Of a DNA stretch of 64,000 bases, positions 1 to 64,000 are shown piece after piece (within the stretch, counting starts at the first letter, position 1; the number at the start of each line of letters is the position of its first letter). Origin of the DNA: Cymodocea nodosa (taxonomy: Eukaryota > Streptophyta > Magnoliopsida > Alismatales > Cymodoceaceae). The stretch is from positions 3,546,501 through 3,610,500 of the forward strand of contig CM072341.1 of NCBI GenBank assembly GCA_036874045.1. Reading direction: 5' to 3'. Below the pieces are notes generated by a model. That model was not told the DNA's origin. It saw only the letters and a program-made list of their open reading frames with translations, and did not search any database. The position numbers and the translations under genes were made by a program.

Positions 1-1121
1 ACTTGTTTGGATATATGGAGACCTCCAGACTCTTCAAGGCATCTAAAACAGATAAGTAGTAACATGTTTCAGAACCGGTGTGACAAGTTGGACCATCGGG
101 CTTCCCAAGATATATAACCTGAGAAACAAGATTTAGAAATGAAATCTGCGTAAAATGATCCATACGTAAAAGAAATTAATATTTCCAAAGAGCGCCAATA
201 AGTCAAAACTCACAGAATCACGGTCACAGTCGATGAAAATGTCATGCACATGAATGAAATTTGTTGAAGTCTCACCCTTCGTCCACAAGGATGATCTTGA
301 TCGGCTGTAGAAAGTTGCCTTCCGAGACATGATAGTCATTGCAAGGGCATCTCTGTTGGCAAATCCCTGCATCAAGATTGCTCCAGTGTCCACATTTTGG
401 GCTATTACCACCACCAGCCCTTTGTTGTCCCATTTAAGACTGTCCAAAAATGAATCCACCTGAGTCCATTTTCCACCCGTTCATGACAATGTCAGCGATC
501 CTCTTACAGTAAAAGGTCATCGGAAAATTAGTACTAATATTCGTTGACGCTTATTTTGTTATACGTCACTTCGAATACTAACGTTAAAATCAACAAGAAA
601 ACTCCCTAGCTAATAAGAGCCTTTTCCTAGAGAATTTTGTAGGAAGGAAAAGGGAAAATCAGTCTGCTGCTGCTTTTACCGGTGAAATTTTTCATTTTTA
701 TCTGTTCCAAACATCATTTTTTATGTTGACAATTTCCAGTACAGAACGCATCGAAACAAAATTATCGAAATTCCAAGAAAAGAGGTCACCAATTTGATAT
801 GCACAAAATTGAATGATAAACCAAATTGAAACCCACAAGCTCCAATTGGAAAGCAAACATACAAAATCCATTTTACCATGAAGTTGAGAGAGAACACAAC
901 AGGTGCAACAGTAATACCTTTGGATCGTCAACATGAACAGCTTGTGGGGAGGAGGCGCGACAAACGGAAACATGTTTCTCCGTGGGGCCGCCACGGAAGG
1001 AAATCGCCTGCCGGTTGTTTCTGAGGCCCGGATTGTTGAGTGATGGGAAACGACGCCTTTGGCGATGTCCTGCGGATACTCGCGGCGAAAATATGCGGGC
1101 AAGGGAGGTGGCCACTGCCAT
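1..1121 (-). CDS. HISN2: HISN2, bifunctional phosphoribosyl-AMP cyclohydrolase / phosphoribosyl-ATP pyrophosphatase, 5' part, spliced
   Basis: Plant HISN2 carries out the second and third steps of histidine synthesis in plastids. Three exons are readable on the minus strand, all phase 0: exon 1 at 1121-918, exon 2 at 459-214, exon 3 at 118 to about 23. Junctions fit GT/AG: donors GTATTAC and GTGAGT, acceptors CTCAG and TCAG. The third donor (GTCTCC, at 22) is weak. Together they give 182 residues covering the transit peptide and the cyclohydrolase half (motifs QNVDTGAILMQGF, SRKATFYSRSRSSLWTKGE, DCDRDS, GPTCHTG, ETCYY). Cys146, Cys162 and Cys169 keep the 16- and 7-residue spacing of the zinc ligands of archaeal HisI, and the DCDRD aspartates fit the metal site. 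The pyrophosphatase half lies beyond base 1, outside the window. No damage is visible, so this is probably a working host gene. Confidence 0.9.
918..1121 (-). CDS. HISN2: HISN2 exon 1, plastid transit peptide
   Basis: This exon has 68 codons and begins MAVATSLARIF. It is rich in Arg, Ser and Ala with few acidic residues until the end, as expected of a chloroplast transit peptide. It is spliced at AAG/GTATTAC, leaving phase 0 to join exon 2 (VDSFLDSLKW). An alternative start in exon 2 at the GTG of that exon is unlikely because an AG acceptor directly precedes it. The region is much richer in GC than the rest of the window, which is common for 5' exons of plant genes. Confidence 0.75.
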
Positions 1122-1463
1122 CGGAGGGCGGTGACAGCAGAAGGGGGCGCCGCCGAAGGAATGGTATGGGATCTAGGGCAAAGGAGCAAAGTGGCGACTA
1201 CTTCGAGCTCTCCGATCTATAATCCGAAGGACAGGTTCATAAAATGGTTTTATTTTCATTGAATCAAAGATTTTATAGTAGTTAAAACAATTACAACGAT
1301 TTAATTAAAATAACAATACTTGTAGTATAATTTTTTTGAAAGGTTTAATTTAAGAGAAGTACGTTGCAACATACGACCACAATTGAAAATTTAATTTCAT
1401 CCCATCATCATTCTTTGCTACTCATGTGCTTCATTTTTGTGAAAGATTGCGGTGAAATTGTTG
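1122..1463. other. HISN2 upstream region
   Basis: This should hold the HISN2 promoter and 5' UTR (minus strand). It is GC-rich up to about 1210, then AT-rich. I could not identify a convincing TATA box. Small plus-strand ORFs here are shadows of the GC-rich stretch. Confidence 0.4.
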
Positions 1464-1491
1464 AAAAGAGAGAAAGAGGGGGAGAGAGAGG

Positions 1492-1527
<36 letters not shown>

Positions 1528-1549
1528 GAGAGGGAGAGAGAGAGATAGA

Positions 1550-1597
<48 letters not shown>

Positions 1598-1676
1598 AGG
1601 AGGGAGAAAGGGTGAGAGAGAGAGAGGGAGAGGGAGAGAGGGAGAGAGAGAGGGGAAGAGGGAAGAGAGAGAGGAG
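1464..1676. repeat. GA/CT microsatellite
   Basis: About 210 bp of almost pure purine (GA)n with GGGA interruptions on the plus strand, about 350 bp upstream of the HISN2 start codon. ORFs rich in Arg/Glu across it are artefacts of the repeat. Everything retrotransposon-like begins to the right of it. Confidence 0.95.
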
Positions 1677-1679
1677 GCT

Positions 1680-2034
1680 GTTTAAGTATATTTTTATAAG
1701 TAATAATTAATTTTATAAATAATATTTAATTTCAATAACTTCATTTGTTAAATTTATTATAAGTGCACAATATTTATTTTGTAAATATGTAAATATTAGT
1801 TGAACTTACAAGGAACGATTGAAATCAATTTGACTTTTTAAATTTTCATAGCCAGATTTAGTGTATATTCAAAATTTGCTTACTTCGTTGATTTACAATT
1901 AACTAAATGAGCTCTTTGGTAAATTTCAATTAGTATTGTTGATTTCAAAAGAAATCGATAATTCATTAGATAATTCTATACATTGCAAACATCTTTTAAA
2001 TTTTCAAATGTTATTTTATATTATATTCATCGTT
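1680..2034. other. AT-rich, nothing recognised
   Basis: AT-rich sequence with no ORF, repeat or similarity to the rest of the window that I could see. It lies between the microsatellite and the first LTR remnant. Confidence 0.4.
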
Positions 2035-3206
2035 ATCATTCTAGTATTTAAATACTCTAAATAGTAAATGTATCAATCAAGATTTCAAAGATTTATACTA
2101 ATTGATTTCAACAATCAATAATACGATTTTTTATTAATTGAAATAAAATAAACACAAAACATTCAACATTTACTAATAATACAAACACAAACAATACAAC
2201 ACAAACTTGATAAATAGAAATATGTAAATGTAAATAGGTAATTATTTTTGTTCTATTCCTTAAGATAGGCAAATTATGAAAGGTAAAATTCTCTATTGAT
2301 AGTAAGAAACTTCCATCACTACATGCGATATGATTACACCACTAAAAATTTAACCACTTACTGTTAGGCACTCCTCTCCCTACTAGATTGCAAACGTAGA
2401 CTTTTGTAAGTTGATTTCCTCTTTAGCATAGTGGCATTAATCAGAAATCAAGGCTAGAAGTTTTACTATTTCCTAAGAGATGATTCGGTGTTTAGTGAAA
2501 ATGTCATTCCTTCCTATGACATGATCACTCCTTATAGTAGTTGTCAATCACCGTGTTTTGCTTAAAATCAACCGGACATCTAGAAAGTATTCTCACAAAC
2601 CTTTGATGGATGGTGGTAATAGTGGTATTAGTGGGAGCTCAAAGAACGTCCGACATTTACTATAGTAAGTGTAGTTCTCTCCCCTTTTCTTCTTCTTTCT
2701 CTTTTCCTTTTATATTTCTTTTAGTAATAACTATTTCTACCTAAATCACTAGTTAAATTTCCTTCATTCGTATCAACGATGGTAATTACTTCTTTATTCC
2801 ACGATTTACATCATGTTGTGGTTCGTGCAATTTGGTTTCCTTTGAATTTCTTGCAACTGCTCATAATTAAACATTAAAAAATAACTAGTCCATGAAGTTA
2901 GTGTAACTCAATAGACTTACTCCATTGACTTAACTATTAACTCAACAAACTCGTTTAGTTTTGCAGTTTAATAAAACAAATACTTATATAGCCTTTAACA
3001 CTTAATATATAAAAGAAGTAATTTCTAATTTATTTATGAATGATACTTAATTAACCACTAATTCCTTTAAATTATGCACATTCTTTAATTAAGGCTTATA
3101 ATTGTATAATTGTAACATAATTACTTAATTCTCATATGATAAGCTAAATACTATGCATTTAACCATTCATTAACTACTAATATTATGCATAATTTCATTC
3201 TAAGTA
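2035..3206 (-). mobile_element. Athila-type LTR remnant (element G), inverted
   Basis: Reads as the reverse complement of the Athila-family LTRs elsewhere in the window. The stretch around 2290-2620 matches 13450-13800 and 34850-35130 inverted. The terminal segment at 3120-3206 matches the LTR start TGTTTAGAATGAAAAAG inverted. Directly to the right (3207-3219) is CTTCTCCCATACC, the reverse complement of the polypurine tract that precedes the LTR in A and C. So this is the 3' LTR of a minus-strand element. The left boundary is eroded and approximate. Confidence 0.65.
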
Positions 3207-3859
3207 CTTCTCCCATACCTAAGTTTTGCTAGTCTCTTAGCAAACCTACTATAGTTTTACTAAAAATTTTCTTTCTAAAGTGATAGGACTATATTACTTC
3301 TATTTTAAAATTTGCACCTTCTTGCAAAAATTCAATCTTAGACAGTTATTTAATCTTACACATATATCAAATCAAATAGAGATTTATGCACATGTTTTCC
3401 ACCATCCAAGTCTAATATCAAACCATATGTACTTTATATAGATGATGATATTAATCGAAACTTTAATGTACATTCTCATCCTATGAAAATATTGATTCAT
3501 CTTGGAAACAAGTATACTTATCATATCTATAAAAAAATCATTGTTTCCTCGTTGAGTGTAAAAACTTATTGCCTTGCTACAAAAATTGAATGGCAAATGG
3601 TGCAAATGTATTTTTGAGAAAAGAGTTTTCTCTTTTCTTCTCCTCTTTTTTTCTTTTTTCTTTTTTACTCTTTTTTTTTCTTTTTCTAGTACATTGACCA
3701 AAGTTATAATTTTAACTTTATTGATATGCTACACAAAAAATTACTAAGGTAAGATAATAAAAAATGAGGAAGATAATTCCTAGATAAACAAAAATTTAAT
3801 ACCTTACCCCAATAGTATTATGGGATGATCCTACTTCCATCAATTGCCTTGATTAACAT
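3207..3859 (-). mobile_element. Element G 3' internal remnant and unassigned DNA
   Basis: Begins with an inverted polypurine tract and the text GGTTTGCTAAG (minus strand), as before the LTR in elements A (28128-28167) and C. No coding capacity is seen; the lysine-rich ORF at 3384-3701 (minus) has no family features. The last ~130 bp before 3860 is not recognised. Confidence 0.45.
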
Positions 3860-4905
3860 TGTAGAATCATATGGCTATACAAGAAGGAGTGAATTGTGTT
3901 TTTCAACATTTTCAACTATAATTGAAACTTCAAAATTAAAACAAGTTAAGATACTATTTTATTCAAGGTTTCAATTACAATATACAATTCAATTTTCCTC
4001 AGCAATTGTAGATGCAATGATATATCTATACAACATTTTATCTAATCAATTTCATAATTTCAAACAAATAAAACTAATTTACAGAATTTAAAACATTTCT
4101 CCCTATTTGATAGTTTTCTTTTTCTTCTTCTTTTACAAGTCTTTAGTGACAAATATCTAATTTTTTCTTCTTCATCAAAGTTGCTTTCTTCTAAGAGCTT
4201 TTCTCTTGAGAGGTATTGATCCATAAAAGTATATTTCTTTAAGTGTGTAGGGATACTTTAATCAATAAGAATTTTATGACTTTTATAGTTAATTTCCATT
4301 CCATGCATATCTTCCACGTTCATCTACAATCAATCTCTACACTTCATGTCTTCTACATTACATTTAAATTCAAATTTCAAAATACACATGTTCTGGTCCA
4401 TGTTTTCTTCTCGAATTTTCTTGAATCATCAACCTTGGATTCTTTAAAAAAAATTTTACAAAATAACTTTCTTATCCAAAATTTTTCATCAAATGTAATA
4501 ACAAAACGTTGTGTTAATGCTAACTAAATAAGTAAAACGAGTAGATTTATAACTCAACATGTCTAACTTAATGAGTTTAGCATGTGCCATACGCATGGCA
4601 TACTCTATTGTGTAAGTTGCTAATTCAACAAACTAAGTTTGTGGTGTTATGCTAACTCAATAAAATAGCATTGTGGTGTTATAGTTAACGAATTAACTTT
4701 GTTGTATTACTGATAATTTAACGAACCAATATATAAATAAATGTTTTAAATAATAATGTATTTATCATGTACAAGAATAATAACTTTAAGTTTATAACGC
4801 TAACTTAACGCATTGCCTTAGTATTCAATATAATAACTTAATGCGTGTAGTTATGTTAACTTAATGAGTTAAACATGTGCAATTCACATGATACAATATA
4901 ACATT
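3860..4905 (-). mobile_element. Copia-3 LTR, interrupted by element B
   Basis: Starts with TGTAGAATCATATGGCTATA, matching the Copia-3 LTR edge at 53475 and 63033 (TGTAGGATCGTATGGCTACA). It runs through the same sequence as 53475-54775 up to ACATT at 4901-4905, where the Athila LTR of element B begins. In the intact LTR at 54775 the text continues CGTAAC, so element B interrupts it here. The far side of the interruption is not in the window. Confidence 0.75.
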
Positions 4906-5098
4906 TGTTCAAAATGAAAAAGTACATAATATTAGTAGTTAATGAATGGTTAATTGTATAATATTTAGTTTATCATATGAAAAGTAAGTCATTATGTTAC
5001 AAATATACGATTATATGCCTTAATTGAAGAATATGCATAATTTCAAGGAATTAAACATTATTTAAGTATTATTTATAAGAGATTGAAAACCTAGTTAC
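4906..5098 (+). mobile_element. Element B (Athila-like) 5' LTR, first part
   Basis: TGTTCAAAATGAAAAAGTAC and following match the start of the Athila LTRs at 15472, 28168 and 35134. The LTR is cut at 5098 by Copia-1 and resumes at 12723 after the duplicated GTTAC. Element B is the host for most of the nested insertions up to 34126. Confidence 0.8.
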
Positions 5099-6057
5099 TG
5101 TTATGGCAAGTATTACAGGTGTGGAGTATGCCACAAGTAGTCCAGGTTCAATCGAAAGCTTGTTAATAGTAAGTATTCGGTAGTTATACTTTTTCGGTAG
5201 GTTGTAGACCTAAGTATCCAGAAATAAAAGTTCAATTAGAGGCTTTGAGTTAACTATCCGAAAGTTAGAAGATTTTGGAGAGTTACTGGCTGTAACTATC
5301 CAAAATGACTTAAAGGACACTTAAGTGGATCTTCGAATAGTTAAGAAGCCAAGTATCTGGAAAGCAGTGACTTAAGTTGATCTTCGGATAGTTAGGCAGT
5401 AACTATCCGAAGTTCATAAGTTTCTTCGGAGGGTTATCAACAGAACCTTCCGAAATGCCTGAAACGACACTTAAGTGAGTTTTCGAATAGTTAAGATGTA
5501 ACTATCCGAAAGACATGCAGTTTTCGGAGAGTTATCAGCATAACCTTCCGAAAGGACAGAGAGAGAGAAGTAAGTGACTTTTCGAACAGTTAAGTCAGTA
5601 ACTGTCTGAAATACCGAATCTCTTTAGATAGTTAGCTTGATACTATTTTGCCCGTTTAGAAAGAATATTCTCTTCGGATAGTTAAGTCTGTAACTATTCG
5701 AAATGTTGTAGATTTCGGAAAGTTAAGAAGATAAAGCTCTGAAATTAAGAGTCTCTTCTTTGAAGCATTGTTTCTTTATTGTAATGGCTTGTATGTAATT
5801 AAAGGTTTATAAACCCTAAGTTGGGTAGTATATAAACCTTTATGATGTTTAAAACATTACGGTTGATTTTGTCGAAGCTCATAAAGGAACCCTCAACTCT
5901 CCGTAGACGTAGGCTGTTGCTGAACCACGTAAATCTTGTTTCTTCTTTGTATTGTTTCTTCTCTTACTCTTCACTCCTAGCTTCAATGAGTTTAGAGCTG
6001 AGTGTTTCAGTATCGTGCCATAGAAGGTTAACTGAACGATCCATTCCATTCACAACA
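5099..6057 (+). repeat. Copia-1 5' LTR
   Basis: Begins TGTTATGGCAAG and ends ACAACA. The first ~650 bp are a run of imperfect inverted repeats of the TTTCGGATAGTTA / TAACTATCCGAAA type with interspersed ACTTAAGT. It agrees closely with 11763-12722 apart from scattered transitions. Confidence 0.92.
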
Positions 6058-6059
6058 AC

Positions 6060-6071
6060 TAGTATCAAAGC
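6060..6071 (+). other. Copia-1 primer binding site
   Basis: TAGTATCAAAGC lies two bases after the LTR end and corresponds to the plant initiator tRNA-Met site TGGTATCAGAGC with two transitions. Confidence 0.8.
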
Positions 6072-6094
6072 GAAAGGTTCTTCAGTTTAACAGT

Positions 6095-6860
6095 ATGGCA
6101 GATGATAGAAAGCTCAGGATCGAGAAGTTTGATGGAAAAGATTTCAGATACTAGAGGTCTCAGATCGAAGACTGTTTGTATCAGAAGGATCTTCATCAAC
6201 CGTTGTTTGGAAGAAAACCAAAGAAGATGGATCAGGAAGAGTGGGAGTTATTGGACAGAAAAACTTTAGGTGTCGTTAGGTTGTCACTGGCAAGAAACGT
6301 TCATTCAAGCGTCGTCAAGGAGAAAACAATAGCTGACTTGATGAAAGCTTTGTCTAACATGTATGAGAAGCCTTCAGCCGCCAACAAGGTATTTCTCATG
6401 CGTAGATTATTTAATTTGAAAATGCATGAATGTGGAAATGTAACTAACCACGTTAATGAGCTAAATACTATTCTGAATCAACTTCACTTAGTAGATATAG
6501 TATTTGATGATGAAGTCAGGGCCTTGATTTTATTATCCTCATTACCAGAAAGTTGGTCTCCTATCGTGACTAGTGTAAGTAGTTCACTAGGTCATGAAAA
6601 GCTCAAGACGAGTGACATTCGAGATTTAATTTTGAGTGAAGACATTCGTAGGAAAAGTGAATTGTCAGCTTCAACTTTTTCCCTTAATGTTGAAACTAGA
6701 GGGAGAAGTAAATCAAAACAATTTAAATCCAAAGGAAGGTCAAAGTCCAGAGGTACTAGTAAAATGAAAGCAAATATCAAATGTTGGAACTGTAATTAAT
6801 GGGGGCACTTCAAGTCATAGTGTAAGGCTCCTAAGAAAGATAGCAGAGGGAAGGAATTAG
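6095..6860 (+). pseudogene. Copia-1 gag
   Basis: Starts MADDRKLRIEKFDGKDF, the usual N-terminus of Copia Gag. The Gag core extends to about 6660, then a basic Arg/Ser/Lys-rich stretch. The CCHC zinc knuckle near 6782-6832 is CWNC...WGHFKS.C, with two stop codons inside it. Another stop replaces the conserved Trp after DGKDFRY (TAG, readable as TGG to TAG). The rest of the frame is well preserved. In life it would form the nucleocapsid shell of the virus-like particle. Confidence 0.85.
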
Positions 6861-8390
6861 AAGGAGCAGTTGCAAATGTTGTCTCCTACGATTCAGATGA
6901 TGCCCTAGTATGTTGTGTTGACAGTTCAATTGACTCATGGGTACTAGACTCAGGAGCTTCTTTACACACTACCTACAAGAAGGATTTGTTGCACAGTTAT
7001 CGTGCAACTCTTATGAAAAAGGTGTACCTAGCTAACAACACAAGTCTGGATGTATTGGGAATTAGAGAGGTACACATTAAAACAAAGGGATATGAAAATT
7101 GCAAGAAGTCAGATATGTTCCAGATCTTGCAAAGAAATTAATTTCCATAAGTTCCCTGGACAATGATGGTTATTAGATTGCCTTTGGTGTAGGAAAATGG
7201 AAGGCAACCAAATGTGCAAGAATTATTGCCTCAAGACAAAGGACAGACACCTTATATTTAACATCGGATCAAGATGACTCCATTGCAGTAGTTAGTGATA
7301 CTGAAGACACTGACTTATGGCATAAAAGATTGGGACACCTTAGTGAGAATGGACTGAAAGTTTTAGTGGTAGAAGGGAAAATCCCTAAGCTGAAGAATGT
7401 CAATTTAGGGATATGTGAGGATTGCATTGAGGGAAGTAAAAGAAAGTCAACTTTGCCAGGAATCCTCATGATCCAAAGTCATAGAAATTGGAGCTAGTTC
7501 ACATGGATGTGTGGGGGCCTACTTCTATCATTTCTTTAGGATGTGCTCTCTATTATGTCACCTTCAGTGATGATAGTACAAGGAAGATATGGGTTTATTT
7601 TCTAAAATAGAAGTCTGAAGTTTTCCAAGTCTTCAAGAAATGAAAGGTAGAAGTGGAAAATCAGAGTGGAAGAAAAATCAAATCCATTAGGTCAGATAAT
7701 GGAGGAGAATATGATAGCCATGAATTTAAAGTTTACTGTGAGGAGTAAGGAATTAGAAGGCAGAAGACTGTAGTTGGAACTCCACAACAAAATAGAGTTT
7801 CTAAAAGGATGAACAAGACCCTGAATGAATGGGCAAGATGCATGAGACTACATGTAGGTTTTCCCAAAACATTCTGGGCAGAAGTTGTTAATACAGTTGC
7901 CTATCTAATAAATAGAGGACCATCCGTCCCAATAGGGCTTAAGAACCCTGAAGAGTTGTGGACAGGGAAAGAGGTCAACTATGCTCACTTGAAAGTCTTT
8001 GGATCCAAGTCATTTGTCCACTTGAATAGTGACAAAAGAGACAAGTTGGATTCAAAATCACAGAAATGTTATTTCATTGGCTATGGTAAGGATTATTTTG
8101 GTTACAGATTCTAGGTAGAAGAAACCAAGAAAATAATTCATGCAAAAGATGTCATATTCATTGAATCCAAGATGTTTAAGCACAGAGAAAGTGTAGAAGA
8201 ACAGTAGTCAGAGCTTCAGTCTAGAAGTATTGCTGAGATCAATTTAAATAATGATGCTGAACAACCTTAGAAGGAACCTGTAGAAGAAATTCAACTTCCA
8301 GAGGCTGAACATCTAGATGATCAAGAAGATGAAGTTGTTACTAGACAACTTAGAAGGTCTGGAAGGATTTCCAGACAACTAGAAAGGTAT
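6861..8390 (+). pseudogene. Copia-1 protease and integrase region
   Basis: The protease active site is at 6947-6958 (DSGA, in WVLDSGASLHTT). The GAG-pre-integrase zinc-binding segment with WHKRLGHLS and CEDC is near 7317-7430. The integrase core has RSDNGGEY near 7694. The region where the catalytic Glu is expected reads NRVSKRMNKTL (about 7791-7823), so Glu is replaced by Lys, a G-to-A change. The integrase C-terminal part (7809-8114) is open, ending with the FGSKSFVH and KCYFIGYGKDYFGYRF signatures. Several stops and at least one frameshift (7480-7800) break the frame. Confidence 0.85.
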
Positions 8391-9523
8391 GTGCCGACAT
8401 TCAATTATCTGTTATTGACAGATGATGGTGAACCTGAAACATATCAGGAAGCAATCTGTGCAAGTGATGTACACAAATGGGAGTTAGCAATGAAAGAAGA
8501 AATGAGATCCTTAGAGAAGAATAATACTTGGGAGCTAACTTCTTTACCAGAAGGAAAGAAAATCCTAGGAAACAAGTGGGTGTTCAGGATAAAAGAACAA
8601 CCAGATGGCAGCAAGAAATATAAAGTCAGACTTGTCGTCAAGGGTTTTCAGCAAATTCAAGATATAGACTATACAGAAGTATTCTCTCCTGTTGTGAAGA
8701 TGAATACTATTAGAATAGTCTTAAGCATTGTTGCTGCAAGAAATTTGCTCTTGGAGCAAATGGATGTAAAGACAGCATTCCTACATGGTGACTTGCAGGA
8801 AGAACTTTACATGATGTAGCTAGAAGGATTTGTAGTTACTAGTAAGAAAAGAAAGACAGTTTGTAGATTGCTGAAAAGTCTATATGGTTTGAAGCAAGCA
8901 CCACGACAATGGTACAAGAGATTTGATACCTTTATCTGTACCCTAGGCTTCAAAATATGTGATATAGACTATTGCTGCTACATAAAATTGCTAGATGATT
9001 GCTTCATTATTCTACTGATCTATGTAGATGATATGTTAATTGCTTGTTCCAGTATGGAACAGATTAAGCAATTGAAGAGACAACTATCAAAAGAATTTGA
9101 CATGAAGGATATGGGAGAAGCCAAACAAATCTTGGGTATGAGAATTATTCGAGATAGAGTGGCAGACACTTTGAGATTAAATCAGAAGAAGTATCTAGAA
9201 AAGGTACTAAGGAGATTTAATGTCTCAAATGAGAGGAAGACTGAACTACCTCTTGAACCCCACTTCAAGTTGTCTAAAGATCAGTTAGCTAAGACTGAAG
9301 AAGAAAGGACAAGAATGTTCAGAATAACATATGCTTCAGTAGTGGGAAGTTTAATGTATGCCATGATATGCACAAGACCTGATATATCTCATGTAGTGGG
9401 AGTGGTTAGTAAATATATGGCAGAACTAAGAGCTGAGCATTGGTTTGTAGTACTGTGGATACTCAGATATCTCAGATATTCCCTAGATGTAGATCTGAAT
9501 TTCAAGAAAGGACTAGTTGAATT
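8391..9523 (+). pseudogene. Copia-1 reverse transcriptase
   Basis: Typical Copia RT: WELAMKEEM, NKWVFRIKE, DYTEVFSPV, DVKTAFLHGDL, LYGLKQAPRQWYKRFD, and the catalytic YVDDM at 9021-9035. A TAG stop lies at 8817 after LYMM. The frame then continues to the solo LTR insertion at 9524. It ends in KKGLVEF; the rest of the protein resumes at 11176. Confidence 0.92.
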
Positions 9524-11175
9524 TGTTAGGACCTTATGGCTTACCAAAGGAGGGGTGAATGATAATAATTTGTTTCTTAACCTTTTAATGGTAGATTAGT
9601 ATAAAGAAATAGCAAGCACACGATAAAAGAATACACATAGAGATTTTAGGTGGTTCACCACTAATGGCTAGTCCACCCCCAAGGGATACTTGGGCTTCAC
9701 TAAACTTTCGCAAACTTACAATCACTTGCTTTAGGGTTTAAGCAAAACCAACCATTCACTTGAGCTTCTTGGTTGAAGCTCCAACCAATCCTTTCTCTGA
9801 AGTTTTGATCCGTGTACTTCAGTAAACACTAGCCTGTAAGTATCAAAGTTGAGTGCGTGATGAGCTTTTGAACTTGAGTCTGTAAATATTGACGATGATT
9901 TGATCTCTAAAGCTTTCTTCTGTTGAGCTTGGTGTAAGTATGTGTATGAGCAAAAGCTATATATAATTCTATTATCTGTATCTTGTATATATACTAAACC
10001 TGTGTAACGATCATATTTTTCTTCCAACGGATGTATTCTACTGTACTTGATTAGACTTCAGTCCCAAATACCGTAAGTTACCATTTAGAAAGATATTTCA
10101 AGATATCCTTTCGATTTTCTTAACCTTTTGGATAGTTAGTTGTGTAACTCTCCGAAGAATGTTTGTAACTCACCGAAAAATCATTTAAGTCTTTCTACCA
10201 TGTAGGATTCCAGATCGTACAATAAAAGCTATCATTCAATCAGATACTTACAACTGTAACTTACCGAACTGTTATTTAACTATTGGATAGTTAGCTATAG
10301 TAACCCTTCATTTAAGTTTCCGATTGCTTTATTTAATTCAGCACGTGCATAAAAGAATAACTTAAGTTTTAGATAGTTAAAAATGTAACTCACCGAAACT
10401 TCCTATTTTTCGAATAGTTAGCTTTCTAACTCTTTGAAAACTTATTTGAGCGTCTGTCTAGATTTCTACACGTGGGAAATTCAATGACTTAAGTTTCGGA
10501 TAGTTAAACTATAACTCATCGAAATTCTTTTTCAATTTCAAATGGTTGTCTAACTCTCCAATTTTTCCTTTTAAGCTTTTAAATACCGTCTTCTCTATTC
10601 TGCACATTCATAATAGGATAACTTAAGTTCCAAAAAGTTACACTTGTAACTCATCGAAAATGTTGGATATTTATCTTCCTAACTCTTTGAAAAATCTTTT
10701 AAACTTCTGTTCTTGAATTCTGCACGTGGTAAATTGAATGACTTAAGTTTCGGATAGTTATACCTGTAACTTACCAAAAAAGTCAGATGGTTATCTTTCT
10801 AACTCTCTGAAAAGTCTTTTAAGCTTTTAGATAGTTAACACCTTAACTTTTTGATCATTCAATCTTTCTTAACTGTTTGATCATTTAACTCTCCGAAAAA
10901 CCCTTTAAGCTTTCAGATAGTTAACTCCTTAGCTTTCTGATCATTCAATCTTTCTTAATTGTTCGATAGAATTGCTGTTGCTGTAAACTTGCTCTTCAGA
11001 TACCTTGATTTGTAACTATCCAATTTTTTGTAGCAGCATATTTTAGGATTAACTGCAACCTGTTTGCTGCTAAGAATTGTTTGCCTTCTAATTTTTTGCT
11101 GACTGTTAAACCTGAGAAATACAATTTAAAACCTCACATTGATTTTTGCATTATCGAAATCTAGAGGTCCTTTCA
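9524..11175 (-). mobile_element. Copia-2 solo LTR inside Copia-1
   Basis: This is the reverse complement of the Copia-2 LTR (43081-44968). The left end TGTTAGG and the stretch GGTGGTTCACCACTAATGGC mirror the end of that LTR; the right end near 11130-11175 mirrors its start. It is flanked by the exact duplication GAATT at 9519-9523 and 11176-11180. It carries the hairpin cassette with CACGTG at 10342, 10469 and 10723, about 127 bp apart with one decayed position between the last two. No genes; the ORF at 9731-10027 is incidental. Confidence 0.9.
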
Positions 11176-11642
11176 GAATTGATTGTCTACTGTGATGTTG
11201 ATTTAGGAAGAGAGTTGGACAAAAGCAGAAATACTTCAGGTTATGTTTTCTGCATAGGATGTACTGCAATTAGCTGGAGATCCAAGCTGCAAAGTATTGT
11301 TGCACTCTCGACCACAGAAGTTGAATATGTTGCAGTAGTAGAGGCAACTAAAGAAAGAATCTAGCTAGAGAATGTACTAGCCGAATTAGAGCACAAACAA
11401 AATAGAAACATTCTATTCTGTGACAATCAAAGTGTAATTTATTTAGTTTAGAATCCGAAGTTCCATTTAAGGTCCAAGCATATGAGAATGAGATTTCATT
11501 TCATAAGGGAAGAGATAGAGTAGAACAGGTTAGATCTTTAGAAGATTGCTAGATCTGAAAATGCAACAGATATGCTAACCAAAGTTCTGAATCTGCAGAA
11601 ATTAAGACTCTATATAGCCTTAATTGGTCTCCTGAAAAACTG
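11176..11642 (+). pseudogene. Copia-1 RNase H
   Basis: The RT/RNase H polypeptide resumes directly after the duplicated GAATT: YCDVDLG, then SGYVFCIG, AISWRSKLQSIVALSTTE, ATKE, LFCDNQSVIYL, RSKHM, DMLTK. These are in Copia RNase H order. Stops occur at several places (such as TAG after KERI at about 11362). Confidence 0.88.
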
Positions 11643-11762
11643 AAAGTAGAAGGAGATGAAGAGTTGATGATTATTTGAGTCGCAGTTGCAATAATCTGTA
11701 AGCCGAGTGTAGAGATTGATATTTTTTCTTTCGATCATTGTGACAAACTCCAAGTGGGAGAT

Positions 11763-12722
11763 TGTTAGGGCAAGTATTACAAGTGTGGAGTATGCCACAA
11801 GTAGTCTAGGTTCAATTAGAAGCTTGTTAACAGTAAGTATCTGGCAGTTATACTTTTTCAATAGGTTGCAGACCTAAGTATCCAGAAATAAAAGTTTAGT
11901 CGGAGGCTTTGAGTTAACTATCTGAAAGTCAGAAGATTTTGGAGAGTTACTGGCTGTAACTATCTGAAATAACTTAAAGGACACTTAAGTGGATCTTTGG
12001 ATAGTTAAGAAGCCAAGTTTCTGAAAAGTAGTGACTTAAGTGGATCTTCGGATAGTTAGGCAGTAACTATCCAAAGTTCATAAGTTTCTTCGGAGGGTTA
12101 TCGGTAGAACCTTCCGAAATGCTTGAAAAGACACTTAAGTGAGTTTTCAGATAGTTAAGATGTAACTATCCGAAAGACATGCAGTTTTTAGAGAGTTATT
12201 AGCATAACCTTCCGGAAGGACAAAGAGAGAGAAGTAAGTGACTTTTTGGACAGTTAAGTCAATAATTGTCCGAAATACTGAATCTCTTTGGACAGTTAGC
12301 TTGGTACTGTTCCGCCCATTTAGAAAGAATATTCTCTTTAGATAGTTAAGTTTGTAACTATCTGAAATGTTACAGATTTCGAAAAGTTAAGAAGATAAGG
12401 CTTCGAAATTAAGAGTCTCTTCTCCGAAGCATTGTTTCTCTACTATAATAGCTTGTATGTAATTAAAGGTTTATAAACCCTAAGTTGGGTAGTATATAAA
12501 CCTTTATGATGTTGTAAAATATTGCGGTTGATTGTGCCAAAGCTCATAAAGGAACCTTCAACTCTCCGTGGACGTAGGTTGTTGCTGAACCACGTAAATC
12601 CTATTTCTTCTTTGTATTGTTTCTTCTCTTACTCTTCACTCTTAGCTTCGGTGAGTTTAGAGCTAAGTGTTTCAGCATCGTGGCATAGAAGGTTAACTGA
12701 ATGATCTGTTCCATTCACAACA
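11763..12722 (+). repeat. Copia-1 3' LTR with preceding polypurine tract
   Basis: Starts TGTTAGGGCAAG and ends CACAACA. CAAGTGGGAGAT at 11751-11762 is the polypurine tract. It is followed by the second copy of GTTAC. The hairpin array is the same as in the 5' LTR. Confidence 0.92.
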
Positions 12723-14535
12723 GTTACATGTGGTTTTATAGTATTAAACATGATATGTTTTATTTTTACATATTTGTATCATGTATAGTGCACGATAACA
12801 ACTTGTTGAGTTAGTATTCTTTATGTAAAAAGATCACGTGGCAACTCGTTGAGTTACAGGTTTAAAAGGTAAAAAGATCACATGAGAACTCGTTAAGTTA
12901 GTGAGCAAAACTATAAGTTATATATCTAAACTCGTTAAGTTAGCATTATGCATATGTTGAATTTAAAGTTTACTAATGTTATACTATGTCACGTAAGTTG
13001 CACATATTTAACTCATTAAGTTAACATAACTATACGCGTTAAGTTGCTTTATTAAACTCTAAGGCAACACGTTATGTTAGCGTTATAAACTTATAAGTTA
13101 TTTCTTTATTGCATGTAATACATATATTATTGTTTATATATGCAAGTCTGTTGAGTTAAGCTTAATTCAACAAGGTTAGTTTGTTGAGTTATAGTTAAGT
13201 CAACGAAGTAAGTCCGTTGAGTTATACTAACTCCATGGACTAGTTATTTTCTAATATTCAACTATAAGTAGTTACAAGAGTAGGAAATTTGAAGGAAACC
13301 ACATTGCATGAATTACGCCATGATCTAAATCGTGGATAGAAGAAGTAATCACTATTGTTGATACTAAGGAAGGAGATTCAACCAGTCATTTAGGCGGAAG
13401 TAGTTATTATTGAAAGAAATATAAAAGGAAAAGAAAAAGAATGAAGAAGTGTGCTAACTACAACAAGTGTCGGTCGTTCTCTGAAGCTCCACCACCACAA
13501 CCAATCATCAACCATCGGATATTTGTGAATATACTTTCCAGATGTCAAGACAATTCCGAGTCAAACATGGTGATTGACAACTACTGTGAGGAGTGATCGT
13601 GTCGCAAGAAGGGAAGACATTTTCATTAAACACTGAATCATCTCTTGGTTTCGAGTTGATGCCAAGATACTAAAGAGGAGATCAACTTGTAAAAGTCTCG
13701 GTTCACAATTCTATAGGGAGAGGAACACATGATAGTAAGTGATTAAGTTTTTAGTGGTATAATCACATCACATGCAATGACAGGAGTTCTTACTGTTAAT
13801 AGAAAATTTTACCTTTCACCTTTCATTCATCTTCAAGAACATATTACAACAAAAACAAAACAAAAACTCATTATCTATTTTTATATTTATCAAATTTGTG
13901 TTGTATCATTTGTTTTGTATTATCATTATTGTCAATAATGTTAGTATTGTCAGTATTGTTGAATGTTTTATGTTTATTTCATTCTAGAAAATAGAAAATC
14001 GTATTTTTGATCATTGAAACCAATTCATATTCAATTCTAAAATCCTAATTAATATGATTACTATTTGAAATATCTGAATGTTAGTATTATTAATGATAAA
14101 TATTGTATAAACTAACATTAAAAGCTTAATTAATATTATTTACATTCTGTGGAACCACCCAATGGATGGTCTTATTCTTCTATGGACAACAATTTTAATT
14201 TGAAGTTACTAGTGAGGCTCGTTGAGTTAACTTAATTCCATGAGGATAGTCTATTGAGATAACTATAACTTAACGAACTAAGTCCGTTAAGTTAGCAGTA
14301 ATCTAACAAAGTGAGTAATTCAAAACATAAAAACCTCTAGATGTAAAAATTTAAATAGTTTGAAATTTTTAATCATTCTCTATGGGATCAACCTGTACTT
14401 GCACATTTATGTAATAGATAATGTGCACTTGCAGTTAATTACGAATTGGATTTAATATCTTATTTATGAAAATTATTTGTTTACTTCTAAAAGAAAATAT
14501 AAACATATATTTAAGTAAACAAGAACAACCAAACA
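12723..14535 (+). mobile_element. Element B 5' LTR, second part
   Basis: The rest of the Athila-type LTR after Copia-1. Its middle (12800-13130) differs from the LTR of A: it contains a module that is the reverse complement of part of the Copia-3 LTR (54640-54950), including GTTAAGTTAACATAACTA. From 13150 it rejoins the common Athila LTR: the GTTGAGTTA array, the CACCACCACAACC stretch and the CTGTACTTGCACAT block near 14390. It ends CCAAACA at 14535. Confidence 0.75.
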
Positions 14536-14543
14536 AACTTTTC

Positions 14544-14561
14544 TAATACTATTACTAGGGA
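14544..14561 (+). other. Element B primer binding site, decayed
   Basis: TAATACTATTACTAGGGA stands where element A has TGGCGTCGTTGCCGAGGA. Almost every difference is a C/T or G/A transition. The ancestral site matches the 3' end of plant tRNA-Asp. Confidence 0.55.
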
Positions 14562-14628
14562 ATGAAAAACTAAAAAATTGTAGCACTATTAGACATAAGG
14601 AATGTTTTGTGTTTTTATTATTGAGAAT

Positions 14629-15148
14629 ATGACATATGCTTATGCATAAGGATTTCTAAAACCTATAGTTAGCATATGTGAATTCTACAATTTAGAAGGT
14701 CATGATATTGTTGATTGTTTGAAATTGAGACGATTGTAGATAGTTAGATCAAATGGGTAACAAATGAATTATATCCAATACAATAGAATTGGGTATGAAA
14801 ATCCTATAATTTACCCAACTAATAGTCAATTTAGGATAAGTAATATGTCGAGAGACAAAGAAGTTTAGAATAGGTATGACAAACTTTAATGAAGTTTAGA
14901 ACAAAACCTAGACAAATTGAAACAATACATATATTATCAGCAAGAAGTCAACTAAATAAACTATAAGAAAAATTATTCAAAACCTAAAATTGATATCATC
15001 TATGAAATTGAGAAAACCATAATGAAAATTGATCAAAAATTGAATGCAATGAGATTAGATGATTTGGAAAGAAAGCTAAATATATTGGATGAATTTACAA
15101 TGAAATTACAAGTCATGTAAGATAAAAATGAGAACACAAATGATAATT
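14629..15148 (+). pseudogene. Element B 5' ORF (nucleocapsid-type), left part
   Basis: Begins MTYAYA and reads like the 5' ORF of element A. The zinc knuckle has its second Cys changed (CEFYNLEGHDIVDC). It is followed by the DQKLNAMRLDDLERKL coiled coil. Stops are frequent. It is cut at 15148 by the Copia-3 solo LTR and resumes at 29647. As in A, only about 70 bp separate the primer site from this ORF, so there is no room for a capsid domain. Confidence 0.7.
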
Positions 15149-15471
15149 TGTAGGATCGTATGGCTACACAAGAGGAGGGTAAATTGTGTTTTTCAATATT
15201 TTCGAATATAATTGAAACTTTAAAACTCAAAAATAAGTCGAGACATTGTTTTCATAAAATCATTTTTATTCAAGGTTACAATTACAATATATAATTCAAT
15301 TCTCCTCAGAAATTGTAGATGCAATTATATCTTGATACCATGTATCATCTAAACAATTCATAATTAAAATAGAGAAAACTAATTTACGGAATTTAAAACA
15401 TTTCTCCCTATTTGAGATCTTTCTTCTTCTTTTTCTTCTTTCTTCTTCAGCAATTCTTCAATGACGAATAT

Positions 15472-17667
15472 TGTTTAGAATGAAAAAGTGCATATTATTA
15501 ACGGTTAAATGATGGTTAATTGCATAATATTTAGCTTATCATATGAGAATTAAGCCATTATGTTATAATTGCACTGTTATATACTTTAATTAAATAATCT
15601 ACTTAATTTTGGGGAATTAGTGTTAATTTAGTACATTTCTGAATTGTCGGTAAGTTGTAGGCTGTGAAATTCTTAAGTATCCGAATTTTCTTATATTTCG
15701 GACAGTTATGTTTAACATACCGAACATATTTCGGACAGTTATGTTTAACAAACTGAACATGTCAGATAGTTATGTTTAAACTACCGAACAGTTATGTTTT
15801 GAAAGAATATTTTATTATTTCCTAAAGTACACGTGTCAAAACCATAATGCATGACTTAAGTGAACTTTCGGTGAGTTATCTCTAACTATCCGAAATTGCA
15901 GTTGGGCATCAGACAGTTATATGTGTAACTCTCTGAAATATCTTTTTATTTATAAAATAGCTGTGGACACGTGTCATGTTCTGGTAAAGTGACTTAAGTG
16001 GATTTTCGGTAAGTTATCTGTAACTATCTTAAATGCATCTAAGCATCGAATAGTTAGACCTGTAACTCTCTAAAATGTTTATTTTATTATTAAACTCTAT
16101 TGACACGTGTCGAGATTTGGTAGATTTACTTAAGTTATATATCGGTGAGTTATCTGTAACTATCCGAAATGCATCTGAGCATCAGATAGTTAAGTTTGTA
16201 AGTATCTGAAATGCACCTGAGTATCAGATAGTTAAATTTATGCACGTGTTTTATTGTTAAATCAACGAAGAAAGTCCATTGAGTTATCTATAACTCCACG
16301 GACTATTTATTTTCTAATATGCCACTATAGCGGTTGTAGAAACAAGACAGTTGGAAGAAAAACCACGATTGCACATATCGCGTAGGGAGAAGAAAGCATC
16401 GCCGTTGATATGAATGAAGGAAATCCAACCGACCATTCAAGCAAAAGCAGTTACTACTGAAGAAATATAAAAGAAAAGAAGAAAAAGAAGAAAAGGGTGT
16501 GATCGATGGACGACCAATGTATATAGAAGAGGAGCACCGAGCTTTCTACAGGTAGTATCAGTAATTCTCCAAAGTACCACACCAACCATCGTTACCATCG
16601 CCACAATCACCAACCATCAGAGGTCTATGAGAATACTTTCTTGATGTCGGGTCGATTCCGAGCCAAACACAGTGCCTGACAACCACTGTGAGGAGTGATC
16701 GCGTCGTAGGAAGGGAAGCCATTTTCTCCAAGCGCCAACTCATATTTTAGTAGATCGTAAAGCTTTTAGCCTTGGCTTCGGGTTGATGCCTGTATGTTGA
16801 AGAGGAGATCATCTTGCAATTCTGGACTTGCGATTCTATAGGGAGAGGAGACAGAATTGTAAGTGGTTTAATTTTCAGTGGTGTAATCGTGTTGCAAGTA
16901 GTGACGGAAGTATTTACTGTCGAGTGAGATTACTTTACATTTCACCTTTCACCCATTTCCATGTTCATATTAAAAAAAAATACCAAAAACAATTTATCTA
17001 TGTTTGTATGTTGTCTTTGAGTGTTGTATTGTTTGTGTTGTATCGTGATTAATGTTATCTTTGTTAGTGTTGTGATTGTTTTATGTTTGTTTTAGTTTTA
17101 CAGTTTACTGAAATTGGTTCGTTCAAAAGACTTAAAGATTTTAATAGTTACTGTTTGAATTATCTGAATGTTAGTATGCTTAATGATAAATCCAGTGTTT
17201 ACTAACATTAAAGAGCTTAATTGATGTTATTTACAATCTATGGAATCACCCAATGGTTGGTCGAATTCCTTTGTAAATAGCAGTATTTAAAAAGAAAAGA
17301 CAGGCTCGTGGAGTTAACTTAAGTCCATGAGGTTAGTCTGTTGAGTTAGCCATAACTCAACGAACTTTGTCTATTGAGTTAACTGTAATTCAACAGAGGG
17401 CTTATTTAAGATACAAATTTGATTGTTAACAAACGGATAGTTCTCAATTCTTAAGCAATTCCCTGTGGGATCGACCTGTACTTGCACACTGATACAATAG
17501 ACACTATGCACTTGCATTTAAAGTACAAATTGGAATATCTAAATGGTATTAACGGTTGTTTGTTTACTTCTAAAAGAAAAAGAATAAGCATAAAGCTAAA
17601 TTAACTAAGTAAAAACAGAAGTAACAAATCAAAGTTTTTCTGGTGTCGTGTTGGGAAAATTGAAACA
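15472..17667 (+). repeat. Element A 5' LTR
   Basis: TGTTTAGAATG to GAAACA, 2,196 bp. The U3-like part has the hairpin cassette with CACGTG at 15830, 15968, 16104 and 16243 (spacing 138, 136, 139 bp). It matches the solo LTR 35134-37337 almost throughout. GTTGAGTTA/TAACTCAACG arrays lie near 16265 and 17290-17400. Confidence 0.9.
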
Positions 17668-17674
17668 AGTTTTA

Positions 17675-17692
17675 TGGCGTCGTTGCCGAGGA
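17675..17692 (+). other. Element A primer binding site (tRNA-Asp type)
   Basis: TGGCGTCGTTGCCGAGGA, seven bases after the LTR. Athila-group elements typically use tRNA-Asp (site TGGCGCCGTTGCCGGGGA); two differences here. Confidence 0.85.
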
Positions 17693-17776
17693 ATTGAATT
17701 GAATTAATATAAGCAACTATTAGAGCTGTTTTGTTTTAATATCTAGAGTTGTGTGTTTTCTTCTGTAATTGAGAAT

Positions 17777-18500
17777 ATGGCATATGCTTATGCTCAAAGA
17801 TTTCTGAAAGCTGTAATTAGCATATGTGAATTCTGCAATTCTAAAGGACACGACATTTCTGATTGTTTGAAACTGAGACGTTTACAGATGGTTAGATCCC
17901 ATGAACAACAAATGAATTATCCTTAGTATAATAGAGCCGAGTATGAGAATCCTATAGTTTACCCAACTGATGGTTAGTATAGAATGTGTAATATGTTGAG
18001 AGACACAGAAGTTTGGGATAGGTATGACGGACTGAAGCATAGTATAGAGCAAAACCTGGACAAATTAGAACACTTTATGTGTCAGCAATAAGAAGTCAAC
18101 CAATTAAACTATAAGGAAGCATATTTAGAACCTAAAAAGGATATAATTTACGAAACTGAAAAAACCATAATGAAAATTGATCAAAAATTGAATGCAATGA
18201 GATTAGACGAGCTAGAAAGAAAATTAAAAGCATTAGACGAATATATAATGAAAATACAAGTTATGCAACAGGACGATGAAAATTATAATCTTATAAACCT
18301 ACAAAATTTGCAAAATATATAGCAAACAGAAATATTAATGCAAGAGAATTTAAAGAATGCACTTTAAAACTAAAAACAATTGAAGATCATAATCACAAAA
18401 ATGATATACAAAAACATCATAAGAGTAATGAAAATCTGGAAGATGTATGTGTAACATTAAGATATGGAACTGATATACCACCAAGAACACAAAATGAAAA
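17777..18500 (+). pseudogene. Element A 5' ORF: zinc knuckle and coiled coil, no capsid domain
   Basis: Begins MAYAYAQRFLKAV, about 85 bp after the primer site. A classical CCHC knuckle CEFCNSKGHDISDC follows near residue 18. Then comes a long charged, coiled-coil-like stretch (EQNLDKLEHF, DQKLNAMRLDELERKLKAL) and a VTLRYGTD segment like the VTLRSGK linker before Athila protease. The capsid core that normally comes first in Gypsy Gag is absent here and is found instead in the downstream gag seen in B and C. Several TAG/TAA stops. One frame change lies between about 18300 and 18500 relative to the protease frame. Confidence 0.75.
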
Positions 18501-18504
18501 TAAT

Positions 18505-19674
18505 ATGAAGGTGGATAAGAGTAAAAATAAAAATGATAATGAAAATGTTATAGTTGAAAATCTAGAAATCACTGAAGAACAATTTGAATCTGCAAATGAA
18601 GCTAAAAATGATCAAACAAATCAAACGAAAGAAAAAGAATCTTTTAAATCACAATCTTTAGCACCCTATCCTGAAAGATTACAACAAACAATACCTAAAA
18701 AACAAGAAAAAATCAGAGAAATTTTTGAAAAAGTACAAGTTAACATTCCTTTGTTAGATCTATTGTAGAAAATGCCACCTTGTGCTAAATTTCTAAAAGA
18801 TTGGTGTACTAAGAAAAGAGAGCGAAAAGTTCTTAGAAAGGTCTTTTTAGTTGAGCAAAGTAGTTCCCTATTTCTACCACAAATTCCTAAAAAGTTATCT
18901 GATCCTGGAATCCCTGTTATATCATGCACCATAGGAAATACCATTCTAGAAAGAACCTTAATAGACTTAGGTGCAGGTATAAATGTTATGCCAAGTGATA
19001 TATTTGCATCCTTAGGATTAGAAGGCTTAACTCCTACTAGTAAGGTTATTCAATTAGCTGATATAAGTATAAGATACCCTAGAGGAAAAATAGAGGATGT
19101 CTTAATTAAAATAAAAAACTTTATATATCCTATTGATATTGTAATTTTAGATTCCCAACAAATTAAGCATAAAAATAGTGATACATCTTTAATTTTGGGA
19201 AGGCCATTTTTAGCAACATCAGGGGATGTTATAAATTGTAAAACTGGAGTAATGAAGTTAACATATGGTAATGAGGATACTCAATTAAATATTTTCAAAC
19301 CAGAAAGATTTGAGGAGTTAGAAATGTCCTTACACACCATAGAATTTTTAGAGGATGAAGGAGATATGTTAGATGATGTGATTCAATAAGAATTAAATAG
19401 GAAAATCAATTCTGAAACTTTAGAGGAAAGTGAAAGCATAAATATAGAAGGAGATCTAGAAGAAATTAATTTAGAAAATGATGATGTTCAATTAGGAGCT
19501 CTAGCTTCTGATGGGCAACATTTAGAATTAAAACCTTTACCTCCTGAATTAACCTATATATTTCTAGAAGATAAATGAACCTGTCCAATCATTATTGCTT
19601 CAGATTTAAAAGAGGATCAAATAGCTAAATTAAAAGATGTAGTAAAAAGTTATAAAGAAGCAATAGGATGGACT
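18505..19674 (+). pseudogene. Element A aspartic protease region
   Basis: Athila-type protease: LSDPGIPVISCTIGN, then the active site LIDLGAGINVMP (Asp at 18964), a flap-like segment, and SLILGRPFLATSGDVI. The open stretch 18772-19389 covers the whole domain. Stops at 18766 (TAG), 19387 (TAA) and 19576 (TGA) are in the same frame as RT. The last part (LPPELTYIFLEDK) is the usual linker to Athila RT. Confidence 0.88.
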
Positions 19675-20664
19675 ATGACTAATATAAACGGGTTAAGTTC
19701 AACTTTATGCTGTCACCACATATATTTAGAAGAGTATGCTACACCTGTTAGAATTCCTGAGAGGAGATTAAATCTAAACATTAAAGAAGTAGTCAGGAAG
19801 GAAATAGTGAAATGGTTAGATAATGACATAATTTATCTGATTTCTAATAGCTCGTGGGTTAGTCCAATCCATGTAATTCCCAAGAAATCAGGATCAACAA
19901 TTATTAGGAATGAAAGTCAAGACTTGATACCTACTAGAATTCAATCAGGCTGGAGAGTATGTATAGACTATAGAAAGTTGAATGCTGTGACTAGGAAAGA
20001 TCATTTTCCCTTACCTTTTATAGATCAAATGCTGGAAAGATTAGCAGGGCAAGAATATTTTTGTTTCCTAGACGGGTATTCAGGGTATAATCAAATTCCA
20101 GTAGCATTAGAGGATCAAGAGAAAACAACTTTCACCTATCCTAATGGAACTTTTGCTTTTAAGAGAATGTCATTCGGATTATGTAATGCACCAGCTACCT
20201 TTCAAAGGTGTATGTAGGGCATATTTACTGGAATGACTGAAGGTTTTTTAGAAATATTTATGGATGATTTTGCTGTATATGGCAACTCATATGAAGTCTG
20301 TTTAAAAAATTTAGACCTAATATTAAAATGTTGTGTGGAAAAAAATCTTGTTTTAAATTGGGAAAAATGTCACTTTATGGTTAAACAAGGAATAGTCTTA
20401 GGGCATGTTGTTTCTAAGAAAGGGTTGGAAGTAGATAAAGCTAAAATAGAAGTAATTTCTAATCTACCAGAACCTAAATCAGTAAAAGATATTAGATTAT
20501 TTCTAGGACATGCTGATTTTTATAGAAGATTTATTAAAGACTTTAGAAAGATAACTAGACCTTTAACTAATCTATTAAAAGATGTTCCATTTAACTTTGA
20601 TAAAAATTGCAAGGAAGCATTTTTCAGACTTAAGACTAGCTTAATTTCAACTCCTATAATTTAA
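19675..20664 (+). pseudogene. Element A reverse transcriptase
   Basis: Athila/Tat-lineage RT: IYLEEYATPVRIPERRLN, SSWVSPIHVIPKKSG, GWRVCIDYRKLNAVTRKDHF, CFLDGYSGYNQIPVA, MSFGLCNAPATFQRCM, and the catalytic FMDDF box at 20257-20271. The thumb/connection follows (GHVVSKKGLEVDKAK, FLGHADFYRRFIKDF). A TAG at 20215 falls just after RCM and a TAA at 20662 at the end. Otherwise the frame is clean. Confidence 0.93.
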
Positions 20665-21099
20665 GCACCTGATTGGAACCATCTATTTGAATTAATGTGC
20701 GATGCTTCTGATTTTGCTATAGGAGTAGTGTTAGGATAGAAGATAGAAAAATCTCCTAGAGTGATTCATTATGCAAGCAAAACCTTAAATGATGCTCAAG
20801 TTAATTACACAACTACTGAAAAAGAATTATTAGTTGTTGTGTTTGCCTAAGAAAAGTTTAGATCATATCTGATTGGAGCTAAAGTAATAGTATGCACAGA
20901 TCATTCAGCTTTAAAACATCTAATAAAGAAAAAAGAGACTAAGCTTAGATTGATCTGATGGATATTATTATTACAAGAATTTGATCTAGAAATTAAAGAT
21001 AAAAAAGGTTGTGAGAATGTAGTAGCAGATCATTTATCAAGATTACAAATTGAAAAATCAAATATTGAAATTAAGGATAATTTTCTTGATGAACAATTA
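20665..21099 (+). pseudogene. Element A RNase H
   Basis: ELMCDASDFAIGVVLG carries the first catalytic Asp. It is followed by KSPRVIHYASKTLNDAQ, YTTTEKELLVVVFA and [12 protein letters not shown], ending in VVADHLSRL. Three stops: 20737 TAG, 20848 TAA, 20956 TGA. These motifs are those of Gypsy RNase H. Confidence 0.88.
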
Positions 21100-22422
21100 A
21101 TGACCATCAACACAATACCTTGGTATGTAGACATAGTTAATTACTTAGTTACTGGTCTAACACCTAAGGATTGGAATAGACAGGATAAGAAATTGTTTTT
21201 CTCAAGAGTAAAATATTACTATTGGGAAAACCCATACTTATTTAAGAAATATCCTGATCTGGTTTTAAAGAGGTGTGTTCCAGAAACTGAATATCCGAGC
21301 ATATTGTCTTTCTGTCATGACCAAGCTTGTGGAGGGCATTTTGGTTTAGAGAAAACTGCTGCAAAAATTCTGTAATGTGGGTTTTATTGGCCAACACTAT
21401 TCAAAGATGCTCATAAATATTGCTTAAGTTGTTTAAGATGTCAACAAATAGGAAGAATATCAAAGAGGAATATGATGCCTCTTAATCCTATTGTTGAGGT
21501 TGAAATCTTTGATGTGTGGGGAATAGATTTTATGGGTCCATTTCCTATGTCTAATCAATTTAATTACATATTGTTGGGGGTGGATTATGTATCTAAATGG
21601 ATAGAAGCTATTCCTAGAAAAACTAATGACAATAAAGTGGTAATACAATTTATAAGAACAAATATAATTGCCAGATTTGGAATACCTAAAGCTATTATCA
21701 GTGATAGAGGAACTCATTTCTGTAATAGAAGTTTTGAAGCCTTAATGAAGAAATATGGAGTAAACCACAAAATTGCAACATCATATCATCCGCAAACAAG
21801 TGGACAAGTAGAAAGTGCAAACAAACAAATTAAGTTAATCTTAGAAAAAATAGTAAATACTACTAGAACAGATTGGACTAATAGATTGATAGATGCACTT
21901 TGGGCTTATAGAACTGCTTATAAAATGAGCTTAGCTATGTCACCTTTTAGGCTAGTATATGGAAAAAGTTGTCATTTACCTGCTGAAATAGAACATAAAG
22001 CTTATTGGGCATTAAAAACTCTGAACACTAATTTAAATCAAGCTGCTGAAAATAAAAAAATGCAATTAATTGAATTAGAAGAATTTAGAAATGAAGCTTT
22101 TTCGAAGACTGTAAGAGAAAAAGAGAAAATGAAATTCTAGCATGATAGAAAAATTATTCCAAAAAGCTTTGAAATAGGATAAGAAGTATATCTTTATATG
22201 GCTAGACTCCATAATCATCTAGGAAAATTAAGATCTAAATGGGCAGTACCTTACATAGTTCGAAATATTTATCCTTATGGAGCTATTGAAATTGAAAATC
22301 CTAAAAATCAGAATATATTTAAAGTAAATGAACAAAGATTTAGACCTATTCTAAAAACACCAAAAAGCTCCTTTGGAATTATAGAAGAAGTCAGAGTAGA
22401 GGACTACTCGAGCTTTACTTAG
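21100..22422 (+). pseudogene. Element A integrase
   Basis: The HHCC zinc-binding region is CHDQACGGHFG...CLSCLRC (21310-21450). The catalytic core has Asp at 21526 (WGIDFMGPF), Asp at 21703 (ISDRG) and Glu at 21811 (SGQVESANKQ), spaced D-58-D-35-E, i.e. an intact DD35E triad. 21472-22140 is open for 222 codons. The C-terminal part ends in VNEQRFRPIL. Stops at 21373 TAA, 22138 TAG and 22180 TAA. No chromodomain is apparent, as is usual for Athila. Confidence 0.93.
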
Positions 22423-22439
22423 TAAGAAATCAGTTTTTA

Positions 22440-22820
22440 TGTTTATATATAAAAAAAAACATTAATTTTTTTTTTATAAAATATAAAAATCATTGCAGTT
22501 CAACCGACTAGATCCATCGGTATGACCGGAACATAAAAAATATGTATATTAATTTTCAGAAAAAATGTTGGTTTTACCGAAACATAGTATCGGTTCAATT
22601 GGAAAAAAATTAGGTCTGACCGAAACATAGTATCGGTTAAACCGGTAAAAAAAAAGAAGAAAAACTATTATCTTAAGTATTTTTATTATTATATCTACTT
22701 GTATGGGAAGTCCGTTGAGTTACACTTAACTCAACGAGCTTACTCTGTTGAGTCTTGAGTTAGTCAATGAGCATATTCTTTTGAGTTAACTGTAACTCAA
22801 CGGAGTACTGCAGCTAAGAC
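22440..22820 (+). repeat. Element A post-pol repeat region
   Basis: First a T/A-rich stretch, then degenerate repeats of TCGGTTNAACCGAAA type (22490-22650), followed by GTTGAGTTA / TAACTCAACG repeats (22710-22805). Element D has the same two arrays inverted at 52640-53100. Non-coding. Confidence 0.7.
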
Positions 22821-22986
22821 CACGGATAAGATAGTAATAGTTGGTTTGGGAAATGACCCGATTACCCGCCTAAACTTAGGGCTTATTTAAACTAAAACCT
22901 AGGGTTTTGGGGGCATTATCCAGCTAACCATTTGGAAATTAGAACAGTAAGATCAGAGCAATTCTGTGTTGTTGTGTAACTCCACG
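22821..22986 (+). promoter_or_regulatory. Putative internal promoter of ORFx (element A)
   Basis: A TATA-like TTATTTAAACT at about 22883 lies ~100 bp before the ORFx start codon, inside a block (GGGGGCATTATCC nearby) conserved in B (30160-30290) and in D. In D the TATA text reads TATTTATA and the block is duplicated in tandem. Promoter function is inferred from position and conservation only. Confidence 0.4.
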
Positions 22987-25206
22987 ATGAGGAAGATGAC
23001 ACTCGAGTTCTGGGAAGAGGCTGTTGACACATCAGAATTTCTAAAGGAATTAGAAGAATGGCACACGTGGTAGAAGATCAGAAATAGCTACAGAAGGTAG
23101 ATTCAGAACTATTCAATTTCAGAAGAGATTTAGTAGATTTGGGTATACAAATACCTCAAATAATGGAAACAAGAATAAAGGTTGCTATAGAAATTGTTGT
23201 AAGCAAGGAAAGAAAAATAAGGCCAAGTAATGAAGTTGCCTTAGAATTAATCCAACGTAAGTCCCAGCTCTGGTTCAAAATAGGAATCTGTAGATGAGCT
23301 AGATGGGCGATCTAGGAGCAAGAAGGAAAGAAAATGAAGAAGAGGCAATTGAAGAACGGGAGGAACCAATTGCTGAAAGACTTGTTCCTAAGGAACAACA
23401 GTCAAGACCTCCAGTTCAGCCAACAAAGCCATTGCCACGAGTAGCATTTGCTTGGCCGAGAATTGAAGAAGAAGAGAAAGAATTTACTAGCTTGGTCAAA
23501 ACAGCAAGAGACCAAGGTGATACTCAAGAAATAGCTACGGCTAAGGCACATATTTTATATGATGCCATTAAGAAAAAAAGGGTCGAAGAAAAGATGAGGG
23601 CCTAGTATAAAATAAAAGTTGAACAGCATCAGTATGCAGCTAAATCAAGTGCTGCAAGAGAAGTTGAGGCTGGTCCTACGAGACTGGTAATTATAGAGAG
23701 AATTAAATAAGAAGAGCCAGTACTTGTGGCTCGAAGGCCTGTAGAGCCTACTTTTGTAGATTTAATTTCAGAAGAAGAAGAGGAAGAAGAGGCACAATTA
23801 ATCAGAAAAAGGAAAGGAAAAGAGATAGTGCTTGAATATAGAGAAGAAATTAAATCTGAAGTAATAATTTCAACAAGGCCTGTGGAGCCAATATTTATAA
23901 ACCTACTATCCGATTCTAAGGAGGAGTAGGAGCTACAACAGTAGGAGCAAAGAGAAGAAGAAAAACAGGAAGAAATTAGTCTGCAGCCTGTACAAGAAGA
24001 AAGAATAGAAACTAGGGCAGAAACTGAATTGCCCGTGACTCTATCCCAATCTGTTACAGAATCAGAAAGAACAGTGACAGAATAGATTGGTAGTCAGGAG
24101 GAAGAAGAAAGAGTAGAAAATGAAGAGGCTAAAAGAAGCCATTTGGACAAAAATAACTTTATAGATTCCACTAAAGAGTAAGAAACTCTTCAGCAATTTA
24201 TGGAGAGAATTCAAGACAGAGTGGAGAGTTCTGCTGGCTCACCACCGCAAACAAAAGCAAAAGCAAAAATTCAGGAATCTGTAGAGAATGTTCAAATGCA
24301 GCCTATAGAAGAGGAATATCAAGAACAAACCCCTCTGGAACAACAAAGTCACCTTCTTGACCCAACTGAAACAACAGTTTTGAATGAAGTACATTTTTGG
24401 AGTTAGGAAGCTTATATCAAATATCAAGAAATTAGGGGTTACAATATTATTTACAGTAGACCAGTAAATTGAGATGGAATGTAAGAAATCAAAGATTTAT
24501 TTGAATTCCAAGGTCTACTGAAGTTTATTTCTCAAGAAAGAGGGCATGCAGTATATGAGAATCTAGTGCCCTATTTCTTTGCAAATTTAAGAGAAGGAGA
24601 AGGAGGATTAATTTCCAACATGGAGGAAGCAGATGTAGAGATAACATCAGAGCTTCTCAACAACATTTTTGGATTAAGGAATAAAGGACTAAAAATTTTG
24701 GAAGACACAACTGTAGTTGAGTGGACAAAACAGGAAATCAAAGATTATTTAGCTATCAATCCTGGTGTGCCTTTATTAAATAGATTGAAGCATTTAAATG
24801 GTAAAGCACACATGGTAGCTAACATTTTGATTAAGAATATCTATCAACGACAAGGCCATGACATAGAATTAAGTCAATTTGTCAAATGGGCCATGTTTGC
24901 AGTTGTAAATAGGATTCAAATAAATTGGTCTGCAGTTTTTATCTCCAAGCTGAAAATAGTAAAGAAAAATTGTTTTATGGAGATTTGATTCCACTATTGA
25001 TGGTGGATTGTATTGATTTCACAAAATGGACATAAAAAAGGATCAGATCTAGAACCATTTCAGTGAAAGAATACAGAAATTTTGTAGCTGCAGAGCTAGT
25101 TGTACTGTCTAGAGGAATTACAAGAGCTATAGAAAGAATTAATCAATTAGAGCTTCAATTAGAAAAACTCCAGAAGGAAGTAGATGAACTTAGGAATAGA
25201 GATTAA
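22987..25206 (+). pseudogene. Element A ORFx (env-position, transposon-protein domain)
   Basis: Starts MRKMTLEFWEEAVD and ends ELRNRD. The N-terminal part is mixed helical. The middle is acidic and Glu/Gln-rich, with RPVEPTFVDLISEEEE at about 23735 and RPVEPIFINLLSD at about 23878, i.e. an internal repeat. The C-terminal globular part (24566-24988) has FFANLREGEGG, ELLNNIFGLRNKGL, MVANILIKNIYQRQGHDIEL and NRIQINWSAVFISKL, then a coiled-coil tail. It resembles the putative plant transposon protein found in the env position of Athila elements. No signal peptide or membrane segment is seen, so I do not call it an envelope. Broken by stops and frameshifts. Confidence 0.65.
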
Positions 25207-25741
25207 CTTGTATTGTTCGTCTACTTGTATAAAATTGTATGAAAATGTCTGATGCATTTGTATTGTAAATTGATTCATATTAATGAACATAAATTTTTCA
25301 GATGCAATTTTCATATGTGTTTTGAATGAGAAATGAATGGAATGTATTGAATGTTATATAATTTGTGGAACTTTATGAATGAATGTTTAATAGATTTACA
25401 ATTTGTTGAATGACAAGATAAATGCTTAAAAATTTCTACATGTTGCAAGGTAAAATGTAAATTCTGCATAACATAAAATGACCTGCAAGTTAAATCTTTA
25501 TATAATGTTCAGATTTAAATGAATTTTGATTAGAATGATGCATTAATGACATAGATTTAACTTTATTTCAGTTAAGCAGAATGAAAAAGAAAAAAAAGCA
25601 GAGAGAAACTTACGAGGAGTAAAACTTAGAGGTTGCTAAGTGTTAACTCAACGAAGTAAGTTCGTTGAGTTAAACGTAACTCCACGAGGTCAGTAATATA
25701 ATATAAGGTCACTCTGTTGAGTTATCTGTAACTCAACAAAG
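25207..25741 (+). other. Element A spacer between ORFx and F-box remnant, with deletion scar
   Basis: AT-rich untranslated sequence, then GTTGAGTTA/AACTCAACG repeats (25640-25740). In B this spacer continues into the capsid gag. Here it jumps, at about 25740, straight to text that in C lies in the middle of the F-box gene (near 40300). So about 2.4 kb has been deleted. Confidence 0.65.
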
Positions 25742-26386
25742 TTAGTTCGTGAAGATTTATGCTTAAGTGTGTATAATTTTCTGAATAGATCTTAGAATGA
25801 AAATATTATGATATATCTAAGACAGAAATCATTAATTAACCAAACACATGTCATACTTGATGGATATATATATCTAGTCACAGATATATCAATAGCATTT
25901 GGATCTGATTTATACGTAGTGAGCATAGACAGTTATGATGAATTTATAGAAATTGTACCTATACCGAAAGAAATAGCTAAACCACCATTTGTAGAATTTA
26001 ATAAAATTCAAATAGGAATGTGGTATAATGAAGAAGATGATCCTACTTTATGTCTAATAAGATGGTGGGATGAATTGATGAAATTTCAAATATGGATTAT
26101 GAAAGACATTAATGAATGGAACTGGGAAGAGGAGTATATTGAAATAGATGTAGAAATAGAAACTGCTACATTACCCTAGAATCAAAAAGGATCCCTTTTT
26201 GCATTTCATATCATTAATGGTAATACACTTGCATTTGGAACTTATAATATATTACACGTTTACAAATTAAGAAGGAACAAGAACTGCATTAAAACAGAAT
26301 TAATAGCAAGAAGAACTATACCTAAAAAGTTTGCTTGGATTGATACATTTATTCCATTTGTTCCTAATTTTGAATCATGTTCTTAA
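25742..26386 (+). pseudogene. F-box protein, C-terminal part (F-box-associated domain), in element A
   Basis: Reads EDLCLSVYNFLNRS, then VILDGYIYLVT, LYVVSIDSYDEFIEIVPIP, LCLIRWWDELMKFQIWIMKD and ending FESCS. This is the second half of the gene seen whole at 39661-40788 and is about three-quarters identical to it by eye, with mostly conservative changes. Two stops sit where C has Trp, both readable as TGG to TAG. The F-box motif itself is missing because of the deletion. It lies in sense with the element, after ORFx and before the polypurine tract. Confidence 0.8.
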
Positions 26387-28153
26387 GCTGTGATTTTGTG
26401 TGTTTAATGTTGTGTGTATTATACGTTTATTTTTAGAAAAATTTTAGTTTTCATGTTTATTTATAAAAAAAGAAAAAAAAAAAAAATATCAATCTAGTTT
26501 GTTGGTATCTATTCTAGGAAACCAATTGGCTTGCTTGTGAGCCACCAAAGGCATAGGAGCCTGGGTTCCACACAAGACACTGATTTATCAATATCTGTTA
26601 AATGCTATTTTATTTTATATTCTGCTTTTATCTATGATTGAAAAGTTTTTCAGAATCAAAAATCGGAATATGCAGAAGGAGATACAAAGGAAACAAGGTA
26701 TGTAACTAATTATTTATCCTGAATTTTAAATCAAACAAAACTGTATTCATGCTTGCTACAATTACTGTACTTATTGTCAAATCTTTTACATTGAGGACAA
26801 TGCAAAATGTAGGTATGGGGGGGAGGTAATTAAAGTAACAACCATGTAAGTTTGTTAATTAAAGGAATTAAAATGGTACTGCAAAGTTGTGGAATTTGAA
26901 AATTTTTATGAACTTGTTGTAACTATCCGATAATTGAGACTGTAAAATTTTTATAATCTGTAACTGCTTGAATGTTATATTTAGAAGGCTATATAAGATG
27001 CTATAGAATTTACTATTTATGCAAATCTAGATGTAGTATCTTATGTTTTTTCTGAATTTCATGAGTTTAACAATTTCACGATTTTAAAATGAAATTAGAA
27101 TGCTTAATGAAAAATCAGTAAATTATCTGAAGTCCTAAAGGAGCTGAGATGTGAATTCTAGATTAAATGAAACACATATGATTAAAGATATAGTTAATTT
27201 GACTGATTGAACTTGTAGAATGATTTATGTGTAGATCTTATTAAACTATAGAAAAAGTATGAGCTTAATGTTATGGATTCATATTTACAGTAAATGATAG
27301 AAGCAGGACTATATGAGATTGGTGATTATTGCATCTGTATTAATGAAATACATACATATACAATATGTGATTAATGTTTTGTTTTATGTTTGTATTTTGA
27401 TTGAAAAAAAGAAAAAAAAAAGAGAGGAAAATTTGAGAGTTTATTGACTTGTTTGATCACGAGCCTTTTGTACTTGAGCAGATAGGTATGTAAGGATTGT
27501 TGACCTGAAAAAGGACTCTTGAAATCTGGTAACCTAAGATCCTGATCAGATCTGGGATTGTTGATTGAAAGCTCGTTACATGGGTACATTAGAAAGCTCT
27601 TATATGATTCAAGCTTGTCAAGTTAACTTTTAAAGTACAAAAAAGAAAAGAAAAAAAAAAGAAAAAAAAAAAATATACATATACTGTTCTGAAAAGATAC
27701 AAGTGTTTTGTGAAATACAGATATCTTATGAATCGAGTATATTTTCTGTAATCTAGAATTGCTGTAATATGAATCTAGAATTGACTTTTGAAGTTGTTTA
27801 ATGGAGATACAATTCTTTATTCTACTTGTCTTAATCATATTGAATTAGATTGTACTTTGATTCATATGTTGTTGAAATTTCTTCTAGAAATCTTATTGGA
27901 AAATTCAAGATGACAGATGATGAAAAGAACAACTAACGATAATATAATTAACACCTATGTGATGATGATATACTTTGTATGTAATTTACATATATTCTAA
28001 GTATATTTGCAGGTTGATTACTGAAAAATACAGAATATATATTCTTATGATGAACAGAAAAAAAAGAAAAAAGAAGAAGAAGAAGAATTAATTCTAGTAC
28101 TTTTGAAAGACCAATTAATTAAATCTTAGTTTGCTAGGGGACTAGCAAAATTT
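26387..28153 (+). other. Element A 3' non-coding region with conserved blocks
   Basis: Contains a block shared with C (26500-26590, with GAGCCACCAAAGGCATAGG). Next is a first polypurine tract at 26810-26826, after CATTGAGGACAATG. A further block (about 27000-27640) is found in C (38340-39000) and also, in sense, in the Copia-3 element (58840-59450). No ORF of note; small ORFs here are incidental. Confidence 0.65.
26810..26826 (+). other. First polypurine tract of element A
   Basis: GTAGGTATGGGGGGGAGG following ACATTGAGGACAATGCA is the usual context of the Athila/Tat polypurine tract. It does not abut the LTR here, which starts 1.3 kb later. Confidence 0.6.
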
Positions 28154-28167
28154 AGGTATGGGGGAAG
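28154..28167 (+). other. Second polypurine tract of element A
   Basis: AGGTATGGGGGAAG directly before the 3' LTR start TGTTTAGAATG. The same arrangement is found inverted at 38145-38158 in C and 3207-3219 in G. Confidence 0.8.
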
Positions 28168-28413
28168 TGTTTAGAATGAAAAAGTGCATATTATTAATGG
28201 TTAAATGATGGTTAATTGCATAATATTTAGCTTATCATATGAGAATTAAGCTATTATGTTATAATTGCACTGTTATATGATTTAATTAAAGAATCTGCTT
28301 AATTTTGGGGAATTAATGTTAATTTAGTATATTTCTGAACTGTCGGTAAGTTGCAAGCTGTGAAATTCTTAAGTATCCAAATTTTCTTATATTTCGGACA
28401 GTTATGTTTAACA
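28168..28413 (+). repeat. Element A 3' LTR, truncated to 246 bp
   Basis: Starts TGTTTAGAATGAAAAAG like the 5' LTR, but stops at GTTTAACA and is followed at once by the target duplication AATAT. The match to the 5' LTR ends at 15472 plus about 245 bp. No other LTR sequence follows. Confidence 0.85.
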
Positions 28414-29646
28414 AATATCTTGTCTTTTTATGCTTCCCTGAATTTTCTTTCTTCTAATACTTCAAATCTTCAGTGACGTAAATCTTACCTTTTTATGCTT
28501 CACTGAATTTTCTTCCACCTGAGAGATTTTCCCCGAAGAGGTGTTTTTGATCCCTGAAGAGATTTTTCGTTTTGTGTGCAAGGATAATTTTATCAACGAG
28601 AATTCTATACCTTTTATACTGTATCTTCATTTCATGCATATCCTCCACGTTTAATCACTACTAGTTTTCCACTTCTCCACGTCTTTTCTTTTTTCTTTAT
28701 CGAAATACACACGTTCTGACCCACGTTTACATTTCGAATTTTCTTTAATCATTAGTCTTGGATCTTTGAAAAATTTCCTGCAAAATAAACTTTCTCATCT
28801 AAAATTTTTTCATCAGTGTAATAAGAAGTCGTTACTTTAATGTTAATTAAACGAGTAACACAAGTATATATATAACTTAACGTTTCTGACTTAACGAGTT
28901 TCTCATGTGCCAACTCACGTGACAAGTACTGTAGCTAACTCAACGAACTATCTCCGTGGTGTTACACTAACTCCATGAACCATCTCCGTTGTGTTATGAT
29001 AACTCAATGAACCAATAATAAACAAATATTTTTATAATAAGAATTTTACCACGTGCAAAAATAACAACTTAAGTTTATAACGCTAACTTAACGCATTGCC
29101 TTAGTGTTCAATATAGCAACTCAATGCGTTTAGTTATGTTAACTTAACGAGTTAAACATGTGCAACTCACATGATACAATATAACATTCATAACTTATAA
29201 TTTCACCACATGTGTAACACTAACTTAACGAGTTCGTCTCTTCTTTTACTAACTAACTTAACGAGTTTTCACATGACCTATTTTAACCTTTAAGCCTCTA
29301 ACTTAATGAGTTCTCACGTGATCTCTATACAAACAAAACTCTAACTTAACGAGTTGTCTAAACATGCACTATACATGATACAAAAAATATAACTTTAAAA
29401 CATATCGTGCTTTTCAATAAAAACACATGTTAACTTAACGTTTAGTTAAATGAGAAATTAATGCAATGAAACGACTAGTTATTAACTTAGTATAATTTTA
29501 GATCCAATACAGACAAGTATTTATATCATTTACCTTTTTCTGTATTAATCTATGATTTTAATTTCTTTTCACAAGCAATAGTAATTGAGCAAATATGATT
29601 ATTTTCATTTAACACACATCATCAAAACAAAATACTCAACATAATT

Positions 29647-30005
29647 TCAATGTCAAAAGTGTGCATAATTTACAAAACATAAAGATAAAAAAAATTACTA
29701 ATGAAATAGGAATTGAGAAATATAATCCAATTAAAGAATATATGAAAATAATCAAAGATTAAAATCATAAGAAAGAAACAGTAATACAAGAACATCATAA
29801 AATTGCTAAAAGTATGGAAGATGGTTATGTAACATTAAGATTTGGAACTTATGTGCCACCAAGAATTCAAAATGAAAACAAGGTGAAGCTAAGTAAGAAC
29901 AATCTTTAAAATGGAAATGAACACATAATACTTGACAACATAGAAATCAATGAAGAAAAATCTAAATCAAATCGAAGATTCTTCGATTTTGACTGAAGCA
30001 AAAAA
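29647..30005 (+). pseudogene. Element B 5' ORF, right part, with pol deletion
   Basis: Resumes the zinc-knuckle ORF after the Copia-3 solo LTR. Text corresponding to 18340-18610 of A is present (VTLRFGTYVPPRIQNEN). Near 30005 it joins sequence equivalent to about 22660 of A, so protease to integrase (about 4 kb) is deleted from element B. Confidence 0.7.
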
Positions 30006-30295
30006 TTATATTTATATTATTTTATTAGATATAGCCTTTTTGGGAGGTCCGTTGAGTTAAGCTTAATTCAATGAACTTAGTTCGTTGAGTCTATCGGTAA
30101 GTCCACGAACTTAGTCTGTGGAGTTAACATGTAATTCAATGGAGGAATAAGATAGATAAGCGTAAATTTGCACGAGAAATAACCTGATTACCTGTCAAAA
30201 ACTTAGGGTTTATTTAAACTTTAACTTAGGATTGGGAGCATTATCTGCAAACATCATTTAGCACTTAGCATAGTAAAAATTCATTCCATAAAGTA
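30006..30295 (+). promoter_or_regulatory. Element B region before ORFx
   Basis: GTTGAGTTA / AACTCAACG-type repeats (30050-30140), then a conserved block with GGGTTTATTTAAACTTTAAC, a TATA-like site, about 100 bp before the ORFx start. Promoter role inferred. Confidence 0.4.
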
Positions 30296-32493
30296 ATGAA
30301 GCTAAGGATAGCACAAAACTGGTAGGACAAGATCGACATCACGAGTTTTCTACATCAATTTGAAGATTGGCATTCATGGAAGAGGATTCAAAATATAACA
30401 CGAGAGAAGGAGCTTCAAGAGGTAGAAGAAAAAATCCTTCATTTTACTAAAAAGATTGTGGAGCAGAATGTTAGAGTTCCAAGTATTTTTGAGACTAGAA
30501 TGAGAGAAGCAACGAAATCAGTAGTAAATAGAGAATGTCGAATTAGGTCTCATAATGAGATTGCTTTGGAACTAATCCAACAAAAATGTAGGGCATGGTT
30601 CCTACATAAAATTTATTGTGTAGTTAAAAGATGGGTTGAACAACAATAACAATAGGAAGAACAACAACAACAACAACAAGAAGTAGGACCCTCAAATCAA
30701 CAACCAAGATCAATAGAAAAAGTTGTATTTTTAGGTTTGGGATTTGAGGAGGAGATTAAAGAATTTAATAATTTGGTTAAACTCTGGAAAGAACAGGGGG
30801 CTGATGAATCGATGGCCTTAGCAAAAGCACATATTTTGTTTGATGTAATCTAGAGGAGATAGATTGAAGAAAGAGTAAAAACCAAGTATAAAGTTAAATT
30901 AGAACATCATTAGGAAGTAACTAGAACACCAATTGCAAAAGAATCTAAAGTTGGTCCTTCGAGACTAGTAACTATCAAGGAAGAAGAGACTGTTCCTATG
31001 GCTCAAAGAAAAAAATGACTGATTTTTGTTGATCTACTATCTGAGGAATAAGAGGAAGAACAAACATAGTTAATTAGAACAAGAAAAGGAAAAGAAAAAG
31101 TGCCTAAGGCTTAGGAAATTAAACTTGAGCTGATAACACTTACATTAGGCCACATGAGCCCATATATAGATCTAGTATCAGAAGAAGAAGAAGAAGATCA
31201 ACAACAACAAAGAGAATAAGAAAAATAGGCTAAAATAGAGCTGTAGCCTCAAGAAATTGGAGAAGAAGAAAAAGAATCTGAAATATGTGCCTAAGAATTT
31301 GTTGTGCTTGAGACTTCATCTTCCACTAACACTAAGAAGAGATTAACAATGGAATATGGAGAGAAGGAAGAAAAAGAAATAGAAGAAACTGAACAAGAAT
31401 CAATAGAAACTAAAGAAAATAGTTTGACAGATTCCACTATAGAGGATGAAACTTTTCAACAATATCTAAAAAGTTTGAAGGAGAAAAATGTGGAAAGTTC
31501 TATAGGCTCTCCACCACAAATGAGGATGAAGAAAAGGAATCTCTAGATAGATTTTCTCTTTAGCAACAAATTTAGCAAATAGAGGAAGAATTGAAAGAGT
31601 AAACCTCTATGGAACAAGAAGTTCGGTTTCCTAACCCCTCTAAAGCAATAGTAATGAATGTAGTTCATTTTTAGAGTTAGGAAGCATATGACAAATATCA
31701 AGAAATAAAGGAGTATGATATTATATATAGTAGACCAATCAATTGGACTGAAATGGAGGACATTAGAGAACTGTTTGAATTTCAAGGTCTATTGGAAATA
31801 ATTCCAAAAGTAAGTGGGCATGTAATATATGAAAATTTAGTGCCTAACTTTTATGCAAACTTGAGGGAAGAAGATGGAACATTATTGTCAAATGTGGAGG
31901 AGGTTAACATATAGATAACATCTGAGCTTCTCTAAAATATATTTGGAGTAAAGAATGAAGGAATAGAAATTTTAGAAAATATAATAGCAACTAAATGGAT
32001 AGAACAGGAAATCAAGCAGTGTTTAGTCATCGACCCTCGTGTGCCACTTTTAAACAAAATGAAGTACTTGAAAGGAAAGACACATATGATGGCTAACATT
32101 TTAATTAAGACTATCTATTAAAGGCATAACCATGATATAGAATTGAGTCAATTTATGAAATGGACCACATATGTAGTTGTCAATAGAATTCAAGTGAACT
32201 GATGTTGAGTGCTCCTATAAAAAATCAGATTTGTAAAGAAAAAGCTATTTTATGGAGACTTGATATGAGTAATAATGATGGATGCTATTGATTTCACCAG
32301 ATGGACATCAAAGAAGATTAGATCTAGGGCTATCTTAGTGAAAGAATACAAAAGTTATGCTGCTGCTGTTGACTCGACTAGGATTGTAGGACATTCTAGA
32401 GAAGCTTCAAGAGCTTTAGAACAAATAAATCAATTAGAGCAACAATTAGAAAAATTCTAGAAGGAAGTAGATGAATTAAAGAATAGAGATTAA
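30296..32493 (+). pseudogene. Element B ORFx
   Basis: Starts MKLRIAQNW and ends ELKNRD like the A copy. 30458-30649 (RVPSIFETRMREA, IALELIQQK), an acidic Glu-rich middle (31304-31546), and a C-terminal domain with ANLREEDG and MANILIKTIY are all recognisable. Many stops, several TAG. Same layout and length as in A, which supports a real ancestral gene rather than chance ORFs. Confidence 0.6.
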
Positions 32494-33488
32494 ATGTATC
32501 AACCATCTACTTGTACTATAAAATGTTTGATTCTATGTAATTTCAACAAATTATATATATATGTTTATTTGACAAATCAATATGCTTTTGAAATTATATG
32601 AATGTGAATGAATGATTTAACTCAAAACTATCTTGAAAAATTTAAATATATATATATTTGTTTGAAGTATTACAACATTGTTCAAAATTATGATTATAAA
32701 TGATGTGATTAAATGCTAGGTGATTTGAAAAACATATAAATGTGTTTACATGTTGAAGAGAAAATTTTGTTTTCTGCAAAATAGTAAATAGGATGTGAAT
32801 TAAATATACATTTATGTTTGGAATTAAATGAATTTGAATCTGAATACTGAATTAATTCTATGTATTTAACTATATTCATGTTGATAATATACATGAGAGA
32901 AAGATAGAAATTAATATGAGAAATAGGTTTCTTAGGAAAATTTGCCTAAGTTTAACTCAACGAAGTTAAGCTATGGAGTTAGCAAATAGAAGCCTAAGCA
33001 AGTTCGTAAAGTTATCCTGTAAACTTAAGCACCAAGATTGTAAACTTAAGCCCCAAATTTGTAAACTTAGGCCTAGTTAGGAATAGTAATCGAGGTCACT
33101 CTATTGAGTTATCTGTAATTCAATGAAGCTAAGTCTATGGAGTTAGCTAAACAGTTATTCTTATCTCCACATATATGACTTTGTAGGTTTAGCAATTACT
33201 GTAATTTAAATTTAGAAGTGGAGCATATATCTATAAATATAGAGAACATACCGCACGTTACAAGACATGTTCTTACAACGAGATGCATCTCTAATATGGA
33301 TGTGCATTATAAAAGTAAAATAGAATGTGATTTACTGGTTACTAATATTAAGTGAAGAGAAGAGAACTCATCGGAGAACTAGAAGGAGAAACAACTAATT
33401 CAACTTCATCCGTCAACAACTTCTTATATTATAAGTGCAAAATGTGAAACTGGTATGTAATTAACTTTTTGAAATTTACTATATGTTG
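32494..33488 (+). other. Element B spacer and putative leader of the downstream gag
   Basis: AT-rich sequence, then GTTGAGTTA-type repeats and a triplicated GTAAACTTAAGC-type text (33010-33070). CTATAAATAT at 33231-33240 is a good TATA box. About 250 bp later comes AACTGGTATGTAATT near 33450, which could be a splice donor. The same region stands inverted in C (42365-43080). Function is inferred. Confidence 0.45.
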
Positions 33489-34126
33489 AGAGTTTATGAG
33501 AACATGGATTTGTTCTCCTAATACTAAATGATTAGTTTGAACACCTACATAGAATTATTTAACACAGAAGCATACTAAATTTTTTTTTGAAATTAAATTA
33601 AATGAAATCCTTCAAGGTATAGCTAACCTTTCATTAGAGGAAAATGTAGAAATGATTGTTCTAGTAGAAAAATCATTAGGAGAAATTCTTTATCCTAAGT
33701 TAGTAGATGAACCTTCATGTATTTGATTGCCAAACTTTGAGGGAGATAGGTTTGAATTGAAATCTAATTATATTAGTCAATTACCACACTTTCATGGATT
33801 GGAAAGAGAAAACGTCTATTTTTCCTTAGAGAATTTAATGAAGTTTGTCAAATGATGAGAATGCCTAATATGAGTATAGATGCTATTAAACTTAGATATA
33901 TTCTGTTTGCTTTAAAGGATACAGCTAAGAGATGGCTATATACTCTAGTTCTTGATTCAATTTCTACATGGACTGAATTTTATTTAGTTTTTCTAGAAAA
34001 ATATTATCCAACTCATCAAATGATTAAGAAGAAAAAAAAAATTAATGTGTAGCCAAAAACAAGGAGAATCATTCTGAAAATATTTTGAATGATTTAAAGA
34101 TTTATTAAATCAATGTCTACACCATG
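33489..34126 (+). pseudogene. Element B downstream gag (capsid), N-terminal part
   Basis: Starts MRTWICSPNTK; then ANLSLEENVE, KSLGEILYP, DEPSCI and LPHFHGLEREN, and 33852-34052 holds KLRYILFALKDTAKRWLY and FYLVFLEKYYPTHQ. This is the Retrotrans_gag capsid core of Athila/Tat elements. It lies after ORFx, not before protease. It is interrupted at 34126 by element C, within KDLLNQCLHH. Several stops and a frameshift. Confidence 0.8.
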
Positions 34127-37100
34127 TGTTTGGGGTTTGTTAACTTCTATTTTTACTTGTTTAATTTGTCTTTATGATTATATCAATAATTACTTTTAGA
34201 AGTAAACTAACAACCTTTCACACAAATTAGATATTAATTCTAATTTGTATTTTAACTGCAAGTGCATAGTGTATATTGTATTTGTGTGCAAGTACAGGTC
34301 AATTCCATAGAGATTGAGTAAGAATTGTATACTGTTTTGATTTTTATATTAGAGTTTGTATTCAATAAGCACTCTGTTGAGTTATAGTTAACACAACAGA
34401 CCTAATTTGTGGACTTAAGTTAACTCCACAAGCCTATCTAGTTAAATACTACTATTTACAAAGGAATTCGGCTAACCATTAGGCAATTCCACAAATTGTA
34501 AATAACATCAATTAAGCTCTTTAATGCTAGTTAAGATTAGATTTATCATTAAGCAACACTAACATTAAGATATTTCAAACAGTAACCATTAAAATCTTTA
34601 AATATTTGGAATGAATCAATTTCAGTAAACTGTAAAACTATTTTCTATTTTCTGAAACAAAGAAACATAAAACATTCACAATACTAACAATGATAACATT
34701 AATCACAATACAAAACAAACAACACAACACTTAAATACTAAATATAAACACAGATAAGTTGTTGTTTTTGGTATTTTTGTTTTGATATGTTCATGAAGAT
34801 GAATGGAAGGTGAAATGTAAAAATATCTATCGATAGTAAAAACTTCTGTCACTACATGCAATGTAATTACACCACTAAAAACCTAATCACTTACAATCTT
34901 GTCTCCTCTCCCAATAGAATCGCAAGTCCAAAATTGTAAGATGATCTTCTCTTCAGCATACTGGCATCAACCCGAAACCAAGGCTAGAAGCTTTATGATC
35001 TCCTGAGATGTGAGTCGGTGCTTGGTGAAAATGGTTTCCCTTCCTGCGACGTGATCACTCCTCATAGTGGTTGTCAAGCACTGTGTTTGGCTCAAAATTG
35101 ACTCGACATCAGAAAAGTATCCTTACAAACCTTTGTTTAGAATGAAAAAGTGCATATTATTAACAGTTAAATGATGGTTAATTGCATAATATTTAGCTTA
35201 TCATATAAGAATTAAGCCATTATGTTATAATTGCACTGTTATATGCTTTAATTGAAGAATTTACTTAATTTGGGGGAATTAATGTTAATTTAGTACATTT
35301 ATGAACTGTCGGTAAGTTGCAGGCTGTGAAATTCTTAAGTATCCGAATATTCTGATATTTTGGACAGTTATGTTTAACATACCGAACAAATTCAGACAGT
35401 TATGTTTAACAGACCGAATATGTATCGGATAGTTATCTCTAAATTGCCGAATAGTTATGTTTTGAGAGAATATTTTATTATTTCCTGAAGTACATGTGTC
35501 GAAACCATAATGAATGACTTAAGTGAACTTTTGGTGAGTTATCTATAACTATCCGAAATTGTAGTTGGGCATTGGATAGTTATCCCTGTAACTCTCCGAA
35601 ATCTCTTTTTATTTATATAATAGCTGAGGACACGTGTCATATTTTGGGAAAGTGACTTAAGTGGATTTTTGGTGAGTTAGTTGTAACTATCCGAAATGCA
35701 TCTGAGCATCGGATAGTTAGACTTGTAACTCTCCGAAATGTTATTTTTATGATTAAACTGCTGCTGACACGTGTTGAGATCTGGAAGATTTACTTAAGTT
35801 ATATATCGATGAGTTATTTATAACTATCTGAAATGCACCTAAGCATCGGATAGTTAAGTTTATAAGTATTCGAAATGCACCTGACCATCAGATAGTTAAA
35901 TTTATGCACGTGTCTTATAGTTAAATCAACGAAGAAAGTCTGTTGAGTTATCTGTAACTCCATGGACTATATATTTTCTAATATGCCACTATAGCAGTTG
36001 TAGGAACAAACAGTTGGAAGAGAAAAACCACGTTTGCATTTTTCATGTAGGAATTCAATCGCGTAGGGAGAAGAAAGCATCACCGTTGATATGAATGAAG
36101 GAAATCCAACCGGCCATTCAATCAGAAGCAGTTACTACTGAAGAAATATAAAAGAAAAGAAGAAAAAAAGAAGAGTGTGTGTGATCGATGGGCGGACAGT
36201 GTGTGTAGAGGAGGATCGACGTCGCAATTCTCTGAAGTACCACACCAACCATCATCATCACCATCATCACCACCATAATCACCAACCATCGGAGGTCTGT
36301 GAGGATACTTGCCTGATGTCAGGTCGATTCCGAGCCAAACACAATGCTTGATAACCACTGTGAGGAGTGATCGCGTCGCGGGAAGGGAAGCCATTTTCAC
36401 CAAGTGCCGACTCATATTTCAGGAGATCATAAAGCTTTTAGCCTTGGCTTTGGGTTGATGCCTGTATGCTGAAGAGGAGATCATCTTGCAATTCTGGACT
36501 CGTGATTCTATAGGGAGAGGAGACAGGATTGTAAGTGGTTTAATTTTTAGTGGTGTAATCGCGTTGCAAGTAGTGTTGGAAGTATTTACTGTTAAGTGAG
36601 ATTACTTTACATTTTACCTTTCACCCATTTCCATGTTCATATTAAAACAAAAATACCAAAAAAAATTTATCTATGTTTGTATGTTGTATTTGAGTGTTGT
36701 ATTGTTTGTGTTGTATCATGATTAATATTATCTTTGTTAGTGTTGTGATTGTTTTTATTTTAGTTTTACAACTTACTGAAATTGGTTCGTTCAAAAGACT
36801 TAAAGATTTTAATGGTTACTGTTTGAATTATCTGAATGTTAGTATTGTTTAATGATAAATCCAATGTTAACTAACATTAAAGAGCTTAATTGATGTTATT
36901 TACAATCTATGGAATCGCCCAATGGTTGGCTGAATTCTTCTGTAAATAGCAGTATTAAAAAGAAAAGTCAAGCTCGTGGAGTTAACTTAAGTCCACGAGG
37001 TTAGTCCGTTGAGTTAGTCATAACTCAACGAACTTTGTCTATTGAGTTAACTATAATTCAATAAAGGGCTTATTGAAGATACAAATTTGATTGTTAACAA

Positions 37101-38144
37101 ACGTACAGTTCTCAATTCTTAAGCAATTCCCTGTGGGATCGACCTATACTTGCACACTGATACAATAGACACTATGCACTTGCATTTAAAGTACAAATTG
37201 GAATTAATATCTAAATTGTATTAAAGGTTGTTTGTTTACTTCTAAAAGAAAGAATAGGCATAAAGATAAATTAACTAAGTAAAAACAGAAGTAACAAATC
37301 TAAGTTTTTGTAGTGTAGTGCTGGGAAAACCCAAACAACCTTTGATAGTTGGTGATTATGGTGATGGTGGTGATTTTGGTGATGGTGTGGAGCTTTAGTG
37401 AACTTTTGATGCTCCCTACAGTTAGTGCGGTCCTCCACCTCTACACACACTGCCAACCACCCTTTCTTCATTTTTTCTCTTCTTTTATATTTATTTAGTA
37501 GTAACTGCTTCTACTTAGATGATCAGTTGGATTTCCTTCATTCATATCAATGATGGTGATTTTTTCTTCCTTCCATGAGTGAATTCCTACGTGATACGTG
37601 CAATCGTGGTTGCTTCTGTAACCGCTACAGTAGCATATTAGAAAATATATGGTCCATGGAGTTACAGATAACTTAATGGACTTACTTCATTGATTTAACT
37701 ATAAAACACGTGTAATAAAGAAATAAGCTGCTAACATAACGTGTTACCTTAGTGTGTATTCATGTAACTCAACGTGTATAGTTATGCTAACTTAATGAGT
37801 TAAACATGTGCATCTCATGTGATATGCTAAAGCATTTAAATTCAACACGTGCATTCCAAGAAATAATAAAATATTCTTTTAAAACATACTATCCGGTACA
37901 TGCAATATAACTCTCTAAAATAACAAAAAATTCGGATACTTAAGAATTTCACAGCCTGCAATTCATCAACAGTTCAAAAATGTACTTAATTAACATTAAT
38001 TCCCTGAAATTATGTAGATTCTTTCATTAAAGCATATAATAGCACAGTTATAACATAATGGCTTAATTCTCATATGATAAGCTAAATATTATGTAATTAA
38101 CCATCATTTAACCCTTAATATTATGCACTTTTTTATTCTAAACA
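34127..38144 (-). repeat. Element C 3' LTR, split by a solo LTR
   Basis: Plus-strand ends TGTTTGGGGTTTG and ATTCTAAACA are the complements of the Athila LTR ends. About 1.8 kb without the guest. Its middle (37690-37900) carries the module also present in the B LTR and related to the Copia-3 LTR, rather than the hairpin cassette of A. Confidence 0.82.
35134..37337 (+). mobile_element. Athila (A-type) solo LTR in the LTR of element C
   Basis: 2,204 bp from TGTTTAGAATG to CCAAACA, nearly collinear with the element A 5' LTR. The exact duplication ACCTT lies at 35129-35133 and 37338-37342. It has hairpin cassettes with CACGTG at 35631, 35768 and 35907. No internal genes; the Asp/Gly-rich ORF at 36122-36415 is incidental and recurs in each LTR copy. 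Confidence 0.93.
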
Positions 38145-39660
38145 CTTCCCCCATACTTCAATTTTGCTAGTCCCTTAGTAAACTAAGATCTAACTAGTTG
38201 GTATTTCTAAAGTGCTAGAATTAATTCTTTACTTTGTTCTTCTTTAGAATACATAATTTAGATTACTATATAAATATTTTGTATTTTTCAGTAATCTGTT
38301 TTAGCATTGTTTTCTCCTCTTCAACCTACAAATATATTTGTCAATTTAAAAGATATTTGACAGTATATGCATATTTATACTTTAAAAGTTAATTTGACAA
38401 GCTTGAATAATACAAGAGCTTTCTAGTGTACCCATGTATCGAGCTTTTAGTCAATAATCCCAAATCTAATCAGGACCTTAGGTTGCCAACTTTAAAGAGT
38501 CCATTTTCAGGTCAACAATCCTTACATACCTATTATGCTCAAGTATAAAAGGCTCGTGATCAAATAAGTCAATAAACTCTTAAAGTTTTTCTCTTTTCTT
38601 TTCAACACAGTATATATATACGTATTTCATTAATACAGATGCAATAAAACACAAATCTCATATAGTCTTGCTTCTATTATTTATTGAAAATATGAATCCA
38701 TATCAATAAGCTCATACTTTTTCTGTAGTTTAATAAGATCTACACATAAATCATTTTACAAGTTTAATCAATCAAATTAAATGTATCCTTGATCATATGC
38801 ATCTCATTTAATCTAAAAATCAACATTTCAGCTCTTCTAGGATTTCAGATAGTTTACTGAGTTTCAGTTAAGCATTTTGTATTTTGTAAAATCATGAAAC
38901 TGTTAAACTCATAAAATTCAGCAAAAACATAAGATACTATATCTAGATTTGTATGAATAGTAAAATTCTATAGTATCTTATATAGGATTATAAATATAAC
39001 ATAAAAGTAGTTACAGTTCTTAAAAATTTTACAGTCTCAATTATCAGATAGTTACAGCAAATTCATAAAAATTTTCAATTTCCAAAGAACTTTGCAGTAC
39101 CATTCTAATTTCTTTAATTAACAAAATTACAAAGCTGTTACTTTAATTACCTCCCCCCTATACCTACATTTTTCATTGTCCTCAATGTAAAAGATTTTAC
39201 CATAAATACAGTAATTGTAGCAGACATGAATATTGTTTTGACTCAACGAATTAAATAATTCGTTGAGTTAATGAATAACTCCACGAACTGAGTTTAAATG
39301 TAAACTCAGGATAAGTAATCAATTACATACATTGTTCTTTTGTATCTCCTTCCATATCTTCTGATTTTTGATTCTGAAAAACTTTTCATTCATAAATAAA
39401 AGCAAAATATATAACAAAATAACAAAACATAAATTGCTAATTCAGTGTCTTGTGTGGAACCCAGGCTCCTATGACTTTGGTGGCTCACAAGCAAGTCAGT
39501 TGGTTTCCTAGAACAGATACCAACAAACTGGATTGATATTTTGTTTTCTTTTTCTTTCTTTCTTATAAAATAAAACTAAAAGTAAAAAATTTTCTTTTCT
39601 CTTTTTTTTTAAAAAAAAAATTACAAAATACACACAACATTAAAAGTACAGAATTATAAT
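38145..39660 (-). other. Element C 3' non-coding region
   Basis: In element direction: the GAGCCACCAAAGTCATAGG block (39440-39540), first polypurine tract (complement of 39150-39164), a conserved block (39000-38340), and second polypurine tract (complement of 38145-38158) directly at the LTR. Same order and spacing as in element A. No gene. Confidence 0.7.
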
Positions 39661-40788
39661 TTAAGAACATGATTGAAAAGTAGTAACAAATAGAATAAAT
39701 GTGTTAGTCCATGCAAACTTTTTAGGCATAATTCTTCTTGCTATTAATTCTATTTTAATGCAGTTTGTTTTCCTTTTTAGCTTGTAAACTTGCAGTATGT
39801 TATCAATACTAAATATAAGTGTATTACCATTAATGAAATGAAATGCAGAAAGAGATCCTCTTCTGTTCCAAGATAATGTAACTATTTCTATTTCTACATC
39901 TATTTCAACATATTCCTCTTCCCACTTCCATTCATTTAGGTCTTTCATAATCCATATTTGAAATTTCCTCAATTCATCCCACCATCTTATCAAACATAAA
40001 GTAGGATCATCATATTTATTATACCACATTCCTAATTGAATTTGATCATATTCTGAAGACGGTGGTTTAGCTATATCACTCGGTATAGGTAATACTTCTA
40101 TAAAATCTTCATAACTGTCTATGCTTACTATGTATAAATCAGATCTAAATGCAATTGATATCTCTGTGACCAGATATATATATCCATCAAGTATGACATG
40201 CATGTTGTTAATTAATGCTTTCTGTCCTAGATATATCATAGTATTTTCAATCCAAGATCTATTTAGAAAATTATACACACTTAAGCATAAATCTTCATCC
40301 CAATTTCCAGTTGGTCTCCAATAATATAATTTTTCAGGAATGGTCAATTTTTTATTAGAAAGGATTAAAGCTGACCCACAATTTTCAGTTGGTACTTCAA
40401 ATCTATTAGGCCTTCCTATATTCCATTCTTCTCTAGTGATAGGATTTCTAATCAAAATATCAGGTAACAAAATTGAATACCTTGGTTTTGTTCTGTAAAT
40501 AATTAATTCTTCATCCATCCCCACAGTATGATCTATTCCTTCTAATGTATTGGGTGGAATTCCAATAGTTTCTTCTATATTCAGATATTCATAATTGATT
40601 GAACTACGATTAAATGACTTCCATAAAAATCCATCTCTAATCTTAGTCATTTTTACAGCTTGTAGTCCATGAAAATATTTTTCTCTAACACAGTCTTTAA
40701 TTTATTTTGATACACAACACAATCTGCACAGATTTTTACCTAACAAGTTACTTAGTACTTCCCTTAGTGCATCTAGTGGTAATTTCAT
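39661..40788 (-). pseudogene. F-box protein with F-box-associated domain, carried by element C
   Basis: 375 codons in a single frame with one stop. It starts MKLPLDALREVLSNLL; residues 2-28 are an F-box (ending CRLCCVSK), followed by the only stop, a TAA at codon 29, perhaps from CAA. The frame then continues to the end. The remainder has features of the plant F-box-associated (FBA) domain: LIRNPITREEW, VILDGYIYLVT, LYIVSIDSYEDFIEVLPIP, LCLIRWWDELRKFQIWIMKD. Such proteins recruit substrates to SCF ubiquitin ligases. A TTTTTGTTTGTGTTATACAG acceptor-like site at 40809 precedes the start by about 20 bp. The gene lies in sense with element C between gag and the polypurine tract, and element A has the same gene at the same place. 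Confidence 0.85.
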
Positions 40789-40899
40789 CAATTTCGTCTG
40801 TTGTGATTCTGTATAACACAAACAAAAATTTAATAGAGACAAATTAACATAACTACTTACACACCCTCGTGGAGTTAGGTCATAACTCAACGGACTAAG
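40789..40899 (-). promoter_or_regulatory. Putative 3' splice site before the F-box gene
   Basis: A T-rich tract ending ATACAG at 40809 (minus strand) lies about 20 bp ahead of the F-box start codon and just after the end of gag. This would let a spliced, subgenomic mRNA express the gene. Inference only. Confidence 0.35.
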
Positions 40900-42364
40900 T
40901 TCGTTGAGTTAAGTAATAACTCTATGATACTACTAACTATAATTAAACTTACATTTTTTTCTTTTTATATTTTTTTACTTACTATATTATACATAGTTAC
41001 TTCAGTTATACTACTTCATTCAGCTACCCTCCCAAAGGAGGTATCAATTTCATTAACAGTTCTATTAACAAGGTTAGGTACTGCTTGCATTGGCAATCCT
41101 CCAGTAGGTCTAACTTCCATCGATTCCTTCTATCTACGGGGTATATTTCTATTCATATTTTGATTTTGAATTGTAACATTTCCAAATACAAGATTTAGAC
41201 GATTGTTTAATTATTGGATTATCTTTTCTAATTTTTCTATTCTAGATCCTTGTTCAATTAATGCTTCATAACTTATATTTTTGTCATTTATATTTTCTCC
41301 TCCTTGGAAATTGTTGTTTCTCCAAGATAAATTCGTGTGATTTCTCCAATTAGGGTTATAAGAATTTCCAAAGTTATCTTTCTGGTTTCTAGCATAAATA
41401 ATATCTAAATCATTAACATTTGCATTCTTTTCTGCTAGCTTTTCATTTAATGATAACTCTTCTATTTTCTTTGTTAATTCTGTTAATTTAACTTCAAGCA
41501 TAGTGCTTGAATCTATTTCATACATTCCCTTTGGCAATATTCTTTTATCTGTAATAGCTTCAGTCGAGTTTTCCCACTATGCAGTTCTTTTTACAAAGTT
41601 TTCTAAATATGCCCATGCTTCTTCACTACATAATTTTAAAAATCCATTCTGATAAGTAGATTCTAATAAAGATTTCGTTGAAACATGTATACCTTCATAA
41701 ATTATACCTATTAATTGTGCTTTACTCATTGCATGATGTGAACATTGAGTCAGTAAATCTTTAAATCTTTCAAAATATTTCCAGAATGATTCTCCTTGTT
41801 TTTGGCTACACATTAATATTTCCTTTTTCTTTTTAATTGTTTGATGTGTTGGATAATACTTTTCTAGAAAAATAGAGCACAATTCAGTCTATGCAGAATT
41901 AAATCAGGCGACAAAGTATATAACCATCTCTTAGCTGTGTCTTTTAAAGCAAAAGGGATATATCTAAGTTTAATAGCATCTATATTCATGTTCGGCATTT
42001 TCATCATTTGATAAACTTCATTAAATTCTCTAAGGAAATAATAGACATCTTCTCTTTCTAATCCATGAAAATGTGGCAATTGACTAATATAATTAGATTA
42101 CAATTCAAACCTATCTCTCTCAAAGTTTGGCAATCGAATGCATGAAGGTTCATCAACTAATTCAGGATATAGAATTTCCCCTAATGGTTTTTCTACTAGA
42201 GCAGCCATATCTTCGTTCTCTTTTAAAGAAAGGTTAGCTACACCCCTAAGGATTTCGTTAAAGTCCAATTTAGAAAATTTTTCAGTACGTCTTTGTGTTG
42301 AATAATCCTGTGTAGGTGTTCTTACTAATCGTTTAGTGTTAGGAGAACGAATCCGTGTGCTCAT
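40900..42364 (-). pseudogene. Element C downstream gag (capsid)
   Basis: Starts MSTRIRSPNTKRLV. Then LVEKPLGEILYPELVDEPSC, LPHFHGLEREDVYYFLREF, KLRYIPFALKDTAKRWLYTL, KQGESFWKYFERFKDLLTQC and IIYEGIHVSTKSLLE make up a complete Athila/Tat capsid core. The C-terminal part has SYNPNWRNHTNLSWRNNN and RPTGGLPMQAVPN but no CCHC knuckle at the place where Athila Gag usually has one. Broken by a TAA after DRFEL, a frameshift near 41880, a TAG after VKRTA (about 41575) and further stops toward 41100. The F-box gene follows directly. Confidence 0.85.
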
Positions 42365-43080
42365 AAACTCTTAACAAAAAGTAAAATAGCAGAAGATTAA
42401 TTACATACTAGTCTGAAGCTTTATATTTAGTAAATAGTTGTTGACAGATGAAGTTGAATCAACTACTTCTCCTTCTAGTTCCCCAACAAATTTCCTTTTC
42501 TTTCAAAAGTGCTGGTAACTAGTAAATAACATGCTATTCTATATTTATAATGCACGTCCATAAAGCAAATGAATCTCGTTGCAAAAATGTGTCTTGTAAC
42601 GTGTAGTGTGGTTCCTATTTTTATGGGTATGTGTGCCACTTCTAATTTCAAATTTCAGTAATCGCTAAACCACAAAGTTCCGTTTGTGGCTAAAAGAATA
42701 ACTGTTTAACTTAATCCATGAACTAACCTCGTTGAGTTACAGTTAACTCAATGGACTAGCTTTAGTTACTACTACTAACTCCACGGACTAACTTCGTTGA
42801 GTTACAAATAACTCAACGAAGTGACCTTATATTATATTATTGACCTCGTGGAGTTAAGGTTATCTCAACGAACTTACTTCATTGAGTTAATACTTAGCAA
42901 ATTTCTAAAACTTACTCCTTGTATTAACTTCTATATATTTTTTTTCTCTCCTACATTTTTTTCAACTTAAATAAAGTTAAATACATGTCATTAATGTAGT
43001 GTTCTAAGTAAAACTCATTTAAATCTGATCTTGATATATATATTTAACTTACAGTTCATTTCCTGTTGTGTAGAATTTAC
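42365..43080 (-). other. Element C leader region upstream of gag
   Basis: Inverted counterpart of 32600-33488 in B and of 25440-25740 in A. It carries AACTCAACG repeats (42720-42890) and a CATAAAAATAGG TATA-like site near 42617-42628. No ORF. Cut at 43080 by Copia-2. Confidence 0.55.
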
Positions 43081-44968
43081 TATTAGGACCCTAGTATTTT
43101 GATAATGCAAAACCTATGTGAGGAAACATATTATATTTCACAGTTAAGTCAGTGTAGCATTAGATCAGAAGGTAGATAGAACAAATTCCATGCAGATGAA
43201 CAAATGGAGAAGTTTCCAGATAATACTGCCTTAAAGTTACAGGAAAATCGAACAGTTACAAGTCCAAAGAGCAAGTTTAAAGCAACAGCAATACTATCGG
43301 ACAGTTAGAAGAATAATTATCCGAAATTATAAAGCCTTCGGAGAGTTATTTAATTAGACAGTTAAGGGGATTGAATGATCGGATAGTTAAGGAGTTAACT
43401 ATCCGGAAGCTTAAAGGACTTTTCGGAGAGTTACAGGTATAACTCTCCGAAAGTTAAGTCATTCAATAAACCACGTGTAGAAATACAGAACGGAAGCTTA
43501 AAGGACTTGTCGGAGAGTTAGATAACTATCCGAGTTTTCTTTTCGGAGAGTTAGATAACTATTTGAGTTTTTCGATAAGTTACAGGCATAACTTTCCGGA
43601 ACTTAAGTCATTTTATTACGCACGTGCAAAATGGAGAAGCTGGCAATTGAAAGCTTAAAAGGGAAAATCGGAGAGTTAGAAAGATAACTATCCGAAATTT
43701 CAAGAGAGTTTCGGTGAGTTACAGTTTAACTATCTGAAACTTAAGTCATTGAATTTCACACGTGCAGAATTCTAGACAGATGCTCAAATGGGTTTTCAGA
43801 GAGTTAGAAAGATAACTATCCGAAATTTCAAAAGAGTTTTGGTGAGTTACAGTTTAACCATTTGAAACTTAGGTCACTAAATTTCCCACGTGCATAATTC
43901 TAGAAAGAAGTGCAAATAAGTTTTCGGAGAGTTAGAAAGATAACTATCCGAAATCCTAAAGCGTTTCGGTGAGTTACAGGGATAACCATCTGAAACTTAA
44001 GTCAGCCTTTACGCACGTGCTGAATTAAAGTAATCGGAAAGTTAACAGAGACAAACTATTCGACAAGTATATAACTGTTCGGTGAGTTACAGTTATAAGT
44101 ATCCGATTGGATGACAGCTCACATTTAAATATTCTGGAATCCTACCTGGCAGTTAAGGTTAAGTGATCTTTCGATGAGTTGGAGATACTCTTCGGAGAGT
44201 TGCATAGCTAACTATCCGAAAGGATAGGAAAATCGGTAAGATATCTTGAAATGATTTTCTGAACGGTCACTTACCATATTGGAACTTGAGTCTAATCAAG
44301 TACAGTAGAATACATCCGTTGGAAGAAAAATATGATCATTGTATATATCAGGTATATATACAAGATATAGACAACGGATTTAGATAGTTTTTGCTCATAT
44401 ACATACAGAGATACAGTATACATTGCAAATAAATTACTGATATAGAAGAAAGCTCAAATTCAGTTCAACAAAGAATCGATTGAAAGCTGGAGTTACAAGA
44501 AGATTCTTAAAGCTCTCCATGTGTTGAAGTCTGATCCAAGAAGGATCATTTGGTTCGTGGCTTCAACCTAAAAGCTACATTCAGTTGTTGGTTTGAGTTT
44601 CAACCTGAAAACTCAAGAGGTTGGTTTTCTGGAGTTTATACCTGAAAACTTCTAAGTGTTGGTTTTCTAGAGTTTATACCTGAAAACTTCTATGTGGTTG
44701 GTTCTTGCTTCGACCTAAAAGCAAGTGTATAAGTGTTGAGACACTTAGTGAAGCCCAAGTGACCCTTGGGGGTGGACTAGCCGAGTTGGTGAACCACCTA
44801 AAATTCTCTTGTGTTTCTTACCTTTATTTCCGCTGTGCATGATATTTTTATCTGATTATTACTTGTGCAAACTGATTAATCAAATTAGTTAGTAAAGTGA
44901 AAAATAGGCTTAAATTCACACTATTCTCCATTCACCCCCCCCTCTGGTGAAGCCATTCATTCCTAACA
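43081..44968 (+). repeat. Copia-2 5' LTR
   Basis: TATTAGGACCC (first G mutated; TGTTAGGACCC in the 3' copy) to CCTAACA. It carries five tandem cassettes with CACGTG at 43472, 43621, 43759, 43887 and 44014 (spacing 149, 138, 128, 127 bp). Each has two hairpins and CTTAAGT. The R/U5-like part has GAAGCCCAAGTGACCC. Confidence 0.9.
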
Positions 44969-44970
44969 AT

Positions 44971-44982
44971 TGGTATCAGAGC
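44971..44982 (+). other. Copia-2 primer binding site
   Basis: TGGTATCAGAGC, the standard initiator tRNA-Met site, two bases after the LTR end. Confidence 0.92.
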
Positions 44983-45020
44983 AGGTTGATCTCTTTTTAT
45001 AGATTTAACCATTTGAGATC

Positions 45021-46550
45021 ATGACATCTTTTCACAGAGAGGGTCAGAACATCCATCATCCTCCCTTGTTTGTTGGCATTAATTATAATTACTGGAAAAA
45101 CAGGATGGAATGTTTCCTCAGAAGCTTAGATGTGAGTTTATGGAAAATGGTTGTTCTAGGAACACCTATTCCACCTAGTCATGAGGATGATTGGACTGAG
45201 GAGGATGAGAGAATCATCCAAATGGATGCTCGAGGGCTGAATATTATTTATTGTGCCTTATCTATTGAATAATATAATAAAGTTTCAGCTTGTAAATCTG
45301 CTCACGAGGCTTGGAACACTCTTCAAATAACCTTTGAAGGAACCAACTAAGTGAAAGACACTAAAATAAGCATTTTACTCAGAAAGCTTGAATTATTTAA
45401 AATGCTTGATGATGAAACTATCACTGATATGTTTTCAAGATTCATTGAGATTATTAATGGCTTAAGAGGTTAGGGAAAGGAATTTTCTGTCCGTGAATAG
45501 GTACAGAAAATCCTCAGAAGCTTAACTGTGGAATGGAAGCAACAGTCCACATCAATACAAGATTCCAAAGACCTCAACAAATACTCAGTAGAGGATCTAA
45601 TGGGCAACTTGCTGGCCCATGAAGTTCAAATGAAGGAATGGAAAATTGAGGAAGGTAGTGGTAAAAAGAAAACTGAAACAAAGAAAGAACTAGCATTTCC
45701 ATCAACATAGGAACTTCAAAGCTCAAATGATGATGAAGTTGTTCTATTGGCTAGAAAATTCAGAAAATGGATGAAGAAAAAGAATCATGCTAGCACATCA
45801 AAAAGCAATGCACCAATATGCTTTAAATGCAAGAAGCAGGGACATATACAACCTGATTGTCCACTGCAACAAGAAGAAGAAAAAGAAATGAAGAAGAAGA
45901 AGAGGAGCTACAAAAAGAAAATGGCATTGAAGGCTGCTTGGGATGACAGTAGTTCTTCTAGTAGCTCATCTAGTTCAGATGAAGAGGTACCAGTAAACGT
46001 GTGCTATACAGCACAAGAGGTATGTTCCACTTCATCTCAAAATGATTCTGATGTAGACAATGATAATCTAGATGTAAATATTCTTTTGTCTACTGTTGAC
46101 AGTTTATATGTTAAATGCAAAAAGTATAAAAAGGAAATTAAGCATTTAACTGCATGTTTAAAAGAAGCACATACTAAACTTGAAAATCTGCATGTTGAAG
46201 ATAGGAAATGCTATAATGATGAACTGATAAATGAAAATGAAAAATTGAAATCTGAAATCACTGATCTGAAAAATACTGTGCATAAATTTACTAATGGACA
46301 GAAAGGATTAGATCAAATCATTGGTTTTTAAAGATACAGTTCTAATAAACTTGGCCTAGGGTATGCTACTCCATAAGAAATACCCTACTATGGTGGTGTT
46401 ATCCGATCTTATAAAGATGGTACAACAATGTTTGCCATCCAAAGAAGATCTGGTTCAATGTGGCTGCCAAAAGGCAATAAACTAAATATTGTCAGGACTA
46501 ACACTTATGGACCCAAGAAAGTATGGGTACCAAAATCTATTTCTGTTTGA
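45021..46550 (+). pseudogene. Copia-2 gag
   Basis: Starts MTSFHREGQNIHHPPLFVG in the style of SIRE/Maximus Gag. Then come the YWKNRMECFL core, EVQMKEWKIEE, a CCHC knuckle CFKCKKQGHIQPDC (about 45820-45860), a Lys-rich stretch, a Ser run (about 45948-45978), a coiled coil (YNDELINENEKLKSEI) and a tail ending VWVPKSISV. All 510 codons stay in one frame, broken only by about seven stops (from 45270 TAA to 46374 TAA), most at codons expected to be Gln. No frameshift. Confidence 0.85.
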
Positions 46551-48059
46551 ATTGCAGGATTATATGGTTTAGGGGGAGTAGTTGATCTATAGCTCTAAAC
46601 CAGTTATGACAGTAAAATTTTGGTATTACAAGAGGCACCATAAATTGGTAGAAAGTGCTCACTTAGACTAAGTGAAAATTGTGCCTAAAATCTTGATGCT
46701 CAAGGAGAGAAAAATGTGCAACAGTTAGAAACAAGTGTTATCAAAATAAGTAGAATCTCGTGAAGAGAAATTTTTTTTTAGAAGCCAAACAATTGATAAT
46801 CAGTTAAGAATCAGTTATGATATTCTGAAATTAACAATTGGCATCAAAAGTAGCATCAATGATTGAATCATGTTCTTTAAAGGAAACAAGGCTTGCATGA
46901 ACCAAGTTGAATGACTACAAATGCAGGGAAATCAGATTCATCAAAGGACAACCAAAATCTACAGTAGACAGATTACAGTCTTCAAATTATCTTCTGCAAA
47001 TAGAAGAACCACTTGAAACAAAGATCCAAGAGAAGATAAATGAATTGGAGTCAGAAGCAAATTGATTGAAAATCTTTTATGATATTTTTGATTAACAATT
47101 GGTATTTAGTTCAATTCGTATCATATATGACATTCATTTTGTAGAACAGGTGCAACAAATTTGTTTGCAAGGAAAAACATATAAGTAGGGGGAGAACCTA
47201 CTATATGAAGAGAATTCAGAATGTTACTTCAGTACAAAATAAAAGTGTATAAAGAGGGCATGCATATAGGGGGAGAGCCTATAGCTTGCTATTATAAATC
47301 AGAGAACCTCCATACAGATAGGGGGAGAGCATGTGGCAGAAATTACAAATATTAACTACATATTTATAAATGGCTACATTAACTATTAGCATTTCACTGT
47401 TTTCAGTTTTTACAGATGATGAAATAATTACATGAAAACAAAGGAAGAAATATCACAAATTAGGAGAGCAATTACTAACTTCTCAGATGATAGAATGTCA
47501 ACAACTGACATCAGACAAGGATTAAGGAAATTGACACTTCAATTGATACTGTGCTCGAATAAGAAAGAAGAAAAGTAGCACAAATCAAAGGAAAAGAAGA
47601 AAATAGACTGCGATGATGAAAATATCTCAACAATTGAGATCTACACATCAATAGTCTACATTTGTTGGAAAATCAAAAATTGGTATTTGAAGATATTGAT
47701 GCATTTGATTCTTTTCACAACTTGATATTTGACGGGATTACAGAGATCAGAAAATTGGTATATCATCAGATACTAATTTAATGACAAAAAGGGGAGAAGA
47801 AAATTCAGCAAAAGAAAATTGTGGTACTCCTTTTATCTAATGACAAAAAAGGGGAGAAGAATATAGAAAATTACATAGAAGGTAGGGGGAGCTTTCCCAG
47901 CACACAGACAAGGCGAGAAATTAACTTCATTGTATTATATTCATTGTAATTCTTTGCTTTACTTAGTTTCTATATGATTGAATGTATAGCAACAATCTAG
48001 GGAGTGAAATACATGTAATTTAATGTAAAGGTTTTTGTCATTATCAGAAAGGGGGAGAT
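46551..48059 (+). other. Copia-2 non-coding internal region and polypurine tract
   Basis: Where pol should be there is AT-rich, non-coding DNA. Purine tracts of the form TAGGGGGAGA recur near 47188, 47268, 47320 and 47884, with two ATGACAAAAAGGGGAGAAG texts near 47780-47850. The true polypurine tract AAAGGGGGAGAT abuts the 3' LTR. Confidence 0.65.
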
Positions 48060-49424
48060 TGTTAGGACCCTAGTATTTTGATAATGCAAAACCTATGTGA
48101 GGAAACATATTGTATTTCACAGTTAAGTCAGTGCAGCATTAGATCAGAAGGCAGATAAAACAAATTCCATATAGATGAACAGATGGAGAAGTTTCCAGAT
48201 AATACTGCTTTAAAGTTATAGGAAAATCAGATAGTTACAGGTCCGAAGAGCAAGTTTAAAGCAGCAGCAATACTATCAGACAGTTAGAAGAATAACTATC
48301 CGAAATTATAAAGCCTTCGGAGAGTTATTTAATTAGATAGTTAAGGAGTTAACTATCTGGAAGCTTAAAGGACTTTTCGGAGAGTTACAAGTATAACTAT
48401 CCGAAATTTAAGTCATTCAATAAACCACGCACAGAAATACAGAACGGAAGCTTAAAGGACTTGTCGGAGAGTTAGATAACTATCTGAGTTTTCTTTTTAG
48501 AGAGTTAGATAACTATTTGAGTTTTTCGGTAAGTTACAGGCATAACTTTCCAGAACTTAAGTCATTTTATTACGCACATGCAAAATGGAGAAGCCGGTAG
48601 TTGAAAGCTTAAAAGGGAAAATCGGAGAGTTAGAAAGATAATTATTCGAAATTTCAAGAGAGTTTCGGTGAGTTACAGTTTAACTATCTGAAACTTAAGT
48701 CATTGAATTTCCCACGTGCAGAATTCCAAACAGATGTTCAAATGGGTTTTCAGAGAGTTAGAAAGATAACTATCCGAAATTTCAAAAGAGTTTCGGTGAG
48801 TTATAGTTTAACCATCCGAAACTTAAGTCACTGAATTTCCCACGTGCAGAATTCTAGAAAGAAGTGCAAATAAGTTTTTGGAGAGTTAGAAAGATAACTA
48901 TCTGAAATCCTAAAGCGTTTCGGTGAGTTACAGGGATAACCATTGGAAACTTAAGTCAGCCTTTATGCACGTGCTGAATTAAAACAATCTAAAAGTTAAC
49001 AGAGACAAACTATCCGACAAGTATATAACTATTCGGTGAGTTACAATTATAAGTATCTGATTGGATGATAGCTCACATTTAAATATTCTGGAATCTTACC
49101 TGGCAGTTAAGGTTAAGTGATCTTTCGATGAGTTACAGATACTCTTCGGAGAGTTGCATAGCTAACTATCCGAAAGGATAGGAAAATCGGTAAGATATCT
49201 TGAAACGATTTTCTGAACGGTCACTTACCGTATTGGAACTTGAGTCTAACCAAGTACAGTAGAATACATCTGTTGGAAGAAAAATATGATCGTTGTACAT
49301 ATCAAGTATATATACAAGATACAGATAACGGATTTAGATAGCTTTTGCTCATATACATATAGAGATATAGTATACATTGCAGATAAATTACTGATATAGA
49401 AGAAAACTCAAATTTAGTTCAAAT
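48060..49424 (+). repeat. Copia-2 3' LTR, 3' end missing
   Basis: Begins TGTTAGGACCCTAG and is collinear with the first ~1.36 kb of the 5' LTR, including the cassettes. It ends near AAATTTAGTTCAA, where the 5' LTR continues for another ~500 bp. Confidence 0.88.
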
Positions 49425-49429
49425 TTTAC

Positions 49430-51538
49430 ATTTATAATTGCAAGCGCACGGTGCCCATTGTAATAAGCATGTGCAAGTACGGGTCGAATCCACAAGGAGT
49501 TTGTCTTAAATAATTTTTATTAAAATGATTATCTGATTAAATATCCACATTAAACTAACTCATAATTAAACTCTAATTACTTAATATTAATATACAAAAT
49601 TCGTAGCACAATTAAGATTTATAAGATTACTCCAAAATCCAATTAGTTATGATAAGATATTTAAGAAATCAATGAGTATTAATCCAGAAATCATAGAATT
49701 TATGCTCGACTTTTAACTCTAATAACTTCCAACTTGAATGTTTAAAAATCCAGAATAAATAACGGTTGGAAAGATCCTCGGAATATCTTTCAAATGGCAG
49801 TGATTTCGTGGATTAACATAAATTAAAATGCTAGAAATATCTTATTTAAGAAAAGGGCGCAGACGGTTATGGAAACTTTCCAAAAATGCACCTTCGGTGT
49901 AAAAATCAAATCTCCATCAAATCTTCATGAAATGCTACAAAATAAGTGCGCCTTGAAGGTAGATCTATTACACTAATAAGGAAAATTTACAGAACTGAAT
50001 TCCACAAAATACACAACACAAGCACAACAAAGGCGTCGAGCTCAAAACTAGCACTCAATAGAGATTCAAAACCGCTGATACCTTCACAAAATAAAATCGA
50101 AAAGCTTCGAAAAATATTCTAAAAAATTCTAAAACTTTGTAAACTTGTTCTACACTCATTATACTTACAAAACAAAACAAAAAATAGAATTTAGAGATGA
50201 CGAACAAGTGCAAACAATTCGAAGAAAAGCTACTAACATTCTGGCCATCTAAGAAACAAAAAACTGCCTTCACAATTTACACCATCACAAACATTCACAC
50301 GAAACATATGATATGAATTCAATTCTTATATCAATTAACATCAAAACAATATATAATATTTAATTTAGAACATTTGAAACAAAGATTTATGCATAGAATT
50401 TCGTTCTTCCACATACTCAAACTATACTCATACATATAAAATTGTAAAACATGAAAACTAGTATGAGGATCTCTCCTTTCCATCATACCTTTTAATCCTC
50501 CACATTTCTTCAAGCAATGACTCCCCAAAGTCCTTGAAATCGATGCTCCACAGGGCTGTCACCACCTGTAGCACGTCCAAGTGAAGCTTCTAAGGTTGCC
50601 TTGAAGAATAGTGGTGCACGTCCTCAAGATTTTGCCTCAAAGACCTAGAACTTTGGCTTCCACATCTAAGAATGGTGCTTCCGATGACTCAACCCTAAAG
50701 ATCCTAACCTTTTTCTCCACTCCAAATCAGTCACACGAGCCTCCCAATCCACCAAGATGAATGCCCAAGGAGATCCTAACGTATGGCCGTCTGAATTGAA
50801 GAGAAGGTGTCTTCTAGGAGGAGTGGAAGACGCCAAAGCTCACCATTCTTGAAGGGAGCTTGTTCAAGATCAAGGGGAAGATGGGACTTTCTGAACAGAG
50901 ATGTTGGAATGGCTAGAACTACCGACTGTAATGTGTTGGAAGAGAAGGAGATAGCCTATAATTAAGTGGTCAAACACTTTAAATACTCTAGGCTTTTGTT
51001 GCTTGGGCTCCAATAAGTTGCATCCAATGGCCCACGTTTTTTCCTCTTTAATCCACCTTGATTTCATGATTTATTGACCTATAAAACTCAAAACCAAGTT
51101 GGATGCACATATACATTGAATATAAATCATATGATGCAAATATAGTATATATGCATGCATGAGTTGCCTGCCATATATGGAAAGTTGCCAAATTAGGAAG
51201 GTTTTGGTCTACAACTTTTTCACATGTATATACATGAATTACTTAAAGTTCTTTAGTTTAACATCATATTTAAGTGATTTGGCAATCATAGAATGTATAT
51301 AAAGTCATATATTGAAGAATTATAAAAATCATATCTAAAACAAGGGCTATTGACTAGGTGTTTAATTGAATAAAGGATAAATTTGTACATTATCAACTAT
51401 TTAATCCCTAATTCATGCATATGTCTAAAAATATGATTTTCATGTAATCCTTTATAAGAACATATATAATGATGACTTATAATCCTTAATATGCATGAAT
51501 TAACATATATAAAATGCACAAATTGACATTTTACAACA
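49430..51538 (-). mobile_element. LTR of a further Gypsy-type family (F), inverted
   Basis: The right end (minus strand TGTTGTAAAATGTC) looks like an LTR start. The left part has TTGCAAGCGCACGGTG and CAAGTACGGGTCGAATCC, in the style of Tat/Athila LTR ends and similar in kind to the CTGTACTTGCACA block of the A LTR. It is otherwise unlike other sequence in the window, with no coding features; the small minus-strand ORFs at 50055-51067 have no recognisable domain. It separates Copia-2 from element D. No matching duplication was found, so the left boundary is probably a deletion. Confidence 0.5.
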
Positions 51539-51540
51539 GG

Positions 51541-52308
51541 CCTTTGAGTTGTAGGTACTAGCTCTTCCTATTTAACTTTTTCTATAATTGCTGGTCTCGA
51601 AGGATCAACTTCAACTCCTCTTGTAGTAGGTTTGGTAGTGGCTTCTTGATGCTGTTCCACTTTAATTTTGTATTGGGCCTTCAACTTTTCTGCAGCCCTC
51701 TTTTTGCACCATGCTTCAAACACTAGATGTGCTATAGGTATTGCCAACTCTTCTAGTTCTCCTTGGTCTTTTTCAATTTGAACCAATTCTTGAAATTCTC
51801 TTAATTCTTCCTCAATAGAAGGCCCCAAAATTGCTACTCTTTCTATCGACCTTGGTGGTGGAATTGAAGGTCTAGGCTGCTGTTCCTTAGGGACAAGTCT
51901 TTCAATAGTTGGCTCCTTTTGTTCTTCAGTTGCCTATTTTTCATTTTCTTTCCTTTGTTGCTCCCAGATTGCCCACTAAGCCCGCCTACCTATGCATCTT
52001 TTGAACCAGAGTCAGGACTTATGTTGGATTAATTCTAGGGCAACTTCATTATTTGGTTTGATTTTTCTCTCTCTGTTTACAGCAACTTTTGTTACTACTC
52101 TGATTCTAGTTTCCATCATCTGAGGTATTTTTATGCCTAAATCAACTAACACTTTCCTCTAGTAGAAAAGGTCAGATTCTACCTTTTGTAGTTCTTTTTC
52201 CCTCGTCGTATTTCTGATCTTCTACCTTGTGTGCTATTCTTCTGAATCTTTAAGAAATTCTGAAGTGTCAACTACGTCCTCCTAGAATTCTAGTGTCATC
52301 TTTGTCAT
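51541..52308 (-). pseudogene. Element D ORFx, N-terminal part
   Basis: Starts MTKMTLEF, close to the A copy (MRKMTLEF). ETRIRV, NNEVALELIQHKS, ERLVPKEQQPRPS and the open 51828-51568 (EEELREFQELVQIEKDQ, then YKIKVEQHQEATTK) follow. Several stops are TAG, readable as Trp or Gln codons. Cut at 51541 by the family F LTR. Confidence 0.65.
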
Positions 52309-53140
52309 CGTGGAGTTACACAACAGAACGGAATCGCTCTGATCTCTACTAGGCTAAGTTCTAAATGATTCTACGGATAATGCTCCCAAACCCTAAGTTT
52401 AGTATAAATAAGCCCTAAGTTTAAGCGGGTAATTGGGTCATTTCCTACGCAAACTCTCGCTCTCTCATTTACCTCTCCGTGGAATTACGGTTAAATCGCT
52501 CTGATCTCTACCGGTCTAAGTTCTAAATGATTCTGCGGATAATGCCCCCAAACCCTAAGTTTAGTATAAATAAGCCCTAAATTTAAGCAGGTAATCGGGT
52601 CATTTCCCACACAAACTCTCACTCTCTCATTTACCTCTCCATGGAATCACGGTTATATTTAACTCAACAGGGTAAAACCGTTAACTTATCTTAGACTCAA
52701 CGGAGTAAGTTCGTTGAGTTAAGTGTAACTCAACGGACTTTCCATAAAGTTATATCTAATAAAAATATAAATAATAATAATTTTTACTTCGATCTAGACT
52801 GAATAATTTTCGGTCTAACCAACTCTTAATTTTTCAACATTTTAAAATTTCGGTCAAACCGTTATATTCCTTGGTTGAATCGAAATTAAATATTTTCTTT
52901 TTTTCTTACTAGTTGAACCGATGTTATGCTTCGGTAAAATCGACATTTTTACTAAATATAATATATAGATTTTTTTATGTTTTTGTGTTTCGGTCAAACC
53001 GATAGATCCTATCGATTGAACTACAACGATTTTTTTTCTTTTAAAATATGCTTCGATAAAACCGATAATTCCTTTCGGTTGAACCGCGACTATGTTTAAA
53101 TAAGTTTTTTTTTTATATATATACTTAGAAAATTTCTTAC
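52309..53140 (-). promoter_or_regulatory. Element D region between integrase and ORFx, with duplicated promoter-like block
   Basis: Counterpart of 22440-22986 in A. A block of about 162 bp is present twice in tandem (52332-52493 and 52494-52655), each with a TATTTATA text (minus strand) at 52403 and 52565. To its right are AACTCAACG repeats (52660-52750) and CGGTTNAACCG repeats (52800-53090). Promoter role inferred. Confidence 0.5.
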
Positions 53141-53474
53141 TAAGTAAAGCTCGAGTAGTCCTCTACTCTTACTTCTTCTATAATTCCAAAAGAACTTTTT
53201 GGTATTTTCAAAATAGGCCTAAGTCTTTGTCCATTTACTTTAAATATATTTTGATTTTTAGGATTTTCAATTTCAATAAATCCATAGGGATAAATATTTC
53301 AAACTATGTAAGGTCCTGCCCACCTAGATCTTAATTTTCCTAGATGGTTATGCAGTCTAGTCATATAAAGATATACTTCTTGTCCTATTTCAAAGGTTTT
53401 TGGAATAATTTTCTTGTCATGCTAGAACTTCACTTTCTCTTTTTCTCTTACAGTTTTCAAATAAGCTTCATTCC
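53141..53474 (-). pseudogene. Element D integrase, C-terminal end
   Basis: The minus strand reads the same as 22090-22422 of element A: LHNHLGKLRS, VNGQRLRPIL, EVRVEDYSSFT and the stop at 53141. It contains stops where A has them in part. It is cut at 53474 by the Copia-3 element. Confidence 0.75.
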
Positions 53475-55222
53475 TGTAGGATCGTATGGCTACACAAGAG
53501 GGGGGTGAATTGTGTATTTTTAATATTTTCTGAAATATAATTGAAACTTTAAAACACAAAAATAAGTCAAGACATTGTTTTCATAAAATCATTTTTATTC
53601 AAGGTTTCAATTACAATATACAATTCAATTCTCCTCAGAAATTGTAGATACAATTATATTTCGATACCATGTTTCATCTAAACAATTTCATAACTACAAA
53701 TAGAGAAAACTAATTTGCGGAATTTAAAACATTTCTCCCTGTTTGAGATCTTTCTTCTTCTTCTTTCTTCTTCAACAATTCTTCAATGATGAATATCTTG
53801 TCTTTCTCTGCTTCACCGAATTTGCTTTCTTTTGATACTTCAACTCTTTAGCGACATAAATCTGACCTTTTCTGCTTCACTGAATTTTCTTCCACTTGAG
53901 AGATTTTGCCCGAGAAGGTGTTTTTGATCCCTGAAAAAGATTTTTCTTTTGGTGTGCAGGGATGGTTTGATCCTTGAAAAGATTTTTCTTTTTGTGTGCA
54001 AGGATGGTTTGATCAACAAGAACTCTATGCCTTTTATACTGTATCTTCATTATATGCATATCCTCCACGTTTAATCACTACCAGTTTTCCACTTCTCCAC
54101 ATCTTTTCTTTTTCCTTCATCAAAACACACACGTTCCAACCCACGTTTATATTTCGAATTTCCTTTAATCATCAGTCTTGGATCTCTGAAAAATTTCCTG
54201 CGAAATAAACTTTCTCGTCCAAAAGTTTTTCATCAGTGTAATAAGAAATTGTTACTTTAATGTTAACTAAATGAGTAACACAAGTATATATATATAACTT
54301 AACGTTTCTAACTTATCGAGTTCACCATGTGCCATTTCATGTGACAAGTACTGTAGCTAACTCAACGAACTAAGTTTACGGTGTTATGCTATCTCAACGA
54401 ACCAGCTTAACCTTTCTTTCAGAAGGTTAAACGATAACTCACCGAAATCAGTTTAAGTTTCGGATAGTTATGGATGTAAGTCACTGAAATACTCTTTATA
54501 TTATAAAACTAGTGAGACACGTGTCAAGACCTGAAAACATGACTTAAGTTACCTTTCGGATAGTTACGACTGTAAGTCTCCGAAAAACTTTAACTCACCG
54601 ATTCAGTAATAAACAAATGTTTTTATAATAAGAATTTTACCACGTGCAAAAATAACAACTTAAGTTTATAACGCTAACCTAACGCGTTGCCTTAGTGTTC
54701 AATATAGCAACTCAACGTGTTTAGTTATGTTAACTTAACGAGTTAAACATGTGCACCTCACGTGATACAATACAACATTCGTAACTTATAATTTCATCAC
54801 GTGTATAACACTAACTTAACGAGTTCGTCTCTTCTTTTACTCACTAACTTAACGAGTTATCACGTGACCTATTTTAACCTTTAAGCCTCTAACTTAACGA
54901 GTTCTCACGTGACCTCTATACAAACAAAACTCTAACTTAACGAGTTGTCTAAACGTGCACTGTTCATGATACAGAAGATATAACTTTAAAACATATCATG
55001 TTTTTCAATAAAACCACACGTTAACTTAACGTTTAGCTAAATGAGAAATTAATGCAACGAAACGACTAGTTATTAACTTTAGATCCAATACAAACAGTAT
55101 TTATATGAGTAAGCTTTTTCTGTATTAATTGATGATTTTAATTTCTTTTCACAAGCAATAGTAATTGAGCAAATATGATTATTTTCATTCAGCACACATC
55201 ATGAAAACAAAAATACTTAACA
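53475..55222 (-). repeat. Copia-3 3' LTR of element E
   Basis: 1,748 bp; plus-strand ends TGTAGGATCG and ACTTAACA. It has repeats of the TAACTTAACGAGTT type (54690-54940) and one hairpin cassette with CACGTG at 54518. It is next to the inverted polypurine tract ATCTCTCCCTTTTTGATGAT, typical of SIRE-like elements. Confidence 0.9.
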
Positions 55223-55714
55223 ATCTCTCCCTTTTTGATGATGACAAAACCATATTAAATCAATTATGAAATATGTATAACTCAACAAAGCACCTTCATT
55301 AGGTTAACTTTTAATTCAACAAACTTGTTAGTTGACTTAAGTTCACTTAAGCTTATTTCTATTGTTTGTGTAAATTTTACCTCTTAGAACTAAAACTCTT
55401 AGATGTCAATAATTATATAAGTATCAGTTTTCTAATTATCATCTATCAGATTACAATAACCATTCAATAGCATCTCCTTTTATAATATATATATGCAATT
55501 AAGATCATAATCATCTTTTTATAATATTTCTCCCCCTTTTTGTCATTAATCAAAAAGATAATTACAGATAATATATATACATTTATAAGAGAATTACAAC
55601 TCTTTCTGTAAACAAGAATAATAATTGAACACATTTACAAAAAAATGTATTGTTCAATGAATCAAACAAGTAATACAAACATTACATTTTGTATTTAGAA
55701 ACAAACAAAAACAG

Positions 55715-57968
55715 TTATTGACCCCTCCTAAGTATATCACTTATAGCATTACATATTTTATCTCCTAGATGCCTAATATCATTTCTGATGTCGTTAAGCA
55801 CTACATCTAAGTCAGGAGGTAGCTGGGTTTGCTGTTCTGCTTGAACTGAATAACTTTGTTGTTGTTGTTGTATATGGTCTGTATCAGGTTGTTGTTGTAG
55901 TCGTTGAGGTTTATGCATGGCCTGTAATTTTTGCAAATCTTTGACACTAAATGCTCTCATGCCTTTAGTTTCAGAGGGCTAGTCAGATAAAGTCAATTAG
56001 CTTGCATGGATTCTACATACAACATCACCATAAAATAACTTTGAACTCATATGCCGTAGTTGAGACATAAATACATAAAACCAATTTATTTGAATTTTAT
56101 TCAGCAGACTATAAGTTGTATATAAACAGCTTCTGTTGACTTCCAAATTGTGTCCAACTCTCTGAAATAAATTTGCATGCAATATATTTGCAATAAACCT
56201 TGCCTCTGCATTTGGATTTTCCATTAATCTCATTTTAGAATATACATCTGGAATTTTTGATAAAGACTGAATGTTCCATTCCAGTTGTCTTATCATGTCA
56301 AATCTGTTGGTAACAACAACACCTTCATTCTTTAATCCTAAAACTTCAAAAATTAACTCAGGAGACAATAAAAACTCCTGTTCATTTATTTGAGTTTTCA
56401 GAAAATTTCCATTCTTGTCCAGATTGCTATAAAAAGTTGCAATAAGCTCTGTGTATTACTTCCATTTTGTTCCTACTGGTAAGAATTTAATGAGGCCTTG
56501 AAACTCAAATAGATCTCTTATGCCATCAAATTTCTGAACTTTATTGGACGAGCATATTGAATCTGACATGTAATCAGATTATTGTATTTCTGTAATGCTT
56601 CTTCAGATCTAAAATGAATTGCATTACCTTGAATTTTTAATATTGTACACAAAGAAGGTGATACCTGAAGCCGTGATTCAGAGTTTAATTCATCTTCAGG
56701 AACCTCTTCTTCAAAATGAATGTCATGTTGTTCCTCTTCCAAAATATTATCTTGAAGCTTCTCAGGTAAGCTTGATTCTTCAGCTTCAATAGTGTTAGGA
56801 ACATTGTCAATATGCTCAACATTCATCTGTATAGTCTCTATAGAATGTTCAGAGTTCAATTTTTCCATAAATTCTATAGCCGATGTATCTGTCTGTAATT
56901 GTTCATTTTGTTCAACAGATAATTCCATTGATTCATGCTGTGAATTCTCAGACTCTGCTTCTATAGATTCCGTAGAAGGCTGGTTAACTTTTAGCTCTTC
57001 TGGAGTCTTAACATTTTCAATATCTGCTACTCCAGACAATTCAGCCTGTGAACTAGTTAATGCTTTAACATTGTCAATTATATCTGCAATAACTTATTCA
57101 ATGTTAGGTGCCTGATGCTTTGATTTGTTAATTTCTGCATCATCAGGACTTGTATTTCTTCTCAAGCTTTCTAGCAAGGGAAAATAAAGTCTCATTATCT
57201 TCATCAGTTTCAGTGTGTTCGGAACTGATGAGTTTATCAGATGCACAATAAGGTACAATGTCTAGACATACATTGTCCTTTGGAAATAAATTTTCATCTG
57301 ATTTTCCTTTTTCAATAGACTTTGTTTCCTTAGACATAATTTTTTCTGACTTTCCTTCTTCTATAACATTTTTGTTTCTCCTTTTCAAGTATTACTATTT
57401 TCTTTTCAAATTGCTCCATAAAAGTTTTTTGCTTTAATTCTTCTAAGGCACTTTCTATTGCAACGGCCTTTCGAAGACTGTCAACTTTTGTTTTGTCTAT
57501 AGCAATATCTGATTTTACTTGTTTTGAATATAAAGGGGTAGGGATAGCTGATTCATGCTCTTCCTCAAATGCATGTAGTCTTGTACCGTTTATAGGAGTT
57601 TGAGGAGTTCTATTTGATGAACCTACACCTTTTTCCAAATATTTTGCACACTGTTCCAAAAATGCAATCTCATCACATTTCATTCTGTATTCTCTATCAA
57701 ATTTACTTCGAATCCCCATGTATGTAATACTAGCATCAGTATCTTGGAGTTCTTGTCTAACTTCATTTAGTATACCTTCAGGAAAGAAGTAATCTTTATA
57801 AATTTCAGCTAACCTTCTATCCACTCGAAGTATTTTCTTGAACCAAGTACGTGGAACTTCATCATTCTCTATTTCTTTTCCTTTTGCATCTCTTCTGCTT
57901 TTGCCTTTTCCTCTGCCACGACCTTTGTAGAACTTGGAGACCATCGTCGTAGGTTGTAACAGTAACAA
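55715..57968 (-). pseudogene. Element E ORFx-like gene (env position)
   Basis: In element direction: a basic start (MVSKFYKGRGRGKGK), a helical domain (57900-57600), an acidic Glu/Ser-rich middle (57039-56518), then a domain at 56368-55997 with ELIFEVLGLKNEGV, ANILHANLFQRVGHNLEVN and NKIQINWFYVFMSQL, and a Gln-rich tail (LQQQPDTDHIQQQQQ). That domain parallels the one in the Athila ORFx at 24566-24988. At least three frameshifts break it. No membrane segment or signal peptide was seen. Confidence 0.65.
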
Positions 57969-59533
57969 GCGGGAAAGATTTTCTTGACAAAGTTTACAAA
58001 TAACCTAAGTGCTCGTGTAATAAGTGTTTATATAGGATTTTTAGGCGTATAACTCAACGTGAAGCGAAGTCGGGTTTAGAAATTAAATAAATATTGAATA
58101 AAGCTTATTCAATCAAGGTACTCGAAATATTCAAGTATAACTCGTTGAGTTAACTAACCTAACGAGTAAAACGCTATCTAGAGGTAGTTTTACACGTTAC
58201 CTTATCTAACATAACGTCTAGTTAGTATACTTAAACAATTTTTGGATGCTTCCAATTGAAACGTTCTGAAAACAACACGCATGCTAAACTTAACATTATC
58301 TTGAGAACATTGTAAACTATTTGAACATTTTGTCTTCTGAATCTAAAATAGTTTATTTGTCATTTTAAATTAGTTCATCAAGATTTTAAGAGGACATTAA
58401 TTCAGATTAACTAAGATTTGTATTCTAAATTATATTAATCTGTTTTTGACATTGTTAATGCTCCCCCTACAAATATACTTCAAATATATTCAATCAACAT
58501 ACAATATATACTTGTAGTGACAATAGATGTTAAGTATAACTATACTTTTAAATTTTCTTTTCAGAAACTTCTGTTATCCTGAGATCATCAAAAATGATTT
58601 CCAGAATCAATTCCTACTGTATATGAATCAAAACACAACTTTGAACTCAATGCGATTAATTCAAGGAGAATAAAAGAATGTATCTCAAATAAACATTTTC
58701 AAAAGTACTAATGTTGATTCAATAAATCAGTGTCATATTGGTAGAAACTATATGCGATTCAAAGATATCTATAATTAATGAAACAACTTTTTCTTTTCAA
58801 AACACTAAATATTGATAATTTTCTTTAAAAGTTAGTTTGAAAAGCTTGAATCATACAAGAGCTTTCTAATGTACCCGTGTAATGAGCTTTCAGTCAACAA
58901 TCCCAGATCTGATTAGGACCTTAGGTTGCTAGATTTAAAGAATCCTTTTTCAGGACAACAATCCTTACATACCTATCTGCTCAAGTACAAAAGGCTCGTG
59001 ATCAAACTGATCAATAAACTCTCAAAGATTTTTACTTTGTAAGCACTTTTCATTTTAAGCACAGTATATATATGTATTCCATTAATACAGATGCAATAAA
59101 AACACAAATCTCATACAATTTTTACTTCTATGATTGTACTGAGAATATGAATCAGTTTCAATAAGTTTATACTTTTGATTAATAGTTTAAGATGAGTGAC
59201 ATATAACTTATTCTACAAGTTTAATCAATTAAGTCAAATTTATGCATGATCATATGCATTTTCCTTGATTCAAAGAAAACATTTAATCAAAATTTCAGAA
59301 TGTCAGAAGTATTTAATGTTTTTCATTTACATTTCCACTTAAAATCGTAAAAACCATTAAAATTGATAAACTACATAAAATCAATAAGATACTACTATGA
59401 ATTTACAATAAATACATAGTATCTTAAGTAGTAGTTTAGATATTACTTTAGATATTTATAATAAGTATATAATATCTATGAGGTGAACAACATCATCAAT
59501 AATATTTATCTTTTTATGTGGAGTTTAAGCATT
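57969..59533 (-). other. Element E spacer between pol and ORFx-like gene
   Basis: Non-coding. 58840-59450 is the complement of a block also found in A (27000-27640) and in inverted C (38340-39000), all in sense with their elements. The core, with GATCACGAGCCTTTTGTACT, is about 90% alike. GTTGAGTTA-type motifs lie near 58140. Confidence 0.7.
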
Positions 59534-60592
59534 TTACACATCACATAGCCTACAAATACCTAAATTTAATCTAATGTTGCAGAATGTATTTTCATCTAGA
59601 GGTTTTGTAAATATATCAGCTAATTGATTTTTACTAGACACAAATTCTAATTTAATTTTTCCTTTAATTACGTTATCTCTTAGAAAATGATGTCTAACCT
59701 CTATATGCTTTGCTCTTGAATGTAATACAGGATTTTTGGAAAGATTTATTGCAGAACTACTGTCACAATAAATCTCAGTTGTATCATAAGATAATCCAAA
59801 ATCTTCTAAAGTTTGCCTTATCCACAGAATCTGAGTGCAACATAGTGCAGCAGCAACATATTCAGCTTCTATAGTAGAAAGTGCTACATAGTTTTGCTTT
59901 TTACTAAACCATGACACCAAATTATTTTCCAATAATTGACATGTGCCATTGGTACTCTTTCTATCAGATTTAGATCCTGCATAATCAGCATCAGTATATC
60001 CTATAAGATCTATTGAACTATCTTTAGAATAATACAGTCTAAAATTTTTAGTTCCTTGTATACATCTAAATATTCTTTTAACTACTATTAAGTGTGATTC
60101 TTTAGGATTAGATTGAAATCTAGCACAAACATACACAACAAACATAATATCAGGTCTACTAGCAGTCAAATAAAGTAAAGAACCAATCATACTTCTGTAT
60201 TTTCTTTGATCTATAGATTTTCCTATGTCATCAATATCTAACTTTAAAGTAGTACTCATAGGAGTTCCTCGAATCCTTGTATCATTAAAATTAAATTTCT
60301 TAAGCATTTCATCTGCATATTTTTCCTGATTTAAAAATATACCTTTATCTTTTATGACACTCAGCAAATTAAATCCTAGGTTTTTTACATATAGTACATT
60401 CGAAATAACACAAGTAGGAGTTATTTGAACATTGCCCATACCTATGATTTTATCTTTGCTTTTGTTTCCAAATGTTACACTTCCTTTCATGGTATTTGTA
60501 AAATTTTGTAATAGACTTTTATGTCCGGTCATGTGACTTGACGCTCCACTATCCAAGATCCATTTTGATGTTGTTTCCTCCTGCAACACAAA
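59534..60592 (-). pseudogene. Element E protease fused in frame to RT end and RNase H
   Basis: The reading frame stays open for 351 codons after a TAA at 60593. It starts with the protease active site WILDSGASSHMTGH. It runs to NLLSV, then jumps near 60341-60362 to DKGIFLNQEKYADEMLKKF at the end of RT, continuing to SLLYLTASRPDIMF, GYTDADYAGSKSDRKST, WFSKKQNYVALST, EIYCDSSSAINL and ADIFTKPLDE. The integrase and most of RT are gone, with no frame loss. The fused frame belongs to the same phase as gag. Confidence 0.88.
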
Positions 60593-62833
60593 TTAAAAAA
60601 AACTTTTTCTTGGTACCCAATGTTGTTGAGGACCAAGTTCATTAAACGCATATTTCTTCTTTTTGTTTAAAAATAGTTTAACATTATCATTTATATTCTT
60701 ATTAGTTGTAAGTACTATTGATTTATCATTAGCTTCATACTCACATATAGCATTATTGCTTTTACAATCATTCTTTTTGTTTTCAGATGTAGTATAATCA
60801 AGACCAAACAGATTTTTATCAGATGTTAATTTATTTTGGTCATGCTTATACATTTCAGTAAGTTCATACCAAGATTTTGTACTTGTATTAACATTTTTCG
60901 TACATACAAAATCTTTTTCTGCACAAGAATTTTTAGTTTTATCACATGCAGAATGAGTAATTGGTCTAATACCAGTGTATTGAATTACATGCTCAGGTTT
61001 CTGAATTTTCAGTTTACTACAATTGTCTAAAATTTTAGAAACATTAGAAACTGAATTTCCAGAACATGAAACAAGATTTTTAGAAACATTTATAGTCATG
61101 TTAGAAGTACTATTTGACAAATCACATTGATTTATATTATTATTGCATGATTCATCCCTTGAAGTACCTACTTCTACATATTTATTACCTTGTTTCATAA
61201 TAAAAGGAATTTTAGTCTTAGATTTACTTGAACTGCAACTAATAAATCCTTTATTGGCTTGAGATTCAGGATAATCAAATCGTAAGCCAAATTTATAAGA
61301 CACCGTAGGGGTACTAGTTAGTTTGTCTAACTTAGTTTGACTTAAATTTCATTTGTCAATAGTAGAATTTAAATCTTGCTCTCTCAGTTTTAATTTATCT
61401 ATCTCTAATTCAAGTTCATTTACATTGTTTCTCAACATTTCATTTTCAGATTCTATCTTTAATTTTTCAGCATTTATATTCTATATTTGTTCATGCAAGA
61501 TACATTCATTAAATCTAAATTTTTGCAAATCTCTAGCATGATTTTCATTATCACATTTAAACTTTTCTAAAGTAGTAGACAGGAAACAATTTTCTTCTTC
61601 TATAATGGATGAAGATTTTCTAATATTCTTATTTTCCAGTTTACATACTTTAAGTTTCTGTAATAATGCATGATAAGCACATAATAATTCATCAAAGTTG
61701 AAATCTGAATGACTTTCAGGATCAGATATTACCTCAGACTCATCTGCCATGAAGCACACATGTGCAACGTCTTCAAACTCTTGTTCTCCTTCTAAATGTG
61801 AAGATTTTGATGCTGATTCCTCAGATTCAAACTCTTCAAACGTGTCATCCCAAGTGACCTTCAAAGCCTTTTTCTTGTAAAACCTTTTCTGAGTTGTCTT
61901 CTTCTGATTTGTCCTACTTTGCTTTTCATTTTTCCTCATAGGACAATCTGGAGAAAGATGTCCAGGTTTCTTATAGTTGTAACATACATACTTTCTGGAT
62001 GAAGAATTCTTGTCATTCAGTGATTTTGACGTTGAGGGTTTATCATTTTTGTTCCTTTGTTGTTTCCTAGCTTTTCATGCTTTCTTGAATTTCCTAGTCA
62101 GCAAAATCAAATCCTCGTCAGAATCAGTAGATATATCAGAATTTGAATTAATTTCGAAGGCAATTTCTTTCTTCATTTTTAGTTTGTTGTGACTGAGTGA
62201 TTCATTTAATTGAACTTCATAAGTTGTTAAATTTCCTATAAGTTCATTCATAGTATAAACATTTAAATCTCATGATTCCTCAATTGATGTTACTTTCTGA
62301 GACCATTTAGAACTTAGGGATCTGAGAATTTTTCTCACCAAATCCTTTTGTTCAAAATTCTTTCCTAAACATTTTAAAGAGTTTATGATATCAAGAAATT
62401 TGGAAAACATCTCAGAAATATTTTCGTCTTCATGCATCTTAAAGAGTTTATACTTATGAATCAACATGTTTATTTTAGTCTCTTTAACTTGAGAAGTACC
62501 TTCATGTGAAACTTCTAATGCATGCCACACCTCATAAGCAGATTTATATGCCGACACTTTATTGAACTGTTCATAACTCAATGCACAAAATAAAATATTT
62601 AAGCCCTTAGCATTCAGAGTTTCATTTTCTTTTTCAGTAATTGTCCAAGTATTATAAGGAGTAGTTAATGGAGTATATGGTTTAGAAATCAGGAACCACA
62701 ACTTATGATCTATACTTTGAAGAAAAATAGTCATCCTATATTTCTAATATTCAAAATGTATTCCATCAAATAAAGGAGGATGATTAAGATTTTGGCCTTC
62801 ATATAAAGAAAAATTACCATTTCCAGTAGCCAT
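60593..62833 (-). pseudogene. Element E gag
   Basis: Starts MATGNGNFSLYEGQNLNHPP at 62833. The Gag core is at 62734-62270 (FLQSIDHKLWFLI, GLNILFCALS, KILRSLSSKWSQKV). The zinc knuckle near 61960-61980 has its second Cys as Tyr (CYNYKKPGHLSPDC). A coiled coil and an Asn/Ser-rich tail (61303-60593) follow. Everything from 62833 to 59534 is one frame of 1,100 codons with about five stops (TAG about 62743, TGA 62270, TGA about 62074, TAG 61481, TAA 60593). Confidence 0.85.
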
Positions 62834-63018
62834 CTTACCTTAGATTTTTCAACCTATTTGATTTTAAACAGTCTAAAAGCTTTAAAACAACTTGAGCCTT
62901 AAATCAAGAAAGTTAAACATATGCTCAGATATTAATTTTTGTTTAAAAACAAAGAAGGTAGAATAAGCAATGATATTAAATAAGTTGGTATAGATTTATA
63001 TCAAAAATTATTAACAAA

Positions 63019-63030
63019 GCTTTGATACCA
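63019..63030 (-). other. Element E primer binding site
   Basis: On the minus strand TGGTATCAAAGC, the initiator tRNA-Met site with one difference, two bases from the 5' LTR. Confidence 0.88.
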
Positions 63031-63032
63031 CT

Positions 63033-63845
63033 TGTAGGATCGTATGGCTACACAAGAGGGGGGTGAATTGTGTATTTTTAATATTTTCTAAAATATAGTT
63101 GAAACTTTATAACACAAAAATAAGTCGAGACATTGTTTTCATAAAATCATTTTTATTCAAGGTTTCAATTACAATATACAATTCAATTCTCCTCAGAAAT
63201 TGTAGATGCAATTATATTTCGATACCATGTTTCATCTAAACAATTTCATAACTACAAACAGAGAAAATTAATTTGCGGAATTTAAAACATTTCTCCCTAT
63301 TTGAGATCTTTCTTTTTATTCTTTCTTCTTCAGCAATTCTTCAGTGACGAATATCTTATCTTTCTCTACTTCACCGAATTTGCTTTCTTCTGATACTTCA
63401 ACTCTTTAGCGACATAAATCTGACCTTTTCTGCTTCACTGAATTTTCTTCCACTTGAGAGATTTTGCCCGAGAAGGTGTTTTTGATCCCTGAAAAAGATT
63501 TTTCTTTTGGTGTGCAGGGATGGTTTGATCCTTGAAAAGATTTTTCTTTTTGTGTGCAAGGATGGTTTGATCAACGAGAACTCTATACCTTTTATACTGT
63601 ATCTTCATTTCATGCATATCCTCCACGTTTAATCACTACTAGTTTTCCACTTCTCCACGTATTTTCTTTTTCCTTCATTGAAACACACACGTTCCAACCC
63701 ACATTTATATTTCAAATTTCCTTTAATCATCAGTCTTAGATCTCTGAAAAATTTCCTGCAAAATAAACTTTCTCGTCCAAAAGTTTTTCATCAATGTAAT
63801 AAGAAGTCGTTACTTTAATGTTAATTAAACGAGTAACACAAGTAT
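63033..63845 (-). repeat. Copia-3 5' LTR of element E, truncated
   Basis: Collinear with 53475-54290. It breaks off at AACACAAGTAT (63845), followed by a short repeat of the same text (63846-63865) and then Athila RT. Confidence 0.88.
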
Positions 63846-63865
63846 GGTCCAAGTAACACAAGTAT

Positions 63866-64000
63866 TTCCACACAACATTTTAATATTTGGTCTAAATTGT
63901 TTAAACACACTTCATATGAAGTTCCATAAACAGTAAAATCATCCATAAATATTTCTAAAAAATCTTCAGTCATTCTAGTGAATATGCCCTACATACACCT
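63866..64000 (-). pseudogene. Athila-like reverse transcriptase fragment
   Basis: On the minus strand this reads as the RT of element A around 20210-20345, including the FMDDF box (complement near 63937-63951) and YEVCLNNLD. It continues beyond the window. It may be the other side of element D, with part of pol lost, or a separate copy. Confidence 0.75.

Follow-up and report, generated by a model that had tools for sequence, protein, structure and literature searches.

The window, i.e., the whole stretch of 64,000 nucleotides from Cymodocea nodosa analysed here, contains on its minus strand an F-box/FBA gene of 375 codons (39661..40788) that belongs to a retrotransposon termed element C. The frame is broken by a single in-frame stop, a TAA at codon 29 (40702..40704, minus strand), which is private to C (listed as L001), as none of the 29 further loci compared shows a stop at this position. 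With regard to domain content, a Pfam F-box (PF00646) is recognized at residues 2-39 of the C frame (E=2.9e-7, above the cut-off), while the match to FBA_1 (PF07734) is weak and below the cut-off (E=0.017). The PF00646 cut-off is also exceeded in loci L003, L004, L006, L024, L026, L033 and L063; the first six of these have an open frame across the gene, and the best F-box E-value among them is 4e-11. The NCBIfam model F_box_assoc_1 (TIGR01640) matches L003, L026 and L033 with E-values of 2.7e-6 to 2.6e-8 and 26.9-33.5 bits, below its cut-off of 37.9 bits, and this cut-off is exceeded by L063 (50.1 bits), L020 (41.8 bits) and L002 (38.8 bits). A single-sequence structure model of the F-box protein yielded a pLDDT of 33, and searches of the PDB with the protein gave chance-level matches or none.

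The C frame sits in sense, with a Retrotrans_gag domain on one side and, on the other, the polypurine tract followed by the 3' LTR (38152/38144). In agreement with the initial annotation, which had described an F-box/FBA frame with one stop lying in sense between gag and polypurine tract, this arrangement is confirmed by the Pfam matches and the coordinates. Of 29 aligned rows (two of them second fetches of L003 and L004), 27 possess a further ATG three codons 5' of the start used in C, the exceptions being C and L005. Directly before the F-box ATG, the aligned sequences exhibit a pyrimidine-rich, splice-acceptor-like stretch ending in AG (40809..40830, minus strand in C); the AG is kept in 25 of the 29 rows and lost in L005, L006, L007 and L017.

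All other parts of C present in the window are likewise located on the minus strand. A capsid-type gag (Retrotrans_gag, 41211..42364) with a broken frame lies downstream of ORF3, the 3' untranslated region (38145..39660) ends in the polypurine tract (38145-38152), and the 3' LTR is divided into a first (37339..38144) and a second part (34127..35133) that are split by a plus-strand LTR at 35134-37338. The 5-bp target duplication, CATGG on the minus strand, is found at 34122..34126, with its other copy past the right end of the window at about window position 74609; it is exact at both ends, the 5' LTR being situated outside the window (L062), and the two LTRs are 90-92% identical. Upstream of a nested copia-like element (43083-49422) follow the C-terminal part of integrase and ORF3 (51536..53475) and, beyond a second insertion (53475-63845), the reverse transcriptase (63824..64000), which runs off the window end. 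Judging by the flanking pieces that match element A, C is older than several insertions that it contains, and it is itself inserted in the gag of a further element, B, which is encoded on the plus strand (33496..34126) after ORF3 of B (30689-32250). The element at 53475-63845 carries copia-like genes, LTRs of about 0.8 kb with about 96% identity, and a distant ORF3-like gene (55997-57968) that is 27-30% identical to that of A.

Element A (15472..28413, plus strand) is flanked by the target duplication AATAT at 15467-15471 and 28414-28418. Its primer binding site (PBS, 17675..17691), which we take to be of the tRNA-Asp type, shows two mismatches to the motif of that type, and no such match occurred in 100 shuffles. 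It is followed by a 5' region of about 1.08 kb (17692..18771) with a zinc-knuckle ORF and no capsid gag seen, by protease, reverse transcriptase and integrase (18772..22140), by ORF3 (23303..24988), for which a weak match to Transposase_32 was obtained (23.8 bits vs. a cut-off of 45), and by the C-terminal half of the F-box gene with two stops (25742..26386). Relative to C, element A lacks gag and the N-terminal half of the F-box gene. That A is an independent insertion with its own exact target duplication and the C-terminal half of the same gene had been proposed previously and holds true. When A and C are aligned, no gap is present over 632 aligned ORF bases vs. 16 gap openings over 1436 aligned bases of the 3' untranslated region. 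The 3' LTR of A comprises just 246 bp (28168-28413) vs. a 5' LTR of about 2.2 kb, yet the exact target duplication adjoins it.

Several non-coding features accompany these genes. A palindromic hairpin module is located upstream of the F-box gene (40884..40910, no strand assigned), and related AACTCAACGAA/TTCGTTGAGTT hairpins occur at 17354, 22711-22794, 25645-25740, 39235-39300 and 42793-42882. Such modules precede ORF3, gag and the F-box gene and are also found in the LTR of the element, and copia-like LTRs within the window contain similar ones. One module is part of a 52-bp block that is present in the 3' untranslated region of C and not in A. Folding of four hairpin stretches gave z values of -2.2 to -5.6. 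Directly after the F-box stop, the 3' untranslated region has a strongly conserved block (26456-26599 in A, 39426-39569 in C) in which visual inspection reveals an imperfect inverted repeat; another tract of polypurine-like character is situated further down. An internal promoter upstream of gag (TATAAATATAG) is not claimed, since this block, conserved in most of eight aligned stretches, may be coding.

The arrangement of genes was established from overlapping pieces of several insertions and reads LTR, PBS, zinc-knuckle region, protease, reverse transcriptase, integrase, ORF3, capsid gag, F-box gene, polypurine tract and LTR. Locus L033 shows ORF3, gag, F-box gene, polypurine tract and LTR in this order, L031 and L034 contain ORF3, gag and F-box gene, L035 contains integrase, gag and F-box gene, and L032 and L036 feature gag plus F-box gene with no match to pol or ORF3 within the stretch; in B and C, as detailed above, gag follows ORF3. 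Capsid gag is thus located downstream of pol in every element examined, an unusual position on which the initial annotation had not remarked. The zinc-knuckle 5' region of the type found in A precedes protease in L057 to L060, and no match to gag was obtained in the 5' regions of A, L057, L058, L059 and L060. Of these, L057 is C itself, L058 is the insertion of L033 and L060 is the insertion of L040; L057 covers only the last 326 bases of the 5' region of C, the remainder of which lies in L062 and was compared at the DNA level only. At each of the 5' ends inspected, gag is thus divided, with its capsid and nucleocapsid portions on opposite sides of pol. An older element at 13189-15120 has the same 5' ORF as A.

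The host genome assembly (374.6 Mb, 28 contigs) was searched with a 329-residue part of the F-box protein. All 122 sequences scored out of 6630 first-look candidates match with 84-100% identity, nearly all over the full length of the query, and 23 of the 122 rows, that of the window included, are devoid of stops in this part (counted by hand). Thirty loci were fetched from a list ranked by F-box protein similarity. Every one of them matches the N-terminal part of the F-box gene and the 3' untranslated region, and 28 contain gag upstream on the same strand (not found in L006 and L009; only a 44-bp end in L025). As this list was ranked by the F-box protein, copies were also sampled by the junction at which the polypurine tract borders the LTR. 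Exact matches to this 18-base junction number 2492 in the genome, and the reversed control gave 0. Every fifth of 100 listed junctions was taken (n=20, all on contig C1, 3.1 kb fetched each). The F-box gene is full-length in 10 of these copies, cut by the edge of the fetched stretch in one, partial in three, deleted in three, and not assessable in three (L042, L049, L053), where another element interrupts the stretch. All or part of the gene is hence present in 14 of 17 assessable copies that were chosen regardless of the F-box, which identifies it as a normal component of the family and supports the earlier proposal of a multi-copy F-box gene spreading with its element. One of the three copies without the gene possesses an exact target duplication. 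On contig C2, thirteen F-box copies occur between 8.75 and 9.71 Mb with a spacing often near 60 kb, and the eight of them that were fetched share a stop at codon 135; this cluster looks like a tandemly amplified segment.

The target duplications of A and C indicate mobility as one unit, and the gap-free ORF alignment of A and C next to a gappy 3' untranslated region argues, together with the genome-wide recurrence, against a chance frame. The initial annotation had pointed to two circumstances under which its proposal would fail, namely an F-box sequence confined to the two copies in the window via recombination, or a host gene into which elements had inserted. Both are excluded by the 122 matches, the 2492 junctions and the junction-chosen copies, which put the F-box sequence at a constant position of the element throughout the genome, and by target duplications that lie outside the F-box gene. 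No support was found for either scenario, and we regard the probability of both as negligible.

A second, older sublineage came to light with the F_box_assoc_1 model. Among 150 of 1637 candidates that were scored in the genome, 145 match and 38 of these 145 exceed the cut-off; the best of the scored candidates, with 49.8 bits, is L063 (C7:17066786). Flowering plants usually carry many F_box_assoc_1 genes, and the low best score in a plant genome may reflect the first look of the search tool. The protein of L063 is 34-37% identical to the F-box protein of the family over residues 4-377 and contains an F-box (8.3e-8) in addition to the F_box_assoc_1 domain mentioned above. Its F-box gene is located between the C-terminal end of integrase (49% identity over 45 residues) and Retrotrans_gag, all on one strand. 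Two stretches of this gag are 61 and 70% identical to that of the family, while its N-terminal stretch gave nothing beyond E 0.018. Here, too, an acceptor-like TTTTATTTTCAG lies shortly upstream of the ATG, and the frame is broken. The gene is old, and given its different position and the 34-37% identity, the single capture proposed initially is one of two readings: the F-box gene was either acquired before the two sublineages split and then moved, or acquired twice.

A parental host gene was found neither in protein databases nor in profile searches of the genome; among the 145 F_box_assoc_1 matches, L063 was inspected and L002 and L020 were known element copies, so that a host gene may be present among the others. 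In a protein search with the F-box gene, in which candidates must share exact 5-residue words with the query, none of 1615 word-sharing candidates reached E<=1. An integrase control found the database to be rich in plant sequences, so this outcome reflects divergence of the F-box protein rather than an empty database. The PF07734 profile found no match anywhere in the genome, and its controls likewise remained unmatched.

Several observations bear on the question of whether the frame is under selection or whether a captured host gene hitch-hikes without function, its frame being intact only since the copies are young. Of the 30 protein-ranked loci, five (L003, L004, L006, L024, L026) are free of stops over 375 codons, L033 being open as well, and only L009, L010 and L027 have indels whose length is not a multiple of three. 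For 23 of these copies, after removal of a duplicate of C and with the tandem array collapsed to L012 (L013, L014, L018, L022 and L028-L030 dropped here and in the distance and gag comparisons), w amounts to 0.341 in frame vs. 0.520 and 0.648 off frame and to 0.228 for the F-box part alone; here and in the distance and gag comparisons, dN of the F-box gene is lowered by the ranking according to F-box protein similarity. The ORF of these copies is better conserved than its flanks and nearly gap-free, with a median pairwise distance of 0.071 and 0 gap openings per kb, whereas the 3' untranslated region shows 0.113 and 15 and the upstream spacer 0.109 and 10. At the same protein-ranked loci, with C/L001 and L031-L062 left out, w was 0.34 for the F-box gene (22 copies) vs. 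0.29 and 0.26 for gag, which was restricted to the 19 loci with 85% coverage of the stretch. Constraint on the F-box gene resembles that on gag among the protein-ranked copies; the junction-chosen sample, which we weigh equally, gives a weaker and less clear picture. There, each of the 10 full-length copies contains a stop, and the overall w of 0.542 (11 copies; L039, L041 and L046 left out) is not below one of the two off-frame controls (0.519 and 0.708). These stops, the loss of the gene from some copies and a fixed-vs.-singleton test without significance would suit a mere passenger. The two forms of that test, performed on junction-chosen copies, lean in opposite ways, the strict one against constraint (fixed differences: 12 non-synonymous vs. 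1 synonymous, p 0.12) and the one with one exception allowed towards it (32 to 25 vs. 228 to 105 singletons, p 0.09). A and C alone provided no codon signal (dN/dS), and a neutral simulation of stops for this pair gave P 0.066.

The junction-chosen copies differ with their depth of divergence. In the closest pairs dN is about equal to dS, while the most distant pairs have dS values of 0.26-0.27 and dN values of 0.11-0.13. When C is added, w is 0.62 and 0.53 within two subfamilies (7 and 4 copies), similar to off-frame values, and the net w between the subfamilies is 0.41 in frame (CI 0.26-0.65) vs. 0.59 (0.35-1.02) and 1.12 (0.66-2.46) off frame; the intermediate L043 as well as L039, L041 and L046 were left out. 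Neutral decay after insertion, superimposed on constraint while elements were active, would account for this pattern, and the evidence for it is good but not overwhelming. The passenger explanation must in addition accommodate the conservation of the ORF relative to its flanks, a constraint similar to that on gag in the same loci, and an F-box plus FBA domain still recognizable at 34-37% identity in the second sublineage, and we consider it improbable. That the F-box frame is held by selection is supported but not settled by these comparisons. The F-box/FBA protein is in our assessment likely to be a selected, regular accessory gene of an Athila-like Ty3/gypsy family.

Plant F-box/FBA proteins choose the substrates of SCF ubiquitin ligases, and expression from spliced RNA has been suggested for other 3' ORFs. 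The acceptor-like AG kept before the ATG suggests that the F-box protein would likewise be made from a spliced subgenomic RNA. Its F-box would dock on plant SKP1, and the FBA domain would bring a target to the SCF ubiquitin ligase. With regard to this target, a host factor that restrains the element, e.g., a protein of RNA silencing, ranks first and the element's own Gag or polyprotein next; the former assignment is tentative, its chances falling somewhat short of even. In the other case, the F-box protein would be functional and act on the element itself, for instance by lowering the levels of Gag, polyprotein or ORF3, which would allow numerous copies to live side by side. The very high copy number is in accordance with such an own target, as is the fact that the F-box gene adjoins gag in the two sublineages, albeit on different sides of it. 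However, the F-box proteins of the two sublineages are only 34-37% identical vs. 61 and 70% for the matching gag stretches, a contrast limited by the N-terminal gag stretch that is unmatched beyond E 0.018, and the greater divergence of the F-box protein would be expected for a rapidly evolving target in the host rather than for a partner of its own that changes slowly. We consider an action on the element itself rather unlikely. Taken as a whole, the reading with a host target would be that of a high-copy lineage that moved its capsid behind pol and uses a long-kept, fast-evolving F-box protein to send a host silencing factor to degradation, and would thereby represent the endogenous equivalent of F-box suppressors known from viruses; in this complete form it is speculative and a little less probable than a host target as such.

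The finding holds up and exceeds the initial description, in that the Athila-like lineage shows a rearranged order of genes and carries the F-box gene as an accessory gene across the whole family. To our knowledge, the accessory genes of plant retrotransposons are mostly without recognizable function. In this case, a testable biochemical activity, i.e., SCF substrate choice, is predicted from the domains, in a family with about 2500 3' junctions, and the gene would represent an F-box gene that resides in a retrotransposon and has been retained in two sublineages. It would provide a natural way of testing whether mobile elements of plants turn the ubiquitin system of the host against silencing. 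Separation of the capsid from pol prompts the question by which route, and in which ratio, capsid is produced, and the F-box gene together with the unusually placed shell-protein gene may show how an abundant element copes with its host plant.

Among known systems, Athila elements share with the family described here long LTRs, a PBS of presumably tRNA-Asp type, gag, protease, reverse transcriptase and integrase, an extra sense ORF after pol and a polypurine tract. The order of reverse transcriptase followed by integrase, typical of Ty3/gypsy, is present, and the sense ORF between pol and the 3' LTR, a candidate for an ORF of the Athila kind, is the one with the weak resemblance to Transposase_32, below the cut-off. 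In Athila, capsid gag directly follows the PBS and is located upstream of protease, while in the present family it is found downstream of pol and ORF3 (or integrase) and is followed by the F-box gene. We refer to the family as Athila-like because it departs from Athila in this position of gag. For Arabidopsis Athila elements, the available text gives w values of 0.09-0.38 for gag, reverse transcriptase, integrase and env (PMC2410132). Nothing similar to the displaced capsid gag was found in searches of the open-access literature, which addressed the position of gag only narrowly, and the term F-box is absent from four articles (PMC2410132, PMC7264820, PMC6317226, PMC11963269). Additional ORFs (aORFs) of other plant LTR retrotransposons also lie in sense between pol and the 3' LTR in most copies; as far as the accessible portion of the survey goes, those in sense are env-like, in contrast to the recognizable F-box and FBA domains in the present case (PMC7264820). 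An LTR retrotransposon family carrying an F-box gene was not found in the open-access literature, as far as its accessible text extends, the nearest case being an "LTR-gene" of Thlaspi arvense (PMC8764390). There, an F-box-family gene is equally tied to LTR retrotransposition, yet the available sections describe one tandemly duplicated F-box/leucine-rich-repeat gene and no family-wide accessory gene (PMC8764390).

Accessory proteins directed against silencing have been discussed for other elements and for viruses. The aORF proteins of sunflower Tekay elements are proposed to modulate RNA silencing, but according to the accessible part of that article they resemble double-stranded-RNA-binding proteins and are encoded at the 5' end (PMC11728184); the term F-box is absent from that source. 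Among viruses, proteins that carry F-box-like motifs, contact SKP1 and act as suppressors of silencing are described in the available parts of two articles (PMC6593998, PMC6784205). P0 of some polerovirus members targets ARGONAUTE1, to the loss of which autophagy contributes (PMC6593998, available text), and the host F-box gene FBW2 also acts on ARGONAUTE1 (PMC2914764, available text). Polerovirus P0 is a possible functional parallel only; the family described here possesses a Pfam F-box and an FBA domain. In this respect it resembles plant F-box/FBA proteins (TIGR01640, PF00646), with which it shares both domains in the same order and from which it differs by its divergence and by its residence within a retrotransposon family.
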